Positions 1 through 62,009 of a stretch of DNA of 62,009 nt are shown one piece after another. Origin of the DNA: Blautia sp. BIOML-A1 (lineage in GTDB: Bacteria; Bacillota; Clostridia; Lachnospirales; Lachnospiraceae); the NCBI RefSeq assembly GCF_009883055.1, contig NZ_WWVR01000014.1, positions 1 to 62,009 on the forward strand, given 5' to 3'. Numbering within the stretch: the first letter of the stretch is position 1; every line of letters starts with the position of its first letter. A program made the translations under genes and the position numbers. The notes beneath the pieces were generated by a model. That model saw nothing but the letters and a program-made list of their open reading frames with translations, had not been told where the DNA came from and ran no database searches.

Positions 1-130
1 GATTCCAGTAGTACCGCTTTATAGCGGGCCAGTAAAAGTGCTTGCGATACCGCTCTTTGGGGCGAGCAGTAACAATGGCCCTTTGGAGGGCCAGGGATAA
101 ACCACCAGTTGAACTGGTGGTTGCTAACTT
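1..130. mobile_element. End of an IS200/IS605-like element (partial)
   Basis: The first 130 bases are a run of short hairpins: CCGCTTTATAGCGG near 14-27, GCTC/GAGC near 52-67, GGCCC/GGGCC near 77-92, and a perfect 11-bp inverted repeat with a single centre base at 100-122 (AACCACCAGTT / AACTGGTGGTT). Directly beyond it the AraC-type reading frame resumes, cut in mid-domain, so an insertion boundary lies near base 130. Subterminal hairpins of this kind mark IS200/IS605 ends. A frame open from base 2 to a TAA at 98-100 could be the tail of a transposase, but it is too short to judge. Seen: hairpins and truncated neighbour. Inferred: IS family. Confidence 0.5.
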
Positions 131-943
131 AGAAACCACAGTTCTGCGAAACAGTCGTGATCGTCTCAGAGGTATTTCTCAGCATGGTACACGCCATCTG
201 CAGGCGGTACTCTTTGAGATAAGCACCCGGTGAAATATGGATTTCTTCCTGAAAACATCGAAGTGCTTCTCTTTTGCTTACTTTCGCAACAGCCGCAATA
301 TCGCTCAGAGAATTTTCATTTCCATACTCCTGATGGATAAAAGTCAGCATTTCTTTGAGACGTTCTTCCTTTTCTGAGGTACGAAGTTTTGCTGATTCTG
401 CCTCCACACCTAACATGTGAATAAAATCGATCCACATCTCTGCCATCTTATTGCGAAAGGCCATCTCATATCCAAATGCCTTTTTATCCTGGATTCGATC
501 CATTTCCTGCATATCTTCCAGCACTTTCCTCTGCATTTCACTCTCCTGGTACAGCACCGCCGCCTGAAATTTATAATCCTGCAGAACAGATCTGATATAT
601 TTTTTATCCAGAAAACTCCCCTCTTCGGCCAGAAACTCGGGACGCAGCATAAAAACCTGATATCTGACATATCCTGTGCCTTTTTGGACAGTTACCTGAT
701 GCATTACATTTGCATTTACAAAAATTTCCTCTATTCTTTTCAAGCATATCTGCTTTCCAGCTGTCCAATACTCTAATTCTCCTTCCAGCACATAAACAAA
801 CTCCAATTCTTCATGCCAATGCCATGTGATGATCTGTTTTTTCCGCTTTCAGTCACCTCTCTGATGCAACAGGGATAGTCTGATTTCAGATCAAACATAT
901 CCTCTTTATTCGTATCTGTAACGATCAGATCCTCTGGAAACAT
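129..943 (-). pseudogene. AraC-family regulator, frameshifted and truncated
   Basis: This was an AraC/XylS transcription regulator: an N-terminal cupin-like sensor (WHWHEELEFVYVLEG) followed by a C-terminal double helix-turn-helix DNA-binding domain (SISPGAYLKEYRLQMA-like). It is broken twice. The ATG at 943 has a good ribosome site (AGAGGTG), but the frame shifts at a run of six T (837-842 on the plus strand). One more base there would join ..REVTESG to KKQIITWHWH.. exactly. At the other end it stops at QNCGF, in the middle of the second helix-turn-helix, where the hairpin-rich element begins. About 30-40 C-terminal residues are missing. It is divergent from the small gene at 1064 and probably once controlled it. 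Confidence 0.75.
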
Positions 944-962
944 TCCTTCACCTCTTTTTGAT

Positions 963-1019
963 TTGGCGTTATTTTACCATATATTTGGCGATATTTCTAT
1001 TATATAAGCGTTATTTTTA
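963..1019. promoter_or_regulatory. Three direct repeats, probable AraC-type operator
   Basis: Three copies of a GGCGTTATTTT-like site lie between the divergent genes, with GGCG/AGCG cores at 965-968, 987-990 and 1007-1010. The spacing of 22 and 20 bases is close to two helical turns, as expected for tandem AraC-family half-sites on one face of the DNA. The position between the AraC pseudogene and the small plus-strand gene fits. Binding is inferred, not shown. Confidence 0.45.
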
Positions 1020-1063
1020 TAAAAACGAATAACTTACACAAACGTTCAAAAGGAGGATTGTTT

Positions 1064-1240
1064 ATGACTTACGATTTATTCCATCAGTTACTCTATATCA
1101 GCTCCAAACAGAACGATTCCTCTGAATTTCTTCATAAACTGGAATCTATGACTGCTTCTGAAGTCCTGCAGCACTACACATCCTTACAGATTCCTCCTGA
1201 AAATTCAGAACCTGCACCCGATTCTGTGAATCTTTTATAA
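1064..1240 (+). CDS. Small hypothetical protein, 58 aa
   Basis: A short acidic protein starting MTYDLFHQLL, with no cysteines, no membrane segment and a Pro/Ser-rich C-terminus. The ATG at 1064 lies seven bases after a perfect AGGAGG (1051-1056); an in-frame TTG at 1058 is too close to that site. It is followed at once by a strong terminator, so it forms a single-gene unit divergent from the AraC pseudogene, with possible AraC sites in between. I do not recognise a family. The clear ribosome site and terminator make it a real gene candidate; the function is unknown. Confidence 0.6.
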   Translation: MTYDLFHQLLYISSKQNDSSEFLHKLESMTASEVLQHYTSLQIPPENSEPAPDSVNLL

Positions 1241-1251
1241 GTTACGTAAAA

Positions 1252-1302
1252 AATCCCCCGAAATCGACACTCTTGTAAAGTGTTTCCGAATTTCGGGGGA
1301 TT
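1252..1302. terminator. Bidirectional terminator between the small gene and tsf
   Basis: A 13-bp stem (AATCCCCCGAAAT / ATTTCGGGGGATT) encloses a second small ACACT/AGTGT hairpin. It separates two convergent genes and has an A-run on its left side, so it can end the tsf transcript on the minus strand as well as the small plus-strand gene. Confidence 0.8.
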
Positions 1303-1332
1303 GAAATATTCTGACTTAACTCAAATCAGTGA

Positions 1333-2271
1333 TTACATTCCAGCCTGAGCTGCAACTTCTGCTGCAAAGTCATCCTGACGTTTTTCGATACCATCACCTG
1401 TCTCGTAACGAACGAAACCTTTGATTGTGATCTTAGCGCCGTTTGCTTTTGCAACTTCTTCTACGTATTTACCAACGGACTGTTTTCCGTCTTCTGCTTT
1501 AACGTATACCTGGTCAAGAAGGCAGATTTCTTTGAGTTCTTTCTTGATACGTCCAGTGATCATACCCTGGATAACCTTTTCCGGTTTCTGGGATTCTTTA
1601 GGATCGTTCTGGATCTGAGCAAGAAGGATTTCTTTTTCATGCTCGATGTACTCAGCACTTACTTCGCTGTCGCTTGTGTACTGCGGTTTCAGAGCTGCGA
1701 TCTGCATTGCTACGTTTCTAGCCATTTCTTTAACTGCATCGTTAACAACATCTGTCTCAACATCTACAAGAACGCCGATCTTTCCACCCATATGTGTGTA
1801 GGAAGCAACGAAACCGTTGTCTTCTTTCACCTGAGCGAATCTTCTGATGTTCATGTTCTCGCCGATAACTGCAACCTGAGCTGCAAGAGCTTCTTTTACA
1901 GTCTTGGTTGTATCAAGTGCCCATGCTTCAGCAAGGAAAGCATCGATATCTGCTGCGGAAGTAGTAAGTGCCTGTGCTGCAACGTCTGCAACATAGCTCT
2001 GGAATTTTTCGTTTTTAGCAACGAAGTCTGTCTCAGAGTTAACTTCTACAACAACTGCGCTCTTACCGTCTTCAGCAACGAGAGTCTTGCAAAGACCTTC
2101 TGCTGCAACACGGCTTGCTTTTTTCTGAGCTGTAGCAAGACCTTTTTCACGCAGGAATTCTACTGCTTTGTCCATATCGCCATCTGTAGCTGTAAGAGCT
2201 TTCTTACAATCCATCATTCCGGCACCGGTCAGTTCTCTTAATTCTTTTACCTGAGCTGCTGTAATAGCCAT
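1333..2271 (-). CDS. tsf: Elongation factor Ts
   Basis: EF-Ts is the cytoplasmic nucleotide exchange factor that releases GDP from EF-Tu during translation. The N-terminus starts MAITAAQVKELRELTGAGMM with the UBA-like domain, and the TDFVAKN signature that contacts EF-Tu follows (about residues 79-85). The 312-residue length fits the Clostridia form, and the C-terminal dimerisation core is present. The ATG has an AGGAGG site. It lies 30 bases downstream of rpsB, the usual rpsB-tsf pair, with no terminator in between, so they are probably cotranscribed from the rpsB promoter. Confidence 0.98.
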   Translation of the reverse strand: MAITAAQVKELRELTGAGMMDCKKALTATDGDMDKAVEFLREKGLATAQKKASRVAAEGLCKTLVAEDGKSAVVVEVNSETDFVAKNEKFQSYVADVAAQALTTSAADIDAFLAEAWALDTTKTVKEALAAQVAVIGENMNIRRFAQVKEDNGFVASYTHMGGKIGVLVDVETDVVNDAVKEMARNVAMQIAALKPQYTSDSEVSAEYIEHEKEILLAQIQNDPKESQKPEKVIQGMITGRIKKELKEICLLDQVYVKAEDGKQSVGKYVEEVAKANGAKITIKGFVRYETGDGIEKRQDDFAAEVAAQAGM

Positions 2272-2301
2272 TGTATTTTCCTCCTGGAATTATTAAATTA
2301 A

Positions 2302-3030
2302 TTATTCCTCTGTAGCTTCTTCAACTTCTGCTTCTTCAGCTTCTGTTGTTCCCTGATTTGCTTCGATAACAGCATCTGCCATTTTGGAAACGATCAGTTT
2401 TACGGCACGGATAGCATCATCGTTACCCGGGATCACATAGTCAAGTTCTTCCGGATCACAGTTTGTATCGCAGATACCGATAAGCGGAATACCTAATGTA
2501 TGAGCTTCCTGAACGCAGATTCTTTCTTTCTTAGGATCAACGATGAAGATTGCGTCTGGGAGACGTTTCATCTCTTTGATACCGCCAAGGTTTTTCTGCA
2601 GTTTAGCAAGTTCTTTTCTTAATTCAATAACTTCTTTCTTTGGAAGTACTTCGAAAGTTCCATCAGCTTCCATAGCTTCGATTTCTTTCAGTCTTGCAAT
2701 ACGGCTCTGGATTGTCTTGAAGTTTGTAAGCATACCTCCAAGCCATCTTTCGTTTACATAGTACTGTCCGCAACGCTCTGCTTCAACTTTGATAGCATCC
2801 TGAGCCTGTTTTTTAGTACCAACGAAAAGAATGTTTCCGCCGTTAGCTACGATATCAGCTACTGCATTGTAAGCATCGTCAACCATACCTACAGACTGCT
2901 GAAGGTCGATGATATAAATACCATTTCTTTCTGTGTAGATATACGGAGCCATTTTAGGGTTCCATCTTCTTGTCTGATGTCCGAAATGAACACCTGCTTC
3001 CAAAAGCTGTTTCATTGAAATAACGCTCAT
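2302..3030 (-). CDS. rpsB: 30S ribosomal protein S2
   Basis: Ribosomal protein S2 of the small subunit. It begins [20 protein letters not shown], the conserved S2 N-terminus, and contains the [11 protein letters not shown] and DPKKE.. blocks. It is 242 residues with a glutamate-rich C-terminal tail ([11 protein letters not shown]) typical of Clostridia. It is the first gene of the rpsB-tsf operon and has a leader of about 135 bases and a good sigma-A-type promoter. Confidence 0.98.
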
Positions 3031-3172
3031 GATTTTTCTCCTTTTTGGTTAAATTCTTCCGCACAGATCACTTTCTATCCGGACCCAACCTCACACTGTA
3101 AGGGCACCATCCATCGGAATCTCTGTACGTGACTTTTTATTTGTGTGTCTCTGCACACATTGCAACTTCTAG

Positions 3173-3202
3173 AGTATAGCATAAGAAAACCCTCTGTGTA
3201 AA
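3173..3202 (-). promoter_or_regulatory. rpsB-tsf promoter
   Basis: On the minus strand TTTACA (3197-3202) and TATACT (3173-3178) are separated by 18 bases. The -35 lies in the loop of an AAAACCCTCT/AGAGGGTTTT hairpin (3187-3212), which could also be a weak terminator. The leader of roughly 135 bases down to the rpsB ATG may fold, but I cannot assign it to a known ribosomal-protein leader class. Confidence 0.6.
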
Positions 3203-3278
3203 GAGGGTTTTCGCAGTTTTTGTTAACTTTTTGTGATATTGTAACTGTTTACGGTGGAAGTTACTCCGTGCGGTTCAG

Positions 3279-3683
3279 AAATACCACTACGTTTTCTATT
3301 CAGTGCATGCGCTTATTTGCCGTCAGTCGCGCAAACTCGGCTTCGCCTCAGACAGTGCGCTTGGTGACGGCAGCTTGCCTGCACTTCATGACGAAAGCCT
3401 CGTAAGTATTTCTGTCCCTGCACGGAAGAACTTTCCACCTGCGATATGTTACAAAAGCAAACGCATTTATTTACAGGGAACTGCGAGGATACTGATCCGT
3501 TACGATATTGTCATAAAACAGCCAGAAAGACTTCCTGTACATAGCTCATATAATACTCGTGAGGCTTTCGTCATGAGATGCAGGCAAACTGTCACCACCA
3601 AGCACATTGTTCGAGGCTTCGCCGAGTTTGTGCGACTGGTGACAAATAAGTGCATGCATCGAATAGAAAACGCAACGGTATTT
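3279..3683. repeat. Long imperfect inverted repeat with a conserved inner hairpin
   Basis: Two arms of 123 bases (3279-3401 and, reversed, 3561-3683) face each other across a spacer of about 160 bases. Each arm carries its own cruciform: GCCGTCA/TGACGGC around a GCGC/GCGC pair in the left arm, GTCACCA/TGGTGAC around GCAC/GTGC in the right arm, both with a GGC-N3-GCC tip. The stems differ by paired changes, so the hairpin itself is conserved. The stretch fills the 500-base gap between rsuA and the rpsB promoter. Apparent frames on both strands here are products of the symmetry. Confidence 0.8.
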
Positions 3684-3733
3684 TTGAGCCTGTACAGGAA
3701 ATTTTCTGGCGTATCATACAATATCACATATAC

Positions 3734-4510
3734 CTACCATCTTCTAAGTTCTCTTACTTCATCGTCTGTAAGAGGACGGCAATCTCCCTTCTTTAGATCA
3801 TCCGGTAAAGTAAGGGATCCCATGGCGATTCTCTTGAGATAGATAACAGGTGTTCCGACTGCTGCCATCATGCGTTTCACCTGATGGAATTTTCCTTCAT
3901 GGATCGTCAGATGCAGTTCTGTATAGACTTCTGGCAGATTTTCTCGGCGGACGCGTCCTGGTTCTGGTTCACCTGCGCCCTCCCAGCTGCCGCCTACAAT
4001 CTCTGCTTTTGCAGGCATCGTCAGATTTTTTTCACCGATATCTACACCGTTTTCCAGTTTTTCAATCTTTTCCACTGTAAGCTTTCCTTCCACGCGGACG
4101 AAGTAGGTTTTATCCACATGTTTTCCCGGTGCAAGAAGCTCATGTGCCAGCATACCGTCATCTGTAATAAGAAGTAATCCCTCTGTGTCTTTGTCAAGTC
4201 TTCCTACCGGAAAAAGCCCTTTCCTGTCAGATGGTACATATTCCATTACTGTTCTGTCATTACGGTCTTCTGTGGCACTGACGCAGCCGGCAGGTTTATT
4301 CAGAAGATAATAGACAAACTCCGGTGCTGCACTGACCATTTCCCCGGCAAATATAACTTCATCCTTATCCGGTTCAACCTTCAGTTCCGGTTTCTTAGCC
4401 GGTGTTCCATTAACCTGAACCTGTCCCTTCTGTATAAATTTTTTTACTTCGCTTCTCGTACCCTTTCCTGCATCCGCAAGAAACTTGTCCAGCCTTACTG
4501 CCTTTGCCAT
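3734..4510 (-). CDS. rsuA: 16S rRNA pseudouridine synthase, RsuA/RluB family
   Basis: It converts a uridine of ribosomal RNA to pseudouridine. The protein has an N-terminal S4 RNA-binding domain (VRLDKFLADAGKGTRSEVKK) followed by the catalytic domain with the family motif GRLDKDTEGLLL, in which the aspartate after the leucine is the expected nucleophile. The 258-residue length matches RsuA (position 516 of 16S rRNA) rather than the larger RluB, but these subfamilies are hard to separate by eye. It starts nine bases after the ABC permease gene, so it may be read with that operon. Confidence 0.85.
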   Translation of the reverse strand: MAKAVRLDKFLADAGKGTRSEVKKFIQKGQVQVNGTPAKKPELKVEPDKDEVIFAGEMVSAAPEFVYYLLNKPAGCVSATEDRNDRTVMEYVPSDRKGLFPVGRLDKDTEGLLLITDDGMLAHELLAPGKHVDKTYFVRVEGKLTVEKIEKLENGVDIGEKNLTMPAKAEIVGGSWEGAGEPEPGRVRRENLPEVYTELHLTIHEGKFHQVKRMMAAVGTPVIYLKRIAMGSLTLPDDLKKGDCRPLTDDEVRELRRW

Positions 4511-4519
4511 ATCTACTCC

Positions 4520-6784
4520 TTATTCTGTCTCAGATGAATCTGAATCGCTGCTGCTTTCCAGATAGATTGAAGTTGGTTCGTCTGCCCCACCTATAATTTC
4601 CTGTGAGGTCAGATTTTCACCATCGTCTATATATCCAGTTGCTTCATTTATTGCCGGTGCATCCATCTGCATACTACTCTGTGTGATTCCCAGCTCTGTA
4701 ATTTTTTCTTTTACGAAATCAGGCAGTTTCTCTGTCTTCAATCCATATCCATTCACAGCCTCGCCTTTATCCGTATACACAGATACATAAATATTCTGAT
4801 AGATCTCGGAATCTTTGTCAACGTATCCATTATATCTTACAGTCAATGCCTCTTTCAGAGCTTTTATTTCTTCTTGATTTTCATACGTCACATCTTCCTG
4901 CTGACCATTTTCATCATTAAAATAGCTCAGCATGATCTTTTCAATATCCAGATCTTCTACCGTCAGAGGATAACCTGTTTCCTTAAGAACTGCAAGAGTA
5001 TTTTTAAATGAAGGATATATACCGACTATCCATTCTGCATACTGTACATCTGCATTAGTATTTCCCGGCATCATATTATTCACATTCTGTTTGCCAGGAA
5101 ACTGATAAGCAAAATCAATTTTAACCTCAGGTGTCTGCAGGAAATCTTCTGCTGTTGCAGCGTTCACATCCTTCTTCATTGCTTCCAGGAGCTGCTTTAT
5201 TTTGTCAGGATCATTCTGGAAGATACTGTATCCATTTCCACTTGCATCGTTCAGTCCAATATTTTTCAGATATTTCTGATCAAGCTCAAGAAAACCAAAT
5301 TTCTGTTCTTTCAGATTTTCTTCTTCATATAAACCTTTTACAAGCGAGTTTAACGTTTCTGTCTTTATCCAGTATTTTCGGTAGATTTCTCTTCCAGATT
5401 TAAGTGTGTATTTTATACTTGAATAATATGTATAATCTCCGTCGATTGCCTCACTTTTTGGATTGCCGGCAACGATATCCTGAAGAGCCCTATAAGTCTG
5501 GTCGCCTATACCATTTTTACCCGTAAATGCCATAGCAGGTTCTGCCCAGTTATTTGCACCTGTTATTTTATAGTCTCCATCTTTTGTCTTTTGAACATTC
5601 TCATAATAGTCCTGATCAAAAGACATCATGTTGAGATTCACAGATGCAATATCTTCCTGTTTTGGAATATAGCTTTCAAAATGCAGCAGGTCTTTCTGAT
5701 AGATCAGCGCACAGACCGCTACAAATGCTCCTGCAATTACCAGCTGTAACTTTTTCGCAAAAAAGCCCTGAAAGCTCATCTGATATATTGTTTCTAACAG
5801 CCCGTGCATTACGACTGTTCCAAGTATCATTCCGAAAACCCACCAGAGAATTCTGATTTTTCCGGTAGTAAGCGGATAGAATATCCAGCCGACTGCAAGG
5901 CCGCCCGGAACCACGACCATAAATCTCACTACCGTTGAAACCCACGGATAAACCATAGATTTTCCTGCTGATTCTGATGGTCTTTTCTTATATGCAATCC
6001 ATGCCAGAACTCCAAGTACAATGCCAAGAATAATGACTGCTGCAACTAATTTTCCTGCCTTTCCTTCCGCATAAGCACTGACCATATCAAGAATCAACGT
6101 TCCCGGAGATGCAGAGTGCAAAAGCGTATTAAAGCCACCATACTGGTATTCCGAGAAGAAGGTATGCCAAAATGACTGTCCATAGGCTACAAGGAGCAGA
6201 TTGAGTACAATACCATACAGGTACATACCTCCCAGACACAGAATACCCATCAGCATATTTCCCGTCACACTGATAATGAGCACAATGCTGAAATAGATCA
6301 CCAGATAGATAATAAGATGCAGAAGCAGCATTTTGACAGCCATACCTACGATATTCAGACTGAAAAATCCTCTGGCTGCCCCAATGCAGACTGCAAGGAA
6401 CTCCATAATCACATATGGGATCAGATAGTAGAGCAGTCCTGTCACTGTTTTTTCTGTAAAAATCTCAGAACGTTTCAGCGGAAGTCCATGATAAAAATCT
6501 GTTTTTTTGCCTGAATAAAGATAAATAAAACCATTCACACTGTTCATAAACGCTGCGATTGCAGCAACAAACATTCCCGCCAGAACAAATCCGTCTTTCC
6601 ACAGATGATTATATAAAACACCCATCTGATCTACAGTATATTCCATATTCTGCCATGACCCGAGTTTTACCAGTCCTGTCACTGGAAATGCCAAAAGAAA
6701 TCCAAGTGTCAGGAATGCCGGTATCCATGCATTTCCCTTTGATATGGTTCTGATATATTTAGAAGAAAATATTCTGGATCTCAT
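4520..6784 (-). CDS. ABC transporter permease (ABC-2-like), YtrA-linked
   Basis: The membrane part of a two-component ABC exporter. The N-terminal half has about six or more hydrophobic segments (for example AFLTLGFLLAFPVTG and VIYFSIVLIISVTG) and further membrane spans around residues 280-360. The C-terminal half (after LLHFESYIP) is a large hydrophilic domain predicted outside the cell. The start at 6784 (MRSRIF) has a GGAGG nine bases upstream, inside the overlapping end of the ATPase gene; the longer frame from 6805 has none. The 26-base overlap implies coupled translation with the ATPase. The substrate is unknown; related YtrABC systems respond to cell-wall antibiotics. Confidence 0.8.
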   Translation of the reverse strand: MRSRIFSSKYIRTISKGNAWIPAFLTLGFLLAFPVTGLVKLGSWQNMEYTVDQMGVLYNHLWKDGFVLAGMFVAAIAAFMNSVNGFIYLYSGKKTDFYHGLPLKRSEIFTEKTVTGLLYYLIPYVIMEFLAVCIGAARGFFSLNIVGMAVKMLLLHLIIYLVIYFSIVLIISVTGNMLMGILCLGGMYLYGIVLNLLLVAYGQSFWHTFFSEYQYGGFNTLLHSASPGTLILDMVSAYAEGKAGKLVAAVIILGIVLGVLAWIAYKKRPSESAGKSMVYPWVSTVVRFMVVVPGGLAVGWIFYPLTTGKIRILWWVFGMILGTVVMHGLLETIYQMSFQGFFAKKLQLVIAGAFVAVCALIYQKDLLHFESYIPKQEDIASVNLNMMSFDQDYYENVQKTKDGDYKITGANNWAEPAMAFTGKNGIGDQTYRALQDIVAGNPKSEAIDGDYTYYSSIKYTLKSGREIYRKYWIKTETLNSLVKGLYEEENLKEQKFGFLELDQKYLKNIGLNDASGNGYSIFQNDPDKIKQLLEAMKKDVNAATAEDFLQTPEVKIDFAYQFPGKQNVNNMMPGNTNADVQYAEWIVGIYPSFKNTLAVLKETGYPLTVEDLDIEKIMLSYFNDENGQQEDVTYENQEEIKALKEALTVRYNGYVDKDSEIYQNIYVSVYTDKGEAVNGYGLKTEKLPDFVKEKITELGITQSSMQMDAPAINEATGYIDDGENLTSQEIIGGADEPTSIYLESSSDSDSSETE

Positions 6785-7661
6785 AGCCAGCCACCTCCAT
6801 TTCACTGATAAATATTTCTTCCAGACTCAATGGAAGCACTTCACAGAACAGCGGATTTTTTCCCCTGATACGTGTCATGATCTCTGTTCTTGTTCCCCTT
6901 GCTGTAATAAGGATAAGGGAACCCTGATGTTCCATCTTGAGAATGTCCAGTTCCCGTTTCAGTTCCTGCTCCTGTTTTTGATCCTTCAGCACGCACTGTA
7001 TCCTGTGGATATGGAACTTCATATCTTCCAGTTCTCTGCTCAGCAAAATACCGCCTTTGTACAGAAGACCTACGTGGTCGCAGATATCCTCCAGTTCTCT
7101 TAAACTGTGAGAAGCAAGAACCGGCGTAAATTCTCTGCCCATGATCTCCGCTGCCAGAAGGCTCTTAACTCCCTGACGAACCACCGGATCAAGCCCGTCA
7201 AAAGTTTCGTCGCAGAGAAGATATTTCGTTCCTGCACTGATTCCCAGAAGCATCATCAGCTGCTTCTTCATCCCCTTCGAAAAGCTGCTGACCTTCTGCT
7301 TTTCATCCAGCTGAAACTGTCTCATCAGTTTTGAAAAACGCTGAATCTCAAATTTCGGATAATGTACCTGATAAAATGCCGCTATATCCCTGGATGTGAA
7401 ATTCGCCGGGAAATAGCATTCATCTGATATGTAAAAAACTTTTTCTTTTGCGGCTGGATTATCATAGACTTCCATGTCATCAATTCTGATATTGCCTTTG
7501 TCCTGCTTCAAAATTCCTGCTGCCATTCGAAGAAGCGTACTTTTTCCTGCACCGTTATTTCCGATCAGCCCAAATACCTCCCGTTCTCCAATATCCATAG
7601 AAACATCATTCACTGCCAGTAGCGTTCCAAATGACTTGCTGCATTCTTTTATCTCAATCAT
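6759..7661 (-). CDS. ABC transporter ATP-binding protein
   Basis: ATPase subunit that powers the adjacent permease. The Walker A motif GNNGAGKST (residues about 34-42), an LSGGQ-type signature replaced by FSKGM, the Walker B LLCDETFDGLDP, and the switch histidine in LASHSLRELE are all present. The 300 residues include a C-terminal extension typical of exporters regulated by YtrA. Its ATG overlaps the stop of the GntR gene by four bases (ATGA). It belongs to the operon ytrA-ATPase-permease. Confidence 0.92.
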   Translation of the reverse strand: MIEIKECSKSFGTLLAVNDVSMDIGEREVFGLIGNNGAGKSTLLRMAAGILKQDKGNIRIDDMEVYDNPAAKEKVFYISDECYFPANFTSRDIAAFYQVHYPKFEIQRFSKLMRQFQLDEKQKVSSFSKGMKKQLMMLLGISAGTKYLLCDETFDGLDPVVRQGVKSLLAAEIMGREFTPVLASHSLRELEDICDHVGLLYKGGILLSRELEDMKFHIHRIQCVLKDQKQEQELKRELDILKMEHQGSLILITARGTRTEIMTRIRGKNPLFCEVLPLSLEEIFISEMEVAGYEIQNIFF

Positions 7662-8029
7662 CTCTGTTCCTCCTTGTAGCCTCTTTGAACCAATGCGATC
7701 AGTTCTTCCTCCTCAAAGCCCGTATGGTTTCCCTTTCTGACAAGCTCCAGAAATTCCTGCCTGAAATTTTCTTTTGATTCTTCCTGAATTTTCTGTGTAT
7801 CCGCCACAAAATTCCCCTTGCCCTTTACCGGATAGATAAGCCCCTCCTGTTCAAGCATCATATATGCCCTCTGTATTGTATTAGGATTGATTGACAGCTC
7901 CATCGCAAGCTGACGCACCGAGGGGATTCTGGAATCTGCCGGAAGAACTCCCTGATAGATCAGGGTTCGAAACTTCTCTGTCACCTGTTCATAAAGCGGA
8001 CGCCTGTCCTGATAATCTAAAACAATCAT
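7658..8029 (-). CDS. GntR-family regulator, YtrA subfamily
   Basis: A 123-residue transcription repressor with an N-terminal winged helix-turn-helix (IPSVRQLAMELSINPNTIQR) and the short C-terminal dimerisation helices of the YtrA subfamily. I start it at MIVLDYQDRRPLYEQ (8029), just after AAAGGAGG; the longer frame would begin inside that ribosome site. It is the first gene of the ABC operon and faces a perfect inverted repeat that is probably its own operator, so autoregulation with relief by a cell-envelope drug is the likely logic (inference from the family). Confidence 0.92.
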   Translation of the reverse strand: MIVLDYQDRRPLYEQVTEKFRTLIYQGVLPADSRIPSVRQLAMELSINPNTIQRAYMMLEQEGLIYPVKGKGNFVADTQKIQEESKENFRQEFLELVRKGNHTGFEEEELIALVQRGYKEEQR

Positions 8030-8063
8030 AGAACCTCCTTTCATTTTAGTTTTATGTGTATTT

Positions 8064-8088
8064 AGTGTATTAATTGTTTTAATACACT
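8064..8088. promoter_or_regulatory. Operator upstream of the YtrA-type regulator
   Basis: A perfect inverted repeat of ten bases per arm (AGTGTATTAA / TTAATACACT) around a five-base centre, 35 bases upstream of the GntR start codon. Size and symmetry fit a GntR/YtrA dimer site overlapping the promoter. Confidence 0.7.
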
Positions 8089-8133
8089 TATGTTATCACA
8101 TTTTTCTCTCTCTGGCAAGAGTCTGAAACTGAA

Positions 8134-8172
8134 AAACTTCCGGAATCACCGCTTCATCGATTCCGGAAGTTT
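8134..8172 (-). terminator. Terminator after the CPBP protease gene
   Basis: A 14-base stem AAACTTCCGGAATC / GATTCCGGAAGTTT with a short loop; on the minus strand it is followed by a T-run. It ends the degV-argS-kinase-HAD-CPBP transcript ahead of the divergent-looking YtrA promoter region. Confidence 0.8.
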
Positions 8173-8212
8173 CTACTTCATTACACTATAAAATTTAAAA
8201 GTTCTATTTTCA

Positions 8213-8944
8213 TCAGATGTTTCTGCCTTCCTTTGTCTCTGCCTGCTTCTGAAAGTATACGGTTCCTGTATACATGCCAGCCATAAGAATCAGTAAAAGC
8301 AGCATAACGCCCATCGGGTATTTCTTCAAAATACCACCAGCCAGTTCAGGAAGGATCAGTGACCAGATATTTGCTCCCACATGAAGCAGTATACTTGCCC
8401 ATAAGCTTCCTGTCAGTTCCATAAAATACGCAAACAGAATTCCAAGAATACTCGCATAAACACCCTGAACCAGATTTCCATGATAGATTCCAAAGAATAT
8501 CCCCGAAATCACCATCGCAGGGACTGCCCGCATGTAATCTCTCAGTCTCAGATAAATCAGCCAGCGAAAGATCATTTCCTCTGCCAGAGGTGCTATGATT
8601 CCCATGCACACGATCAAAAAGAGCAGACTTTTGCCATCGGTCATCTGGCTCATACTCTCCTGATATGCATCTGCATTGAGAAATGAACCTAAAATATTAA
8701 CAAGCATATTGGCAAACTGTGCAAATCCAGCTCCCATAAGAAGAATCCGTACACATTCTCCAATCTTCAGATGCCGCATCACTCCTGACTTTATAATTCC
8801 TCCGATTATCCGTGCACTTCGATCCTTTTGATAAAAGTACAGACTTGGAAGCATCGTTGCTATTCCGGTCAGCCCGGTAATCAGAATCGCATGGTTATAA
8901 TAGGCTGTATCTCCATCTTCGCCCCAGATTTTCATCGCAAACAA
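8213..8944 (-). CDS. CPBP (CAAX-like) intramembrane metalloprotease
   Basis: A multi-pass membrane protein of the CPBP/Abi family. The motifs are visible: PLAEEMIFRWLIYLRLR (paired glutamates plus arginine), GIFFGIYHGN (second motif histidine) and LLHVGANIW (third motif histidine). These form the family's metal site. Roles range from prenyl-protein processing to bacteriocin self-immunity; none can be assigned here. The start is uncertain. The first usable codon is a TTG at 8944 without a ribosome site, yet the same frame stays open upstream to about 9061 and encodes a typical CPBP beginning (HEIWRILYP). No ATG, GTG or TTG exists there, only CTG codons (9049, 9040). The gene follows the HAD phosphatase directly. 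Confidence 0.8.
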   Translation of the reverse strand: MFAMKIWGEDGDTAYYNHAILITGLTGIATMLPSLYFYQKDRSARIIGGIIKSGVMRHLKIGECVRILLMGAGFAQFANMLVNILGSFLNADAYQESMSQMTDGKSLLFLIVCMGIIAPLAEEMIFRWLIYLRLRDYMRAVPAMVISGIFFGIYHGNLVQGVYASILGILFAYFMELTGSLWASILLHVGANIWSLILPELAGGILKKYPMGVMLLLLILMAGMYTGTVYFQKQAETKEGRNI

Positions 8945-9045
8945 AAGCCCTGCATAGCCTATGATCTGTGAGATCAGAAAATGTATCCCACAGGGGTAAA
9001 GGATTCTCCATATCTCATGAATACGACTTTGTCTGCGCAGAGGGC

Positions 9046-9693
9046 TCAGTCGAAAAAACGCAGGAGTTCCTCAATAGAAGCTACTATCTTCAATGGCTGT
9101 GCCGCAGTCAGCTCTTCCTTAGTCCCATATCCGTATCCTACCGCCACACAGGCAAGTCCGGCAGCTCTTGCTCCTAGAACATCATGCTCCTTATCCCCTA
9201 CCATAAGGACTTCTTTACGTCTGTCACTCATGTTCAGACGTTTCAGTGCTTCCTCGATCACTTCTGTCTTACTCGTTCTGGCACCGTTCATTTCACTTCC
9301 GACAACCACCTCAAAATAAGAACTCAGGTTAAAATAATCCAGGATTTTTGTCACATAATATTCTGGTTTTGAGGATGCGACCGCCAGAATATATCCTCTG
9401 CCTTTCAGTTCCCGGAGCAGATTTTCCACCCCATCATATGGCCGGTTTTCAAAAATTCCTTTTACCGCATATCGTTCTCTGTAATATTCCACTGCCCTAC
9501 GGGCTTCTGTTTCATCGACATCCGCATATTTCATAAACTGCTCCATAAGCGGAGGGCCTATAAATACCCTGAGTTTATCCAGATCTTCTTCTGGTTTTCC
9601 AAGTTTTTCCAGTGCATACTGAACCGATTTGGTGATTCCCTCTCCGGATTCTGTCAATGTTCCATCCAGATCAAAAAAGATTGCTTTATACAT
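9046..9693 (-). CDS. HAD-family phosphatase (phosphoglycolate phosphatase-like)
   Basis: Haloacid dehalogenase hydrolase with the four motifs: FFDLDGTL (nucleophile Asp, residue about 8), ASSKP (motif II Ser), a conserved lysine (motif III) and MVGDKEHD (motif IV). The helical cap between motifs I and II and the 215-residue length match the Gph/PpaX group, which removes phosphate from 2-phosphoglycolate or releases pyrophosphate phosphate; the true substrate is not certain. The ATG has GGAGG seven bases upstream. It lies in a minus-strand run with the protein kinase, a membrane protein and the CPBP protease. Confidence 0.9.
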   Translation of the reverse strand: MYKAIFFDLDGTLTESGEGITKSVQYALEKLGKPEEDLDKLRVFIGPPLMEQFMKYADVDETEARRAVEYYRERYAVKGIFENRPYDGVENLLRELKGRGYILAVASSKPEYYVTKILDYFNLSSYFEVVVGSEMNGARTSKTEVIEEALKRLNMSDRRKEVLMVGDKEHDVLGARAAGLACVAVGYGYGTKEELTAAQPLKIVASIEELLRFFD

Positions 9694-9709
9694 AAATGTT
9701 CCTCCAATG

Positions 9710-10672
9710 TCAAAAAATATTATACGTTAGTATAGCATTCTTTTTTGCCTCCGTCCACGACAATTCTCGACGACACATGACTGCTGTCACAATTTCTGTA
9801 TGCTCCGTTTCCTCCTGCAGATCCAGAAGGATATTTCCACCACTCATATTCCAGAGTATCGCTTTTCCATTTATTCGAATCGAAAGAATCGCGGCAGCCA
9901 GTTCCGGATTCGGATTGATTTTGATTTTGGATACTTTATCCAGACTTTTTCTACAGTAAAGAAGCTGCATCTTCTGCCTGCATTCCTCTTCAGGAAGTTC
10001 TTCTTCTTTTTCCAGCACCTTCAAAATATCCTGCGTTCGTATCGACGACGGCACAGGTGAAAGCTTTCTGACCGGAAATGGACTGGGCGTTGCTGTTTCC
10101 ATTACTGTAGGTGTGGGAGCTATACTTTGAAGATTCTCCGGATCCGAAAACTGACTTTCTGGGATTTCCAGTTCTGAGTCTGTATGGTTATTTACAGAAC
10201 CATTTTCCGCCTGCCTGTCTGAAATCTCATCTTCTTCTGAAGTCTCCTCATTATAAGACGCACCGGAAGCCTCCATTTCATACTGTCCTGATGAAAAAAA
10301 ATCCTCTCCTCCTGTTTCCGGCTGCACATCATTTCCTGCTTCTGAAGTTTCTCCGGTAGTCCAGGAACTGTCTGAATTGCTCCAGCTGCCATCACCGCTG
10401 GCATAATTCTCATCTCCGGCGGATTCCTCCTCTGCATCATGATACCAGTCATAAGCATCTCCTTCGAAGCTTCCCGTCCCCATATCGACATCAAAACCGC
10501 CCAACTCAATTGCCTGGACATAACGTACAGTGACGGTCATCGTCAACAACAGTACCATTGCCGCACATAAACTCCCTCTTACTTTTGTTCTGCCTGTTTT
10601 TGCCATTCTTCTATCTGCTGCTGGTTTATACCACTGTTGTCTATTTTCTCTTCTTTCGTCTGTTTTTCCCAT
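9710..10672 (-). CDS. Hypothetical membrane-anchored acidic protein beside the kinase
   Basis: A 320-residue protein with a basic N-terminus, one hydrophobic segment (about residues 35-52) and then a long Ser/Glu/Asp/Gly-rich stretch to about residue 195. The last 110 residues form a compact, better-ordered region with two cysteines. It is probably anchored in the membrane with the bulk outside. The start at 10672 has GGAGG nine bases upstream, although this places 94 bases inside the end of the kinase gene; MAKTGR at 10606 is the alternative. I recognise no family. The overlap with the kinase gene suggests joint expression, perhaps as its target or partner (inference). Confidence 0.6.
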   Translation of the reverse strand: MGKTDERRENRQQWYKPAADRRMAKTGRTKVRGSLCAAMVLLLTMTVTVRYVQAIELGGFDVDMGTGSFEGDAYDWYHDAEEESAGDENYASGDGSWSNSDSSWTTGETSEAGNDVQPETGGEDFFSSGQYEMEASGASYNEETSEEDEISDRQAENGSVNNHTDSELEIPESQFSDPENLQSIAPTPTVMETATPSPFPVRKLSPVPSSIRTQDILKVLEKEEELPEEECRQKMQLLYCRKSLDKVSKIKINPNPELAAAILSIRINGKAILWNMSGGNILLDLQEETEHTEIVTAVMCRRELSWTEAKKNAILTYNIF

Positions 10673-11814
10673 TCTTCGTACACCTCCCTGCTTTGTTCAT
10701 ATCGTTCCTGGCGGCAAAGAAACTTCCCAAACTCCAGGTATCCTCTTCCATATTGCGGTTCATAGGTAATCAGCTGACGATAATAAAATTCTGACTTATT
10801 TGCCTTACCGATCAGTTCACCATTCCACGCCAGAAGTTCCAGAAGCCGGATCTGTTCTTCACTTTTTTTATAAAATCGCAGCATTTTCTGCAGTTTTCTT
10901 TCTATATCCAGGCCAAGCTTCTGACGGGTCTGCTCGTCTGCACTTCGGTAGTCCATAGAATAAAATGTATCAGTCACAGCAGCAAGTGTATATTGAAACT
11001 CCGGAAGAACAGGGAACACTCCGGCTTTCAAGATTCCGGCTGCAATCGTGATAAGCACTGCACATGTCGGAACCAGAACAGATTTCAGGGAAACTGGTTT
11101 TGTTTTAACCCTGTTAAGACAGTTTTCTGCATCAGACACATTCTGCCAGCGTCTGTTGGCATCTTCCCTGCAGCATTTACTGATAAATTTTGCAAACTGC
11201 GGGCTGCGCATATAATATGGATATTTATTCCTGCCGCAGAGCTGCTGGATTGTTTTACCCAGTGCATAAAAATCACTGGCTGCCGTCAGCATTCCCTGAT
11301 ATTGTTCCGGTGCGGCATATCCTTTTGTTCCTTTAATATTTTTTCTTACTGTGCCGTAACTGTACAAAGCACTGCCAAAATCCACAAGATAGATTTTGCC
11401 GGTTTCTGTGCGCATCAGGTTCTCTGGTTTTAAATCGCCATAATAAATTGGGGGTTTTTGAGAATGTAAATATTGAAAAATCTGAAGAATTGTTCTGGTG
11501 ATCGTTAAGATTTCTTCGAAAGAAAGAAGATTGTTTGTCTTTAGATATTCGTTAAGAGATTTGCCTTTGATATATTCCATGACCAGATAGCATTTGTCAT
11601 CCTGCTCTGTGTAATCTGTCATTCTTGGTAAAGATGAATGATTCAGACGACGCAGAAGCTCTGCCTCTTTTTTCATGAACAACGGAAGCTGTTTTATAGC
11701 CCAGAAGGTACCCAGTTCCATATCTCTTGCAAGATACATCTTACCTTGACCGCCTTTGCCGATCTGGGATATGATGCAGTAACGATTTTTTAAAATAACT
11801 CCTGTCAGATCGAT
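10579..11814 (-). CDS. Serine/threonine protein kinase with a transmembrane segment
   Basis: A bacterial Hanks-type kinase. It has the glycine-rich loop IGKGGQGK, the ATP lysine in WAIKQLP, the catalytic loop YYGDLKPENLM (the usual HRD is YGD), the metal-binding DFG, and GYAAPEQYQG of the activation segment. A hydrophobic segment near VLVPTCAVLITIAAGI follows, then a helical, TPR-like C-terminal part, so the kinase faces the cytoplasm and the tail is outside or membrane-close. The first ATG in frame (11739) would remove the glycine loop. The frame is open back to a TAA just before 11822, without ATG/GTG/TTG. I place the start at an ATC (11814), seven bases after AGGAGG; a rare start codon or a sequence error must be invoked. 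Confidence 0.8.
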   Translation of the reverse strand: MDLTGVILKNRYCIISQIGKGGQGKMYLARDMELGTFWAIKQLPLFMKKEAELLRRLNHSSLPRMTDYTEQDDKCYLVMEYIKGKSLNEYLKTNNLLSFEEILTITRTILQIFQYLHSQKPPIYYGDLKPENLMRTETGKIYLVDFGSALYSYGTVRKNIKGTKGYAAPEQYQGMLTAASDFYALGKTIQQLCGRNKYPYYMRSPQFAKFISKCCREDANRRWQNVSDAENCLNRVKTKPVSLKSVLVPTCAVLITIAAGILKAGVFPVLPEFQYTLAAVTDTFYSMDYRSADEQTRQKLGLDIERKLQKMLRFYKKSEEQIRLLELLAWNGELIGKANKSEFYYRQLITYEPQYGRGYLEFGKFLCRQERYEQSREVYEEWEKQTKEEKIDNSGINQQQIEEWQKQAEQK

Positions 11815-11836
11815 GTATATCCCTCCTTTTTACTTA

Positions 11837-11865
11837 CCCGGCTCCCCTGTATAAGGAAAGCCGGG
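11837..11865. other. Hairpin between argS and the kinase gene
   Basis: CCCGGCT / AGCCGGG separated by 15 bases, just upstream of the kinase ribosome site. There is no T-run on the minus strand, so it looks like an mRNA-processing or translation-modulating hairpin rather than a terminator. Confidence 0.4.
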
Positions 11866-11901
11866 AGATATGACTGTTGTCAGACTGTCAGTAAAAGATT
11901 T

Positions 11902-13668
11902 CTACATGCGATCCGGTGCTGAGAAGCCCAGAAGATCGATACTTGTTTCAAGAATGTTTTTGGTGAGACCCAGAAGCTTAAGGAAGGACTCTTTCTGAGC
12001 CTGATTTTCTTCACTCAGGATCTTGGTCTCGTGATAAAAGCTGTTGAATGCATTGGATACTTCATAAATATATGCACAGATTTTGTGTGGTGCTTTTTCT
12101 TCGAAAGCATTTTCGATGGTACTTCCGAATTTTGTCAGTTCCAGCATCAGATTCTTCTGGCTGGTATTTACTGCCGGAAGGATTTCTCCCGCCTCAAGGT
12201 TTCCGCCTTCTTCTTTGTAACGGTTCAGAATCGATTTGATTCGTACAATCGTGTAAAGGATGTACGGACCTGTATTTCCCTCAAAGGAAGTGAAGCGGTC
12301 AATATCAAATACATAGTCCTTGGTTGCCTGGTTGGAAAGATCTCCGTATTTAATCGCGGAAAGTCCTACTACTTTGGCTGTTTCTCTTGCGTCCTGATCT
12401 TTGACACTTCTGTTCTCAACGATCTTATGGAACATTTCTTCATCGATGTCTGCAATCAGGTTTTCAAGACGCATAACTCCGCCGTCTCTGGTCTTGAACG
12501 GTTTGCCGTCTTTGCCATTCATCGTACCAAAACCAAGGAAGGAAAGCTCTGTCTCTGGTTTTACAAGACCTGTCTTTCTCGCACAGCGGAATACCTGAAT
12601 GAAGTGAAGCTCCTGTCTTTTATCTACGACATACAGAATTTCATCCGGATCAAAAAGTTTTACTCGCTCTACGATCGTTGCAAGGTCTGTTGTTGTATAA
12701 AGGGATGCTCCATCCGATTTGAGCAGCATACATGGTGGGATTTCCTTGGTATCTGTATCTTCCCTGACATCTACCACAAGTGCTCCCTGATCCTCGTATG
12801 CAAAGCCCTTGTCCTTCATCATCTCAACCATATCCGGGATATAAGGCTGTGCATCCGATTCTTTTTTCCAGAGATCAAAAGATACGTTCAGATTGCTGTA
12901 GTTTCTCTTAAGATCAGTTACAGAAACCTGCATGATATGATTCCAGAGAGCCATATATCCTGGTTTTCCCTGCTGCAGCTGATGCGTCGCCTCCAGTGCC
13001 TCATTACGGTATTCCTCATCTTCTTTGGATTTACCGCTTGCGCATGGATAAATTTCTTCCAGCTCACTGATGGTAAATGGTGCTTCCTCCGGATATTCTC
13101 CCTGATAGCTGTCATCAAAATAAACCAGTTCCGGCTTACGATGTTTCAACTCTGTGATAATGAGTCCCATCTGAAGTCCCCAGTCACCAAGATGAACATC
13201 ACCTACAACCTTGTGTCCTACATATCTTCCGATACGTTTGATACTCTCACCAATGATTGCAGAACGCAGATGTCCGACATGAAGTGGCTTTGCCACGTTC
13301 GGTCCGCCGTAGTCAATAATGATGGTCTTTGGTGACTCTGCTGTCTGTACAGAATATTTCGGATCTGCCTCCATCTCCTTAAGATAATCTGCAAGAAATT
13401 CTTCTTTGACTCTGAGATTGATAAAACCTGGTTTCACAACCTCTGCCATAGAAAAGATCTTACTCTCCTTAAGATACACAACAACATCATCCGCGATCAT
13501 GAAAGGAGCTTTCTTATAAGCCTTGGCTCCTGCCATTGCTCCATTACACTGATATTCACATAAATCCGGGCGGTTAGAGACGGTAACCTTAGCGTATTCC
13601 GGATCATATCCAGCTTTTTCAAAAGCAGAAGCAAGTTCTTCTGCCATTAATTCCATAAGTTTTTTCAT
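11902..13668 (-). CDS. argS: Arginyl-tRNA synthetase
   Basis: Class I enzyme that attaches arginine to its tRNA. The HIGH motif appears as KPLHVGHLRS (about residue 120), with the ArgRS GPNVAKPLH context, and the C-terminal anticodon-binding DALR domain ends with the typical SIDLLGFSAPDRM. The 588-residue length is normal. It lies 10 bases downstream of degV and about 90 bases before the kinase gene, so these are likely one transcript. Confidence 0.97.
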   Translation of the reverse strand: MKKLMELMAEELASAFEKAGYDPEYAKVTVSNRPDLCEYQCNGAMAGAKAYKKAPFMIADDVVVYLKESKIFSMAEVVKPGFINLRVKEEFLADYLKEMEADPKYSVQTAESPKTIIIDYGGPNVAKPLHVGHLRSAIIGESIKRIGRYVGHKVVGDVHLGDWGLQMGLIITELKHRKPELVYFDDSYQGEYPEEAPFTISELEEIYPCASGKSKEDEEYRNEALEATHQLQQGKPGYMALWNHIMQVSVTDLKRNYSNLNVSFDLWKKESDAQPYIPDMVEMMKDKGFAYEDQGALVVDVREDTDTKEIPPCMLLKSDGASLYTTTDLATIVERVKLFDPDEILYVVDKRQELHFIQVFRCARKTGLVKPETELSFLGFGTMNGKDGKPFKTRDGGVMRLENLIADIDEEMFHKIVENRSVKDQDARETAKVVGLSAIKYGDLSNQATKDYVFDIDRFTSFEGNTGPYILYTIVRIKSILNRYKEEGGNLEAGEILPAVNTSQKNLMLELTKFGSTIENAFEEKAPHKICAYIYEVSNAFNSFYHETKILSEENQAQKESFLKLLGLTKNILETSIDLLGFSAPDRM

Positions 13669-13678
13669 ATCATTCTCC

Positions 13679-14551
13679 TTATTTTATGGTAACTTTTTTT
13701 GAGCAGGCAACTGCAAGTGCTCCATGTCCGATATGACAGGCAACACTTAAAGACAATGGATCCATATGAATGTCCGCTCCCGGGAAGACAGCCTGAACTT
13801 CTTCTTTGAATTCTTCTGCTTCTTCTTTGTTTCCGGTATATGCCATCTGCAGACACATTTCTCCAGCTTCCACATATTTTCTGAAACGGCCTTCCCAGTC
13901 TTCTCTTATTGCCTTGAGCATAACTTTCTTTGCCTGTTTCTTACCTCTTACTTTCGCGTACGCATCCAGCTTCTCACCCTGAATCTGAAGAACCGGCTTT
14001 AAGTTAAGAACTGTTCCGATCGCTGCCGCAGCCGGAGTGATTCTTCCGCCTTTTTTGAGATATTTAAGAGTCTCCAGCGTGATATAAATGCTGGATTCCA
14101 TCTTTTCTTCTTCCAGTTTCTCCTTAATCTCAGCTGCTGTTCTGCCCGCCTCGCACAATACCAGCGCGTCCAGCACAGACTGCCGCTGTGTAACGGAAAT
14201 TCTCTGATTATCAACAACCTGCACTCTGCCATCATAATCTCTTGCCAGTGCCATTGCTGTCTCGCAGGATGCACTCAGACCGCTAGACATCGGAATGTGG
14301 ACCACTTCGTCATACTCCTTCAAAAGATTGTCCCACAGACCGCACACCTCTGCCGGGCTTGGCTGTGAAGTAGAAATCGCCTCATCATTCTTGAGTTTCT
14401 CATAAAACTCTTCCTGTGTGAGCGTAATTCCTTCAAGATACATGACATCATTAATATAAAAAGGCATTGGCAGAACGGAAACTCCAAGTCTTCTTCCTTC
14501 TTCCTGTGTAATGCCACTGTTACTGTCAGTTACAATCGCAATTTTCTCCAT
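13679..14551 (-). CDS. DegV family fatty-acid-binding protein
   Basis: Cytoplasmic DegV/FakB-type protein that binds a fatty acid between two domains and presents it to the FakA kinase. The N-terminus IAIVTDSNSGI holds the conserved TDS motif; the second conserved stretch is HIPMSSGLSAS. The 290-residue length is usual. I start it at MEKIAIV (14551), which has an AGGAG site, rather than the longer frame. It heads the degV-argS-kinase run; a -10 TATAAT lies about 50 bases upstream. Confidence 0.93.
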   Translation of the reverse strand: MEKIAIVTDSNSGITQEEGRRLGVSVLPMPFYINDVMYLEGITLTQEEFYEKLKNDEAISTSQPSPAEVCGLWDNLLKEYDEVVHIPMSSGLSASCETAMALARDYDGRVQVVDNQRISVTQRQSVLDALVLCEAGRTAAEIKEKLEEEKMESSIYITLETLKYLKKGGRITPAAAAIGTVLNLKPVLQIQGEKLDAYAKVRGKKQAKKVMLKAIREDWEGRFRKYVEAGEMCLQMAYTGNKEEAEEFKEEVQAVFPGADIHMDPLSLSVACHIGHGALAVACSKKVTIK

Positions 14552-14685
14552 GCTGCATCTCCTCATGTATTTTCTATCAATACTCAATTATACTTGAATC
14601 ATTGCATACTATGTGTAGTTTAACACATCTCCCCCTGTATCTCAATTAAAATTATAAAAGCCAGATATTTTTTACATTTTATCTA

Positions 14686-14724
14686 AAAAAACCTCCCTGG
14701 TTCTTTTGAACCATGGAGGTTTTT
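14686..14724 (-). terminator. Terminator of the MacAB-like export operon
   Basis: Stem CCTCC-TGGTTC / GAACCA-GGAGG with a TTTT loop, followed on the minus strand by a seven-base T-run. It lies ten bases after the permease stop codon. Confidence 0.88.
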
Positions 14725-14733
14725 ATGAGTTCT

Positions 14734-15990
14734 TTATTCACTTCTAAGTGCATCGATCGGATTGAGATCCGCTGCTTTAACAGAAGGCAGCAGGCCAAAA
14801 ATAACTCCGATCAGCATGGAAAATACTACGGAACCAATGATTGCAGGAATACTGATCGCGGTTGGTGCCCCTGAAATTCTGGATACCACCTTCGATAATA
14901 CGATTCCTACGATCACCCCAATGACTCCGCCAATACTTGTCAGCATGGCTGCTTCTGTCAAAAACTGATACAGAATGACTTTTTTTCTGGCTCCGATCGC
15001 CTTTTTCAGGCCAATCTCACTCGTTCTTTCGGTGACAGACACCAGCATAATATTCATAACACCAATGCCACCTACCAACAGAGAAATGCTCGCAATCCAG
15101 ATCAGCTGCGTGTTTGTGCTTTCACTGAGCTTCTGCATATTTCTTACCTGCTGCATAACGTCATCCGCTTTATATTTGAATTTGGAAGAGTTCATATCAA
15201 TTCCCTGATTCATGACTTCTGCCGCCGCACTTCCTGCTGAACTCATATTATCTGTTGAGTCCGCACGAATCACTGCATTCTGCGGCTCATCAAACTGAAA
15301 TACCGTAGGCCAGCAGCTTTCCGGAATCATCACCGTTCCCATGATCGTCTGATAATATTCATTATATTCATCAATAGACTTAATCGTCGGAAGATACTCA
15401 TCACTCTGCTGCACCACACCCACAACGGTAAACGGCTCTGCACCGATTTCAATAGTCTTTCCTACCGGATTTTCTCCTGCAAATAGATTCTCTGCCGCAT
15501 TGTCATCCACCAGAACAACTTTTCGCATCTCACTGAAATCTTTTTGTATGAAGCCTCTTCCGGATCTGACCATATAACCGCGAGTTTCCAGATAATTCAT
15601 ATCAATTCCGTAAATACTGCCTCCCTGGAAGCTGGTATTCTGATAATACACATTACTTGCATAAGAACGACTATAAAAAAATGTTGCATCCTCTATGTGA
15701 TCCAGTTTGCGTACCTCTTCCTTCTGCTCATCAGAAAGAAGCGGAGCCGCTGTTCCATCTCCCATTCCATATTCCTGGTCATAGGCACTGTCTCCATAAT
15801 TAAGCGTAATCGAAACCGTATTGTTTCCTGCACCGATCAGATCTTCTTTTATCTGCTCATTTGTTCCTTTCAATGTCGAAACAATTGCAATAATCGAGGC
15901 AATACCAATAATAATACCTAGCATTGTCAGAAATGAGCGCATCTTATGGGACCAGATTCCCTGAATGGATATTCTGATATTTTCAAGCAT
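14734..15990 (-). CDS. MacB-like ABC transporter permease
   Basis: Membrane subunit with one N-terminal span (FLTMLGIIIGIASIIAIV), a periplasm-like extracellular MacB core domain (about residues 45-275) and three C-terminal spans of the FtsX family (SISLLVGGIGVMNIML and following). The GLKKAIGARKKVI coupling segment that touches the ATPase is present. 418 residues. It is the last gene of a four-gene operon with an ATPase and two adaptor proteins, an arrangement found in peptide, antibiotic and bacteriocin export or defence systems in Firmicutes. Confidence 0.92.
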   Translation of the reverse strand: MLENIRISIQGIWSHKMRSFLTMLGIIIGIASIIAIVSTLKGTNEQIKEDLIGAGNNTVSITLNYGDSAYDQEYGMGDGTAAPLLSDEQKEEVRKLDHIEDATFFYSRSYASNVYYQNTSFQGGSIYGIDMNYLETRGYMVRSGRGFIQKDFSEMRKVVLVDDNAAENLFAGENPVGKTIEIGAEPFTVVGVVQQSDEYLPTIKSIDEYNEYYQTIMGTVMIPESCWPTVFQFDEPQNAVIRADSTDNMSSAGSAAAEVMNQGIDMNSSKFKYKADDVMQQVRNMQKLSESTNTQLIWIASISLLVGGIGVMNIMLVSVTERTSEIGLKKAIGARKKVILYQFLTEAAMLTSIGGVIGVIVGIVLSKVVSRISGAPTAISIPAIIGSVVFSMLIGVIFGLLPSVKAADLNPIDALRSE

Positions 15991-16004
15991 AAATTTTCCC
16001 CTTC

Positions 16005-17990
16005 CTAGTATCCGTACATTTCATCTGAGGAAACTTCTTTTGTTTTGGCACCTTCTGCCACATCATCGCCATAAGGAAAAGCAATCTTGTCTTCTCTGGT
16101 GATTCCGCCTGTGATCAGAACACTATATCCACTGTTTACATTGCCACCCACTTTGAGAATCTGTTTCTTCAATGTTCCATTATCATCTTTGTATACATAA
16201 CTGATACCATTTTCTGTCCGGACAAATGCTTTATCCAGGACAATTCCATTGCTGACCACATTTCCTGCCAGCATAACTGTAAGCCAGTCATCATCCGATA
16301 CCTTTATGGAACTGTCTTCAATAGTTGCTGTATATTCATAATAAGAAGCATTCGGATTTCCACTGCCATAAGAAGAAGAATCACTTGAAACAGGATAGTC
16401 TGAAACATAGGATACTTTAGCATTAAACTCACCATTAGAGGTGGAGCACTTCAGTTCTGTTCCCTCCTGTATCTGATCCAGCATCAGTTCACTCACCGTT
16501 CCTCTGACATAATATCCCTCTTTACTTTTGACAGTCATAAAAGTATCTCCGTCAGAAGATGAGGTTATCGAATCTCCTACTTTCGCTATCACCCCATCCA
16601 ATTTACTATAAACGGTTTCTCTTTGAACCTTTTTCTCTAGTTTTCTGATATTCAGTTTACTTTCACGGATATCCAAAGTCAGGCTCTGTATCTTTGATTT
16701 CTGGATTTTAATTGCTTCATCTCTGGTAATGGATGCACTTCCTGCATCACCGCCATCTCCATCTCCGCCCGGATCATCCGGAAATTCCTCCTCATCATGG
16801 CTTGCACCATCCAATGTATATTCAATTTCTGAATCATTCTCTACCCGTTTATCCAGAAGATTCCCATCGATGAGATAATATCCAATACAGGATTCCTTTC
16901 GATTCTGGAAATCAGCAACCTGATTATCCTGATGGAATTCCAGCCGATACCAGTACCCATTCTTTCCGGCATCCCTTGTTCCGTCCTCATTAAACTGTGC
17001 CATCTTGTTCAGAAAGGATCCCTTGGCAATTACATATCCGTCTGATGAATCACACAGAAACACAAACGGATCATCCTTCGTGCCGGTTCCCGCGATTGGC
17101 TCTGTTTCATCATCCAGAACCTTCACAAACTGAGATTCTCCATCCATCAGTTTGTCCTTATTCTGATTTGGTTCCAGATCTATGATCTTAATATCATCTA
17201 CAAAATCTCCCTGCGACTGATCAGCTCCCGGAGTAGGAGTTAATTCTGCACCCGGTGTCAATGTTATATCCGGCACTTCTGTTGCTCCAGGTGTCTCCGT
17301 TGCTTCCGGAGTCGGTGTAGGTTCAGAATTATCTGAATCTGTATCATCAGAATTAAAATCCACTTCCGCTCCTGCATTTTCTTCGGAAACTGTCTCCTGC
17401 TGTGTATCTGTGAAATCTTCACTCAGAGCAGTTTCTTCCGGAATAGCTGCCGCTAGGATCGGATTCACCACAGCTGCCAGATAGATCCCGTTCAGCGAAC
17501 CGCCTGCAGATGCGAGATTATCCCCCGTGCTTTCTGTATCCGTATCTGATGTCGTACCTGTATCCAGTGCACCTTTATCTGCATCGCTCTCCTCAACAGG
17601 ACCTCCATTCTGAAGACTTGTCAGTCGCTTCTGGGCTTTGGCAAGATTCTGCTCCTGCTGTTCCTGTTTCAGTTTTGCGATCTTTAATTCCATCTGCACC
17701 AGTGTCATGTCAAAAGAAACCAGTTTGTCACCTTTTTTTACAGTATCTCCCTTAGATACATAAATATCCTGAACAATCATGTCCTTATCAATGCTGACAT
17801 TCTGAACTGCACTGGTGGCAATATTTCCTTCAAGGCTGGTATCATCTGTATAATACTGACTTGCCAGACTGTCCACACTCACAACAGACACTTCACTTTG
17901 ATGTGACTTCCTGTAATAAACTGCACCACCGACAGTACCGCCCGCTATCAGTGCAGCGATCAGAACGCCTATGATGATTTTTTTCTTCAT
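16005..17990 (-). CDS. MacA/HlyD-like adaptor protein with a large inserted domain
   Basis: Membrane-fusion adaptor with one N-terminal anchor (IIIGVLIAALIAGGTVGGAVYY), a split biotinyl-lipoyl domain (about 90-110 and after 465) and coiled-coil helices (KIAKLKQEQQEQNLAKAQKR; RESKLNIRKLEKKVQRE). Between the helices sits an unusual insertion of some 300 residues: a Ser/Asp/Glu-rich stretch, a TPEATETPG-type Pro/Thr linker and a globular part with several aromatics and two cysteines. Typical adaptors are 350-450 residues; this is 661. Its start overlaps the ATPase stop by four bases. It presumably links the transporter to the thick cell wall. Confidence 0.85.
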   Translation of the reverse strand: MKKKIIIGVLIAALIAGGTVGGAVYYRKSHQSEVSVVSVDSLASQYYTDDTSLEGNIATSAVQNVSIDKDMIVQDIYVSKGDTVKKGDKLVSFDMTLVQMELKIAKLKQEQQEQNLAKAQKRLTSLQNGGPVEESDADKGALDTGTTSDTDTESTGDNLASAGGSLNGIYLAAVVNPILAAAIPEETALSEDFTDTQQETVSEENAGAEVDFNSDDTDSDNSEPTPTPEATETPGATEVPDITLTPGAELTPTPGADQSQGDFVDDIKIIDLEPNQNKDKLMDGESQFVKVLDDETEPIAGTGTKDDPFVFLCDSSDGYVIAKGSFLNKMAQFNEDGTRDAGKNGYWYRLEFHQDNQVADFQNRKESCIGYYLIDGNLLDKRVENDSEIEYTLDGASHDEEEFPDDPGGDGDGGDAGSASITRDEAIKIQKSKIQSLTLDIRESKLNIRKLEKKVQRETVYSKLDGVIAKVGDSITSSSDGDTFMTVKSKEGYYVRGTVSELMLDQIQEGTELKCSTSNGEFNAKVSYVSDYPVSSDSSSYGSGNPNASYYEYTATIEDSSIKVSDDDWLTVMLAGNVVSNGIVLDKAFVRTENGISYVYKDDNGTLKKQILKVGGNVNSGYSVLITGGITREDKIAFPYGDDVAEGAKTKEVSSDEMYGY

Positions 17991-18667
17991 GAATTCACCT
18001 CTTTTTCCCTGAGTTCACCATCACGGATTGTTACTACACGCTTCGCATGTGCTGCAATTTCCGGATCATGAGTAATCATCAGGACTGTTACCCCCTCGTC
18101 ATTCAACTTCTGAAAAAGCTCCATGACCTGTGCCCCGGACTTGCTGTCCAGTGCTCCTGTAGGTTCGTCCGCCAGAAGCAGCTTCGGACTGTTTACTATC
18201 GCCCTCGCTATCGCAACTCTCTGCATCTGTCCACCGGAAAGCTGATTTGGTTTGAAATCCACTCTGTCTGCCAGCCCGACACGATCCAGTGCTTTGAGTG
18301 CTCTCTGTCTGCGCTCCTTCTTTGGGATTTTTGCATAATTCAGGGGGAGTTCTACATTTGCCGCTGCAGACTGTCTCGGAAGAAGGTGAAAACTCTGAAA
18401 AACAAATCCAATCTTATTCAGGCGGATATCTGACATATCATTTTCTGAACATCTGCCGATTTCCTGTCCGTCCAGAAAAAATTCTCCCTTCGTTGGCTTG
18501 TCCAGACATCCTATAATATTCATAAGTGTCGTCTTGCCTGAACCTGAAGGTCCCATAATTGCCACATATTCTCCCTCTTCCATAGAAAAATTAATATCCT
18601 TTAATACCGGAACGTTCATTTTGCCCTGCTGGTAATCCTTATAAATTCCCTTCAATTCCAAGATCAT
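17987..18667 (-). CDS. ABC transporter ATP-binding protein (MacB/LolD type)
   Basis: ATPase of the MacB family: Walker A GPSGSGKTT, Q-loop FQSFHLLP, signature LSGGQMQRVAIARA, Walker B LLLADEPTGALD and switch ITHDPE. The 226-residue length is the separate-ATPase form. The ATG overlaps the stop of the upstream adaptor by one base (TAATG) and its own stop overlaps the next start, so translation is coupled through the operon. Confidence 0.96.
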   Translation of the reverse strand: MILELKGIYKDYQQGKMNVPVLKDINFSMEEGEYVAIMGPSGSGKTTLMNIIGCLDKPTKGEFFLDGQEIGRCSENDMSDIRLNKIGFVFQSFHLLPRQSAAANVELPLNYAKIPKKERRQRALKALDRVGLADRVDFKPNQLSGGQMQRVAIARAIVNSPKLLLADEPTGALDSKSGAQVMELFQKLNDEGVTVLMITHDPEIAAHAKRVVTIRDGELREKEVNS

Positions 18668-20205
18668 TATTCTGCCTCCGTATCATCCTGTACCGGGACA
18701 AGATCTTCATCCGGAAAATCACCGTCCGTCATATCCGAATCGTCCTCCCAGCTTTCATCAGCTGTTTCCCAGTCATCTGCCGTATCATCATAATCATCTG
18801 TCACAGTTCCCGTATCACTCATCTCATAATCACTGATCTCAGTATCATCGGACGAATCATCTATATAGCCAACATCACCATCTTCTGTCGGCATCTCATC
18901 TGTCCCCATGTCGGAAATCGGATCCATATCTACCGTATCTGATCCGGAGTCAACTGCTTCTTCTCTGTTTTTGGTAGTTGCCATTCCTTCTTTGAGATTC
19001 TCTGATGGATAGGCGATATAGTCATCTTTCGTAAGTCCATCTGCAATCTCATGCTCACCTAATTCCTCATCATACTGTCCCAGGATCACGCTTCGCTTCT
19101 CAAGCTTCTTATCTTTTCCCATGGTCCATACATATGGCTGGTCCGTATCTGCATCTACAATGTACACTTCACTCAGCCACAGACCTGCCTTCTGCTCTTC
19201 CTGGCCTTCATCTTTCTCTATGTAAACATGCTGTCCGAGCATCAGTCCATCTGAAGAATCCAGTTCTACATAAAATGGATAAGTACTTGATGAGGTCTGT
19301 GAATCTCCACTTGCGTCCATCATGCCAAAATTGTAGCTGTTACTGTTGCTGTTAGACGTTGCACTGTCCTTGTCGATTGTTCCCATCGTTCCATGCCAGA
19401 TCTGACTGCTGTCTACCCTTGATCGGATAATCACAGGCTCCCCTTCTACAATACTCTGGATATTCAATTCGTTGACAGTCCCCTTGACTCTGTAAGAACC
19501 GGTACTCAAAATTGTAATAAACGCATTGCTGTTACTTCCACTGCTGCTATCTGAATAGGAAGACATATCATTATCACTGCTGTCGCTCATACTGTCTCCG
19601 TCATCCGTTGAAAGCTTGGAAGTATCAATCTTCTGAATCACGCCATCAATAGAACTTCTGACTTCTGTGTTTCCTGTTGCACTCTGCAGCTTATCAATTT
19701 CTGCCTGTTTGCTCTTCTGATTGTATTCATTTTTTTTGAGATTCATCTTGTTTGTCTCAATTTCAATTGTATAGGACAGCTGGTTGTCCTGAGATGCCTT
19801 TTTCTTTTCTTTTTCAAGAGTGGCAATCTGCTCATTCAGACTGGAAGCTTCATTCTTGAGACGATCCAGTTCCAGCTGTGCTTCCTCCAGGCTGTCCTGA
19901 ATACTGCTGAGATCATATTCAAATAAAAGCTGGCCTTTCTTGATCTGATCACCTGTTTTGACCTTGACTTCCTTGACACTTCTTCCATTCTCCAGCTCTA
20001 CTGAAACCGTTTCCTGCGGCTCCACGACGCCTGCATAGCGATTGGATACTCCGGAAGCCTCTCCGTTGATCTCACTGATCTGTGTTACATATACAGCATC
20101 TCCGCTGACTTCCTGCTGCCCAAACACACCTGTTTTCCAGCAGATTCCCGCTGTGCCCCCTCCTATTATCAGGATCCCCAAAAGGATCAGAATTCTTTTT
20201 TTCAT
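18667..20205 (-). CDS. HlyD/MacA-like adaptor protein, first gene of the export operon
   Basis: Adaptor with an N-terminal membrane anchor (ILILLGILIIGGGTAGIC), lipoyl half-motif (VKEVKVKTGDQIKKGQLL), a coiled-coil hairpin rich in Leu/Lys/Glu (about residues 100-170) and beta-barrel regions. The last 80-90 residues are a strongly acidic Asp/Glu/Ser tail. I start it at MKKRIL (20205), after AGGAGG; the frame is open upstream to 20403, but that part runs through a dispersed inverted repeat and does not look coding. Two adaptors in one operon may form a mixed hexamer with the second adaptor (inference). Confidence 0.88.
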   Translation of the reverse strand: MKKRILILLGILIIGGGTAGICWKTGVFGQQEVSGDAVYVTQISEINGEASGVSNRYAGVVEPQETVSVELENGRSVKEVKVKTGDQIKKGQLLFEYDLSSIQDSLEEAQLELDRLKNEASSLNEQIATLEKEKKKASQDNQLSYTIEIETNKMNLKKNEYNQKSKQAEIDKLQSATGNTEVRSSIDGVIQKIDTSKLSTDDGDSMSDSSDNDMSSYSDSSSGSNSNAFITILSTGSYRVKGTVNELNIQSIVEGEPVIIRSRVDSSQIWHGTMGTIDKDSATSNSNSNSYNFGMMDASGDSQTSSSTYPFYVELDSSDGLMLGQHVYIEKDEGQEEQKAGLWLSEVYIVDADTDQPYVWTMGKDKKLEKRSVILGQYDEELGEHEIADGLTKDDYIAYPSENLKEGMATTKNREEAVDSGSDTVDMDPISDMGTDEMPTEDGDVGYIDDSSDDTEISDYEMSDTGTVTDDYDDTADDWETADESWEDDSDMTDGDFPDEDLVPVQDDTEAE

Positions 20206-20266
20206 AATATGAAGTTTCCTCCTTACAGCCCTTTGTCCTCGGACATACTTATCAGTTTCTGTTCTT

Positions 20267-20383
20267 AACTGTTCAGTACCCTCATAGTTACTTCTGTTCT
20301 TAGTTTCTATATATATTACAGAATCCCTACGACGATTCTGTAACAGTAACTTTTTGTAACGGTCAGGATACTGAACAGTTACA
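20267..20383. repeat. Dispersed intergenic inverted repeat
   Basis: AACTGTTCAGTACCCTC (20267) faces GATACTGAACAGTTAC (ends 20383). The same GAGGGTACTGAACAGTTACG-like word recurs, degenerate, at 3485-3505 and 37215-37244. It lies upstream of the first adaptor gene. Confidence 0.6.
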
Positions 20384-20503
20384 ACTTTTTTCTTACCTAT
20401 CATATCAGATTGTACTCAAAAAAGAAAGTATTCCTCAAAATCAGTAAGATTTTCACATTTTTTTCACGTTTGCCTTCGTAAAGCAGAACAAAAACTCCAT
20501 TTT

Positions 20504-20532
20504 TTGACTTTTGGACTGCTTTTTGATAAAAT
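20504..20532 (+). promoter_or_regulatory. Promoter of the lipoprotein gene
   Basis: TTGACT (20504-20509) and TAAAAT (20527-20532) with a 17-base spacer, 34 bases ahead of the start codon on the plus strand. Confidence 0.65.
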
Positions 20533-20565
20533 ATACAAGAATATTTTTTGAAAGGAAAGATACTT

Positions 20566-21858
20566 ATGAAGATTGTCAAAAATCTGGTTTCTCTTTTCGT
20601 TTTTATCCTTGCAGTTGTCTGTCTTGGCGGCTGTTCCCACCTCGATAAAACCGATGTAAAAACAGTAATCAGCACTGAACTGAATCTCCTCAAGAATCTG
20701 GACCCTGACACTGCCCAGAAATATGTATCCTACAAAGAACTATTCCCTGATGCGACGAAAGAAACCACTCTGTCCAGGGAAATAAAAGAAGTTTTTTCGC
20801 TCTTCTTTCAGAATTTTGATTATCAGATCCTTGATATTGATGTCGATGAAAATAATAAAGAAGCCGTTGCAAAAGTAAAACTGACAACTATAGATGCAGA
20901 GACTTTAGCTTCAGATTACACAAAAGCCTCTCTCAAAGCTGCAGTTCTTAAAGCTGCCGGTTCTGTTTCTGATGATACAGAACAGACAACAGATTCTCTG
21001 GAAGACCGTTATGTCATTCTGGATGATCTTCTGAAACAAAATCAGTATGAAACTGTAGAAAAAGAATGTACTCTGACACTGACAAACAAAGGGACTTCCA
21101 AGCCGGAATGGGAAATTGTACGAACTCATTCTCTGGAAAATGATCTCGTCGGCGGTCTTATGACTTACCTGTCCGACAGTGATCTGATTCCCCCAGAAGA
21201 AACTCTGTCCATCTATTTAGATACTCTGAAAACCATGGACTCAACCCAAATGGGAAATTATCTTGGCCTGGAAAGTCTTTTAAACACTTCTGATTCTGCC
21301 AAGAATTCCATTGCTTCCGCCCTGGTCGAACAGGTACACAAATGTCTTGATTATCAGATTACCAGCTGCGATATACAGAGTTATAACGCTATTGTAACTG
21401 CAGAGGTCACAACCTTTGACAGTGCATCTATTCTTTCTGATTATCAGAACAGCCGTGATGCCTATCTTTCTTCTGTAGACGCTGTGATTGATGGTTCCTC
21501 CAAAAGATATGAACATTCTCTGGAGCTTCTTCTGGACAGCATCAACAACAATACCAGCACTGTTACTTCTTCTGTAACCTTCCACCTTTTCAATGATGGA
21601 GTTTCCTGGAAGTTACTTGAAAACAGCGAAGCACTCGGAAATGCCATATTCGGAACGCTCAGCACAACCCCTGTTCCCGCTGATCCTGACAGTGCCATCG
21701 AGGACGACGATGCCGAGCAGCTGACCATCGCTTCTGACAATGCAGCCACAGACAGTGAAGAAACGGATATCGAAAATCCTGACGATGACATCGATGCATC
21801 TGACAATGCCGATGAAGATAACATCGATGAGGAATCTGATGAATCCTATTACGAATAA
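20566..21858 (+). CDS. Lipoprotein with a duplicated domain (DUF5105-like)
   Basis: A secreted lipoprotein: lipid-attachment box LGGC at about residues 20-23 after a hydrophobic signal (LVSLFVFILAVVC). Two similar halves follow (about residues 28-180 and 195-360). Both start with a helix ending near a pair of aromatic residues, carry the pattern DYQI..DI, and end in a VTF/LTLTN strand; this looks like a tandem duplication. The last 65 residues are an acidic Asp/Glu tail. The start at 20566 is preferred over the extended frame because it gives a normal signal peptide. The function is unknown. It is the only sizeable intact gene on the plus strand in the core. Confidence 0.8.
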   Translation: MKIVKNLVSLFVFILAVVCLGGCSHLDKTDVKTVISTELNLLKNLDPDTAQKYVSYKELFPDATKETTLSREIKEVFSLFFQNFDYQILDIDVDENNKEAVAKVKLTTIDAETLASDYTKASLKAAVLKAAGSVSDDTEQTTDSLEDRYVILDDLLKQNQYETVEKECTLTLTNKGTSKPEWEIVRTHSLENDLVGGLMTYLSDSDLIPPEETLSIYLDTLKTMDSTQMGNYLGLESLLNTSDSAKNSIASALVEQVHKCLDYQITSCDIQSYNAIVTAEVTTFDSASILSDYQNSRDAYLSSVDAVIDGSSKRYEHSLELLLDSINNNTSTVTSSVTFHLFNDGVSWKLLENSEALGNAIFGTLSTTPVPADPDSAIEDDDAEQLTIASDNAATDSEETDIENPDDDIDASDNADEDNIDEESDESYYE

Positions 21859-21884
21859 ACTTATTAAATACAAACAACGCTACA

Positions 21885-21936
21885 CAAAAAACTCCTGCCA
21901 GATCTTTTTTGTTACATGTCCGGCAGGAGTTTTTGT
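21885..21936. terminator. Bidirectional terminator between the lipoprotein and aspS
   Basis: Stem AAACTCCTGCC / GGCAGGAGTTT with an A-run before and a T-run after it, between two convergent genes, so it serves both. Confidence 0.85.
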
Positions 21937-21939
21937 ATT

Positions 21940-23739
21940 TTATTCTTCAGATTTCTCCGGTGCTGTTTCCAGTCCCAGTTCTTCAAGCTGCTGCTCGCTT
22001 ACTCTGCTCGGTGACTCTGTCATCAGGCAGGAGGCATCTTTTACCTTCGGGAATGCGATAACGTCACGGATACTGTCAACTTTTGCCATCAGCATTACCA
22101 GACGGTCAAGTCCGTAAGCCAGTCCTGCGTGAGGCGGAACTCCGTATTTAAACGCATTCAGAAGGAAACCAAACTGATCATACGCCGCTTCTTTGGTAAA
22201 TCCAAGCATCTCAAACATTTTTTCCTGGATGTCATTCTGGTGGATTCGAACACTTCCTCCACCGATCTCATTACCATTCAGTACGATATCGTATGCTTTT
22301 GCACGAATCTTTCCAAGATCTCCACTCTCGATCAGTGGGATATCCTCGTCCATCAGCATAGTAAATGGATGATGCATTGCTGTATAACGGTTCTCTTCTT
22401 CGTTCCACTCAAGAAGTGGGAACTCTGTTACCCATACAAAACGATATTCATTCTTGTCAAGAAGTTCCATCTGTTTTGCAAGTTCTACACGGAGAGCTCC
22501 GAGAACATCATATACAACTTTGTTCTTATCTGCTGCAAAAAGAAGCAGGTCTCCCGGTTTACCTTCCATAGCCGCAACCAGGGCATCCATCTCTTCCTCG
22601 GTCATAAATTTTGCAAAGGAAGATTTACGTGTGCCATCTTCTGCAATCGCAATATAAGCAAGACCCTTTGCTCCATAAGTTTTGGCAAAATCAACCAGCT
22701 TGTCGATTTTCTTACGAGGCATGCTTCCCTGTCCTTCTGCATTGATACCACGAACGCTTCCGCCTGCTTCCAGTGCACCCTTGAATACAACAAATTCACA
22801 ATCTTTCACTACATCACTTACATCATGCAGTTCCATTCCAAAGCGCATATCCGGTTTATCAGAACCAAAACGATCCATTGCTTCCTGCCAGGTGATTCTC
22901 TGGATCGGAAGTTTAACATCTATATCAAGAACCTCTTTAAAGAGATATGCAAGATATCTTTCATTTACATCAATGACATCATCCACATCCACGAAAGAAA
23001 GCTCCATGTCGATCTGTGTAAATTCCGGCTGACGGTCTGCACGAAGATCCTCATCACGGAAGCAGCGTGCGATCTGAATATAACGATCATAGCCAGAACA
23101 CATCAGAAGCTGTTTGTAAAGCTGAGGAGACTGAGGCAGTCCGTAGAAAGAACCCGGATGGATTCTGGATGGAACAAGGTAATCTCTTGCACCTTCCGGC
23201 GTGCTCTTACCAAGCATCGGGGTTTCAACTTCAAGGAATCCCTCTTCTGTGAAGAATTTACGGGTCAGCATCATAACCTTGCTCTTCATCATCAGATTTC
23301 TCTGAAGATCCGGTCTTCTCAGGTCAAGATAACGATATTTCAGACGAATTTCGTCCTTTGTCTTGCTGTTCTCTTCGATCGGGAAAGGCGGAACATCAGA
23401 TTCTGCCAGGATACGAAGAGATTCTGCACGAAGTTCGATCTCACCGGTAGCAAGATTCTCATTCACTGCACCACCACGTTTCTCGACAGTACCAGTTACC
23501 GCAACTACAAATTCACTTCTCAGTTTACCGGCTTTCTCAAAGCCTTCCTGATCAATGCTTCCATTCTCAAAAATAATCTGCATGATTCCGGAACGGTCGC
23601 GAAGGTCAACAAAAACAAGACCACCTTTATTACGTGCTTTCTGCACCCATCCCATAAGGGTTACTTTGCTGCCGACCATATCCTTTGTCACTTCTGCACA
23701 TCGGCATGTTCTGTGCAGACCTTTCATACTTTCAGCCAT
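21940..23739 (-). CDS. aspS: Aspartyl-tRNA synthetase
   Basis: Class II synthetase. An N-terminal OB-fold (anticodon binding; VTLMGWVQKARNKGGLVFVD) is followed by the catalytic core with FRDEDLRADRQPEFTQID (motif 2), the bacterial GAD insertion domain, and motif 3 GLAYGLDRLVML. The 599-residue length is that of bacterial AspRS. It follows hisS by about 20 bases, the common hisS-aspS pair. A long plus-strand frame opposite is only its shadow. Confidence 0.98.
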   Translation of the reverse strand: MAESMKGLHRTCRCAEVTKDMVGSKVTLMGWVQKARNKGGLVFVDLRDRSGIMQIIFENGSIDQEGFEKAGKLRSEFVVAVTGTVEKRGGAVNENLATGEIELRAESLRILAESDVPPFPIEENSKTKDEIRLKYRYLDLRRPDLQRNLMMKSKVMMLTRKFFTEEGFLEVETPMLGKSTPEGARDYLVPSRIHPGSFYGLPQSPQLYKQLLMCSGYDRYIQIARCFRDEDLRADRQPEFTQIDMELSFVDVDDVIDVNERYLAYLFKEVLDIDVKLPIQRITWQEAMDRFGSDKPDMRFGMELHDVSDVVKDCEFVVFKGALEAGGSVRGINAEGQGSMPRKKIDKLVDFAKTYGAKGLAYIAIAEDGTRKSSFAKFMTEEEMDALVAAMEGKPGDLLLFAADKNKVVYDVLGALRVELAKQMELLDKNEYRFVWVTEFPLLEWNEEENRYTAMHHPFTMLMDEDIPLIESGDLGKIRAKAYDIVLNGNEIGGGSVRIHQNDIQEKMFEMLGFTKEAAYDQFGFLLNAFKYGVPPHAGLAYGLDRLVMLMAKVDSIRDVIAFPKVKDASCLMTESPSRVSEQQLEELGLETAPEKSEE

Positions 23740-23760
23740 GATTTTTCTCCTTTTGACGCA

Positions 23761-25011
23761 TTATTTATTAAAGAATTCTACAAAGTCTGTGTATCCTTCT
23801 GCTGTCATCTGTTCTTTCTGGAATTTTTTGTTTTTCTTCATAATAGAAATATTAACCTGAACACCACTCTTGCGTTCTTCTTCTGCCTGTTTCAGGATTG
23901 GAAGAAGCTTATCTGCCGGCATATTTTTCTCAATCAGATACGCTTTCTTTGCTGCACTGGTCGGAATCTCATATCCTCTTTCCAGAAGCAGCATAACAAT
24001 TCTCTCAAATCCGATAGAAAATCCACATGCAGATGTGTTCTGACCTGTAAACTTACCGATCATCTCGTCATAACGTCCACCGCCACCGACAGATCCTCCG
24101 AACTCATCCATAGCGATCTCGAAAATCGGACCTGTATAATAAGACATTCCGCGCACCAGAGTCGGGTCAAAGGAAATCCTGAAATCTGCATTCTTCACAG
24201 AGTCTACTGCTGTGATGATCGTCTCCAGATCTTCTGCAACCTTCGGATCCAGAACATCACTCAGTTTTTCCTTACAGTAACGAACACCCTCGATATCGGA
24301 TGTGATTTCTTTGAACATACCGAGGTATGTATCAATACTTTCTTTGCTGAACCCTTCTTTTTCAAGTTCTTCAGCAACGCCTTCAAGACCGATCTTATCC
24401 ATCTTGTCAAGAATGATAAATACAGTATCAAAGCTTTCCTCCGGGAAACCACTGTACTGTGCCATTGCCTTCAGGATCTTTCTGTCATTGATACGGATTG
24501 TAAAGTTATGGAAATCCAGTTTGCCAAGCAGTGTCGTTGTAGCCATGACAAGTTCAATCTCTGCAAGGTAGGTTGACTCTCCAAGGATGTCAATATCACA
24601 CTGCATAAACTGACGGAAACGTCCTCTCTGCGGACGATCAGCTCTCCATACATTTCCCATCTGCAATGCCTTAAATGGTGACGGAAGCTGACTTGCATTA
24701 TTAGAATAATATCTGGAAAGCGGTACAGTCAGATCATAGCGAAGTCCGGAATCTACCAGATCCGCTTCACACTCTGCTGTATCCAGTTTCAGTTTTTCTC
24801 CACGTTTCAGAATTTTGAAGATCAGTTTCTCATTTTCTCCACCCTGTTTGCTGCTGAGATTCTCAATATGCTCCACACACGGAGTTTCAATTGCTGTAAA
24901 TCCGAATTTTCCGTAAGTTTCACGGATCATATTCATCACATAATTACGGATTTCCATTTCCTTTGGTAAAATATCTTTCATACCGGTTACCGGTTTTTTC
25001 TTTAATGCCAT
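23761..25011 (-). CDS. hisS: Histidyl-tRNA synthetase
   Basis: Class II synthetase with motif 1 (GFTAIETPCVE), motif 2 (QMGNVWRADRPQRGRFRQF), the histidine-A signature RGMSYYTGPIFE and motif 3 (GFSIGFERIVMLL). The 416-residue length is normal, and the C-terminal anticodon-binding domain is short but complete. It is located between the HD-domain gene and aspS in the same operon. Confidence 0.97.
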   Translation of the reverse strand: MALKKKPVTGMKDILPKEMEIRNYVMNMIRETYGKFGFTAIETPCVEHIENLSSKQGGENEKLIFKILKRGEKLKLDTAECEADLVDSGLRYDLTVPLSRYYSNNASQLPSPFKALQMGNVWRADRPQRGRFRQFMQCDIDILGESTYLAEIELVMATTTLLGKLDFHNFTIRINDRKILKAMAQYSGFPEESFDTVFIILDKMDKIGLEGVAEELEKEGFSKESIDTYLGMFKEITSDIEGVRYCKEKLSDVLDPKVAEDLETIITAVDSVKNADFRISFDPTLVRGMSYYTGPIFEIAMDEFGGSVGGGGRYDEMIGKFTGQNTSACGFSIGFERIVMLLLERGYEIPTSAAKKAYLIEKNMPADKLLPILKQAEEERKSGVQVNISIMKKNKKFQKEQMTAEGYTDFVEFFNK

Positions 25012-25023
25012 GCTATCCTCCTG

Positions 25024-25590
25024 TTATTTGTTATTGTGTACCACTCTCTGAAATGCAAGAAAAACTTCCATATCAAAGTTTTTGATCTCATCGATCATAA
25101 GCTCTATCACCGTACTGATATCAAACGCCTTCCTGTAAGGTCGGTCTGAGATCAGTGCCGCATATACATCACAGACTCTCAAAATCCTGGCTCCTAATGG
25201 AATGCTGTCACCTGATAAATTTGACGGATATCCGGTACCGTCATAATTCTCATGATGATAGAGAATACTCTGCAGAACGATTTCCGAATAGTCCTGATCT
25301 CTCAGTTCTTCATAGCCAAGTGTCGAATGCATTCTGACATATTTCAGTTCCTCGATCAGAAGTGGATCCCTTTCCTGCCCGTTAATATATCCTGTAAGTT
25401 TCAGTTTGCCAATATCATGAAGCATTCCTGCAATGGCAAGCTGATAACAGAATTCTTCTTCCTGCCCCAGTTCCTTTGCCACCGCATACGCAAGATTACT
25501 GACAGCAATTCCGTGATTCAGTTCGGCAGACAGGTCAAATTCCAGAAGTCTGTCTGTGGACTTTATCTCTTCTTTTTGCGTCACTTCCAA
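25024..25590 (-). CDS. HD (HDIG-type) phosphohydrolase domain protein
   Basis: A 188-residue metal-dependent phosphohydrolase. AGMLHDIGKLKLTGYI carries the HD pair and HDIGK motif; downstream histidines are in MHSTLGYEEL and YHHENYDGTGYP, the pattern of HD-GYP cyclic-di-GMP phosphodiesterases. No sensor or output domain is attached. It sits between hemZ and hisS; the substrate (cyclic dinucleotide or nucleotide) is not certain. Confidence 0.82.
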   Translation of the reverse strand: MEVTQKEEIKSTDRLLEFDLSAELNHGIAVSNLAYAVAKELGQEEEFCYQLAIAGMLHDIGKLKLTGYINGQERDPLLIEELKYVRMHSTLGYEELRDQDYSEIVLQSILYHHENYDGTGYPSNLSGDSIPLGARILRVCDVYAALISDRPYRKAFDISTVIELMIDEIKNFDMEVFLAFQRVVHNNK

Positions 25591-25615
25591 CGTATATACC
25601 TCCTGTCACTGTTCA

Positions 25616-27145
25616 TTACAGCCATGTTTGTATTCCTGTACGTTTTCTTTCTATCATTTCATCAATACGGGAAATATAATTCGTTACATCTTTGACATTT
25701 TCCACACGTTCAATGCGTTTCCCATGATCAAAAACCAGTTTGGAAGAACCACCTGCACCGAGTGCAATGATCGGCTGTTTTTCTTCCATAATCAGTATAT
25801 TGTAAATCCCGGCTTTGTCAACCTTTGCATAGCCTACATTCTCAAAATTTCCCTTCATATTTTTCTGTCTGTACAGATAATAAGGACCCATTTCCATCTC
25901 GTAGGCTGCTCTCATGGTCATATCCATGATTTCCTGGTTGTTTTCAAATGTCATTTCCTGATATTTATCTTTAAACATATTCAGGCGTGCCGCTCTTTTT
26001 ATGGCAAGTGAATGCACCGTCATACTGTCCGGTTCAAGACGTCTGACTTCATCCAATGTATGTCCGACCATCTCTCTGTCCTCACCCGGAAGTCCCACGA
26101 TAAGATCCATATTGATATTATCAAAGCCACATTCTCTTGCGAGCAGAAATGCCTGTTCCGTTTCCTGTACAGTATGACGGCGTCCGATAATATCCAATGT
26201 TTCCTGATTCATGGTCTGCGGATTTACAGAAATCCTTGTCACCGGATAATTGCGGATCATCCTCAGTTTTTCTCTGGTGATACTGTCCGGCCTTCCGGCT
26301 TCTATGGTAAACTCTGCAAGGTTATGGCAATCGAAGTTCTCCATAAGGGCATCAAACAGGACTTTCAATTGTTCTGCCTCAAGTGTCGTCGGTGTTCCGC
26401 CTCCGATATATACAGTGTCCAGTTTTTTACCCTTCTGTTTCATTATTTCAGAAACAGCTTTAATTTCCTTACAGAGAGCTTCCAGATAAAGATCTACTCT
26501 GTCTTTCCACTGTTTCAGAGGATACGAACTGAAAGAACAATACAGACAGATACTTGGACAGAAGGGAATTCCTACATACAAACTGTATCCGTTCTCATAA
26601 TCAATATCCTTAAGGATTTCTCTTTCTCTGTTTGCAATTGTAATGGCCAGTGCCGTCTTCTCCGGACTGACCATATAACGGTTCCTCATTTTCTGTGCCG
26701 CTTCTGTATTTTTCATTCCGGATTCAATAAGTCCCATCGCAAGCTTTGCCGGGCGGATTCCCGTCAAGTTTCCCCAGGGAAGAGTTTTTCCTGTTATTCT
26801 GACCAATAATTTGTACAATGCAATCTTTACAATGTCTTTTCGTTCTTTGCGGATTGCATGTGCACGCTCTTTGGTGTCACTGCCCTGTGCATCTGTACAG
26901 GAAACAAGGGCATCCGAAGACTGCCCTTCCACAAACTCTGCACTTGTCACACCTTTATTTTCGTTATCTTCATAGTAGATCATACAGGAATCATCCTGCT
27001 TTTCGATCCGGAAATAAAGATCACAGTCTGCCCCTTTTTCTTCGTAGGAAGATGTAATCTCACTTTCCGGATAAAAAGCACGGATCAACTCATAAATATC
27101 ATGTTCAAATTCTTTATCCAGAAAAAGTATATCTATCTTATACAA
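25616..27145 (-). CDS. hemZ: Coproporphyrinogen dehydrogenase HemZ (radical SAM)
   Basis: Oxygen-independent coproporphyrinogen III oxidase-like enzyme. The radical SAM cluster motif is CPSICLYCSFSSYP (CX3CX2C), followed by YIGGGTPTTLE and the HemN-type C-terminal part. An N-terminal domain of about 150 residues is characteristic of HemZ. The start is probably a TTG at 27145, nine bases after AGAGGT and overlapping the stop of the MBL gene; an ATG at 27166 has no ribosome site. Related proteins without porphyrin activity exist, so the exact reaction is family-based. It belongs to the relA-MBL-hemZ-HD-hisS-aspS run. Confidence 0.88.
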   Translation of the reverse strand: MYKIDILFLDKEFEHDIYELIRAFYPESEITSSYEEKGADCDLYFRIEKQDDSCMIYYEDNENKGVTSAEFVEGQSSDALVSCTDAQGSDTKERAHAIRKERKDIVKIALYKLLVRITGKTLPWGNLTGIRPAKLAMGLIESGMKNTEAAQKMRNRYMVSPEKTALAITIANREREILKDIDYENGYSLYVGIPFCPSICLYCSFSSYPLKQWKDRVDLYLEALCKEIKAVSEIMKQKGKKLDTVYIGGGTPTTLEAEQLKVLFDALMENFDCHNLAEFTIEAGRPDSITREKLRMIRNYPVTRISVNPQTMNQETLDIIGRRHTVQETEQAFLLARECGFDNINMDLIVGLPGEDREMVGHTLDEVRRLEPDSMTVHSLAIKRAARLNMFKDKYQEMTFENNQEIMDMTMRAAYEMEMGPYYLYRQKNMKGNFENVGYAKVDKAGIYNILIMEEKQPIIALGAGGSSKLVFDHGKRIERVENVKDVTNYISRIDEMIERKRTGIQTWL

Positions 27146-27767
27146 ATGGATTATACCTCTTTTCATAACCGATTGTTGTAGATGCATCATGTCCCGGATA
27201 TACCTCAGTTTCATCCGGAAGTGTATCCAGAAGACGATGAAGACTTCTCACAATTGCCGCAGTACTTCCCTCCGGAAAATCTGTTCTTCCTACAGAACCC
27301 TGAAATACGGTATCCCCGCTAAAAAGCACACCTTCTTCTTTCAGATAATAGCAGCAGCTTCCTACCGTATGTCCCGGCGTCTCGATCATCTGCACTGAAA
27401 ATCCTGCCAGTTCTACGACCTGAAGATCCTTAAGATAAACATCCGCATCCAGTGTGCAGCTTCCGTGTCCAAATACCGACAAATTCACCTTGGGATTGAG
27501 AAGTGTCGTCTCTTCTTTCTCACTTGCATAAATCGGAATATTATATTTTTTTCGTACTTCATCTGCCGCCATGATATGATCAAAATGACCATGTGTCAGA
27601 AGAATCCCGACAGGTTTTCCCTGCATTTCGGAAACCTTACGCTCGATCATATCTGCCGCATCTCCCGGATCCACGATCAGCAGTTCACCTGTTTCTTTGT
27701 TTTTAAGGAAATAACAGTTTGTATAAACACTTCCGACAATGCATTTTTGTAATTCCAGTTTTTTCAT
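27138..27767 (-). CDS. Metallo-beta-lactamase-fold hydrolase (glyoxalase II-like)
   Basis: A 209-residue hydrolase with the zinc motif THGHFDHI (HXHXDH), a later histidine in ETPGHTVGS, the aspartate of FSGDTVF and the last histidine in YPGHD, i.e. the whole binuclear site. Such single-domain proteins act on thioesters such as S-lactoylglutathione-like compounds, but the true substrate is unknown. It follows relA and precedes hemZ, with overlap. Confidence 0.9.
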   Translation of the reverse strand: MKKLELQKCIVGSVYTNCYFLKNKETGELLIVDPGDAADMIERKVSEMQGKPVGILLTHGHFDHIMAADEVRKKYNIPIYASEKEETTLLNPKVNLSVFGHGSCTLDADVYLKDLQVVELAGFSVQMIETPGHTVGSCCYYLKEEGVLFSGDTVFQGSVGRTDFPEGSTAAIVRSLHRLLDTLPDETEVYPGHDASTTIGYEKRYNPFV

Positions 27768-27797
27768 ACAATCTTCCTCTTTTTCTATGTTATAACA

Positions 27798-30131
27798 TCA
27801 GCCTGCTGTTCCACGCTCTACATCCAGCACACTCTCAATCTGACGGATCTTTTCGATAAGAGAAGCCAGTTCTTCTTTGCTTCCGATCTCAAATGTAATG
27901 GAAATCGTAGCCTTCTCCTGCTTGTTGGTACGACTGTTGATCGTACGCATATCAATCTTACGTTCTGTAAAGACCTTGGAAATATCAACCAGCAGACCGG
28001 TACGGTTGTTTGCAAACACCTGCAGATCTGCCATATATTTCTCAGAGCCTTTGTTTTCTGCCGGCTGCCATTCTGCCTCGATCAGACGGGAACGATCTGC
28101 TTCTGACATATTCAGTACATTTACACAATCTGTTCGATGGATCGTGATTCCGCGTCCTCGTGTAACAAAGCCAACGATCTCATCACCCGGAATCGGACTG
28201 CAGCATTTGGAGAAACGAACTGCAACATCATGGATACCCTTGACTATGATTCCGCCCTTATTCTTGGTTACATGAAGTTTTTCCTGCTGTTCTCCTGCCG
28301 CCTCAAGCACCTGCTCATCTGTAAGGTTCTTCTGATTTTCTTTCTCATAAGCTTCCAGAAGTTTGTTGAAAACCTGACCTTCCTTCAGACCGCCATGTCC
28401 GATCGCAGCCAGTACGGAGTCCCAGTCGCGGAAACCATATTTACGCATAACAGATTCCAGGAACTGTGTTTTTGTGTACATACTGATCTTATATCCCTTA
28501 GACTTGGCATACTGTGTCAGCATCTCCTTACCTTTGAGGATATTGTCTTCCTTGAGTTCTTTCTTGAACCACTGATTGATCTTATTCTTTGCCTGTGTAC
28601 TCTTGACAAGTTTCAGCCAGTCACGGCTCGGCCCCTGCGAATTCATGGATGTGATGATCTCAATACGGTCACCATTTTTAATCCGGTACTCTATCGGAAC
28701 AAGCTTGCCATTAACTCTCGCACCTACCATACGATTTCCTACCGCGCTGTGCACGCAGTATGCAAAATCGATCGGAGTAGAACCATTCGGCAATGTTTTG
28801 ACATCTCCCTGTGGGGTAAAACAATACACACTGTCCGCAAAAAGATCCAGGTCATTCTTGAGAAGACTCATAAACTCCCTGTTATCGGACATATCCTTCT
28901 GCCATTCCAGAATCTGACGGAGCCAGTTCAGCTTTTCTTCCTCTCGTTTGTCCACAGGAAGCTTACCGTCAGAAGATTCCTTATATTTCCAGTGCGCTGC
29001 GATACCATACTCAGCAGTTTTATGCATCTCAAAAGTACGGATTTGGATTTCAAACGGCTGTCCATTTGGTCCGATCAGAGTCGTATGAAGAGACTGATAC
29101 ATATTCGCCTTCGGCATTGCAATATAGTCCTTAAATCTTCCCGGAATCGGCTTGTACATCTCATGAATGACACCAAGTGCCGCATAACAGTCCTTGACTG
29201 TATCCACCAGAATACGGACAGCAAACAGGTCATAAATCTGATCGATGGTCTTATCCTGGTTGACCATCTTCTTGTAGATACTGAAGAAATGCTTGATTCT
29301 TCCATCCACCTGTGCCTTGATTCCGGCATCATCCATATGCTGCTTGACCTGTTTTACAATATTGCTGACAAATTCCTGACGCTCGCTCTTACGAAGTGCA
29401 ACCTTCTTGACCAGATCATAGTATACATCCGGTTTAAGATACTTCAGTGACAGGTCGTCCAGTTCCACCTTGATCTTGGAGATACCAAGACGCATCGCAA
29501 TCGGTGCATAGATATCCATCGTCTCTCTTGCTTTTTCCTGCTGCTTCTCCGGTCTCATATACTGCAGGGTACGCATATTATGAAGCCTGTCTGCAAGCTT
29601 GATCAGGATTACGCGGATATCTTTTGCCATGGCAAGAAACATCTTGCGGAGATTTTCTGCCTGCTGCTCTACCTTGTCTGCAGAATAACTCAGCTGTCCC
29701 AGTTTTGTTACACCATCTACAAGAAGTGCAACTTCAGCGCCAAACTCCTTTTCCAGTTCCTCACATGTCATCCAGGTGTCTTCTACAGAATCATGGAGAA
29801 GACCTGCAACAATTGTTTCTTTATCCAGTTCAAGATCTGCCAGGATGATTGCCACACATAATGGATGAATGATATATGGTTCTCCTGACTTTCTTTTCTG
29901 ATCTTTATGTGCTTCTCTTGCTACCTCATAAGCCTTCTCGATCATTGAAATGTCTGTAGAAGGGTGATATTTTTTTACACTGAAAATCAGTTCATCGTAC
30001 AAAACCTCCGGACTCGTAAAATCATTCATGGATTTTACTGCCGCATCTGCTTTTTTTACAGATTCCAGTTTTTCTTTTTCTACCTGATCCGGATTCTTCT
30101 CAGATTGTGTACTTTGTTTCTTCTCTGCCAT
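27798..30131 (-). CDS. relA: Bifunctional (p)ppGpp synthetase/hydrolase RelA/SpoT
   Basis: Long RSH protein that makes and degrades the alarmone (p)ppGpp. The order is: HD hydrolase domain (LLHDSVEDT; intact, so hydrolysis is likely), synthetase domain (KLADRLHNMRTL linker, then YDLFAVRILV), TGS domain (TLPNGSTPIDFAY), zinc-finger-like region (CCSPIPGD) and C-terminal ACT domain (AMR..ISIT-type). I start it at MAEKKQ (30131), after a GGTGGGAG site, giving 777 residues. It is followed by the MBL and hemZ genes. Confidence 0.96.
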   Translation of the reverse strand: MAEKKQSTQSEKNPDQVEKEKLESVKKADAAVKSMNDFTSPEVLYDELIFSVKKYHPSTDISMIEKAYEVAREAHKDQKRKSGEPYIIHPLCVAIILADLELDKETIVAGLLHDSVEDTWMTCEELEKEFGAEVALLVDGVTKLGQLSYSADKVEQQAENLRKMFLAMAKDIRVILIKLADRLHNMRTLQYMRPEKQQEKARETMDIYAPIAMRLGISKIKVELDDLSLKYLKPDVYYDLVKKVALRKSERQEFVSNIVKQVKQHMDDAGIKAQVDGRIKHFFSIYKKMVNQDKTIDQIYDLFAVRILVDTVKDCYAALGVIHEMYKPIPGRFKDYIAMPKANMYQSLHTTLIGPNGQPFEIQIRTFEMHKTAEYGIAAHWKYKESSDGKLPVDKREEEKLNWLRQILEWQKDMSDNREFMSLLKNDLDLFADSVYCFTPQGDVKTLPNGSTPIDFAYCVHSAVGNRMVGARVNGKLVPIEYRIKNGDRIEIITSMNSQGPSRDWLKLVKSTQAKNKINQWFKKELKEDNILKGKEMLTQYAKSKGYKISMYTKTQFLESVMRKYGFRDWDSVLAAIGHGGLKEGQVFNKLLEAYEKENQKNLTDEQVLEAAGEQQEKLHVTKNKGGIIVKGIHDVAVRFSKCCSPIPGDEIVGFVTRGRGITIHRTDCVNVLNMSEADRSRLIEAEWQPAENKGSEKYMADLQVFANNRTGLLVDISKVFTERKIDMRTINSRTNKQEKATISITFEIGSKEELASLIEKIRQIESVLDVERGTAG

Positions 30132-30173
30132 TATCTCCCACCTGCCTGCCATTATAGATTCAGTCCACAGGCA

Positions 30174-30204
30174 GTATTTCCGAAATTTCTGGTCCCGGAA
30201 ATAC
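30174..30204. other. Hairpin in the apt-relA gap
   Basis: GTATTTCCG / CGGAAATAC with a 13-base loop, between the apt stop and the relA start. It lacks a clear T-run, so it may be a weak terminator or an mRNA-stabilising element. Confidence 0.4.
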
Positions 30205-30247
30205 CGGCTGAAGCCTGATACATTATCGGGTTACTTCTGACTCTTTA

Positions 30248-30772
30248 CTATTTACCTTCATATTTGATCACGGAAGCCACATCATAGCCGGCAAGCTTCT
30301 CTCTGCCTTTAAGTCCGGCGAGTTCTATGAGGAAAACAACCTTTACAACCTCACCACCAAGACTCTCCACCAGTTTAATCGCTGCCTCTATGGTTCCTCC
30401 TGTTGCAATAAGATCATCTATGATTGCAACCTTCTGACCTGGTTTGATGGAATCCTTATGCATCTCAATTGTAGCACTTCCATACTCCAGATCATAGCTC
30501 TGGGACACCGTCTCACACGGCAGTTTCCCCTGCTTACGAATCGGAACAAACGGTTTATGAAGATTATACGCGATCGGAACTCCGAAGATAAATCCTCTGG
30601 ATTCTGTTCCTGCGATCACATCCACTTCTGCATCTTTAAGACAATCCTGCATGGAATCAATTGCAAGCTGTAATCCATCTGCATCCTGAAGAACACTTGT
30701 TATATCGCGAAAAATAATTCCCGGTTCCGGAAAATCCGGAATGCTTCTTATATAATCTTCTATTTTTTTCAT
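30248..30772 (-). CDS. apt: Adenine phosphoribosyltransferase
   Basis: Salvage enzyme that joins adenine with PRPP to give AMP. The PRPP-binding loop reads VAIIDDLIATGGTIEAAI, and the N-terminal PDFPEPGIIFRDITS is the Apt signature. 174 residues from the ATG at 30772, which lies nine bases after GGAGG. It has its own promoter and precedes relA, a common neighbour in Clostridia. Confidence 0.97.
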   Translation of the reverse strand: MKKIEDYIRSIPDFPEPGIIFRDITSVLQDADGLQLAIDSMQDCLKDAEVDVIAGTESRGFIFGVPIAYNLHKPFVPIRKQGKLPCETVSQSYDLEYGSATIEMHKDSIKPGQKVAIIDDLIATGGTIEAAIKLVESLGGEVVKVVFLIELAGLKGREKLAGYDVASVIKYEGK

Positions 30773-30811
30773 ATATGCCAACCTCCGCCACTTGTATAAA
30801 TCTAGGTAATC

Positions 30812-30840
30812 AGTATATCACTTTTTTTGAGGGGAATCAA
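30812..30840 (-). promoter_or_regulatory. Promoter of apt-relA
   Basis: Minus strand: TTGATT (30835-30840), 17-base spacer, TATACT (30812-30817), about 40 bases ahead of the apt start codon. Confidence 0.65.
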
Positions 30841-30885
30841 TCTCTAACCCGACAAGAGTCGTTAAAATACAAGGTTTTTCGACTT

Positions 30886-32598
30886 TCAGCAATAGTTACG
30901 GATAACCGCCTGTAAAGTTTCCCTCCCCTGATATACATTAATTTCCGGATAATATGTAACTGAAATTGTTTCCTGTTTCTGCACAAAAGCAGCAAATTCA
31001 TCCGCTTCGCCAAAATACACTGCATCTATCCGGGTTCCCCCCATATCTTCCAGTTTCATCTTTGCCACATTCTGATTCTTTCCCAAAAGTCTTAAATTTA
31101 ATACCCTCAGCCCTTTCTGTGCAAAAAGAGGCTTTGTATTTCCCTTTCCAAAGGGTTCCAGTATCTTTAACTGTTCCGTAAGTTCTCTGGAAAGATACGA
31201 TATCGGCATTGGCACATCAATCACTATCTTTGGCCGAAGTTCTTCCTCCGTCAAAGTACAGTTTTCATTCAGTCGTTTTCTGAACAGATCAACATTTTTT
31301 TCCTCTATTGAGAGTCCCGCTGCCATAGGATGTCCGCCAAACTGAATCAGAAGATCTCCACATTTCACCATCTCCTCGTACATGGAATAAGCCTCTATCG
31401 AGCGTCCGCTTCCTTTTACTGATGTTTCGCCTTTCGTAAGAACAAACACCGGCTTATGATATTTTTCCCTGATTCTTCCTGCAATAATTCCGGCAAGACT
31501 TTCATGGCAGTCCGGAAGATATACCACAAGCACACGATCCTGGTTCAATCCGGTTTCTTCGATCAGACGAATGGCATCTTCTTTTCCCTTCTCAGTCATT
31601 GCCTTTCTGCTCTGATTCAGAGCCACAAGATCTCCCGCCAATTTTGCTGCTTTTTCCTCATCCCTTTCACACAGAAGTTCCAGTGATCTTGCAGCTGTGT
31701 CAAGACGTCCGCTGGCATTGATGCACGGACCAAGAACAAATCCTACATGATATGCCGTAATTTCCGCTCCCTCCAGCTGATTTGCACGAATGAGTGCACG
31801 AAGTCCTGGCGTATGTGTCACAGAAAGCCGGTGCAGGCCTTCTTTTACGATAATCCGGTTTTCTCCCTGCAGATCCATAACATCTCCAACCGTAGCCACA
31901 GCAGCCAGTTCTGTAAATTCCAGCACTTCACTCTGCAAAATCCCTGATTTTTCATATAATGCCCATATCAGTTTCCAGGCAACCACCGCACCACAGAGAT
32001 TTTTATTCGGATACCCACAATCTGTCTGTTTCGGATTGATCACCGCATCAGCTACTGGTATGATCCATTCTTTCCCATCAGAAATTTCCCTGAAGGGAAT
32101 GTCATGATGATCCGTAATCACAACGGTAAGTCCACGTGCTTTTGCATCTGAGATTTCTGCGGATGCCGCAATTCCATTGTCACAGGTGACGATCGTATCA
32201 ACACCATCTTCCACTGCTTTCTGGATCAGCTGCTCATGAATACCATATCCATCCTTGATCCTGTCCGGAATATAGGTATCTACATCAGCCCCCAGCCGCT
32301 GAAATCCTTTTAAAAGAATACAGGTTGAAGTCACACCATCTATATCGTAATCTCCAATAATCCGGATTTTTTTGTGTTCCCTGATTTTCTTCAGAAGGAT
32401 CTCCACTGCCTCATGCATATCCTTCAAAAGCCATGGCGATGGAAGTTCTTTTAGGGTACCATAAAGATAACTTCGAATATTTTCCGATCCTTCCACATCC
32501 CTGTTCCGAATCAGTCTTGCGATCACCGGATCAATTCCAAATTCCTGACTGATTTTTTGAAAATCCGCCCGTTTTGCACAGACCACCCATTTTTCCAT
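30886..32598 (-). CDS. recJ: Single-stranded-DNA-specific exonuclease RecJ
   Basis: 5' to 3' exonuclease for recombination and repair. It is a DHH-family phosphoesterase: GDYDIDGVTS (motif I), a CDNGI aspartate, VVITDHHDIP (DHH), NPKQ, and GHPMAAGLSI of the DHHA1 domain, then an OB-like C-terminal part. I use MEKWVV (32598) after AAAAGGAG; the length of 570 residues is normal. It precedes apt and follows secDF on the same strand. Confidence 0.95.
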   Translation of the reverse strand: MEKWVVCAKRADFQKISQEFGIDPVIARLIRNRDVEGSENIRSYLYGTLKELPSPWLLKDMHEAVEILLKKIREHKKIRIIGDYDIDGVTSTCILLKGFQRLGADVDTYIPDRIKDGYGIHEQLIQKAVEDGVDTIVTCDNGIAASAEISDAKARGLTVVITDHHDIPFREISDGKEWIIPVADAVINPKQTDCGYPNKNLCGAVVAWKLIWALYEKSGILQSEVLEFTELAAVATVGDVMDLQGENRIIVKEGLHRLSVTHTPGLRALIRANQLEGAEITAYHVGFVLGPCINASGRLDTAARSLELLCERDEEKAAKLAGDLVALNQSRKAMTEKGKEDAIRLIEETGLNQDRVLVVYLPDCHESLAGIIAGRIREKYHKPVFVLTKGETSVKGSGRSIEAYSMYEEMVKCGDLLIQFGGHPMAAGLSIEEKNVDLFRKRLNENCTLTEEELRPKIVIDVPMPISYLSRELTEQLKILEPFGKGNTKPLFAQKGLRVLNLRLLGKNQNVAKMKLEDMGGTRIDAVYFGEADEFAAFVQKQETISVTYYPEINVYQGRETLQAVIRNYC

Positions 32599-32635
32599 TG
32601 TCGTTTCTCCTTTTAATATCCTGCCATAAAACATA

Positions 32636-32668
32636 TATTCCCGGAACAGATAACCTGCCCCGGGAATA
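32636..32668 (-). terminator. Probable terminator after secDF
   Basis: Stem TATTCCCGG / CCGGGAATA with a 15-base loop in the secDF-recJ gap. The T-run behind it on the minus strand is poor, so read-through into recJ is possible. Confidence 0.5.
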
Positions 32669-32680
32669 CACTTTGTTCAA

Positions 32681-35101
32681 TTATTCTTTTTTATTATCTG
32701 CAGCTTCTTTCGCTGCTGCCTCCTGAGCTGCAAGACGTTCTGCAACTCTCTTACGATTTTTCTTTTTCGGCTGATTCTTGCTCTTTTTACCAGACTGCTG
32801 TGCATTCTGATTGTTTTTGGCCGGCTGTTTTCCAGTGTTTTTGGAAACTGTAGTGCTGCCTGCCAGTGCCGCCTGCGGAACCGGCTTTTTGTAATAGCGT
32901 TTCATTACCAGCCACAGGGCACCTGTAATACATACAGAAGAATATGCACCACAGATTACACCTGCCATCAGAGGAGCTGCAAACTCGCGGATGGAAGATA
33001 CACCTAGGATATACAGAACTGCAACCATGATAAATGTAGTAAAGGAAGTATAAATACTTCTTGTAAGAGTCTGTGTGATACTCTCATTTACAATCTCATC
33101 CAGATGATCTGGGTTCTTTCTTCCTCTCATATTCTCACGAATTCGGTCAAAGATAACGATTGTTGCATTGATCGAATAACCAACGATCGTCAGCATGCAG
33201 GCAATAAATGTATTACCTACGGAAATTCTGGAGATTGCATAGAATGCAAGTACGATCAGCACATCATGAAGCAATGCCAGAACTGCACTGCTCGCAAAAC
33301 GGATATCCTTGAAACGGAACCAGATATATGCAAGCATAAAAAGTGTAGCTACGATCACGGCTACGATCGCATCTCTTCTCATTTCAGAGCTTACCGTAGC
33401 AGAAATACTTTCCGTTGTGATCAGACTCTCATCCACACTGAATTTCTCAACCAGAGCTGCATTCAGTTTTTCTCTTTCCTCCTGAGACAGTGTACGGGTC
33501 TTGATAACTACCTGATTTGTGCCGGATACCTTGGTCGGCTGTACATTCTTGTCTCCGGTAACCTCCTCTACAACCGGTGTGACATCAGAATCAATCTGCT
33601 TGATATCCATATCTTCATTAAATGTCACAGTTGTTGCAGTTCCACCGGAGAAGTCGAGTGCATAGTTCAATGCTGTTCCATCGGTCTGATGATGAACTGC
33701 CATTGCAACCGGGCCACTCAGGATCAGGATAATGGAGATAATGAAAAATACTTTACGTTTGCCGACAAAATCCACAAATTTACGCTGTTTTGCACTTCCA
33801 TAGAATTTCGGATCACGGATTCCTACTGCATACAGTGCATTTACCACCAGTCGGGATACCACCAGTGCTGTGAACATGGAAACCACGATACCAAGAGCCA
33901 GTGTATATGCAAAGCCCTTAACAGTACCGGAACCCAGCCACATCAGAACCAATGCAGCGATCAGGGTTGTGATATTTCCGTCGACAATCGCACTGAATGC
34001 TTTTGCAAATCCTGCCTTGATCGAAGTCCTTACAGAGTTGCCTGCTGCAATCTCTTCCTGGATACGTGCATAAATGATGACGTTGGCATCCACTGCCATA
34101 CCAATACCAAGAATGATACCGGCAATACCCGGAAGGGTAAGCGTAATGTCGAATGCATTCAGAGTGATCAGCACGAGTGCTGTATACAGAACCAGTGCTA
34201 TGCCCGCAACCACACCAGGAACACGATACATCAGGATCATAAAGATGATAACGATCACAAGTCCTATAAGACCGGCTAAAACGCTGGTAGAAATTGCCTC
34301 CTCACCAAGCTGTGCCGCAACCACACTGGAACGAAGTTCTTCAAGTTCAATACTCAGAGAACCAATACGGATATAAGAAGCAAGATTCTGTGCTTCTTCT
34401 ACGTCTGACATACCAGTGATCTGTGCCTGCCCACCGGTGATTGCTTCATTTACTTTCGGAGCACTTAAAATCTGATTGTCATAAACGATTGCAATCTGCT
34501 TTCCAACATTTGCTTCTGTTGCTTCTGCAAATTTCGTCTTTCCCTCATCTGTAAGCGTCAGGCTGACTGCATATTCTCTGGAACTGTTTTTGTCAGACTG
34601 GAACGCACCTCCCTGGGCATCCTTCACGTCTGTACCTTCCAGAACCACTGATCCGGCTTCACGGATCTCATCAAGGCTTCTTGCAAGTGCATAACCACTT
34701 CCTGTGTTGGAAAAGTTCGCATTACCATCATCGTCCGTCTGTGTGATAAAACACAGAGAACCTGGTTTTCCGAGATCATTCAGAATTTCATCTGCATCTG
34801 TGACTCCCGGAATCTCTACCGCAATACGGTCGTTTCCTTCTTTGTACACCTGTGCTTCCGTACTATACTGCTCTACACGCTTCTGGAGCTTATATACAGT
34901 ATCTGACATATCTTCCGCACTTGGATTACTGTCTTTTGCCTGATAGGTAATGCTGACACCACCTGACAGGTCCAGACCGGTCTTGATGTTCTTTGCTGCA
35001 CCAGTTCCTGTTGGTCCAAAACCAATACCGGCCGTATAACACAGAAAGACTGTGATAATGGCGGTCAGGAGCAGCACAACGATTGCTCTGTTTTTCTTCA
35101 T
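32681..35101 (-). CDS. secDF: Fused protein-export membrane protein SecDF
   Basis: SecD and SecF in one 806-residue chain; it uses the proton gradient to help pull proteins through SecYEG. SecD half: N-terminal span, the large outside P1 domain (GLDLSGGVSITY; LGKPGSLCFITQTD), then five spans with VDANVIIYARIQEE. SecF half: DFSGGTATTV, then spans with INATIVIFDRIREN. The C-terminus is a long Lys/Asn/Gln/Ala-rich cytoplasmic tail (about 70 residues), unusual in length. It is a single gene between scfB and recJ. Confidence 0.97.
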   Translation of the reverse strand: MKKNRAIVVLLLTAIITVFLCYTAGIGFGPTGTGAAKNIKTGLDLSGGVSITYQAKDSNPSAEDMSDTVYKLQKRVEQYSTEAQVYKEGNDRIAVEIPGVTDADEILNDLGKPGSLCFITQTDDDGNANFSNTGSGYALARSLDEIREAGSVVLEGTDVKDAQGGAFQSDKNSSREYAVSLTLTDEGKTKFAEATEANVGKQIAIVYDNQILSAPKVNEAITGGQAQITGMSDVEEAQNLASYIRIGSLSIELEELRSSVVAAQLGEEAISTSVLAGLIGLVIVIIFMILMYRVPGVVAGIALVLYTALVLITLNAFDITLTLPGIAGIILGIGMAVDANVIIYARIQEEIAAGNSVRTSIKAGFAKAFSAIVDGNITTLIAALVLMWLGSGTVKGFAYTLALGIVVSMFTALVVSRLVVNALYAVGIRDPKFYGSAKQRKFVDFVGKRKVFFIISIILILSGPVAMAVHHQTDGTALNYALDFSGGTATTVTFNEDMDIKQIDSDVTPVVEEVTGDKNVQPTKVSGTNQVVIKTRTLSQEEREKLNAALVEKFSVDESLITTESISATVSSEMRRDAIVAVIVATLFMLAYIWFRFKDIRFASSAVLALLHDVLIVLAFYAISRISVGNTFIACMLTIVGYSINATIVIFDRIRENMRGRKNPDHLDEIVNESITQTLTRSIYTSFTTFIMVAVLYILGVSSIREFAAPLMAGVICGAYSSVCITGALWLVMKRYYKKPVPQAALAGSTTVSKNTGKQPAKNNQNAQQSGKKSKNQPKKKNRKRVAERLAAQEAAAKEAADNKKE

Positions 35102-35125
35102 CGTTTTTTCCTTTCCTGAATTATT

Positions 35126-36490
35126 TTATTCCGCTAATGCGGCCTTTATCATGATTGCGCACTCCACTCTCTTACGCTGAAGCTCGCACCCGATATCATA
35201 ATTGCCATTAATATCTTTCTGGAAATGATACGCATTGGCAGCACATCCGCCACTGCAGTAAAATCTTGCAAAGCATTCCTTACAGGATTCCTTTGTATAT
35301 ACATTGCACTTACTGAAATCACAACGAACCTCAGGTCTTGTGATTCCCTCGTCCACATTCCCCATAAGGAACTGTTCTTCGCCAACAAACTGATGGCATG
35401 GATAAAAATCTCCCCACGGCGTTACTGCAAGATATTCTGTTCCTGAACCACATCCGGACAGACGCTTGTAAACACACGGCCCACCAGTAAGGTCGATCAT
35501 AAAATGGAAGAAATTAAAACCTTTGCCGGCTTTTTCTCTGGCGATCATTTCTTTCGCAAGAGCATCATATTCTTCCATGATCTGTGGAATATCCTCTTCT
35601 CTGATCGCATAATCCTCCGTCTCCGGGGCAACTACCGGCTCAACAGAAATCTGTTTGAACCCGAGATCAGCCAGATGCAGGACATCTTTTGAAAAATCAA
35701 GATTATGATGAGTAAAGGTACCTCGCACATAATATTTATCCTGATTTCTGGACTCCGCAAACTTCTGGAATTTCGGAATGATCAGATCATAGCTTCCTGC
35801 CCCCTTGCGGAACGGACGCATAAAATCATGTACTTCCTTACGGCCATCCACACTGAGAACCACATTCCCCATCTCACGATTACAGAACTCCATGACTTCA
35901 TCATTGAGAAGCACTCCATTCGTTGTGAGTGTGAAACGGAATTTCTTATTATGAAGCTTTTCCTGCTCTCTTCCGTATGCAACCAGGTCTTTGACTACCT
36001 GCCAGTTCATCAGAGGTTCCCCTCCAAAGAAATCCACCTCCAGATTCTTTCTGGAACCGGAATTTGCAATCAGAAAATCCAGTGCTTTCTTTCCAACTTC
36101 GAAGGACATCAGTGCACGTCTTCCGTGATACTCTCCTTCTTCAGCAAAACAATATCGACAGGCCAGATTACAGTCATGTGCAATGTGCAGGCACAATGCT
36201 TTAACTACGGTCTGTCGATTCTTTGTAAATTCCTCTATTACATTTTCGTATGCATCTCTGGTGAAAAGCATTCCCTGTTCTTTAAGCTTCTCACACTCAG
36301 AAACAGAAGTACGGATATCCTTCTCCGGAAAACGCTCCGCTAATTTAGCAACAATCTCGTCTTCCTTCAGTCCTTCTTCCATATACGGAAGTACTTCATA
36401 TGTGACTAAGTCCACCAGATGGATGCATCCACTGTTTATATCCAGAACAATATTATAACCATTGTTCTGATATCTGTGAATCAGACTCAT
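35126..36490 (-). CDS. scfB: SCIFF thioether maturase (radical SAM, SPASM)
   Basis: Radical SAM enzyme that makes thioether bridges in the SCIFF peptide encoded just upstream. An N-terminal peptide-binding (RRE-like) region of about 90 residues is followed by CNLACRYCFAEEG (CX3CX2C) and a C-terminal SPASM domain with the cysteine series CGSGTEYLAVTPWGDFYPCHQF and CNVYTKESCKECFARFYCSGGC (each shown as two adjoining blocks around conserved cysteines). Length 454 residues. The pair is a hallmark of Clostridia. Confidence 0.96.
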   Translation of the reverse strand: MSLIHRYQNNGYNIVLDINSGCIHLVDLVTYEVLPYMEEGLKEDEIVAKLAERFPEKDIRTSVSECEKLKEQGMLFTRDAYENVIEEFTKNRQTVVKALCLHIAHDCNLACRYCFAEEGEYHGRRALMSFEVGKKALDFLIANSGSRKNLEVDFFGGEPLMNWQVVKDLVAYGREQEKLHNKKFRFTLTTNGVLLNDEVMEFCNREMGNVVLSVDGRKEVHDFMRPFRKGAGSYDLIIPKFQKFAESRNQDKYYVRGTFTHHNLDFSKDVLHLADLGFKQISVEPVVAPETEDYAIREEDIPQIMEEYDALAKEMIAREKAGKGFNFFHFMIDLTGGPCVYKRLSGCGSGTEYLAVTPWGDFYPCHQFVGEEQFLMGNVDEGITRPEVRCDFSKCNVYTKESCKECFARFYCSGGCAANAYHFQKDINGNYDIGCELQRKRVECAIMIKAALAE

Positions 36491-36534
36491 CTTTCTGAAA
36501 ATCCTTTCCTAAAAACTTTTTATCATAAGAATAA

Positions 36535-36560
36535 GCAGCGGATTTCACTCCGCTGCTTAA
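36535..36560 (-). terminator. Hairpin between scfA and scfB
   Basis: AAGCAGCGGA / TCCGCTGCTT with a six-base loop, between the short peptide gene and its maturase. The weak T-run suggests partial termination, which would give more peptide than enzyme. Confidence 0.6.
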
Positions 36561-36580
36561 CTGATTACTCTGAACCTGCT

Positions 36581-36721
36581 TTATTTGTTCTCGCAGCTCT
36601 GATTTCCTACAGTACAGGAAGTTTTACAAGCAGACTGGCAAGATGTCTGACATTCACCACATCCACCTTTTTTCACTGTGTTCTGCAGATTCTTTGTATT
36701 TAATGTTTTGATATGTTCCAT
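36581..36721 (-). CDS. scfA: SCIFF ribosomal peptide precursor (six cysteines)
   Basis: A 46-residue peptide beginning MEHIKTLNTKNLQNTVKKGG, followed by six cysteines in the last half (CGECQTSCQSACKTSCTVG then a final Cys). This is the SCIFF pattern, a RiPP precursor whose cysteines are bridged by ScfB. The ATG at 36721 has AAGGAGG upstream; longer frames are not needed. A TATACT -10 lies about 45 bases upstream. Confidence 0.95.
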   Translation of the reverse strand: MEHIKTLNTKNLQNTVKKGGCGECQTSCQSACKTSCTVGNQSCENK

Positions 36722-36797
36722 GTTAGCATACCTCCTTATGTATAATGTTCTGGGCATAGTATAGCATAAATCCGGCTCAAATAAAAGCATTTTTTTA

Positions 36798-37148
36798 TCA
36801 GGACAGCATTCCTCCAAGCGTACCTCCTCCAAGGCACATACAAAAGGTTGTTATCATATGCTGAACGCTCATATCCCAGCTTCTGCTCACGATAAACGAA
36901 ACTGTTACCAACAGCAGGAAATAGGCAAGCCCCGACAGAGCTCCCCAGCGATATTTCTCCCGCCTGGCAATCTTTCCAGCCAGAAATCCACCCGCCATAC
37001 AGGAGATCACATAGATGAGGATAATCCCCACCGTGACTGCTCCCGTCCCGATATCCATCCAAAACACGAGACCGGCAAGAACTAAAAGACATACGCCTGT
37101 AAGCGCATATGCCAGAAATAATGCTCGCAATACTACCTTTACTCCCAT
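36798..37148 (-). CDS. TIGR04086 family membrane protein
   Basis: A 116-residue protein with four hydrophobic segments (LFLAYALTGVCLLVLAGLV; AVTVGIILIYVISCMAGG; LSGLAYFLLLVTVSFIV; TFCMCLGGGTLGGML). The KVVLRALFLAYALTG start and the GGFLAGKIARREKY loop match the TIGR04086 family often encoded beside SCIFF or YajC/SecDF genes. The function is unknown; the linkage suggests a role around SCIFF export or the Sec channel (inference). Confidence 0.82.
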   Translation of the reverse strand: MGVKVVLRALFLAYALTGVCLLVLAGLVFWMDIGTGAVTVGIILIYVISCMAGGFLAGKIARREKYRWGALSGLAYFLLLVTVSFIVSRSWDMSVQHMITTFCMCLGGGTLGGMLS

Positions 37149-37214
37149 ACAGATACCCCCTCATATCTAAATCATATGCCGGAGTTATCTGTATATTTCC
37201 TGCTTATTTTATTT

Positions 37215-37295
37215 CGTAACTGTTCCGTACCCTCACAGCTACGAGTCAAAATGCATTCCAAATTGTCTCGCGGGATACTGTCTTCTGAATAATTA
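37215..37295. repeat. Dispersed intergenic repeat, third site
   Basis: CGTAACTGTTCCGTACCCTC (37215) and a degenerate opposite copy GCGGGATACTG.. (37270-37295) repeat the element seen at 20267-20383 and at 3485-3505. It lies between the TIGR04086 gene and the surface-protein gene. Confidence 0.5.
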
Positions 37296-37297
37296 CT

Positions 37298-38953
37298 TTA
37301 TTTTTTTCTTTTTCTTAAATACACGATCACACCAACAATAGCCGCTGCCGCCGCTGCAAGAATCACAAACGGAAGAATTCTGGTCGGATCATTTGTGTGC
37401 ACAGCCTTCACAGAACTGCTGCTATCCTCATCATTATTCTGTGCATCATCCGAAGCAGTCTCTGAAGACTGTTCAATCTTCTCTGTTGGCGTAACAGCTG
37501 TACTTAAATCTGTCTCCGAAGAAATATCTGTAGATGTATCTTCAGCTGAATCGGCTGAGGAATCTGTACTTTCATCTGCTGCCGGAGTAAGCTGTGTATC
37601 TGTAACCACACCGGTATCATATCCATCTTCTTCAATTTCTTCGCCAACCAAGGTCTTGCTTCCTGCAATTCCAAACGGACTGAAAGAGTGCGTACTGAAT
37701 ACCATGGTACTTCCGTCAACACTTGGTACAATTGTTTCCATGGCTCCACTGTCCAGAAGATGCTCAATTGTATAACTGTAACCTGCCTTGACCGGAACTG
37801 TCACACTTACATATTCTCCATCCGGAACCTCATATTCCGTATTGTTCTTAAGATCCCACAGTTCAAATTCATAGGACTGGAATACATTTGCCTCCGTTTC
37901 ATTGGTAAATTCATAATCATCTCCACTGGCAACACGGAACTGCACATAATACGGCAGATCGATTCCGGACACAGTTATTCCATTACAGCTGTGATTTTCC
38001 TCTGCGAGCTCCGTCTGCTGTTCTTCTGTAAGATTTTTTTCATATTCTGTAGAGCGTTCATCTTCTTTGATGTCCTTGTCTGCTCCATCAAAGATATTAT
38101 CCTTATCTGCTGCCGGAGTTAATGTTACCGCTGGTTCTTCCGTTACCTCAGGAGTTATTGTTGTTTCCGGAGTTTCCGAGGTTTCTGGTATCTGCGTTAC
38201 TTCCGGAATTTCTGTCACCTCCGGTGTTTCTGTCGGTACCTCTGTCGGATTTTCTTTTTTATTATCTGATTCTTCCTTATCGTCAGTCTCTTTTTTGTCC
38301 TCTGTCTCAGATTTTTCAACTTCTTTATCTGCTTCTTCTGACGGTGTTTCTGTTATTTCTGCCTCTTCTTTCTCAGTTTCTGCTGGAGCCTCACTTACCT
38401 CTGGTTCCTCTTCTGAAGACTTATCCTCTGTCTGCTCTTCTGCATCTGTCTCATTATTCTCATTTTCCTCGGAGTAATCCTGGTTTTCATCATAATTCTC
38501 CTGATTTTCATTCTCTGAAGCACTGGAATCATCGTAATTCTCATCATAATTTTCTTCAGAATCTTCTTTCCATTCTTCTTCGGAATCTGATGCAATACTG
38601 TTAACTACAACCGTCACACTGCTGTAAATAGCATCAGATTCTCCATCCCAACCGGAAATCCTGGATAACACTGAAGAATCATATGGTTTAAATATCACAT
38701 CATAAGACTGAACTCTCTCAGATGGCACACTGGAACTGTCTGCCCAGGTAAGTGTACCATATTTACTGTCCGGCAAAGAAATATCAGAAAGCGGAACCGG
38801 TTCTTCAATTGTCACATTATCCGGGATCAGACTTCCAAGCTGTACAGATTTATCTTCCGCATAAACCGGTGAAGTCTGAACCTGTCCAACCATAAGTGTT
38901 GCTGCAAGAGCTGCTATAGCAAAAAAATGTATATTTTTATTATTATTTTTCAT
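37298..38953 (-). CDS. Large acidic surface protein, C-terminally anchored
   Basis: A 551-residue secreted protein: signal peptide (FFAIAALAATLMVGQVQTSPVYA), a conserved N-terminal domain to about residue 125, then about 180 residues of Glu/Asp/Ser-rich sequence, a Thr/Pro/Glu tract with PEVTxIPE-type repeats, a second domain (about 315-445) and a Ser/Thr linker. The end is a membrane segment (FVILAAAAAAIVGVIVYL) plus KKRKK-type basic tail. That is the layout of a wall-anchored protein, but no LPXTG motif is visible. The start at 38953 has GAGGT eight bases upstream. It has a folded leader, which suggests regulated expression. Confidence 0.8.
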   Translation of the reverse strand: MKNNNKNIHFFAIAALAATLMVGQVQTSPVYAEDKSVQLGSLIPDNVTIEEPVPLSDISLPDSKYGTLTWADSSSVPSERVQSYDVIFKPYDSSVLSRISGWDGESDAIYSSVTVVVNSIASDSEEEWKEDSEENYDENYDDSSASENENQENYDENQDYSEENENNETDAEEQTEDKSSEEEPEVSEAPAETEKEEAEITETPSEEADKEVEKSETEDKKETDDKEESDNKKENPTEVPTETPEVTEIPEVTQIPETSETPETTITPEVTEEPAVTLTPAADKDNIFDGADKDIKEDERSTEYEKNLTEEQQTELAEENHSCNGITVSGIDLPYYVQFRVASGDDYEFTNETEANVFQSYEFELWDLKNNTEYEVPDGEYVSVTVPVKAGYSYTIEHLLDSGAMETIVPSVDGSTMVFSTHSFSPFGIAGSKTLVGEEIEEDGYDTGVVTDTQLTPAADESTDSSADSAEDTSTDISSETDLSTAVTPTEKIEQSSETASDDAQNNDEDSSSSVKAVHTNDPTRILPFVILAAAAAAIVGVIVYLRKRKK

Positions 38954-39000
38954 AATTATGTACCTCAATCTATTCTAAACATTCTACGATGGTTTTAATT

Positions 39001-39126
39001 ATTCAGTAACTACTCTGAATGATACTTCACAGGATTTCTCCCTGTTGAGTAGCTGTCGATGCCTGGCAATCTTTCAGGAATGCCTCTGCATCTTATTGCC
39101 AGATACGGCCTCATATGTATGACAGC
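39001..39126 (-). promoter_or_regulatory. Structured 5' leader, candidate riboswitch-like element
   Basis: On the minus strand the leader starts only about seven bases after the predicted transcription start. Stem P1 (GCTGTC/GACAGC, 39121-39126 with 39052-39057) encloses a small ATAC/GTAT hairpin and an 8-bp stem CTGGCAAT/ATTGCCAG. Two more hairpins follow (TACT..ACAGG/CCTGT..AGTA and ATTCAG/CTGAAT). The loop of the last hairpin (GAGTAGTT) can pair with AGCTACTC, which is part of P1 and of the next stem, so two structures compete. No known class was recognised. Confidence 0.55.
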
Positions 39127-39139
39127 CAAAATCCAGCCT

Positions 39140-39167
39140 ATTATATTCTATCTATAAAGCAAATCAA
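39140..39167 (-). promoter_or_regulatory. Promoter of the surface-protein gene
   Basis: Minus strand TTGATT (39162-39167), 16-base spacer, TATAAT (39140-39145). The predicted start is near 39133, directly in front of the structured leader. The rest of the gap, 39168-39349, is AT-rich with no gene seen. Confidence 0.6.
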
Positions 39168-39349
39168 ATTAAATATTCTGACATCTCTATTTTCTCGACA
39201 CGCCAAATTTTAATATACCAAACTTTTATCTTTTTGTAAATATTTCGTAACATAATATTTTATTTTACGACACACGTATTATAACACAGTTCTGCTTTTT
39301 TCGACACCCCCTAAATTATTTTCAGAATTTCCTTTTTATATTTTATATT

Positions 39350-39934
39350 TCACATCATTATTTGAAATTGACTGATAATTCGTTTTGTTTCTGCCATCAC
39401 CTCATCAATCCCATGCTGTGACAATTTCCAGTTTTTCTTTGTAATCTCATCCACAACACAAGGGCATACCAGAATTTCTGCTTCTGGATACGCCCTCTGA
39501 TAATACATGAATGCTCTTCTGGCATGGTAATTTTTACAGCATAAAATTGCTTTGCTTACTTTCATCCCCAAAAGATCGGTAGCTTTTCTTGAAAAAAGAG
39601 CATTCTGCCAGGTATAAGTAGCTTGATCTTCTCTCAGTATTACTGACTCCGGTACACCGTTCTTTATCAGAACATCTCTAAGGAATTCCCACTCTGTGTG
39701 ATAATTTCCATCATATTTTTCTTTCTTTCCAGACACTCCAGAAAATTTCCCAGAGGATATGCTGTATTTTCCACTTGGAAGAATGACAGGTGCCATTCCT
39801 GCCATATAAAGTTCAGCAGCTTTCTCCGCCATATACGGATAACTATTTCCCGGAACAAAAATAATATCCGCCTGTTCCGGCTGATTTTCCATAAAAATAA
39901 ACTCTTCTACTTCTTCCAAAAATTTCTCGTACAT
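39350..39934 (-). CDS. YdcF-like DUF218 protein
   Basis: A 194-residue protein of the YdcF/DUF218 family. IIFVPGNSYPYMAEKA and a later Thr/Arg set (REDQATYTWQNALFS; CKNYHARRAFMYYQ) are typical; the fold binds nucleotides such as S-adenosylmethionine, but the activity is not established. No membrane anchor, unlike longer relatives. The start (MYEKF) is 20 bases after the amidase stop. Confidence 0.8.
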   Translation of the reverse strand: MYEKFLEEVEEFIFMENQPEQADIIFVPGNSYPYMAEKAAELYMAGMAPVILPSGKYSISSGKFSGVSGKKEKYDGNYHTEWEFLRDVLIKNGVPESVILREDQATYTWQNALFSRKATDLLGMKVSKAILCCKNYHARRAFMYYQRAYPEAEILVCPCVVDEITKKNWKLSQHGIDEVMAETKRIISQFQIMM

Positions 39935-39954
39935 AATTTTCTCCTGTCTGTATT

Positions 39955-40719
39955 TTATTTTGTTACAATGATCGTACTGTATCCGGCATCCCGAAGCTTT
40001 TGCTCCATCTGGATCGCATTGTTGATCTGCTGAAACGCACCTACCTGAACCTTATAAAGATTATTTTCATAAAGAAGGAATCCTGGAAATCCCTGATCCG
40101 TAAGCTGGTACAACATTTGATCCGCATTCTCACGTCGACGGAAAGCTCCTGTCTGAACCCTGTAATACAAAGGCTGTTCTATCGTTTCATCACTCAATGT
40201 CCCCAAAACCGCAGTTGCAATCGCTTTCGCAGTCTCCTGTTTTTTTTCATCATAAAGCCGATTATCCGAATCAGAATTTATAAATCCTGTTTCTATCAAA
40301 AGAGCCGGCATTCTGGTCTTTCGAAGAACTACAAGTCCCGGTCTTGCCTTCACTCCCAATTCTTTAAATCCCAGTTCGCCAAGTGCTCCTTCTATATTCT
40401 GTGCCATCTCATATTTAATTCCACTTTTGTCATAAACCAGAACTTCTACCCCTTGGTACTGGTTCTCCTTCGGACTGCTGTTTCTGTGAAAAGAAATAAA
40501 ATAATCTGCTCCCACTTCATTTGCAATCCTGGCCTTCTCAAAGGGTGTCTGATAGACATCTGTAGTCCTAGTATACACCACATCAATTCCATTGTCTTCC
40601 AGGATTTTACCAACTGCTCTGGTCAGTTCCAGATTATCATCTTTTTCTTTTCTTTCCTTATATATAGCGCCCGGATCTGTTCCGCCATGTCCCGCATCCA
40701 GTACAATTTTATATGCCAA
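39955..40719 (-). CDS. N-acetylmuramoyl-L-alanine amidase with SPOR domain
   Basis: Zinc amidase (Amidase_3) that cuts the peptide from peptidoglycan. YKIVLDAGHGGTDPGA (zinc His), the glutamate of KEKDDNLELT, FISFHRNSS (second His) and LLIETGFIN (catalytic Glu) are visible. The C-terminus has two SPOR repeats (VQTGAFRRRENADQ; VQVGAFQQINNAIQ) for binding denuded glycan at division sites. A TTG at 40719 fits the ribosome site GGAGG seven bases upstream and is preferred. No signal peptide is visible, which is odd for a wall enzyme. Confidence 0.88.
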   Translation of the reverse strand: MAYKIVLDAGHGGTDPGAIYKERKEKDDNLELTRAVGKILEDNGIDVVYTRTTDVYQTPFEKARIANEVGADYFISFHRNSSPKENQYQGVEVLVYDKSGIKYEMAQNIEGALGELGFKELGVKARPGLVVLRKTRMPALLIETGFINSDSDNRLYDEKKQETAKAIATAVLGTLSDETIEQPLYYRVQTGAFRRRENADQMLYQLTDQGFPGFLLYENNLYKVQVGAFQQINNAIQMEQKLRDAGYSTIIVTK

Positions 40720-40791
40720 TGCCCTTCCTCCCAAAATGCTTTCTTAAATACTATATGCAGCATTCTGCTATTTGGCACCTTTTCATCTGTT

Positions 40792-41718
40792 TTAACAGAA
40801 GCTGAACGATTCTGACTCCGGATCATAATGATAAATCTGATAAGTAAGGAAATCCTCCGGCGGAGTTGTTTCCCTCACAGTATCTTCCAGGACCTGTTTC
40901 AGTTCTTTCGGATTTGCGTTTCGTTCACTGTGGATCATCACCTCATGGATGCTGGTAAATACCATATAAAATCCACATCCCATTAACTGCCCGATTCGTT
41001 CAGCTACCCCCGGCAGGAAAATTGCCACAGCACCATTCGTTCGAATCGTAGTGCTCAGACAATTTCCCAGAGCATCCTTCTTTATCTTATAATCACACAT
41101 CAGATTCATAAAATTTTCTCCTGCATAATCCGGATTAAAAATCAGCCTCTCCCAACAGTAGATCCTGGGTGGTGAAATAAAGTACGTATTTAATAGTGCA
41201 GCATCAAATACCTCCCGCGAATCTCGTTTCCAACTATCCAACATGTGTCGTTTTATTTTGACACTGGCACTGCTCCCATCCAATTCTCCCATACTGGCAT
41301 ACAAAACCAACGCAATATCTCCAATCGTTCTGTAAATACAATCCTGAAGTTCCGTCTGATTCTTTTCTATATTTAAAAGACGAATAAACAGATAATCTTT
41401 GATTTTCTCATAGTCTTCCAGATTCTTAGACCGTTGGAAACATTCCGATTCTAAAATAACCTCCAGTCTGTTTAAAATTTCCTGAATAATCGAATCCATA
41501 CTCCAGCCGTTCTGATACTCCTTATACAGATCCTGTACATACAATGCACATACTTCCACAATTCCTTCACCCTGCTGCCGCTTCAGTAAGAGCCGGTCCC
41601 CAGTCGTCGGGGGATACTCTTCTTCCTTCTTATAACAAATCATATCTTCTTTATAATCTGTCTCTTCGAGTAAATTTTTACGAAGTTCTTCTACAAAACA
41701 TTCGTATGTCATGTCCAT
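40792..41718 (-). CDS. DUF5688 family protein
   Basis: About 308 residues, starting MDMTYECFVEELRKN; the pattern of an N-terminal helical part followed by a mixed alpha/beta region with MGCGFYMVFTSIHEV matches proteins labelled DUF5688 in Lachnospiraceae. No catalytic motif is visible and the function is unknown. Of several close methionines I prefer 41718 or 41724, after GAGG. It lies just ahead of the amidase gene. Confidence 0.7.
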   Translation of the reverse strand: MDMTYECFVEELRKNLLEETDYKEDMICYKKEEEYPPTTGDRLLLKRQQGEGIVEVCALYVQDLYKEYQNGWSMDSIIQEILNRLEVILESECFQRSKNLEDYEKIKDYLFIRLLNIEKNQTELQDCIYRTIGDIALVLYASMGELDGSSASVKIKRHMLDSWKRDSREVFDAALLNTYFISPPRIYCWERLIFNPDYAGENFMNLMCDYKIKKDALGNCLSTTIRTNGAVAIFLPGVAERIGQLMGCGFYMVFTSIHEVMIHSERNANPKELKQVLEDTVRETTPPEDFLTYQIYHYDPESESFSFC

Positions 41719-41777
41719 ATTCATTTCCTCGTCTTTCTGAATGTTCGGGCGAATGCCCATGATTATTAATAGATAAG

Positions 41778-41798
41778 AAGGGAGCGAACGCTCCCTTT
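41778..41798. terminator. Hairpin with short T-run
   Basis: AAGGGAGCG / CGCTCCCTT with an AA loop, between the DUF5688 gene and the LMW-PTP gene; on the minus strand it would end the LMW-PTP transcript. Confidence 0.55.
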
Positions 41799-41802
41799 AG
41801 AG

Positions 41803-41994
41803 TTGCTGTATGAACAGTATAAACAGATTTCAAAGACGTGTAAAGAAGTTTTCATCGACAAATTCTACGTACATATGCCGAAAATCGTTGAAGAACAAAA
41901 GAAAAAATCGGACAAGTCCGCCTTTGCAGACATATTCCATATGTATCTGGCGTACTCCAAGCAAACTTTGATCAGAGCAATCTTCCACTTTTGA
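41803..41994 (+). other. Orphan 63-aa reading frame, possible gene remnant
   Basis: From a TTG at 41803 a plus-strand frame runs 63 codons (ending IRAIFHF) and overlaps the 3' end of the LMW-PTP gene. Its mix of Lys/Glu/Tyr/Ile looks protein-like (KIVEEQKKKSDKSAFADI), but there is no ribosome site or ATG. It could be the C-terminal remnant of a lost gene. I recognise no family. Confidence 0.25.
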
Positions 41995-42451
41995 CCAGAT
42001 GTTCAAGGAATCCCTCGCAGCCTTTTACAATATCTCTATATGTAATCTCAAAATCCCCAGTATACCACGGGTCTGCAATATTTCCCGGGCAATCGGTATA
42101 ATCCAGCAAAAGACTCACTTTATGCTCCGAATCACTTCCAAGAATCCGAAGCATATTTCGCCGATTTCTCTCTTCCATTGCGATCAGATAATCATATTTA
42201 TCATAGTCAGATTTCTTAAGCTGAACTGCTCGTTTTCCATCACAGGAAATTCCATGTCTGGCAAGTTCCTTCTTCGCCGGAGGATACACCGGATTCCCTA
42301 TTCCATTCCAGATTTCCTCTGTACTCGTTGCAGCAGATGCAATATAGAAATCCGACTGTAGTTGTTTTTTGTTGATCATATTCTTAAATACAAATTCTGC
42401 CATAGGGGAACGGCAGATATTGCCGTGGCAAATAAATAGTATTTTTATCAT
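41972..42451 (-). CDS. Low-molecular-weight protein tyrosine phosphatase
   Basis: A 159-residue LMW-PTP. The signature loop CHGNICRSP (CX5RS) is at residues 8-16, and the catalytic aspartate lies in DPWYTGDF near the C-terminus. Its first ten codons are the integration target of the following element: the 31-base repeat 42421-42451 lies inside the gene. The ribosome site upstream of the ATG (AAGGAG, about 11 bases away) is supplied by the element. So the gene is still intact and probably expressed. Confidence 0.95.
   Translation of the reverse strand: MIKILFICHGNICRSPMAEFVFKNMINKKQLQSDFYIASAATSTEEIWNGIGNPVYPPAKKELARHGISCDGKRAVQLKKSDYDKYDYLIAMEERNRRNMLRILGSDSEHKVSLLLDYTDCPGNIADPWYTGDFEITYRDIVKGCEGFLEHLVKSGRLL
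42421..42451. repeat. Attachment site, left copy (attL of element 1)
   Basis: 31 bases (TGCCGTGGCAAATAAA.. to ..TTTTTATCAT) that recur at 54159-54189 in the same orientation with one mismatch (42437 T against A). They contain codons 1-10 of the LMW-PTP gene. Confidence 0.9.
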
Positions 42452-42567
42452 TGTTCTTATAACTCCTTATCTCTTGTCAAATCCTTGTTTTTACTGTATT
42501 TGTCAGCTTATATCAAAATTCTCTTTTTCTTATATCTTTTCACAATTCCTTATATTTTCCATGGCGT

Positions 42568-42587
42568 TTGGTACAAAAATTGGTACA
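42568..42587. promoter_or_regulatory. Probable integrase arm-binding sites, left end
   Basis: Direct repeat TTGGTACAAAAATTGGTACA, 117 bases inside the left attachment repeat. The same pair, TTGGTACAAAACTGGTACA, stands near the right end (54076-54094), in both cases after a CTTTTCACAATT. The gap 42452-42649 holds only these sites. Confidence 0.5.
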
Positions 42588-42649
42588 TTTTTCTTGAATT
42601 TGGAACATCATAATATTTTCCACTTTCTCATGGCATAAATAATGTGCTT

Positions 42650-43873
42650 TTAAAAATTGACAACTTTTGAAGTCTGCGAATTTGCACGTTTTTCTAGCTG
42701 TTTTAATTCTTGCTGTGCATCTTCCAAGCCTAAATGCGTGTACACGTTCAATGTTACACTAATATCTGAATGCCCCATTAAATATTGCAATGTCTTAGCA
42801 CTTATACCACTTCTAGCCATATTAGAACAATATGTATGTCTGCATATATGCGGTGTAACTGTAGGCATCTGCACTTTGTAAATACTGTTGTACTTCTGGC
42901 ATATATGCTTGAAATAGTGCGCCCAATGCAATCCAACTGACGGATTCCCGTTTTTATCCAGATATAGGAAACCACTTTTACCATCTATCATTGGTTCTAT
43001 ACGTGGCTTCTCTCGTTCTTTGATTATATTTCTGAAATGTTCTTCGACTTCTTTTGTCATTGGAAGAACTCTCTTTCCTGCACTCGTTTTGGTCGGAACA
43101 ATGATATATTCCCCCTCTCGTGTCCGCTGTAACTGATTATTGACAGAAAATGTATGCTCGTCAAAATTAATATCATGCACTGTCAGACCACAAAACTCAC
43201 TGATTCTCAAGCCTGTCTTAAAAAGAATGGATATACCGTCATAATATTTACTGAAATGCCTGTCCTCTTTTACAAAGTTTAAAAATAATCTCTGCTCCCG
43301 TGGTTTCAATGCTTCTCTCTGTACACTGTCATTAATCAATACTTTTGCCAGTTCAAAATTAAATGGATTGTAGCCGATTTCTTCATCTTCAAATGCCATT
43401 TGAAAAGCCGGACGCAACACGCCACGTATAGAATGTATTGCACTATAGCTTCTTCCGTTCTCCTGTAACTTAATCAAGAAAATCTTTGCATCTGAAAATT
43501 TAACCTTATCAATTTGCTTATGTCCGAATTCTTCTTTTTCCAGTATGTTCTGCACCGTTTTATAGCCAGCCTTTGTGTTATGTGTCACGCCCGTTTTAGT
43601 CGTTATATAACGCTCTACAAGCTGACATACCGTTATCTCTGTAGGAATTATACCCTTGCATATTTGCACCTGTAATTCTTGCTCTTGCGCCCTCAGAGAG
43701 GGTGTTGCTTTCTTTCCTGGCGGTGTTGTGTCTGCATTGGTTAATCTCCAACTCCTTATAATGCGACGTTTTCCCATACTATCTGTGTACCGATATGAAT
43801 ACCTCCCGTCTTTCTCTTGATGTTCTCCTGTTTTTAATAGTCTACCTTTATTATCACGTCTCTTTTCGCTCAT
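42650..43873 (-). CDS. Tyrosine recombinase/integrase, Tn916 type (element 1)
   Basis: A 407-residue site-specific recombinase. Order: Tn916-type N-terminal three-strand DNA-binding domain (DNKGRLLKTGEHQEKDGRY), core-binding helices, and the catalytic domain with R in TGLRISEFCGLT, HICRHTYCSNMA (HxxR), the histidine or tryptophan region GHSDISVTLN, and the final tyrosine in LNVYTHLG. The start MSEKRRDN lies after an AAAGGA site. It lies 200 bases from the left attachment repeat, as expected for a self-encoded integrase. It is clearly related to the integrase at 54375. Confidence 0.95.
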   Translation of the reverse strand: MSEKRRDNKGRLLKTGEHQEKDGRYSYRYTDSMGKRRIIRSWRLTNADTTPPGKKATPSLRAQEQELQVQICKGIIPTEITVCQLVERYITTKTGVTHNTKAGYKTVQNILEKEEFGHKQIDKVKFSDAKIFLIKLQENGRSYSAIHSIRGVLRPAFQMAFEDEEIGYNPFNFELAKVLINDSVQREALKPREQRLFLNFVKEDRHFSKYYDGISILFKTGLRISEFCGLTVHDINFDEHTFSVNNQLQRTREGEYIIVPTKTSAGKRVLPMTKEVEEHFRNIIKEREKPRIEPMIDGKSGFLYLDKNGNPSVGLHWAHYFKHICQKYNSIYKVQMPTVTPHICRHTYCSNMARSGISAKTLQYLMGHSDISVTLNVYTHLGLEDAQQELKQLEKRANSQTSKVVNF

Positions 43874-43968
43874 ATTGATTCCTTTCTTTCAAACCGAAAA
43901 GAATGTGACATAACATTTGTTTTAGTATGCCATGTCACACTCCAACCTGTCAATGATTTGCGCATACT

Positions 43969-44175
43969 TTAAATGGCGTCTAGGGAATCTATGAACCTTT
44001 CAAACAAAACACGCTTTATTTGAATACGATTTCCGTTATGCAACAGATATTTTGCATTTGGATTATCATGCACCAATCTCCTTAGTTTCGTTTCTCCAAT
44101 GCGGAAATACTCCGATGCTTCTTCAATAGTCAATGTGTATTGATTCCAATACGGTATACAATTTGTATTTTCCAT
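43969..44175 (-). CDS. Excisionase, Tn916 Xis-like (element 1)
   Basis: A 68-residue protein with the excisionase core [20 protein letters not shown] and a winged turn ([20 protein letters not shown]). It directs the integrase towards excision. The start at 44175 has AGAGG six bases upstream; a longer frame upstream has none. It lies just upstream of the integrase gene on the same strand. Confidence 0.9.
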
Positions 44176-44367
44176 CCTAATCCTCTTTTCTCCATAGTTA
44201 AGCCGATAACTACCAATATTATCGTTATATTTTTTCCATAATTGCTTTTTATTTTCCGTTGTAAACACGAGCATTACCGTGATATGTGTTTACTTTTCCT
44301 CTGTTTTCATGCCCTGTAAACCCTATATTTCCGTACCTTTTCACGTATTTTAAAAAGCAAAAACGTT

Positions 44368-44403
44368 TTGACAACCAATAGATATTTTTGACTTATATGA
44401 TAG
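44368..44403 (+). promoter_or_regulatory. Motif B: TTGACAACC..GACTTAT site, plus orientation
   Basis: TTGACAACCAATAGATATTTTTGACTTAT-type sequence (quoted in part only) that reappears inverted at 48823-48860. It lies in the gap between xis and the 417-residue gene, read towards the 3' end of that gene. It may be a promoter-like or protein-binding site. Confidence 0.4.
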
Positions 44404-44426
44404 AAAAGCCCCTTATTACCGCCCTT

Positions 44427-45680
44427 TTATACTTCTCGGACAATATCCCCAAGGAAAACGGGGACTATCTGATTAAGCAATATCTGTACGCTCATATTTT
44501 TTTCACATGCTATCCATTCCGTAAATAAAGACGGTACTGTATTGTACAAATTCAAAAGCCTGTCCCTGTTATCACACCACTTCCAGAATTGCTTTATCAC
44601 ATCATTTGATACTAAATCCGCATTTCTAACTTCTTCTTTTGGTGTTGGAATGTGACACGAAAACTGATCACGAGTATTAACTATATTTGTCTTTACATGG
44701 GTTGTTATTACCGCTTTACCTAATAACACTTTCTGCAAATCAAGATAATCTTCTGAACTGCAACACTTATAGTAAAAGAACCTGCTGCCACTTCTTATCT
44801 CCAAAATAACAATTTCTCTGCCATCTTCACGCACCATAACAGGAAATGCAGAATAACGTCCAGAAAATGCTTTGATATAGTCACGCATTTGTATATTTAA
44901 GGATTGCTTCATTGCCATTAAATTGCAAGCACAATTATTCCAATTATCTGCATTTACATGGGCGCAATCATTTCCTGTTCCCATGCCCCGACTTGTTTCT
45001 GGAATCCTGCGTATAAAGCCCTCACTACCATAATCTTGATAATACATATATACAAATCTCGATAAATTCATCAGCATATAGCCTTTGCGTCCATGCTTGT
45101 AATGAATCTGTATTCTTTGCCGACTTCCTCTATTTGGAGCAGGCACACATACGCTTCTATCAGCTAATACGGAATACAATTCTGCCGTATAATCTTGTAT
45201 GCTAATGTGTCCGTTTTGATATGTAATAATATATTTTTCTTTGGGATTATTAGGACGGCATATCACATCTACCCATTCTTTCCCACATTCTTGTGGTGCA
45301 AACAGATTTTTCTTTCGTAAATCTATTAGATTATTGCTATAGCAAGACGAATCTAACAGATCAATTCTCTTATAGTCTAATTCATCTGTAGAAAGATTAT
45401 GATAATGTGCATATACATATTTTCTCAACGAAATACTATTTTGACCGTTCTTCTCTTTGAATTTCAACATTCTTCTTTCTTGCCGCTTTTTGTCACAGAC
45501 CAATGCTCCTGTCATTTCCATTTTTTCAATTATGGACTTTAATAATGCTTCATCATGGTTTATTATTTCCTTATGCTTGCTCTTGACGTGTTCAATGCAA
45601 TAGCATACTTCATCTTCATACACAGTTTCATATATGATAATTGTGTTATTAGACGTTGTATATATTATATCTGGATTCAA
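44427..45680 (-). CDS. Unknown 417-aa protein with two degenerate HNH-like repeats
   Basis: I do not recognise a family. Two parts have a similar layout: SLRKYVYAHYHN..IDLLDSSCYSNN..DLRKKNLF (about 105-150) and NLSRFVYMYYQD..CAHVNADNWNNCACNLMAMK (about 225-285). This resembles the strand-helix pattern of HNH/AP2 DNA-binding homing-endonuclease modules (R.VY...H, then ..D.R..NL), but the usual catalytic histidines are mostly absent. The C-terminal half is alpha/beta, with an all-helical end. The ATG overlaps the stop of the upstream zinc-ribbon gene by four bases. So it is the third gene of a coupled operon. Confidence 0.65.
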   Translation of the reverse strand: MNPDIIYTTSNNTIIIYETVYEDEVCYCIEHVKSKHKEIINHDEALLKSIIEKMEMTGALVCDKKRQERRMLKFKEKNGQNSISLRKYVYAHYHNLSTDELDYKRIDLLDSSCYSNNLIDLRKKNLFAPQECGKEWVDVICRPNNPKEKYIITYQNGHISIQDYTAELYSVLADRSVCVPAPNRGSRQRIQIHYKHGRKGYMLMNLSRFVYMYYQDYGSEGFIRRIPETSRGMGTGNDCAHVNADNWNNCACNLMAMKQSLNIQMRDYIKAFSGRYSAFPVMVREDGREIVILEIRSGSRFFYYKCCSSEDYLDLQKVLLGKAVITTHVKTNIVNTRDQFSCHIPTPKEEVRNADLVSNDVIKQFWKWCDNRDRLLNLYNTVPSLFTEWIACEKNMSVQILLNQIVPVFLGDIVREV

Positions 45681-45880
45681 TCATCACTCCCCCTTTCCAT
45701 AATTACAGGAGATACTACGCAAGTATCAATCAATTCTTCCATACAGTCACAACACAAATTTAACTGGATTTTGGAACCATCATATTTTGTTCCATATCCG
45801 CAGATACCATTGATGGAAAAATTCTCCTGTCTATCCCATATATCCATTTCCTTACCACATTTATTGCACCGCATCTTCAC
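45677..45880 (-). CDS. Small zinc-ribbon protein, 67 aa
   Basis: Cysteine pairs CNKC and CCDC (or CxxC..CxxC) near the start and middle suggest one zinc ribbon; the rest is an acidic helix. The preferred start is a GTG at 45880 whose GTGA overlaps the stop of the preceding gene (45877), with AAAGGGG upstream; an ATG at 45874 is possible. Second gene of the coupled operon. Unknown function. Confidence 0.6.
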   Translation of the reverse strand: MKMRCNKCGKEMDIWDRQENFSINGICGYGTKYDGSKIQLNLCCDCMEELIDTCVVSPVIMERGSDD

Positions 45881-46059
45881 AATATGTTTTCCCCTTTCAT
45901 CTTTTGGATAAATTCTCCGATTCTTAAAGCACAATCATCACAAACCTTTATATCCCCTACAGGTGTTTGTAAGCTGTGATAGCTTTCGCTGAATTGGATT
46001 TTATAGTGTGTAATTCCACAATTTTCCTTGCATATATCACATGCAATCTCTTGTCCCAT
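45877..46059 (-). CDS. Small zinc-ribbon protein, 60 aa
   Basis: Starts MGQEIACDICKENCG and ends in CDDCALRIGEF; the two CxxC pairs form a likely zinc ribbon. The ATG at 46059 has GGAGG six bases upstream. First gene of an operon with overlapping stops and starts (zinc ribbon - zinc ribbon - 417-aa protein). Probably DNA- or protein-binding (inference). Confidence 0.65.
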   Translation of the reverse strand: MGQEIACDICKENCGITHYKIQFSESYHSLQTPVGDIKVCDDCALRIGEFIQKMKGENIL

Positions 46060-46167
46060 TTGCAACCTCCGTATTGTTTTCACTGGCAATCTTCCGAAGA
46101 AGAAAAGCAATTTTCAGTTCATAATCCCCTAATAACATGTGTATCAGTAAGTTAGGTCAATTTTTAC

Positions 46168-46315
46168 TGCGTCAAAATTTCCGAGCAATTTTAAAAGTGT
46201 CGAAAAGTCCCATAACCACCGCATTATCAACAGTTTTCCCTGACTTTTTCAAATACTATTTTCCCCGTAAATACCGCATTTTAGAAAACCGCCCCAGTGC
46301 GTCAAAATTTCCGAG
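46168..46315. repeat. Iteron-like 18-bp direct repeats, candidate replication origin
   Basis: TGCGTCAAAATTTCCGAG occurs exactly at 46168-46185 and 46298-46315, 130 bases apart. A DnaA-box-like TTATCAACA (46224-46232) lies in the AT-rich sequence between. The stretch 46060-46330, without genes, stands directly downstream of the RepL-like gene. This is the layout of a plasmid-type origin. Confidence 0.5.
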
Positions 46316-46330
46316 TAGAAAATATATCTT

Positions 46331-47197
46331 TTATTCTTTAAAGAATAATTTCAAAACATCAACACGCCCTTTATTTGAGCCTACATAGAAAACTTCTGGA
46401 TTGATACAAATTCTTGCTGTTCCGCTATCCAGTCCAGTATATGTTAATGCACAAAATCTTTGCTTTTTACCGTTGACATCAAATTCCAAATCATCATATA
46501 TTTTCTTTAATTTACTGATACTGGACGTGTCTTTGTACCCGATGTAATCACAAAAGTCTTTCATCGTTACAAGTTGCACATTATCCAGATCAGCTTCAAA
46601 CGGATTCTCACAAACAACATTCCATTCTCTGTTAATAAACGGAATCAACTGAAACAAATATCCTAAATAATTGTGATTCTTCCCATTCGCAGATTTATAC
46701 AATGAACGTACCCCGTTGAAGTAAAACTGCTGATAATCTATTGCTGTTTTACTTTTCAACTTTCCACGCTTAAATATTTCATCGTTCAACCACAATTTAC
46801 CGGTTTCTTCATCTTCCCGTATATAATAAGCCTTGACACTATTCCAGAATCTTTCACTCGTTCTTTTTGAAACACCTAAGATTTTTGGTAGATCAGACCG
46901 TTTAATCTCTTTTTTAGATTTAGCATTCAAAATCAACAGGTTATCATAAGCCGCATATGTACTAAGATATATCAATTTTGTAACTGTTGACGGGGACAAA
47001 TCCGAAAAATCAAATGTCGTATTAACAAAAATATATCTTTCGCCTTTGCCCCTGTACCTGTTTATCTCATGTTCTTCACGCTCTTTTTTCATTCTGGCTC
47101 TGCGCTGTCGTTCATGTACAGAAATTATGACATCTCCACTGTTTATTTCTCCTACTTCTTCCCCTGTTTCGGTGTCAACTATTGCATATTCACCCAT
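46331..47197 (-). CDS. RepL-like winged-helix replication protein
   Basis: 288 residues: an N-terminal TETGEEVGEI segment, a basic linker, then winged-helix regions (SPSTVTKLIYLSTYA; RSDLPKILGVSKRTSERF) and a second DNA-binding part (MKDFCDYIGYKDTSSISKLK). The architecture resembles RepL or Firmicutes plasmid replication proteins. The identification is by pattern, not by full match. An iteron-like origin follows it. It lies between the radical SAM gene and the zinc-ribbon operon. It may allow plasmid-like copies after excision. Confidence 0.6.
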   Translation of the reverse strand: MGEYAIVDTETGEEVGEINSGDVIISVHERQRRARMKKEREEHEINRYRGKGERYIFVNTTFDFSDLSPSTVTKLIYLSTYAAYDNLLILNAKSKKEIKRSDLPKILGVSKRTSERFWNSVKAYYIREDEETGKLWLNDEIFKRGKLKSKTAIDYQQFYFNGVRSLYKSANGKNHNYLGYLFQLIPFINREWNVVCENPFEADLDNVQLVTMKDFCDYIGYKDTSSISKLKKIYDDLEFDVNGKKQRFCALTYTGLDSGTARICINPEVFYVGSNKGRVDVLKLFFKE

Positions 47198-47245
47198 TTC
47201 TTACATTTTTCCTTTCTTTGTATCGCAATAAATAAAACTAGTATT

Positions 47246-48781
47246 CTATTTTTCTTGAATATTCAACATGGCATTTATGGTATCACTTGCTTTATATTTT
47301 TTTCGGATATCTTCAAGTATCATTTGATGCCGTATTAACTGAATTTTGTCCTCATTACTGGCTCTTCCAGAATAGTATTTAATCCATTTTTCGCTATTGG
47401 CATATCTCACACAATCCTTATGTGACCACTGTGGATGTTGCCCACGTACCATTTCTTCATTTTCTTTTAGAAATATTTCTCCATGTTTATCAAAATATCT
47501 TTTTTCTTTTTTGAAATGCTCTTCGTTTTCTCCACGTTCTACAATATTAGCCAGTTGGGCAATTATTTTTATAAAGCCGCGAGCCTGTGGTGCTTCTATA
47601 GTATTTGCGGTTTTGGCAAGATTCACTAACATTTCTGCTACTTCTGCTTTTTGTCGTTGATATATTCCCTCTTCTCCCAAAAGATGTTTTTCAAAAACTT
47701 CATTAATTATTTTTTTGACTCTTAAAACTCCATCTTCTCCAACGTCATCATACCATTCTTTTACAACAGCAATAGCCTCATCATCTGATATACTATATTT
47801 AGTCCCGTCCTCCGCAAGATTATTAAAATTATCTACATCCACAGCTCGTACTCGTTCGGAATATCCATTGAGTTTTCTATTTATAAACTTAAACCACTTG
47901 ACAATAATATCCCCGTCAAGCAAAGTGTCTTTAACAAGCTGTTTGGCAAGCATACAAGCCACGCAATACTCTGCATCTCGATTATGTTCTTTGATTGCAT
48001 CTATCAAATTTTCACATTCAAGACTAACACCTGTATTGTCTTCCTGTTCAAATTCCATCTGCGAATCTTCTGCATGAAATACACGTCCATAAACAGATAC
48101 ATATGTCGGACACATAATAAGTTCGTCAATTCCATCTTCAAGTCTATAATACTTTCTCACAACACAGTAATGATGTGAATTTTTACTCATGACTTCAATC
48201 TTTTTAAACGGCATATATGCTTCAATGTTTTCATTTGCTTCTTCAAGAGATTCTGCTCTTCCTATCGCAAGCGGTATACTACTAATATCATACAAAGCAA
48301 TTTCCACTAAAGGATACTCCGAAAACACGCTTTTATAGATATCATATGCTTTTTCTGGATTGCCCCCACTTTGTCTATGATATATGTCACTACTTATAGA
48401 AATTATAATCTTATGATTTCCATATTCTTGATTGTATGTAATATAATCATAATATTCCTTTATCAAGGTTGACGTCTCTTCCGAAATATCACACCCATTG
48501 GTAATAAGTCGAAGTTTATGTAATGCAATATTATTTGCTTTCATTTTTTCCAGAAAATATCTCATCCCCTCTAAATTCATAGTTGGTTCACCGCCAGTAA
48601 AAAGTAATGTTCCTATCACACAAACGGATTCCAATAATTTATCTATTATTTTAGGAGACATATTAATGTTCTGTGCATCTCCCCTAAGACAATGTGCACA
48701 CCGTAATTGACATTTTCTAGTTATTTCAACCAGTAAATGATCTATAGCAATCTTTTCTGTTTTAATAAAACTTTCGCTCAT
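47246..48781 (-). CDS. Radical SAM protein of a mobile element
   Basis: 511 residues. The iron-sulphur motif is CQLRCAHC (CX3CX2C, about residues 24-31), followed by LLFTGGEPTMN (SAM-binding GGE) and LRLITNGCDI. Downstream are CPTYVSVYGRVF and YCVACM, possibly cysteines for a further cluster, but not a full SPASM domain. The last 150 residues are helical and charged. The closest visible style is peptide- or protein-modifying enzymes rather than viperin (no nucleotide-type motif). A complete small RNA unit lies upstream and no clear precursor peptide is near. Ribosome site AGAGGAAC. Confidence 0.85.
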   Translation of the reverse strand: MSESFIKTEKIAIDHLLVEITRKCQLRCAHCLRGDAQNINMSPKIIDKLLESVCVIGTLLFTGGEPTMNLEGMRYFLEKMKANNIALHKLRLITNGCDISEETSTLIKEYYDYITYNQEYGNHKIIISISSDIYHRQSGGNPEKAYDIYKSVFSEYPLVEIALYDISSIPLAIGRAESLEEANENIEAYMPFKKIEVMSKNSHHYCVVRKYYRLEDGIDELIMCPTYVSVYGRVFHAEDSQMEFEQEDNTGVSLECENLIDAIKEHNRDAEYCVACMLAKQLVKDTLLDGDIIVKWFKFINRKLNGYSERVRAVDVDNFNNLAEDGTKYSISDDEAIAVVKEWYDDVGEDGVLRVKKIINEVFEKHLLGEEGIYQRQKAEVAEMLVNLAKTANTIEAPQARGFIKIIAQLANIVERGENEEHFKKEKRYFDKHGEIFLKENEEMVRGQHPQWSHKDCVRYANSEKWIKYYSGRASNEDKIQLIRHQMILEDIRKKYKASDTINAMLNIQEK

Positions 48782-48822
48782 AAATGTTCCTCTCTTCTCT
48801 GCTATTTTTTATGTAGGTTCAT

Positions 48823-48860
48823 CTATGCAATAAGTCAAAATATCCATATTCGGTTGTCAA
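48823..48860 (-). promoter_or_regulatory. Motif A: TTGACAACC..GACTTAT site, minus orientation
   Basis: On the minus strand this reads TTGACAACCGAATATGGATA.., and is about 80 percent like motif B at 44368-44403, by eye. It lies between the small-RNA terminator and the radical SAM start, so it could be the gene's own promoter or an operator. Confidence 0.4.
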
Positions 48861-48891
48861 GGTACAATGTGTACGCACTTATTTTTCCAAC

Positions 48892-49009
48892 AAAAAAAGC
48901 GTACACCTCACGGACGTATAACCTTTACAGATTTACGTCTTTGAAATATACGCTTGCTAACAGCTAAGCTATGATATGCCCGATTCGGGTATATGAATAT
49001 TTAATTTAT
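48892..49009 (-). ncRNA. Candidate small RNA or attenuator leader, about 118 nt
   Basis: Between a strong promoter and the radical SAM gene is a short unit without start codons that ends in a nested hairpin: outer GCGTA/TACGC, inner GACGTA/TACGTC, then seven T on the minus strand (48898-48892). A short CCCGA/TCGGG element lies near its start. This is either a free small RNA or a transcription-attenuation leader for the downstream gene. Confidence 0.55.
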
Positions 49010-49015
49010 GTCTTA

Positions 49016-49044
49016 ATTATAGCAAAAACACGACCATATGTCAA
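49016..49044 (-). promoter_or_regulatory. Consensus promoter of the small RNA
   Basis: TTGACA (49039-49044) and TATAAT (49016-49021) on the minus strand with exactly 17 bases between, a textbook sigma-A promoter and the strongest in the window. Confidence 0.85.
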
Positions 49045-49119
49045 AATTCAAGAACCTATAACACAATACATAAAATATTGACTATCAATGACATATAAAA
49101 GTTTACAAAAATTTAACAA

Positions 49120-49308
49120 TTAGGAGTTTTCCAATAACATATCTATTGCCCTGTTTATGAAAGAATTTACTGATTCATTATTGGCTGCTGCCTTTGCCTT
49201 AATAATATCCTTTTTACCGCTTTTTACCATTAAACTGATACGATCATACTTTTCTCTATTAAAGTCATTATTATACTTGTATGCGTCTTTTGCATCCTTA
49301 TATGCCAT
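49120..49308 (-). CDS. Ribbon-helix-helix protein (CopG/Arc-like), 62 aa
   Basis: Basic N-terminus, then a strand (YDRISLMVKSGKKDIIKAKA) and helices (NNESVNSFINRAIDMLLEN), the RHH fold. Start MAYKDA at 49308 after GGAGG. Upstream is a symmetric site GTACAT-GGGAG-ATGTAC that could be its operator. It could be a repressor or a relaxase accessory protein. Confidence 0.75.
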   Translation of the reverse strand: MAYKDAKDAYKYNNDFNREKYDRISLMVKSGKKDIIKAKAAANNESVNSFINRAIDMLLENS

Positions 49309-49336
49309 TTCTGCGCCCTCCTTTTTTCTGGATTTC

Positions 49337-49353
49337 GTACATGGGAGATGTAC
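49337..49353. promoter_or_regulatory. Candidate operator of the RHH protein
   Basis: GTACAT and ATGTAC separated by GGGAG, 29 bases upstream of the RHH start codon and next to an AT-rich -10 region. Confidence 0.5.
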
Positions 49354-49468
49354 CGACTTGTATATAATATATATCAATTCCACGGAACAAAACCAAAACC
49401 ACCCCGTGTGTATGCACCTCATCATTTTCTATAGTATTTTACCATTTTTGCACAAATTTATCAAGCAT

Positions 49469-49554
49469 ATTACTCAATGTATTTTTTCACAAAATTTATA
49501 TAATATCATTGTACAATTTGACAGTTGACGGTACATTACTCAATGTGCTATAGT
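49469..49554 (+). promoter_or_regulatory. Promoter with repeated ATTACTCAATGT sites
   Basis: TTGACG (49525-49530) and TATAGT (49549-49554) with an 18-base spacer form the promoter for the plus-strand genes from 49614. The word ATTACTCAATGT occurs at 49469-49480 and again inside the spacer at 49535-49546, suggesting an operator. Confidence 0.5.
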
Positions 49555-49613
49555 TTAGTCACATCAAACGAAACAACAAATTTTTAGCAAAAGCAAGAAA
49601 GGAAATAAAAGTT

Positions 49614-49889
49614 ATGACAACAGCAGAAATTATTGAAAAGATTACCGAGTTGAAAGAACTGGAGGATATGCTCCATGAACTCAATGCAGAAATTGATTCT
49701 ATTAAAGATTCTCTCAAACATGAATTAAATGAACAGCATTCAGAAGAGCTTATTGCAGGTACGCATATAATCAGATACACAACCGTTATTTCAAACAGAT
49801 TTAATTCAACAGAATTTAAAAAGGTTATGCCAGAAGTATATAAAGCCTATCTGAAACCTGTTACCTCAAAACGTTTCACCGTTGCGTGA
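49614..49889 (+). CDS. Hypothetical 91-aa protein (phage Gam/Gp157-like end)
   Basis: A helical, Glu/Leu-rich first half (coiled coil, about residues 5-45), then a beta region ending SNRFNSTEFKKVMPEVYKAY, a pattern found at the end of phage Gam or Gp157-type proteins. Ribosome site AGAAAGGAAA. It is the first gene of the plus-strand run with ArdC. The function is unproven. Confidence 0.6.
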   Translation: MTTAEIIEKITELKELEDMLHELNAEIDSIKDSLKHELNEQHSEELIAGTHIIRYTTVISNRFNSTEFKKVMPEVYKAYLKPVTSKRFTVA

Positions 49890-49899
49890 ACAGAAAAAA

Positions 49900-49995
49900 G
49901 TCTACACCCCATCGACCAAAACAAAGTGTAGACCTAAGCACAACACTACTACTCAAAGGAGTGAATGCCTATATTGATTATATCGTATTCACTCC
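49900..49995. other. Two hairpins ahead of ardC
   Basis: GTCTACAC / GTGTAGAC (49900-49933) is preceded by an A-run and so would be a terminator on the minus strand. GGAGTGAAT / ATTCACTCC (49958-49995) lies just upstream of the ardC ribosome site and may hide or expose it. Confidence 0.5.
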
Positions 49996-50025
49996 ATCAT
50001 ATCAAGAGATAAAGGAGAGAATACC

Positions 50026-50862
50026 ATGAAAAACAATGTATACCAGATCGTAACAAATAGAATCATCGAACAGTTAAAACAGGGGGTTATTCCATGGCAT
50101 AAGCCATGGACAGGTATCAGAACAAAAGCATTCAACAGAATCAGCCGGAAACCCTACAGCTTATTAAATCAGATGCTTCTTAAACATGACGGGGAATACG
50201 CCAGTTTTAAACAATGGACTGAATTAGGCGGTAAAATTCGCAAAGGAGAAAAAGCGGAGATAGTCGTATTCTGGAAAATATTGGAGGTTGAAAAGGAAAA
50301 CAACGACGGTGAACTGGAAAAGAAAACTGTTCCGTATCTTAGATACGTCAGCGTATTCCATATTTCACAGGTGGACGGCGTAAAGCCATTAGAAGAACCT
50401 TTCCACGAAGTAGAGCCGATTGCAGATGCCGATAAACTTATACTTGACTATGTTACACGAGAAGCAATCAACTTCAATGAACAAGCAAGTAACGAAGCCT
50501 ACTACAGCCCTAGCAGAGATACAATTGTCGTTCCAATGAAAGAACAGTATCAACACATCAATGAATACTACTCAACTACATTCCATGAACTAGTACATAG
50601 TACAGGACACAAGAACAGATTGAACAGACTTGAAACCACTGCTGTTGCTTCATTCGGAAGTGAAACATATTCCAAAGAAGAATTAGTTGCAGAAATAGGA
50701 AGTGCAACGATACTTTCCACATTGGAGATTGAAACAAAGCGAACTTTTACTAACAGCGTTGCATATATCCAGAATTGGTTGAACGTACTTAAGAACGATA
50801 ATCGCTTTATCATTTCAGCTTCAAGCCAAGCAGAGAAAGCTGTTGACTATATACTTGCTTAA
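50026..50862 (+). CDS. ardC: ArdC-like antirestriction protein (zincin)
   Basis: 278 residues: the N-terminal single-stranded-DNA-binding domain (YQIVTNRIIEQLKQGVIPWHKPW) and a C-terminal metallopeptidase-like domain with HEXXH (TTFHELVHSTGH). ArdC proteins protect incoming mobile DNA against restriction. Ribosome site AAGGAGAG. The presence in an element without a relaxase suggests it still benefits from transfer. Confidence 0.9.
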   Translation: MKNNVYQIVTNRIIEQLKQGVIPWHKPWTGIRTKAFNRISRKPYSLLNQMLLKHDGEYASFKQWTELGGKIRKGEKAEIVVFWKILEVEKENNDGELEKKTVPYLRYVSVFHISQVDGVKPLEEPFHEVEPIADADKLILDYVTREAINFNEQASNEAYYSPSRDTIVVPMKEQYQHINEYYSTTFHELVHSTGHKNRLNRLETTAVASFGSETYSKEELVAEIGSATILSTLEIETKRTFTNSVAYIQNWLNVLKNDNRFIISASSQAEKAVDYILA

Positions 50863-50910
50863 TATCTTATGGGCGGTACACCAACCGCCCCACACAGAAA
50901 GGAACATACC

Positions 50911-51012
50911 ATGGAAAAGTTTTTTATTTATATTGGTGTCTGTGTTATCTCTACACTTTTTCCTCCACTGGGATTAGTTGCCCTCTATCTTGCAGATAAG
51001 TATTGCAGATAA
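50911..51012 (+). CDS. Small membrane protein, 33 aa
   Basis: ATG at 50911 after GAAAGGAA, ending TAA at 51012. The peptide is almost all hydrophobic (FFIYIGVCVISTLFPPLGLV) with a short basic end, i.e. one membrane span. It is too short for standard gene finders. Between ardC and the resolvase. Unknown. Confidence 0.5.
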   Translation: MEKFFIYIGVCVISTLFPPLGLVALYLADKYCR

Positions 51013-51041
51013 AACAGACTACACCGTAATTTGACATTATT

Positions 51042-51101
51042 CCATGCAGATAATTCTGTAAAATCAACATTGCTTTTCGCTATCTTTTACAATCTGCATG
51101 G
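51042..51101. repeat. 60-bp interrupted inverted repeat upstream of the resolvase
   Basis: CCATGCAGAT + TGTAAAA in the left arm and TTTTACA + ATCTGCATGG in the right arm; only a five-base bulge (AATTC) breaks the left arm, and the loop is 21 bases. It lies 39 bases ahead of the resolvase start codon. A resolution (res) site or operator is plausible. Confidence 0.55.
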
Positions 51102-51139
51102 TATGTCATGATTTCAATTTTACAAAGGAGCATTTCACT

Positions 51140-51715
51140 ATGAACATTGCATATATCAGAGTTTCCACCGTGGAACAGAACGAACAACGACAAATCGAAG
51201 CAATGAAACCATTTACCATTGAGAAATGGTTCATTGAAAAGATTTCAGCAAAAGATACAAACCGCCCAAAATTACAGGAACTTCTGGAATTTGCACGGGA
51301 GGGAGATACAATTCATGTACATGATTTTTCAAGGTTAGCACGTTCTACCAAAGACCTTTTGGATATTGTAGAACAGCTTACACAGAAAAATATTTATCTT
51401 GTCAGCAATAAAGAAAATATCGACACTTCCACCCCTACGGGGAAGTTGATGCTAACCATGATTGGCGCAATCAATGAATTTGAAAGATACAATCTTTTGG
51501 AACGTCAACGTGAGGGAATAGCTATAGCAAAAAGGAATGGGAAATATACAGGGGGAAAACGAAAAAACGTTCCTAATTTTGAAAACGGATATCAGCGTTA
51601 TTTACGTCGGGAAATATCCAAAGTAGCACTTGCAAAAGAATTAAGAATCAGCAGACCAACACTTGACAAACTTATCAAGGAATACAAGGAGGAACACACT
51701 AATGCAAACAAATAA
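51140..51715 (+). CDS. Serine recombinase (resolvase/invertase)
   Basis: 191 residues: the catalytic serine in AYIRVSTVEQNEQRQ, the conserved arginines in HDFSRLARST and FERYNLLERQREGI, and a C-terminal Hin-like helix-turn-helix (ISKVALAKELRISRPTLDKLI). Start at 51140 after AAAGGAG. In plasmid-like elements it resolves dimers. Its end overlaps the sigma-like gene by 14 bases. Confidence 0.93.
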   Translation: MNIAYIRVSTVEQNEQRQIEAMKPFTIEKWFIEKISAKDTNRPKLQELLEFAREGDTIHVHDFSRLARSTKDLLDIVEQLTQKNIYLVSNKENIDTSTPTGKLMLTMIGAINEFERYNLLERQREGIAIAKRNGKYTGGKRKNVPNFENGYQRYLRREISKVALAKELRISRPTLDKLIKEYKEEHTNANK

Positions 51716-52784
51716 TTTTCAAGAATTGATTAAGGAGTACGAAGCACATTGCCAGAACACCTCAACGCAAGAATATACTGATATTCTGTATGAATTATCA
51801 TTTTCTATAGCTTGTGCCGTTTTAAAAATAGCTGTACTTAAAACAGGCAATCCGCAACTTGCAGATTTAAAATCCGAATTATGTAAAGATTATTCAACTT
51901 TAAGACTGGTTAACTCTGGTACAGTAACTGATTCACGTGATCTTGAATATTTAATACGCAACCCACTAGGAGACGGAATGGACTTAGTTCACACGGCATC
52001 TGCAACACTTATAAATCAGACAAAGCAACATGGAAATATTGTGGAATTTATGGAATCCCCATACAAAGAACGTCGATTGAAGAAGAAAGTCTGGATAAAA
52101 AAAGCAGACAGCGTTAACGGTTGGGAAACTGTAGAAACCACTCCTATACAAGAAGTTTACAAATCTGTTAGGCGTGAGATAGAAAACAGCCGAGCAATGA
52201 GCACAGACGCAAGGAACGGATATACATATTTAGAAGAAATAGCACAGGATGGCGAAACAGGCGAGAAAACACAGGTATATAAACGCTTAATCAAATATGC
52301 TGATCTAGGTGGCTGTGCTATGGTTTCCCCCTATGACAGTGTTGAAAATACGGTATTAAATCACAGTATTGGAAGACAAGGTACACTATATAGCGCGGAT
52401 ATTTCTACAGCGCAAAATATAGACCAGATGATAGAATGTTTGTCACTTACACAAAAACAATCCGTGATTCTACATTTACGATTAAGTGGATATGGTTTTA
52501 AAGCTATATCAACATACCTTGGTATTACATCCGAAGCCGCACGAAGTACAATGAAAGGTGTACAGAAAAAGGCAATATCTGCATTGCAATTACCAGATTA
52601 CCTTATTGAACAACTGCAAACGGTAAATCATAATAACAAATTAACCAACAATGACAAGGCGACTATCAAGCAAATGTTTGATGACGGTTATACAATGGCT
52701 TATATTGCCGAACAATTCAATGTTTCCAAAATGACAATCAGCCGTGTTATAAATGGTCGGAAAGACAGGCAGGTAGGGAAGTAG
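51702..52784 (+). CDS. Sigma-factor-like protein with two HTH motifs
   Basis: 360 residues. A middle part resembles sigma-70 region 4 (LTQKQSVILHLRLSGYGFKAI, STYLGITSEAARSTMKGVQKK), and the C-terminus has a second Hin/resolvase-like HTH (AYIAEQFNVSKMTISRVING). The N-terminal 230 residues show no clear region 2. It may be a positive regulator or a DNA-replication regulator. Start 51702 after AAGGAGGA; overlap with the resolvase implies coupled translation. Confidence 0.65.
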   Translation: MQTNNFQELIKEYEAHCQNTSTQEYTDILYELSFSIACAVLKIAVLKTGNPQLADLKSELCKDYSTLRLVNSGTVTDSRDLEYLIRNPLGDGMDLVHTASATLINQTKQHGNIVEFMESPYKERRLKKKVWIKKADSVNGWETVETTPIQEVYKSVRREIENSRAMSTDARNGYTYLEEIAQDGETGEKTQVYKRLIKYADLGGCAMVSPYDSVENTVLNHSIGRQGTLYSADISTAQNIDQMIECLSLTQKQSVILHLRLSGYGFKAISTYLGITSEAARSTMKGVQKKAISALQLPDYLIEQLQTVNHNNKLTNNDKATIKQMFDDGYTMAYIAEQFNVSKMTISRVINGRKDRQVGK

Positions 52785-52785
52785 C

Positions 52786-52983
52786 ATGTACATTCATGTT
52801 GATACAATCGAACAATACAAAGTTCTGCAATATATTAAACGGCACTTTTTCATGGATAAAATAACCATAACCAAAATCAATCAAACCTCTCTCTGCGTTA
52901 CCGACTATACCAATGAATGCTTGATATTCAGATACTTTAACGGAACAATAATCACACATGAAGCAAAAAACAGGGGATTTTAA
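52786..52983 (+). CDS. Hypothetical 65-aa protein
   Basis: A small protein starting two bases after the sigma-like gene's stop, with mixed alpha/beta character and two cysteines; no membrane segment. Not recognised. It is followed by a strong terminator, which supports its being the last gene of the plus-strand run. Confidence 0.55.
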   Translation: MYIHVDTIEQYKVLQYIKRHFFMDKITITKINQTSLCVTDYTNECLIFRYFNGTIITHEAKNRGF

Positions 52984-52997
52984 CCGCCCCTGTTTTT
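52968..52997. terminator. Bidirectional terminator
   Basis: AAACAGGGG / CCCCTGTTT with A-run and T-run on the two sides, between convergent genes. Confidence 0.85.
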
Positions 52998-53017
52998 CTT
53001 TCTTTAAAATAAGCATA

Positions 53018-53695
53018 TTACCACATATGTTTACACCGATTACATTTATACTGTTTTCCTATTGTGGATGAAGCTACGCCTAAAGTAGCCGTTGACACTG
53101 CCCTATTAGTAACCGTTATTCTCTTAGTATTTTTACTTCCACAATTCGGGCATTTAGGGTGCTGAGCATCTTGCAATTCCTGTTGTTTTTTTGCCAACTC
53201 TGCCGCCCTGACCTTGCGTTCTTCAACTTTCTTCTCATAACTATCTACGCTTTGTTTTACTAGTGTAAGGTCTTCACGTGCTTGATTTTTTGCATAGATA
53301 GTAACAATCCAGGCTATTCCACAAAAGAATGTTGCAAAACCACAGAACAGTATTGCAAACCCCAGATCACCGTTCTCACTGTAATTCCAACTCAAAACCG
53401 TTAAGACAGCAAAAAGCAATGTTAAAATTGCCAGAACAGGAATTGTTCTTGTATTGCCTTTTATCTGCATTTCCAATTTTGTAACGGCATCTCTCTGACG
53501 TTGTTCTTCTGTAGCCTTTTTTTGCCGTTCTTCTAAAATTCTCTTTTCATTTTCTGCTTTCAATCTAGCCTGTTTAGCTTCTTCTTCCCTTACTCTTTGA
53601 TAATGGTTCTTTATTGCATAACCACAATTAGGACAAGCTTCTGCGGTATCGGAAACATTTTCTCTTCCGCATTCTGGACATTTTACCAGTGCCAT
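53018..53695 (-). CDS. Membrane protein with zinc ribbons at both ends
   Basis: 225 residues. N-terminal zinc ribbon (VKCPECGRENVSD..CPNCGYA), a charged coiled-coil (RVREEEAKQARLKAENEKRI), two membrane segments (TIPVLAILTLLFAVLTVLSW; LGFAILFCGFATFFCGIAWIV), another coiled-coil, and a C-terminal zinc ribbon (HPKCPNCGSKN..YKCNRCKHMW). Both ends should lie in the cytoplasm. The function is unknown; such proteins are frequent in Clostridia genomes and elements. Confidence 0.75.
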   Translation of the reverse strand: MALVKCPECGRENVSDTAEACPNCGYAIKNHYQRVREEEAKQARLKAENEKRILEERQKKATEEQRQRDAVTKLEMQIKGNTRTIPVLAILTLLFAVLTVLSWNYSENGDLGFAILFCGFATFFCGIAWIVTIYAKNQAREDLTLVKQSVDSYEKKVEERKVRAAELAKKQQELQDAQHPKCPNCGSKNTKRITVTNRAVSTATLGVASSTIGKQYKCNRCKHMW

Positions 53696-53804
53696 ACACT
53701 GCCTCCTGTGTATTCGTATTTTAATATCGTTTTAGTATTCGTTTTCTGAATATATATTATCATATCAAAATAAACTACAATTATCAAGAGAGGTGGTGCA
53801 TAAA

Positions 53805-53981
53805 TTGGAAAAATTCATTGCTTACAAACCAGAAAAAGAAGTAATATCTTTACGCATTCCAATAGAAATATTAAGAGACATAGATAATAAATCAGCAACC
53901 ATTGGCATCAGCCGAAATGAAATGATTAATCAGATGATAGTTTATGCCCTTAGAAACATGGACGACACTTTATCAGAATAA
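53805..53981 (+). CDS. Ribbon-helix-helix protein, 58 aa
   Basis: A short strand (KEVISLRIPIEILRDIDNKS) and helices (GISRNEMINQMIVYALRNM) give the RHH fold. Start is probably the TTG at 53805, after AGAGGTGG; a GTG at 53793 is too close to it. It is the last gene of element 1 and may regulate excision or serve as an antitoxin-like repressor. Confidence 0.6.
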   Translation: MEKFIAYKPEKEVISLRIPIEILRDIDNKSATIGISRNEMINQMIVYALRNMDDTLSE

Positions 53982-53999
53982 TAGCGGATAAAAAAAAGA

Positions 54000-54023
54000 G
54001 GACTGATTTTTCAGTCCAATTTT
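54000..54023 (+). terminator. Terminator after the RHH gene
   Basis: GGACTGA / TCAGTCC with a TTTT loop and a following T-run. Confidence 0.8.
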
Positions 54024-54075
54024 TGTATACGCTATATGATTATTAAATGTTATGTCACTTCTTTTCACAATTTCA

Positions 54076-54094
54076 TTGGTACAAAACTGGTACA
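54076..54094. promoter_or_regulatory. Probable integrase arm-binding sites, right end
   Basis: TTGGTACAAAACTGGTACA, the partner of the left-end sites, 64 bases inside the right attachment repeat. Confidence 0.5.
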
Positions 54095-54144
54095 AATATA
54101 AGTTGTTCTCACAGATAACTCCATGATATACAGAACTTTAGAGA

Positions 54145-54189
54145 TTAAAACAAACTACTGCCGTGGCAAATAAAAAGTATTTTTATCAT
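54145..54189 (-). pseudogene. Vestigial 5' end of LMW-PTP at the element 1/2 junction
   Basis: The ATG at 54189 begins MIKILFICHGSSLF and stops after 14 codons; the first ten are those of the LMW-PTP gene. It has a GGAG ribosome site from element 2. It is a by-product of tandem integration at this site. Confidence 0.75.
54159..54189. repeat. Attachment site, middle copy (right of element 1, left of element 2)
   Basis: 31 bases equal to 42421-42451 except for one base. It forms the right boundary of element 1 and the left boundary of element 2. Confidence 0.9.
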
Positions 54190-54328
54190 CTTTTTATATC
54201 TCCATTTAAGTCTTGTATTTCTTCTCAAACACTTGATATTTCAGGGTTTTCCGACTTTTGAATTTTCCTTTCTTTTTAAGGTATCTTCTCAAATCTTCTC
54301 GTATTTTCTTATGTTTTTCCCTGCAATC

Positions 54329-54376
54329 TTGGTAAATCCGTTGGTAAAGCAAGCGTCCTTACCAACGGGCTTTTTT
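54329..54376. other. Arm-like repeat and hairpin at the end of integrase 2
   Basis: TTGGTAAATCCGTTGGTAAA (54329-54348) repeats TTGGTAA at a 12-base distance, like the element 1 arm sites. The second copy also forms a stem CCGTTGGTAA / TTACCAACGG (54338-54368) followed on the plus strand by six T. So it could be both an arm site and a plus-strand terminator. Confidence 0.45.
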
Positions 54377-55574
54377 AACTATTCGCTATCCGATATACTT
54401 CTTCCTTTGCATCATCAAAATTTACATGGGTGTAAGTGTTCAAGGTTACACTGATGTCTGCGTGACCCATGATATACTGCAAGGTTTTTGGATTCATCCC
54501 GGATTTTGCCATATTAGAGCAAAAGGTGTGCCTGCATACATGAGGGGTAACTTTCGGCATCTGGATACGGTAAATTTTATTGTATTTCTGAATGATATGC
54601 TCCAGATACTTCTCCCAATGAAGGGCAACCATCGGCATATCGTTTTTATCCAGAAACAAAAATCCGGCATATCCTTCCACCATCGGCTCAACCTTTGGCG
54701 TCTTTCGGTTGGCAATGATTCTGCGAAAACACGCTGCAACAGCTTCTGTCATCGGTACATATCGAATACCTTTGTCTGTTTTCGGTTCTTCGATCACATA
54801 CTGCATCTGTGCAGTACGCTGTAGCTGATGGTCTACCTTGATACGCATTTCTCCATACTCAATTTCTGAAACTGTCAGCCCACAGAACTCTGAGATACGA
54901 AGCCCTGTGTGAAAAAGAATATAGATTGCATCATAGTATCTGCTGAAATGCTTATCTTCCTGAATAAACTTCAGCAAATCTCTCTGCTGCTTTCGGGTAA
55001 TCGCTTCTCTGGTAACAGAATCATTGACAATGACGGATGCAAGCTCAAATTCAAATGGATTTTTACGAAGCAGGTCATCATCGACTGCCATCTGAAATGC
55101 CGGTCTTAGAACTCCCCGGATAGAATGAATGGAACTGTATCCCCGTCCATCAATCTGCTGGAGCTTAATCAACCATGCCTTTGCATCTGACAAACGCACC
55201 TTATCAATTCGCAGATTCCCAAAACTCTCTTTTTTCAGCATATTGATGACCGTTTTATATCCGGCAACCGTATTGTGACGAACTCCTGTTTTCAATGAAA
55301 CATATTTTTCTACCAGTTCCAAAACAGTATAGTTGCCGCCGTTTGTTACGATACGGTCAAACAAATCCGCTTCAATCTGTTTTTCTTTCTCACGCAGGGA
55401 AGGCTCCCGCTTCTTCCCTTTTGGCATTGGGTCATTCTTGTCCAAACGCCAACTGTATACATTTTTCTCTTTTCCGTCCTCATCAATATAGCGGAACCGA
55501 TACCTCCCATCTTTACGCTGGTACTCGCCCTCTCGCAAAATCCGATTACGGTTATCTCGTCTTTTCTCACTCAT
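54375..55574 (-). CDS. Tyrosine recombinase/integrase, Tn916 type (element 2)
   Basis: A 399-residue integrase very like the one in element 1 along the full length: MSEKRRDNRNRILREGEYQ at the start, TGLRISEFCGLTVSE, HVCRHTFCSNMA and the final tyrosine in LNTYTHVN. Start 55574 has AAAGGAG. Because both integrases resemble each other, they probably recognise the same 31-base site, which explains the tandem arrangement. Confidence 0.95.
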   Translation of the reverse strand: MSEKRRDNRNRILREGEYQRKDGRYRFRYIDEDGKEKNVYSWRLDKNDPMPKGKKREPSLREKEKQIEADLFDRIVTNGGNYTVLELVEKYVSLKTGVRHNTVAGYKTVINMLKKESFGNLRIDKVRLSDAKAWLIKLQQIDGRGYSSIHSIRGVLRPAFQMAVDDDLLRKNPFEFELASVIVNDSVTREAITRKQQRDLLKFIQEDKHFSRYYDAIYILFHTGLRISEFCGLTVSEIEYGEMRIKVDHQLQRTAQMQYVIEEPKTDKGIRYVPMTEAVAACFRRIIANRKTPKVEPMVEGYAGFLFLDKNDMPMVALHWEKYLEHIIQKYNKIYRIQMPKVTPHVCRHTFCSNMAKSGMNPKTLQYIMGHADISVTLNTYTHVNFDDAKEEVYRIANS

Positions 55575-55684
55575 CGTGAACTCTCCTTTCAAAAAAGAGA
55601 GCCAGACTTGCGCTCTTATCATAGCACAAATCCAGCTCTCCGCATAGTTATATCATGTGAAATCGGTAAATCTGTCAGCTCTGT

Positions 55685-55918
55685 TTACACAGCAGTAGCC
55701 TGATCCAGATACCTCTCAAATTTCTCACGCTTAATGAGGGCACGATTGCCGTTCATCACATAAAAATCCTCATTGGGATGTGTGTCAATAAGCGTTCTCA
55801 ATTTTCCTTCGCCGATATGATAATATCTGGCTGCTTCCTCAATGGTAAGCGTATATCTACGCCACACCGGAACATCCGAGTAATTTTTTCCTTCAATATT
55901 CATCTTATTATTCGCCAT
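55685..55918 (-). CDS. Excisionase, Tn916 Xis-like (element 2)
   Basis: 77 residues with [20 protein letters not shown] and the wing (VMNGNRALIKREKFERYLD), clearly a paralogue of the excisionase at 43969. Ribosome site GGAGG. It stands upstream of the integrase in the same order as in element 1. Confidence 0.92.
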   Translation of the reverse strand: MANNKMNIEGKNYSDVPVWRRYTLTIEEAARYYHIGEGKLRTLIDTHPNEDFYVMNGNRALIKREKFERYLDQATAV

Positions 55919-55962
55919 AGGCAGTTATCCTCCATACATGAAAATAGCCAGACAGAGGGTGT

Positions 55963-56244
55963 CGGCAACGAAGTCCGGCAACGGGCTTCAAAAGACCTTG
56001 CAAACAATCTCAATCTGGCACTACTTACTATTTATACTTTTCTTTTATTTTTCTGTTGTTTTGGTTGTTATAAGGGAGAAAAGCTAATAGTTTCGGGGTT
56101 TTCCCCGGCAACCGGCGCGGCAACGGGATAGCAACAGGGGATGCAACGGGCTGTCATTTTCAGAATGGAAGCTCCATCTGTTCTGTGACCTCCACAAAAC
56201 CGTCCATCGTTTTTTCAGACGGGTTGCCGGAGTCCGTTGCCGGG
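55963..56244. repeat. Cluster of CGGCAACGGG-like repeats
   Basis: About eight copies of a G/C-rich CGGCAACGGG-type word at 55963, 55975, 56105, 56116, 56131 and 56143 and in the opposite sense at 56223 and 56235. The last two are inside the end of the VapE gene. Iterons or a replication origin are a possibility. No gene is seen in 55919-56159. Confidence 0.45.
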
Positions 56245-57497
56245 TTTTCACGCTCCCAGCCCTTTTGTCTGCCATATTCGGAAAACATTCTTGGATTCGG
56301 GAAGTACCGCCAGCCAGTAATGCACTGGTTCATAATCTCGTTGATTTCCCGGATTTCCCATTGCTTCGGCTCGTCAAAGGCATGGTTCAAGGCTTCCTTG
56401 TAGAGCTGCTTGGAACAGACCATGCTCCCGGTGTACTTATCAAGATACGCCTGTATCATTCCGGCTTTGGTGTCCTCCGGCATAAAATCCCGCTGGTGTT
56501 CTTTGAGATACCGCTGCATGGTGGGGCTGAAAGCCAGCTTGAACCTGCCGCTTCGGTAAATCTCCATCGCTTCCGCCCACATCTGCTCGATATAGGCTCT
56601 GGAAGCAGCTTCGTCCTCCAAAATGTGAACCTCGACTTGCTCCGGGTACACCATGACGGGAATAAAGCGACGGTTGCCGGAACGGTCAAGGGGCAGGAAG
56701 TCAAGGGCATTGGAAGTGCCGCCAAACACGCACTGACGGGGGCGGTCTGCCGGGTGGGTTTCATAAGGTATCTTGTAGACCTCTTTCTGCCGGCTTAAAA
56801 ATGACTTGATTTCCTCAATGCTCTTGGCATTGGCGGTTGCCATCATTTCTGACATTTCAATAATCCAGTGACCTTGCAGCTTGCGGTACACATTGTCATC
56901 GTCCAGCTTCCGCAAATCATCGGAGAACCACTCATCCCGGACTGCCAGCAGACGGAAGAAGGTGGACTTGCCAGCCCCCTGACCGCCTACCAGACAGAGC
57001 ATGATTTCAAATTTGCATCCCGGCTGAAAGGCTCGTGAGATTGCACCCAGCAGGAACAGCTTCAACGCTTCATAGGTGTAATCGTCTGCGTCAGCCCCCA
57101 GAAAGTGCCGCAGACAGAAACGGATTCGTTCTGTCCCATCCCACACCAGGGTATTGAGATAGTCCCGGATGGGGTGGTACTTGTTTTCATTCGCCACAAT
57201 CCCGATGGCGTTATCAATCTTTTTCTCATTGGTAAGCCCATAGGTTTCTTCCAGATAAAGAAGCAGATACTTCATATCCGTATCGTTCAGGGCGGTGCTT
57301 TCTCTTTGAAAACCGATGGGCTTTATGATGTCCTTGCGGTCGGTCAGGATGTTGTATGCGATAGCCCCGGAAAGCAGCGGGTCACGCTGGAATACGGTCA
57401 GGCAGTTCCGTATGCTCTGACGGACACCGCCTTTCTCGGTGGTTTCCAGTCCCGCCTTGATTTCCTCAACGCTCTGTGGCGGCTGCATGGCGTTCAT
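56160..57497 (-). CDS. VapE-like P-loop ATPase (virulence-associated protein E)
   Basis: About 445 residues from MNAMQPPQ. The Walker A motif GGQGAGKSTFF (about residues 165-175) and Walker B-like region (LDDDNVYRKLQGHWIIEMSE) belong to the VapE/D5-like helicase family found with CHC2 primases in mobile elements, where it acts as the replicative helicase. An in-frame TTG at 57554 would lengthen it by 19 residues and overlap the primase gene by 89 bases; the ATG at 57497 overlaps by 32. The C-terminal residues are encoded across the repeats. Confidence 0.88.
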   Translation of the reverse strand: MNAMQPPQSVEEIKAGLETTEKGGVRQSIRNCLTVFQRDPLLSGAIAYNILTDRKDIIKPIGFQRESTALNDTDMKYLLLYLEETYGLTNEKKIDNAIGIVANENKYHPIRDYLNTLVWDGTERIRFCLRHFLGADADDYTYEALKLFLLGAISRAFQPGCKFEIMLCLVGGQGAGKSTFFRLLAVRDEWFSDDLRKLDDDNVYRKLQGHWIIEMSEMMATANAKSIEEIKSFLSRQKEVYKIPYETHPADRPRQCVFGGTSNALDFLPLDRSGNRRFIPVMVYPEQVEVHILEDEAASRAYIEQMWAEAMEIYRSGRFKLAFSPTMQRYLKEHQRDFMPEDTKAGMIQAYLDKYTGSMVCSKQLYKEALNHAFDEPKQWEIREINEIMNQCITGWRYFPNPRMFSEYGRQKGWERENPATDSGNPSEKTMDGFVEVTEQMELPF

Positions 57498-58110
57498 GGT
57501 GTTTTTTAGTTCTTGCTGCGTCTGCGGCTGCAAGCTCTGCCATTCGCTGTTCAAGCTGTATCACATCCTTTCCGTAGTCCGTAATCAAAGCCGCTTTTTC
57601 CTCTGTTTCCCCGAACAGAAGCACATCCAGCAGATATTCCACTTGGGCTTGCTTCTGTAAGGCTTCCACAAACCGGGGATGAAAGGCTTCCTCCGGGGAG
57701 TGCGGGACATAATCCTTTCTCCATGCCCGAAGCAGATGGAGATAATCGGCAAGAATACGGAAGCAGCGGTTCTTTGCTTCCTGAAACTGTTCCTCCGGGG
57801 ATTTCTGCCGGGGCTTGGGCTTTTTTGCCTTTCCCGGCGGCTTCCAGTCCTCATAGGAAAGCCCGAAGTCATTTGCCAGTTGTATGGCGGCTTGTTTCTT
57901 TCCCAGCCCATACAGGGCGGCGGCAAAATCAATCACATCCCCATCTGCACCGCAGCCGAAGCAGTGGTAACGCCGATCCAGCTTCATGCTTGGGGTTTTA
58001 TCGTGATGGAACGGGCAGCAAGCCATCCCGTTCCGACCTACATGGATTCCATAATGCTCCGCAGCCTGTCTTGTTGTGACGGACTGCTTCACAGCTTCAA
58101 ATACATTCAA
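57466..58110 (-). CDS. CHC2 zinc-finger DNA primase (short)
   Basis: 214 residues with an N-terminal DnaG-type zinc finger (ACCPFHHDKTPSMKLD..YHCFGCGADGDVID, i.e. C-H-C-C). No Toprim catalytic domain is present, so it is only the recognition part; synthesis may need a partner such as the VapE ATPase. The C-terminal 130 residues are helical and basic. Overlaps the VapE gene. Ribosome site GGAGGGA. Confidence 0.9.
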   Translation of the reverse strand: MNVFEAVKQSVTTRQAAEHYGIHVGRNGMACCPFHHDKTPSMKLDRRYHCFGCGADGDVIDFAAALYGLGKKQAAIQLANDFGLSYEDWKPPGKAKKPKPRQKSPEEQFQEAKNRCFRILADYLHLLRAWRKDYVPHSPEEAFHPRFVEALQKQAQVEYLLDVLLFGETEEKAALITDYGKDVIQLEQRMAELAAADAARTKKHHERHAAATER

Positions 58111-58175
58111 ATCTATCCCTCCTTGAAAATAAGAAAAGCACCTGACATTCTCTGCTTGAAAATGGCAAGTGCCTG

Positions 58176-59756
58176 TTAAAGTTCCATATCCTGTTGTCTG
58201 TGTTTCGTCTGCGCCGGGGCGGTTTTTTGTGCTTTTTTCTCGTCAGCCTTATCCTGCAAGACTTCCTTGATAAGCTGCTTCCTGGGCGACTCTTTGCTTT
58301 CCTCTGTGCCGGGTGTGGCTTTCCGTACCCAGTAGCGGATGTCCCGCAGCTTCTTCAAATCCTCCTGTACCCCGGTCAGCGGTACTTTCAGCTCTGCGAT
58401 TTCGCTAAGAAGCGTTTCATGCTCCTGTTGTAACTCATTTTTCGTTTTATCCTTATCGTCCGGGTGCTTGGCAAGATAGGCGGCGGCTTTCGCATATCGG
58501 GCAACCTCCGGGTGTTCCTGTTTGAATGTTTCCTTTGTTTTCTTGAAAAATATCTTCTGGTACTTCTCATAGACAGGCTTACATTCCTTGCAGTCTGTCC
58601 GGCTGGCAAGAATCCCGTCAATCACTTTGCTGCGGGCTTCCTTTGGCTTCATCTGACTGCGGTAATCGGCGGCTGATTTCCCGAAAGATTCCAGAAATGC
58701 TTCTAAGTCCTCCACAGTGGAAAGCCCCTTTTGCTGGAGATAAGACAGGGCTTCGCTGACTGCCTTTAAGTCCTGTGAAGTCCCCCGGTTCTGTCCAGCC
58801 CTTGTCCAGTCCTTCCGTTCTTCCTTTCGTATCTCCATATATTTCATCAGCAGATTGGGAAGAAGTGTCGCTTCCTCCGCCGCTTTTTGTGCAAGCAGCT
58901 CTTTCCGTTTTTCGCCCAGCTCGGTAATCCAGCCTTTGAGGTTTTGGATAAGCTGCCGGATGGACTTCATTAAGCTGTTGGCGGCTTTGATTTCCCGGTT
59001 CAGGTTGCCGATATTCGTCTGGATACCACGCTTTTCCATCTGCCGGACAGCCGCCCCCTCATAGACAGTAGGGATAATATCAAGCCCCTGTCTGGCATAG
59101 GAACGCAAGTCCACACGCTCCGGGCGGTCATTGGCTTCCAGATAGCGGTTCTGGATGACCTCCCATTCATGCCGCCAGATTTCGCAATACTTCTGGTCGT
59201 TCCAGTCCACCGTATCCTCCTTGTGGCTTTTCCATCTGCCTGATGGCAGCTTTATCCGTTCCCCATTCTCGTCAAGGTCATAAACCTTACAGCTCTTAGG
59301 AAGCCATTTCCCATGTTCGTCCATTGCCCGCATGGTCAGCAGGACATGGGCGTGGGGATTATGTCCCGGCGGATGGGGGTCATGGATAGCAAAATCAGCA
59401 ATCATGCCTTTGGAAACAAACTGCTTCTGGCAAAACTCCCGGACAAGGACAGCGTACTGGTCGGGCGGTATCTCTCTGGGGATGGTAAGCACACACCGCC
59501 TTGCAAGCTGGGAGTTCCATTGCTTCTCCACCGCTTCGGCGGCGTTCCATAAGGTATTGCGGTCTGCATATTCCTGTGGGGCATTAGGTGGGAGCAGGAT
59601 TTCATTGTGGACGATACCACGCTTTTCCGGGTAGTGCTTCACTTGCTGGTCGTATTCACAGAACAGCTTTTCGCCGCTTTGGTAAGCAGCGGCGGCAACC
59701 GCAGACTGCTGTTGGCTACGCTGAACAATCGAGATTTCGTTGTGTGGACAGGGCAT
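58176..59756 (-). CDS. MobA/MobL family relaxase
   Basis: 526 residues. Relaxase domain in the first 220: the start MPCPHNEISIVQR, the predicted catalytic Tyr in AAAYQSGEKL and the histidine triad HDPHPPGHNPHAHVLLT. It nicks the transfer origin and stays attached to DNA. The C-terminal 300 residues are coiled-coil and charged. The presence of this gene makes element 2 mobilizable by a conjugative helper. Confidence 0.93.
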   Translation of the reverse strand: MPCPHNEISIVQRSQQQSAVAAAAYQSGEKLFCEYDQQVKHYPEKRGIVHNEILLPPNAPQEYADRNTLWNAAEAVEKQWNSQLARRCVLTIPREIPPDQYAVLVREFCQKQFVSKGMIADFAIHDPHPPGHNPHAHVLLTMRAMDEHGKWLPKSCKVYDLDENGERIKLPSGRWKSHKEDTVDWNDQKYCEIWRHEWEVIQNRYLEANDRPERVDLRSYARQGLDIIPTVYEGAAVRQMEKRGIQTNIGNLNREIKAANSLMKSIRQLIQNLKGWITELGEKRKELLAQKAAEEATLLPNLLMKYMEIRKEERKDWTRAGQNRGTSQDLKAVSEALSYLQQKGLSTVEDLEAFLESFGKSAADYRSQMKPKEARSKVIDGILASRTDCKECKPVYEKYQKIFFKKTKETFKQEHPEVARYAKAAAYLAKHPDDKDKTKNELQQEHETLLSEIAELKVPLTGVQEDLKKLRDIRYWVRKATPGTEESKESPRKQLIKEVLQDKADEKKAQKTAPAQTKHRQQDMEL

Positions 59757-59779
59757 TTCGTATCCCTCCTTTCTATGCT

Positions 59780-59935
59780 TGGTGGATGGGGTGGCGTTTT
59801 ACCACCTCATTTTGGGCAGAAAAAAAGCAGGAGACCTTTTTCAGATTTCCTGCTCGGTGTGCCGCTGTGTAAGCGGCGGGTATTTAGTTGTGAAAGTTCG
59901 GGACAAGTTGACCCGATGTGTGTAGAATAACAAAC
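59780..59935. other. Upstream region of the relaxase, candidate oriT
   Basis: AGCAGGA / TCCTGCT (59826-59854), which on the minus strand is followed by a T-run and is a terminator, then GCCGCT / AGCGGC (59861-59877) and the sequence AAGTTCGGGACAAGTTGACC near 59892. Nick regions usually lie just upstream of MobL relaxase genes beside such hairpins. The nick site itself cannot be fixed by eye. Confidence 0.4.
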
Positions 59936-59940
59936 TGGAT

Positions 59941-60162
59941 TTATTTTTCTTTACATTTTATGCCGTAATTTCCCCTACTACCATTTTCGTAGCCCCTATA
60001 TATTTCATATCTTTTTCCATTTATCTCCACTTCGTCATCGTTAATAAATGTATAAGACTTACCATTTTCTTCACAATACTTTAAAATTGCTTCCATAGTT
60101 TTTGCAAGAGTTGGGTAATTGGCACTATCCTCATAAGGAACCCAAAAAGCTTTTTTAAACAT
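59941..60162 (-). CDS. Small hypothetical protein (DUF4318-like)
   Basis: 73 residues beginning MFKKAFWVPYEDSANYPTL. The layout (YCEENGKSYTFINDDEVEI, then NGKRYEIYRGYE) is reminiscent of DUF4318 proteins. Ribosome site AAGGAGG. Unknown function. It lies between the relaxase and a structured gap. Confidence 0.6.
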   Translation of the reverse strand: MFKKAFWVPYEDSANYPTLAKTMEAILKYCEENGKSYTFINDDEVEINGKRYEIYRGYENGSRGNYGIKCKEK

Positions 60163-60179
60163 ATAAAATACCTCCTTCT

Positions 60180-60479
60180 AATTTGTTAAGTAATCCACGA
60201 ATTTTCAAAGCGTTATAAAATAATAGTATCATACAGCTTCGCAAAAATCCACTTATAACTTCAAACTTGTCGGCTGGGAACAGCTTGCAACGCAAGGTGT
60301 CCCCAGATGGCAAGTCCACAAAAGGGTAGCTGGTGGTAGCCAGCGCAGGGGAAGCGTAGCGTCCCCTGTATGATTTGGAGCAGACCATGACTGCGGAAAA
60401 TCACAGCCCTCCGGCGAGGAGCCTTCGGAGAACGCAATGCACCAACCTCTGGGTGGTGTATAATTGCGCCCTTAGTAAA
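60180..60479. other. Gene-free structured region, possible origin of transfer
   Basis: No convincing gene. Hairpins: CTGG/CCAG (60329-60343), CAGGGGA/TCCCCTG (60347-60366), CTCCG/CGGAG (60411-60430) and CCCTTAGT/ACTAAGGG (60469-60486, overlapping the next gene's stop). A minus-strand frame covers part of it (60155-60388) but has no ribosome site and overlaps the small gene. Origin of transfer or a structured leader are possibilities. Confidence 0.4.
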
Positions 60480-60776
60480 CTAAGGGGTTTCTGGCTTCTT
60501 CCGTTCCAGCAGTTTTTTCAATAATTCCTGCGTGTCCTGCCTGTGAAAAATGATTTTGAGCAACACCTTGACATCATCATCTGTCAGGCGTTCCGGCTCT
60601 TGCAGAAAACTTTCCAGCATACCGCCACGGATACAGAGCCGGTGCGTCCGTTCCTTTCGGGTAAGCTGCTTCAACTGGTGCTGCAACGCCTTTTCATCAT
60701 TGATGGCTTTCCGCAGTTTCTTTTCGCTTTTTTCCAACTCCCGGTTGAGCTTTTCCAGCTTTGAGGTATCAGACAA
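60480..60776 (-). CDS. DUF3847 family protein
   Basis: 98 residues, strongly helical and charged (coiled coil about 5-45: EKLNRELEKSEKKLRKAIND), then a second helical region (LTDDDVKVLLKIIF). Members of DUF3847 accompany MobL and RepA-type genes in Clostridia elements. The role is unproven. It overlaps the RepA_N gene by eight bases. Confidence 0.85.
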   Translation of the reverse strand: MSDTSKLEKLNRELEKSEKKLRKAINDEKALQHQLKQLTRKERTHRLCIRGGMLESFLQEPERLTDDDVKVLLKIIFHRQDTQELLKKLLERKKPETP

Positions 60777-61110
60777 GGGCAGCGTCCTCCTTTCCCGGTA
60801 TCAGCACATAAATCCGGTTTGGTTCTCCAATGCCCTGACGCACCCGCATGATAAGTCCGACAGTTTCTAATTCATTCAGAGAACGCTTGACCGTCATGGG
60901 ACTGCGGGACAGGACTATAGCAATGGCTGTGACAGGGAAGCAGACAAACAGGATTCCGTTCTCGTCCTCCTGTCCTTTGGATAGCATAGCGTCCAGCATC
61001 CGGCAGTACATGACCTTTGCGGTGCTGCTGACTGGAAATCCTGTCAACGCTCTTGGAAATGGCATACAGGGTGGCAATGGTGTGTCTATCGTCATAAATT
61101 CAAAATTCAT
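60769..61110 (-). CDS. RepA_N-like replication initiator (short)
   Basis: 113 residues starting MNFEFMTIDTPLPPCMPF; a winged-helix region (AIAIVLSRSPMTVKRSLNEL) and the ending RQGIGEPNRIYVLIP match the N-terminal domain of RepA_N initiators. It is shorter than complete initiators, as usual in these elements. It overlaps the upstream Cys-rich gene by four bases. Confidence 0.85.
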   Translation of the reverse strand: MNFEFMTIDTPLPPCMPFPRALTGFPVSSTAKVMYCRMLDAMLSKGQEDENGILFVCFPVTAIAIVLSRSPMTVKRSLNELETVGLIMRVRQGIGEPNRIYVLIPGKEDAALV

Positions 61111-61295
61111 TCGGTGTGTTCCTCCTTTTTCTTTGCCCGTTTGGATAAATAACGGGGGCAGTCAACCACAACCGCCCGGAAGCTCTGCCTGCACCCATGC
61201 TGGCATTTCCGGCATAATTCGTTGTAAGTGACACGCCCCCGGTCGTTGAGATAAAAAGAAAGCTCATGCTTCCTCTTTTTGCTCATTCTCGGCAT
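61107..61295 (-). CDS. Small Cys-rich protein
   Basis: 62 residues, basic, starting MPRMSKKRKHELSF with CRKCQHGCRQSF (C-x2-C-x3-C) and one further cysteine (VDCPRY), probably zinc-binding. It lies just ahead of the RepA_N gene with ATGA overlap. Ribosome site GAGG. The function is unknown. Confidence 0.7.
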   Translation of the reverse strand: MPRMSKKRKHELSFYLNDRGRVTYNELCRKCQHGCRQSFRAVVVDCPRYLSKRAKKKEEHTE

Positions 61296-61778
61296 ATTGC
61301 GCTTCCTCTCGTTTTAGTGTATGGTTTCGGGGCGATTTTCGGCAAAATTACGGTCATAGAGCCGCTTAAAATCTCCCGAATTATCAGCGACAGGGTAGAC
61401 TGTCCCCTTATCAGATTGTCGTGTTTCGGTATCATTTCGGTGCCAGTTCGCCAGTTCTCCCCGGTGTCGTTCCTCCCCTGAATCTCACAGCGGCGTATCG
61501 CTCCCTTTGGTATGCTCGTTTCGGTCAGGGTTCCTCCACATCCCTGCCAAAAGTCATGGCACTACATCGCCGGGGAAGCATATCCCACACAGGCTGGTCA
61601 TTCGATTGGAATAATCCATCGATGAACTACCTGTATCATAGAACATTTTTGTGCCCTATGCCGTATGTCCACAAAGTAGGAATTAGGGGTAAAAATCAGA
61701 AATTTCCACGATTGCGGAATTGATATGGTATAATCAATTCAACGGTTATAAATGTTGTCAGAAGGGGGAACTGCTTCA
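61296..61778. other. Gene-free region with the XRE promoter and operator
   Basis: No supported gene; a plus-strand frame at 61421-61723 lacks a ribosome site and known motifs. At the right end an extended -10 (TGGTATAAT, 61726-61734) for the XRE gene lies inside an inverted repeat GAATTGAT / ATCAATTC (61717-61740), a likely operator. The rest looks like an element control region. Confidence 0.5.
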
Positions 61779-61840
61779 ATGAACGGAGCTACTACAATAC
61801 AGGAACGGCTAAAAGATTTACGATTAAACAAAGGAGTGAC
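61779..61840 (+). pseudogene. XRE-family regulator interrupted by IS605
   Basis: Start ATG at 61779 after AAGGGGG; MNGATTIQERLKDLRLNKG is the typical opening of the Cro/C1-type HTH regulator found in these elements. After about 19 codons the frame runs into the insertion-sequence end and stops at 61865 after ..VTCSHHLNL. The rest of the gene should lie beyond the insertion, outside the window. Confidence 0.8.
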
Positions 61841-62009
61841 ATGCTCCCACCATTTAAATCTCTGATTTTGAAGTGGGGGCTTCTTGCTCAATGGCTCTAC
61901 TGAGCCAAGTATCTACAAGCTATCCTCGCGTGCCCCGCGATTTTTTGCCCGGACACGGGCATATTTCTTACTTATTGTCTTGTCCGGATACGGACAGTTT
62001 ATGCTGCCA
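61840..62009 (-). mobile_element. Right end of an IS605-type (TnpB) element with guide-RNA scaffold
   Basis: Series of hairpins: GGGGG/CTCCC stem at 61844-61880, GGCTC/GAGCC near 61895-61906, CGCG/CGCG near 61926-61938, GCCCG/CGGGC near 61947-61960, TGTCCG/CGGACA near 61979-61995. This matches the conserved right end of IS605 elements, where the omega (reRNA) scaffold of TnpB is encoded; the minus strand ends in GCATGTCAC. A frame ending in TAG at 61913-61915 could be the tail of tnpB. The predicted guide lies just outside, in the XRE gene (61820-61839). Confidence 0.7.

Follow-up and report, generated by a model that had tools for sequence, protein, structure and literature searches.

Background

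The accretion of ICEs, IMEs and CIMEs in tandem at a shared att site has been reviewed (PMC5704250), and tandem accretion as such is already known. Here we analysed a stretch of 62,009 nucleotides of Blautia sp. BIOML-A1, the whole of which is called the window. As in the tandems presented in that review, the window has distinct elements at one site, their integrases being alike in specificity, and core repeats between them, and composite movement has also been considered for the tandems presented there. The examples that the review gives use the 3' ends of genes (tRNA-Lys, thdF), whereas in the window it is the 5' end, with the start codon, of a gene for a LMW protein tyrosine phosphatase (PTP).

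Regarding gene starts, the SpyCI islands, which are phage-like, are described at the 5' end of mutL in Streptococcus pyogenes (PMC3430984, PMC4689407), and the title of PMC3430984 refers to a promoter encoded by the island. The elements of the window are like the islands described in these papers in their integration at the 5' end of a gene, which would cut the gene off from its native transcription. They are unlike them in being of ICE/IME type, in belonging to Lachnospiraceae and in having a ribosome-binding-site-like motif at PTP. Finally, the target specificity of Tn916 is reported to be low (PMC4701971), whereas the integrases found at the PTP site recur at one conserved core.

We propose that accretion has brought two separate integrative elements to a single attachment site, which consists of the first 31 bp of the host LMW PTP gene, and we give this reading a probability of about 0.86.

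A repeated gene start

Two copies of a 31-bp repeat lie on the same strand, at 42421-42451 and 54159-54189, and are identical at 30 of the 31 positions; the pair prolongs to 34 bp with 2 mismatches. When the whole window was searched with the repeat, allowing up to 3 mismatches, only the copies at 42421 and 54159 were returned, with 0 expected from 100 shuffles. On the - strand, the repeat reads as the ATG and the initial codons of an LMW tyrosine phosphatase of 159 aa, whose product matches the full profile of PF01451 (E 2.8e-32).

41972..42451, - strand: host LMW protein tyrosine phosphatase (PTP) gene (PF01451 full length and relatives); the CDS is whole and starts with the 31-bp attachment core
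42421..42451, - strand: attachment core copy 1, element 1 left end and PTP start codon
54159..54189, - strand: attachment core copy 2, element 1 right end and element 2 left end; 14-codon PTP stub

The original prediction, that a 31-base repeat with one mismatch frames a first element, agrees with our results, which give an 11.7-kb element with integrase and excisionase. The same prediction put the site inside the phosphatase gene, and this is wrong: the core is the 5' end of the gene, PTP is uninterrupted and copy 2 is the stub listed above.

To the right of each core copy there is a Tn916-type integrase (PF02920 and PF00589) followed by a Tn916-type Xis. Furthermore, the base composition shifts from around 0.38-0.45 in the host to around 0.32-0.38 in element 1, and then to 0.45-0.51 beyond the second integrase, in element 2. 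Rfam gave no match across 41900-62009.

Gene content of the two elements

The features of element 1 are the following:

42452..42475, - strand: leader; a Shine-Dalgarno-like AAGGAG precedes the start codon of PTP
42569..42587, + strand: left arm sites, 2 x TGGTACA, spaced 12 bp
42650..43873, - strand: integrase, Tn916 subgroup, 407 aa, open throughout (PF02920, PF00589; matches the solved Int chains 6emy and 1b69)
43969..44274, - strand: excisionase, Tn916-Xis (PF09035)
44427..45680, - strand: 417-aa protein with a possible HNH-like motif, seen by eye (14 relatives)
46331..47197, - strand: 288-aa protein (phrog_9501, unknown function; 14 relatives); replication initiator is a guess
47246..48781, - strand: cargo, radical SAM protein, 511 aa (PF04055)
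50026..50862, + strand: ArdC-like antirestriction protein (PF08401, PF18818)
51143..51715, + strand: small serine recombinase (PF00239)
51708..52784, + strand: sigma-r4/HTH regulator, 358 aa
53018..53695, - strand: zinc-ribbon protein
54077..54094, + strand: right arm sites, 2 x TGGTACA, spaced 11 bp

Element 1 has an integrase and framing direct repeats, which characterize an integrative element, and one arm-site type at both ends. The integrases of both elements combine the PF02920 N-terminal arm-binding domain with the Phage_integrase catalytic domain and thus belong to the Tn916 subgroup; this architecture, the Tn916-type Xis and the paired arm repeats are shared with the Tn916/Tn1549 integrases, 6emy being presumably the Int of Tn1549. 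The 417-aa protein had no match in Pfam, PHROG or PADLOC. As for the radical SAM cargo, 89 of 397 family genomes match at E<=1e-3, nearly all of them weakly and through the generic SAM domain (the best match, 3.4e-20, covers residues 17-139), and none of 34 stretches in viral contigs was confirmed as a relative. Megablast of element 1 against plasmid and phage records gave no match.

A Pfam scan of 14 ORFs of element 1 detected no relaxase domain; two of its products are proteins of unknown function. We did not file it as an IME, because this class asks for a recognised relaxase, and relaxase-less IMEs are mentioned in PMC5704250. Element 1 could have decayed to a cis-mobilizable remnant that depends on a helper for any movement, as decayed elements are, according to statements in the same review, common tandem partners and the scanned ORFs are devoid of a relaxase domain. 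Nevertheless, it keeps an open integrase, Xis, both cores and paired arms at both ends, and its relatives sit in other contexts. In G029 the left end of element 1 adjoins PTP (97% along 433 bp). The left half of the element is present in G025 (88%), where it begins at the core, beside the apparent right end of another element; a right part (96%) reaches window position 54156, 2 bp short of the core, and is followed by a partial transporter gene and no recognisable core. We consider a decayed remnant improbable, although element 1 may still need a helper for transfer.

The features of element 2 are the following:

54330..54348, + strand: left arm sites, 2 x TGGTAAA, spaced 12 bp
54375..55622, - strand: integrase, Tn916 subgroup (PF02920, PF00589)
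55685..55918, - strand: excisionase (PF09035)
56160..57554, - strand: VapE-like protein (PF05272)
57466..58110, - strand: CHC2 zinc-finger, primase-like protein (PF01807)
58176..59756, - strand: MobQ/MobL relaxase (PF03389; NF041496, 239.8 bits, cut-off 200)
61836..62009, no strand: end of repeated sequence within an HTH gene, probably an insertion sequence

It had been predicted that element 2 begins at the second repeat copy with a related integrase and that it carries a MobL relaxase which element 1 lacks. Both points hold, the two integrases being 57% identical and the second point applying to the ORFs scanned. A third copy of the repeat, which was also anticipated, is present in a relative of element 2 in G064; there is none in the window, which stops inside element 2, and it is not visible there because the window ends in repeated, probably IS-derived sequence. 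This last part of about 174 bp (61836-62009) matches seven contigs of G001, at least four of them at the contig end.

The G064 relative shares 95% identity with element 2 along 5.7 kb and has the core on both sides (copies 13,053 bp apart) and matching arm sites at both ends, so that the left att copy of element 2 is seen in the window and the right one only in this relative. No conjugation gene was found in six further ORFs scanned in this 13-kb relative. The contig with the relative in G036 continues into a partial VirD4-type ORF, and such an ORF is also found in G001 on contig C78, a contig apart from that of PTP. Left ends of element 2 type lie directly at PTP in G001, G036 and G058, but in G058 this is no more than a 78-aa fragment of the integrase where a contig ends. 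In Vescimonas fastidiosa NZ_AP023416, 72% of a 7.6-kb element 2 query (1725-7546, in two pieces) matches at 94.6%, and its conjugative region shares the VapE-CHC2-MobQ module. In that region the module has a serine recombinase next to it and is flanked by VirB6- and VirD4-like genes, whereas in the window it follows the int-xis pair of the PTP site. Element 2 has the integrase and excisionase that are looked for in an integrative mobilizable element, and, carrying a MobQ relaxase, it is either such an element or an ICE that the end of the window truncates.

The same gene start in other genomes

Among 200 presumed host-family genomes, 36 of the 54 integrases resembling that of element 1 were within 600 bp upstream of PTP and on its strand, and the median integrase-PTP gap was 194.5 bp. 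G064 has five core copies across 149 kb of a 4.69-Mb contig. These data bear on a different explanation of the repeat, namely a segmental duplication or an assembly chimera of the phosphatase gene start instead of an attachment site. The exact copy 2 junction is seen only in this window and a misassembly through a 31-bp repeat is conceivable. However, in other genomes only the start of the gene recurs, mostly beside an integrase or arm-bearing ends, the five copies of G064 included, and the core search gave 0 matches in 600 kb of Markov control sequence. This explanation is thus extremely improbable, and we keep the reading of two elements at one attachment site.

These comparisons show that the start of PTP serves repeatedly as a docking point at which elements of this kind can accumulate, and it is not named as an attachment site in the open-access literature searched. 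We found no clean pair of empty and occupied sites, and many outermost cores still adjoin integrase matches; the flank of the G064 array had no tblastx match in the upstream DNA of 16 loci. What seemed a one-off tandem becomes a recurrent natural experiment, in which a single gene start is combined with many integrases and with cores spread across as much as 149 kb. One can use it to ask whether stacked elements stay separately mobile because their arm sites differ, and whether the host gene is rewired when an element lands on its start codon. Besides, copies of the PTP start are a simple landmark to delimit ICEs and IMEs in common gut bacteria.

A single clade of PTP-site integrases was also considered and is unsupported. 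From 59 distinct integrases, 8 undecided ones and then near-copies were removed, leaving 43, of which 27 had a core within 750 bp and 16 did not. This label requires 10 changes, a number that was equalled or undercut in 17 of 500 shuffles; the sample is biased because the loci were collected round PTP. Where no core is near, some integrases have one at a distance of about 2 kb.

Element ends and movement

Over 21 core-to-core intervals, the pairing of each element's own ends scored above all 20,000 permutations. Taken singly, just 12 of the 21 intervals have their own arm ends ranked first, perhaps because several intervals contain more than one element. Left-arm dyads were present in 26 of 32 left ends (control mean 0.8), and a Shine-Dalgarno-like 4-mer precedes PTP in 30 of 32 left ends versus 202 of 1,570 control windows.

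Under the reading of two separate elements, the Tn916-subgroup Int and the Xis of each one would recombine the shared core and bind their own arm sites at both element ends, and each element would excise as a circle and might be transferred. Two scans of viral contigs with single-element junction patterns gave 0 excision junctions.

Both elements could also form, as the original prediction proposed, a composite that excises between copy 1 and an unseen third copy and is transferred via the relaxase of element 2. They have the same core and a relaxase was found only in element 2; moreover, composite CIME-ICE transfer and the excision of a tandem IME despite very different att sites are among the cases reported in PMC5704250. 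The two arm motifs of the window, TGTACCAA and TTTACCAA, differ by one base in eight and therefore cross-recognition is plausible. On the other hand, left ends of each element type occur without the other, the arms as a set match better within than between elements, and the third core copy is absent from the window. The composite would pair element 1 left arms (TGTACCA) with element 2 right arms (TTTACCA, from the G064 relative), which may affect its efficiency. Composite excision or transfer of the pair is possible, and we regard it as rather unlikely. We also dropped the opposite idea, that the arm sites make composite excision impossible, because of the single base that separates the two motifs.

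As for the phosphatase, integration of two separate elements at the gene start keeps the PTP CDS whole, the left end of the element, with its ribosome-binding-site-like motif, would replace the native leader, and the enzyme would then be read from the leader of the innermost element. More tentatively, and with the odds somewhat against it, the PTP start may be a Lachnospiraceae-wide docking hub, where a shared core and private arms would allow stacking without cross-excision and the innermost element would take over PTP translation, perhaps transcription. If so, a conserved host enzyme would have been repeatedly put under mobile-element control. Promoter sites round the two integrase ends were not above shuffles (11 versus 8.2, sd 3.2; 2 versus 4.1, sd 2.1). 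One 9-of-12 promoter site lies within the element 1 leader. Finally, element A of G064 carries TTTACTACT arms, which we take to resemble the Tn916 arm site.

Two elements in tandem at the phosphatase start

The features of the window are the following:

41972..42451, - strand: low-molecular-weight tyrosine phosphatase gene (159 aa)
42421-42451: first copy of the core, the attachment repeat
42452-54189: element 1, with a Tn916-subgroup integrase and Xis (Pfam), a radical SAM protein, an ArdC-like protein, a small serine recombinase, a sigma-like regulator, small proteins and two proteins of 417 and 288 aa lacking Pfam hits
54159-54189: second copy of the core, a 14-codon phosphatase stub
from 54190: element 2, with an integrase related to that of element 1, Xis, a VapE-like protein, a CHC2 zinc-finger protein and a MobQ relaxase

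The 31-base repeat reported at 42421 and 54159 with one mismatch was confirmed, since 30 of the 31 bases are identical (two mismatches over 34 bp), and GC content shifts near both copies. On the - strand, the repeat encodes the first codons (MIKILFICHG) of the phosphatase, which is full length against PF01451. As the phosphatase is complete and the repeat is its first codons, the gene is not split. Therefore the original prediction was wrong in placing the elements inside the gene; the element lies immediately 5' of its start. The stacking of two elements by accretion at one site, as it proposed, is well supported by the repeat and the related integrases. Accretion is a known kind of arrangement, since passages of PMC5704250 record tandems of an IME with an ICE, a prophage, a decayed element or a second IME, as well as composite excision and transfer. 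SpyCI at the mutL 5' end (PMC3430984, PMC4689407) gives a precedent for targeting the start of a gene. Titles, abstract openings and term counts of the open-access papers listed gave no pointer to the phosphatase as integration site.

The assignment of a relaxase to element 2 and not to element 1 also holds: the MobQ protein scores above NCBI's cut-off, and the Pfam scan of 14 ORFs of element 1 found no relaxase domain, although its two proteins without Pfam hits may include an unrecognised transfer protein. Element 2 shares its VapE-CHC2-MobQ part (55914-61735) as a module with Vescimonas fastidiosa, of another bacterial family, where it lies in a conjugative region (94.6% identity over matched pieces) and the match lacks the PTP-type int-xis pair.

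The right end of element 2

A third repeat copy to the right had been predicted. None is present within the window at up to three mismatches (whole-window search; 0 matches expected by shuffling), and the support comes from a core-framed relative of element 2 in the genome G064. There, on one contig of 4.69 Mb, a core lies at the phosphatase, followed upstream by copies at distances of 38.5, 51.6, 63.4 and 149 kb. A larger element, which has VirD4-, VirB6-, CHAP- and relaxase-type genes, fills the first interval, and the second (13,053 bp) is of the element-2 type, with 95% identity to the window over 5.7 kb and an additional 1.55 kb matching at 93%.

The right end of element 2 is hidden by a repeated sequence with which the window ends. 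The last ~174 bp (61836-62009) match seven contigs of G001 (Blautia wexlerae MSK.20.46), at least four of them at the contig end, and probably belong to an insertion sequence. They fall in an HTH gene of element 2, which continues in one G001 contig (C78). In both G001 and G036 the phosphatase is directly adjoined by the element-2 integrase (99%). On the G036 contig no second core was found over 17 kb at up to five mismatches, and a partial VirD4-type ORF is present; longer forms of element 2 therefore probably exist. Behind the element-2 relative in G036 (contig C14, 15312-18249 of locus L130) there are genes whose Pfam domains (APH and AadA types) belong to aminoglycoside-modifying families.

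Arm sites

Near each element end lie two direct repeats of ~9 bp, with a spacing of 11 bp on the right and, in most cases, of 12 bp on the left (the phosphatase side). The motif is TGTACCA at both ends of element 1. Element 2 has TTTACCA at its left end and its G064 relative has this motif at both ends, whereas the neighbouring elements in G064 carry TTTACTACT and TTACACCTT. Over 21 core-to-core intervals, in two of which no arm dyad was found, the pairing of own ends summed to 862 against a permutation mean of 762, above all 20,000 permutations; counting ties, 12 of the 21 right ends had their own left end as top-ranked partner, and in 9 of 21 this held in both directions. The left-arm dyad was at the expected place in 26 of 32 integrase-bearing left ends, which are distinct but include some near-copies (mean 0.8 and maximum 4 in 200 control sets). 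It is plausible that private arms keep stacked elements separable. The two arm motifs of the window differ by one base in eight, so that cross-use between elements 1 and 2 would be possible. Composite excision or transfer of both as one unit is hypothetical; overall, the original interpretation is supported in part.

Occupancy of the site

An integrase match, complete or partial, was present no more than 650 bp upstream of the phosphatase in 24 of 80 loci (the best 80 of 236, from genome_contigs) and in 23 of 47, two sets that overlap in species and in which 14 and 12 loci, respectively, have less than 700 bp of upstream sequence. The 47 loci came from 45 genomes (46 of 64 genus genomes had a match, of which G043, truncated by a contig end, was left out), and G015 was scored without an integrase although its second phosphatase copy has one 323 bp upstream.

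As a less biased test, the family to which G001 belongs was sampled evenly (200 genomes). The phosphatase (E<=1e-30) was present in 149 and an integrase like that of element 1 (E<=1e-100) in 47. For 36 of the 54 integrase matches, a listed phosphatase on the same strand lay no more than 600 bp downstream (median gap 194.5 bp); for 2 the distance was ~2 kb, another 2 were farther off on the contig of the phosphatase, and the remaining 14 had no listed phosphatase on the same contig and strand. At integrase identity of 50% or more, 31 of 40 lie within the 600 bp. The 36 adjacent integrases fall in 36 of the 149 genomes with a phosphatase. We consider this wider docking hub at the phosphatase start the more interesting result.

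Twelve other genomes or loci, chosen on earlier hints and not at random, have additional same-strand cores: five copies in G064 and in G047 (one with four mismatches), four in G011, three in G009, two in G010 plus the core at the phosphatase 115 kb on, one in G018 plus the core at the phosphatase 122 kb on, and two each in G044, G040, L045, L061, L063 (with a third on the other strand) and L038 (without integrase match). The widest gaps may span several elements. A 600-kb Markov control sequence contained no core at up to four mismatches.

Three IMG/VR contigs filed as viral (L188, L194, L197) have the same integrase type with a phosphatase-start core within 750 bp, and could represent integrative elements and not phages.

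Relatives of element 1 and the phosphatase leader

The left 433 bp of element 1 (97%) lie at the phosphatase of G029. In G025, apparently Blautia sp. MSJ-19, whose phosphatase is the closest found (81-82% identity; best 80 of 236 and genus genomes), the left half of element 1 (88%) starts at the core. What lies across that core is also found behind cores in G010 and G018 and therefore resembles the right end of another element. A right part (96%) in G025 reaches window position 54156, 2 bp short of the core; on contig C31 (L246, ~12900-13024) a transporter gene fragment comes next, and no core is recognisable there. This junction could be read as a secondary-site integration or a rearrangement.

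Regarding the leader, a Shine-Dalgarno-like 4-mer lies 5-20 bp ahead of the start codon in 30 of 32 left ends, whereas other windows of equal size in the same leaders have one in 202 of 1,570 cases. The leader of element 2 (TGGAGATATAAAAAG) that precedes the stub in the window recurs unchanged ahead of the phosphatase of G001, G036 and G058, so it travels with the element. Promoter signals round the two integrase ends did not exceed chance. The phosphatase may be transcribed by read-through from int, and we infer that insertion may affect its expression.

Integrases apparently split by serine-recombinase elements

Integrase genes of this Tn916 type are often split at the codons of the HxxR box (L168 and L257 in G029, L162 in G004, L171 in G046, L174 in G017, L148 in G014, L155 in G045, L178 in G001, L180 in G026 and L181 in G018; at contig ends, L146/L034, one place in G002, and L179). 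The 18 loci examined gave 14 C-terminal pieces with the HxxR motif, and all except L170 (13 pieces, 12 distinct places) open with the same foreign end. Large serine recombinase matches occur at 12 of 21 loci (L182 and L128 being one place, 22-24% identity); the other nine, mostly at contig ends, showed none. By match ends, the integrase piece and the recombinase are ~70-140 bp apart in 9 of the first 10 listed and 507 bp in L257. A family of serine-recombinase elements seems to target the catalytic codons of Tn916-type integrases. Both integrases of the window are open, that is, unsplit.
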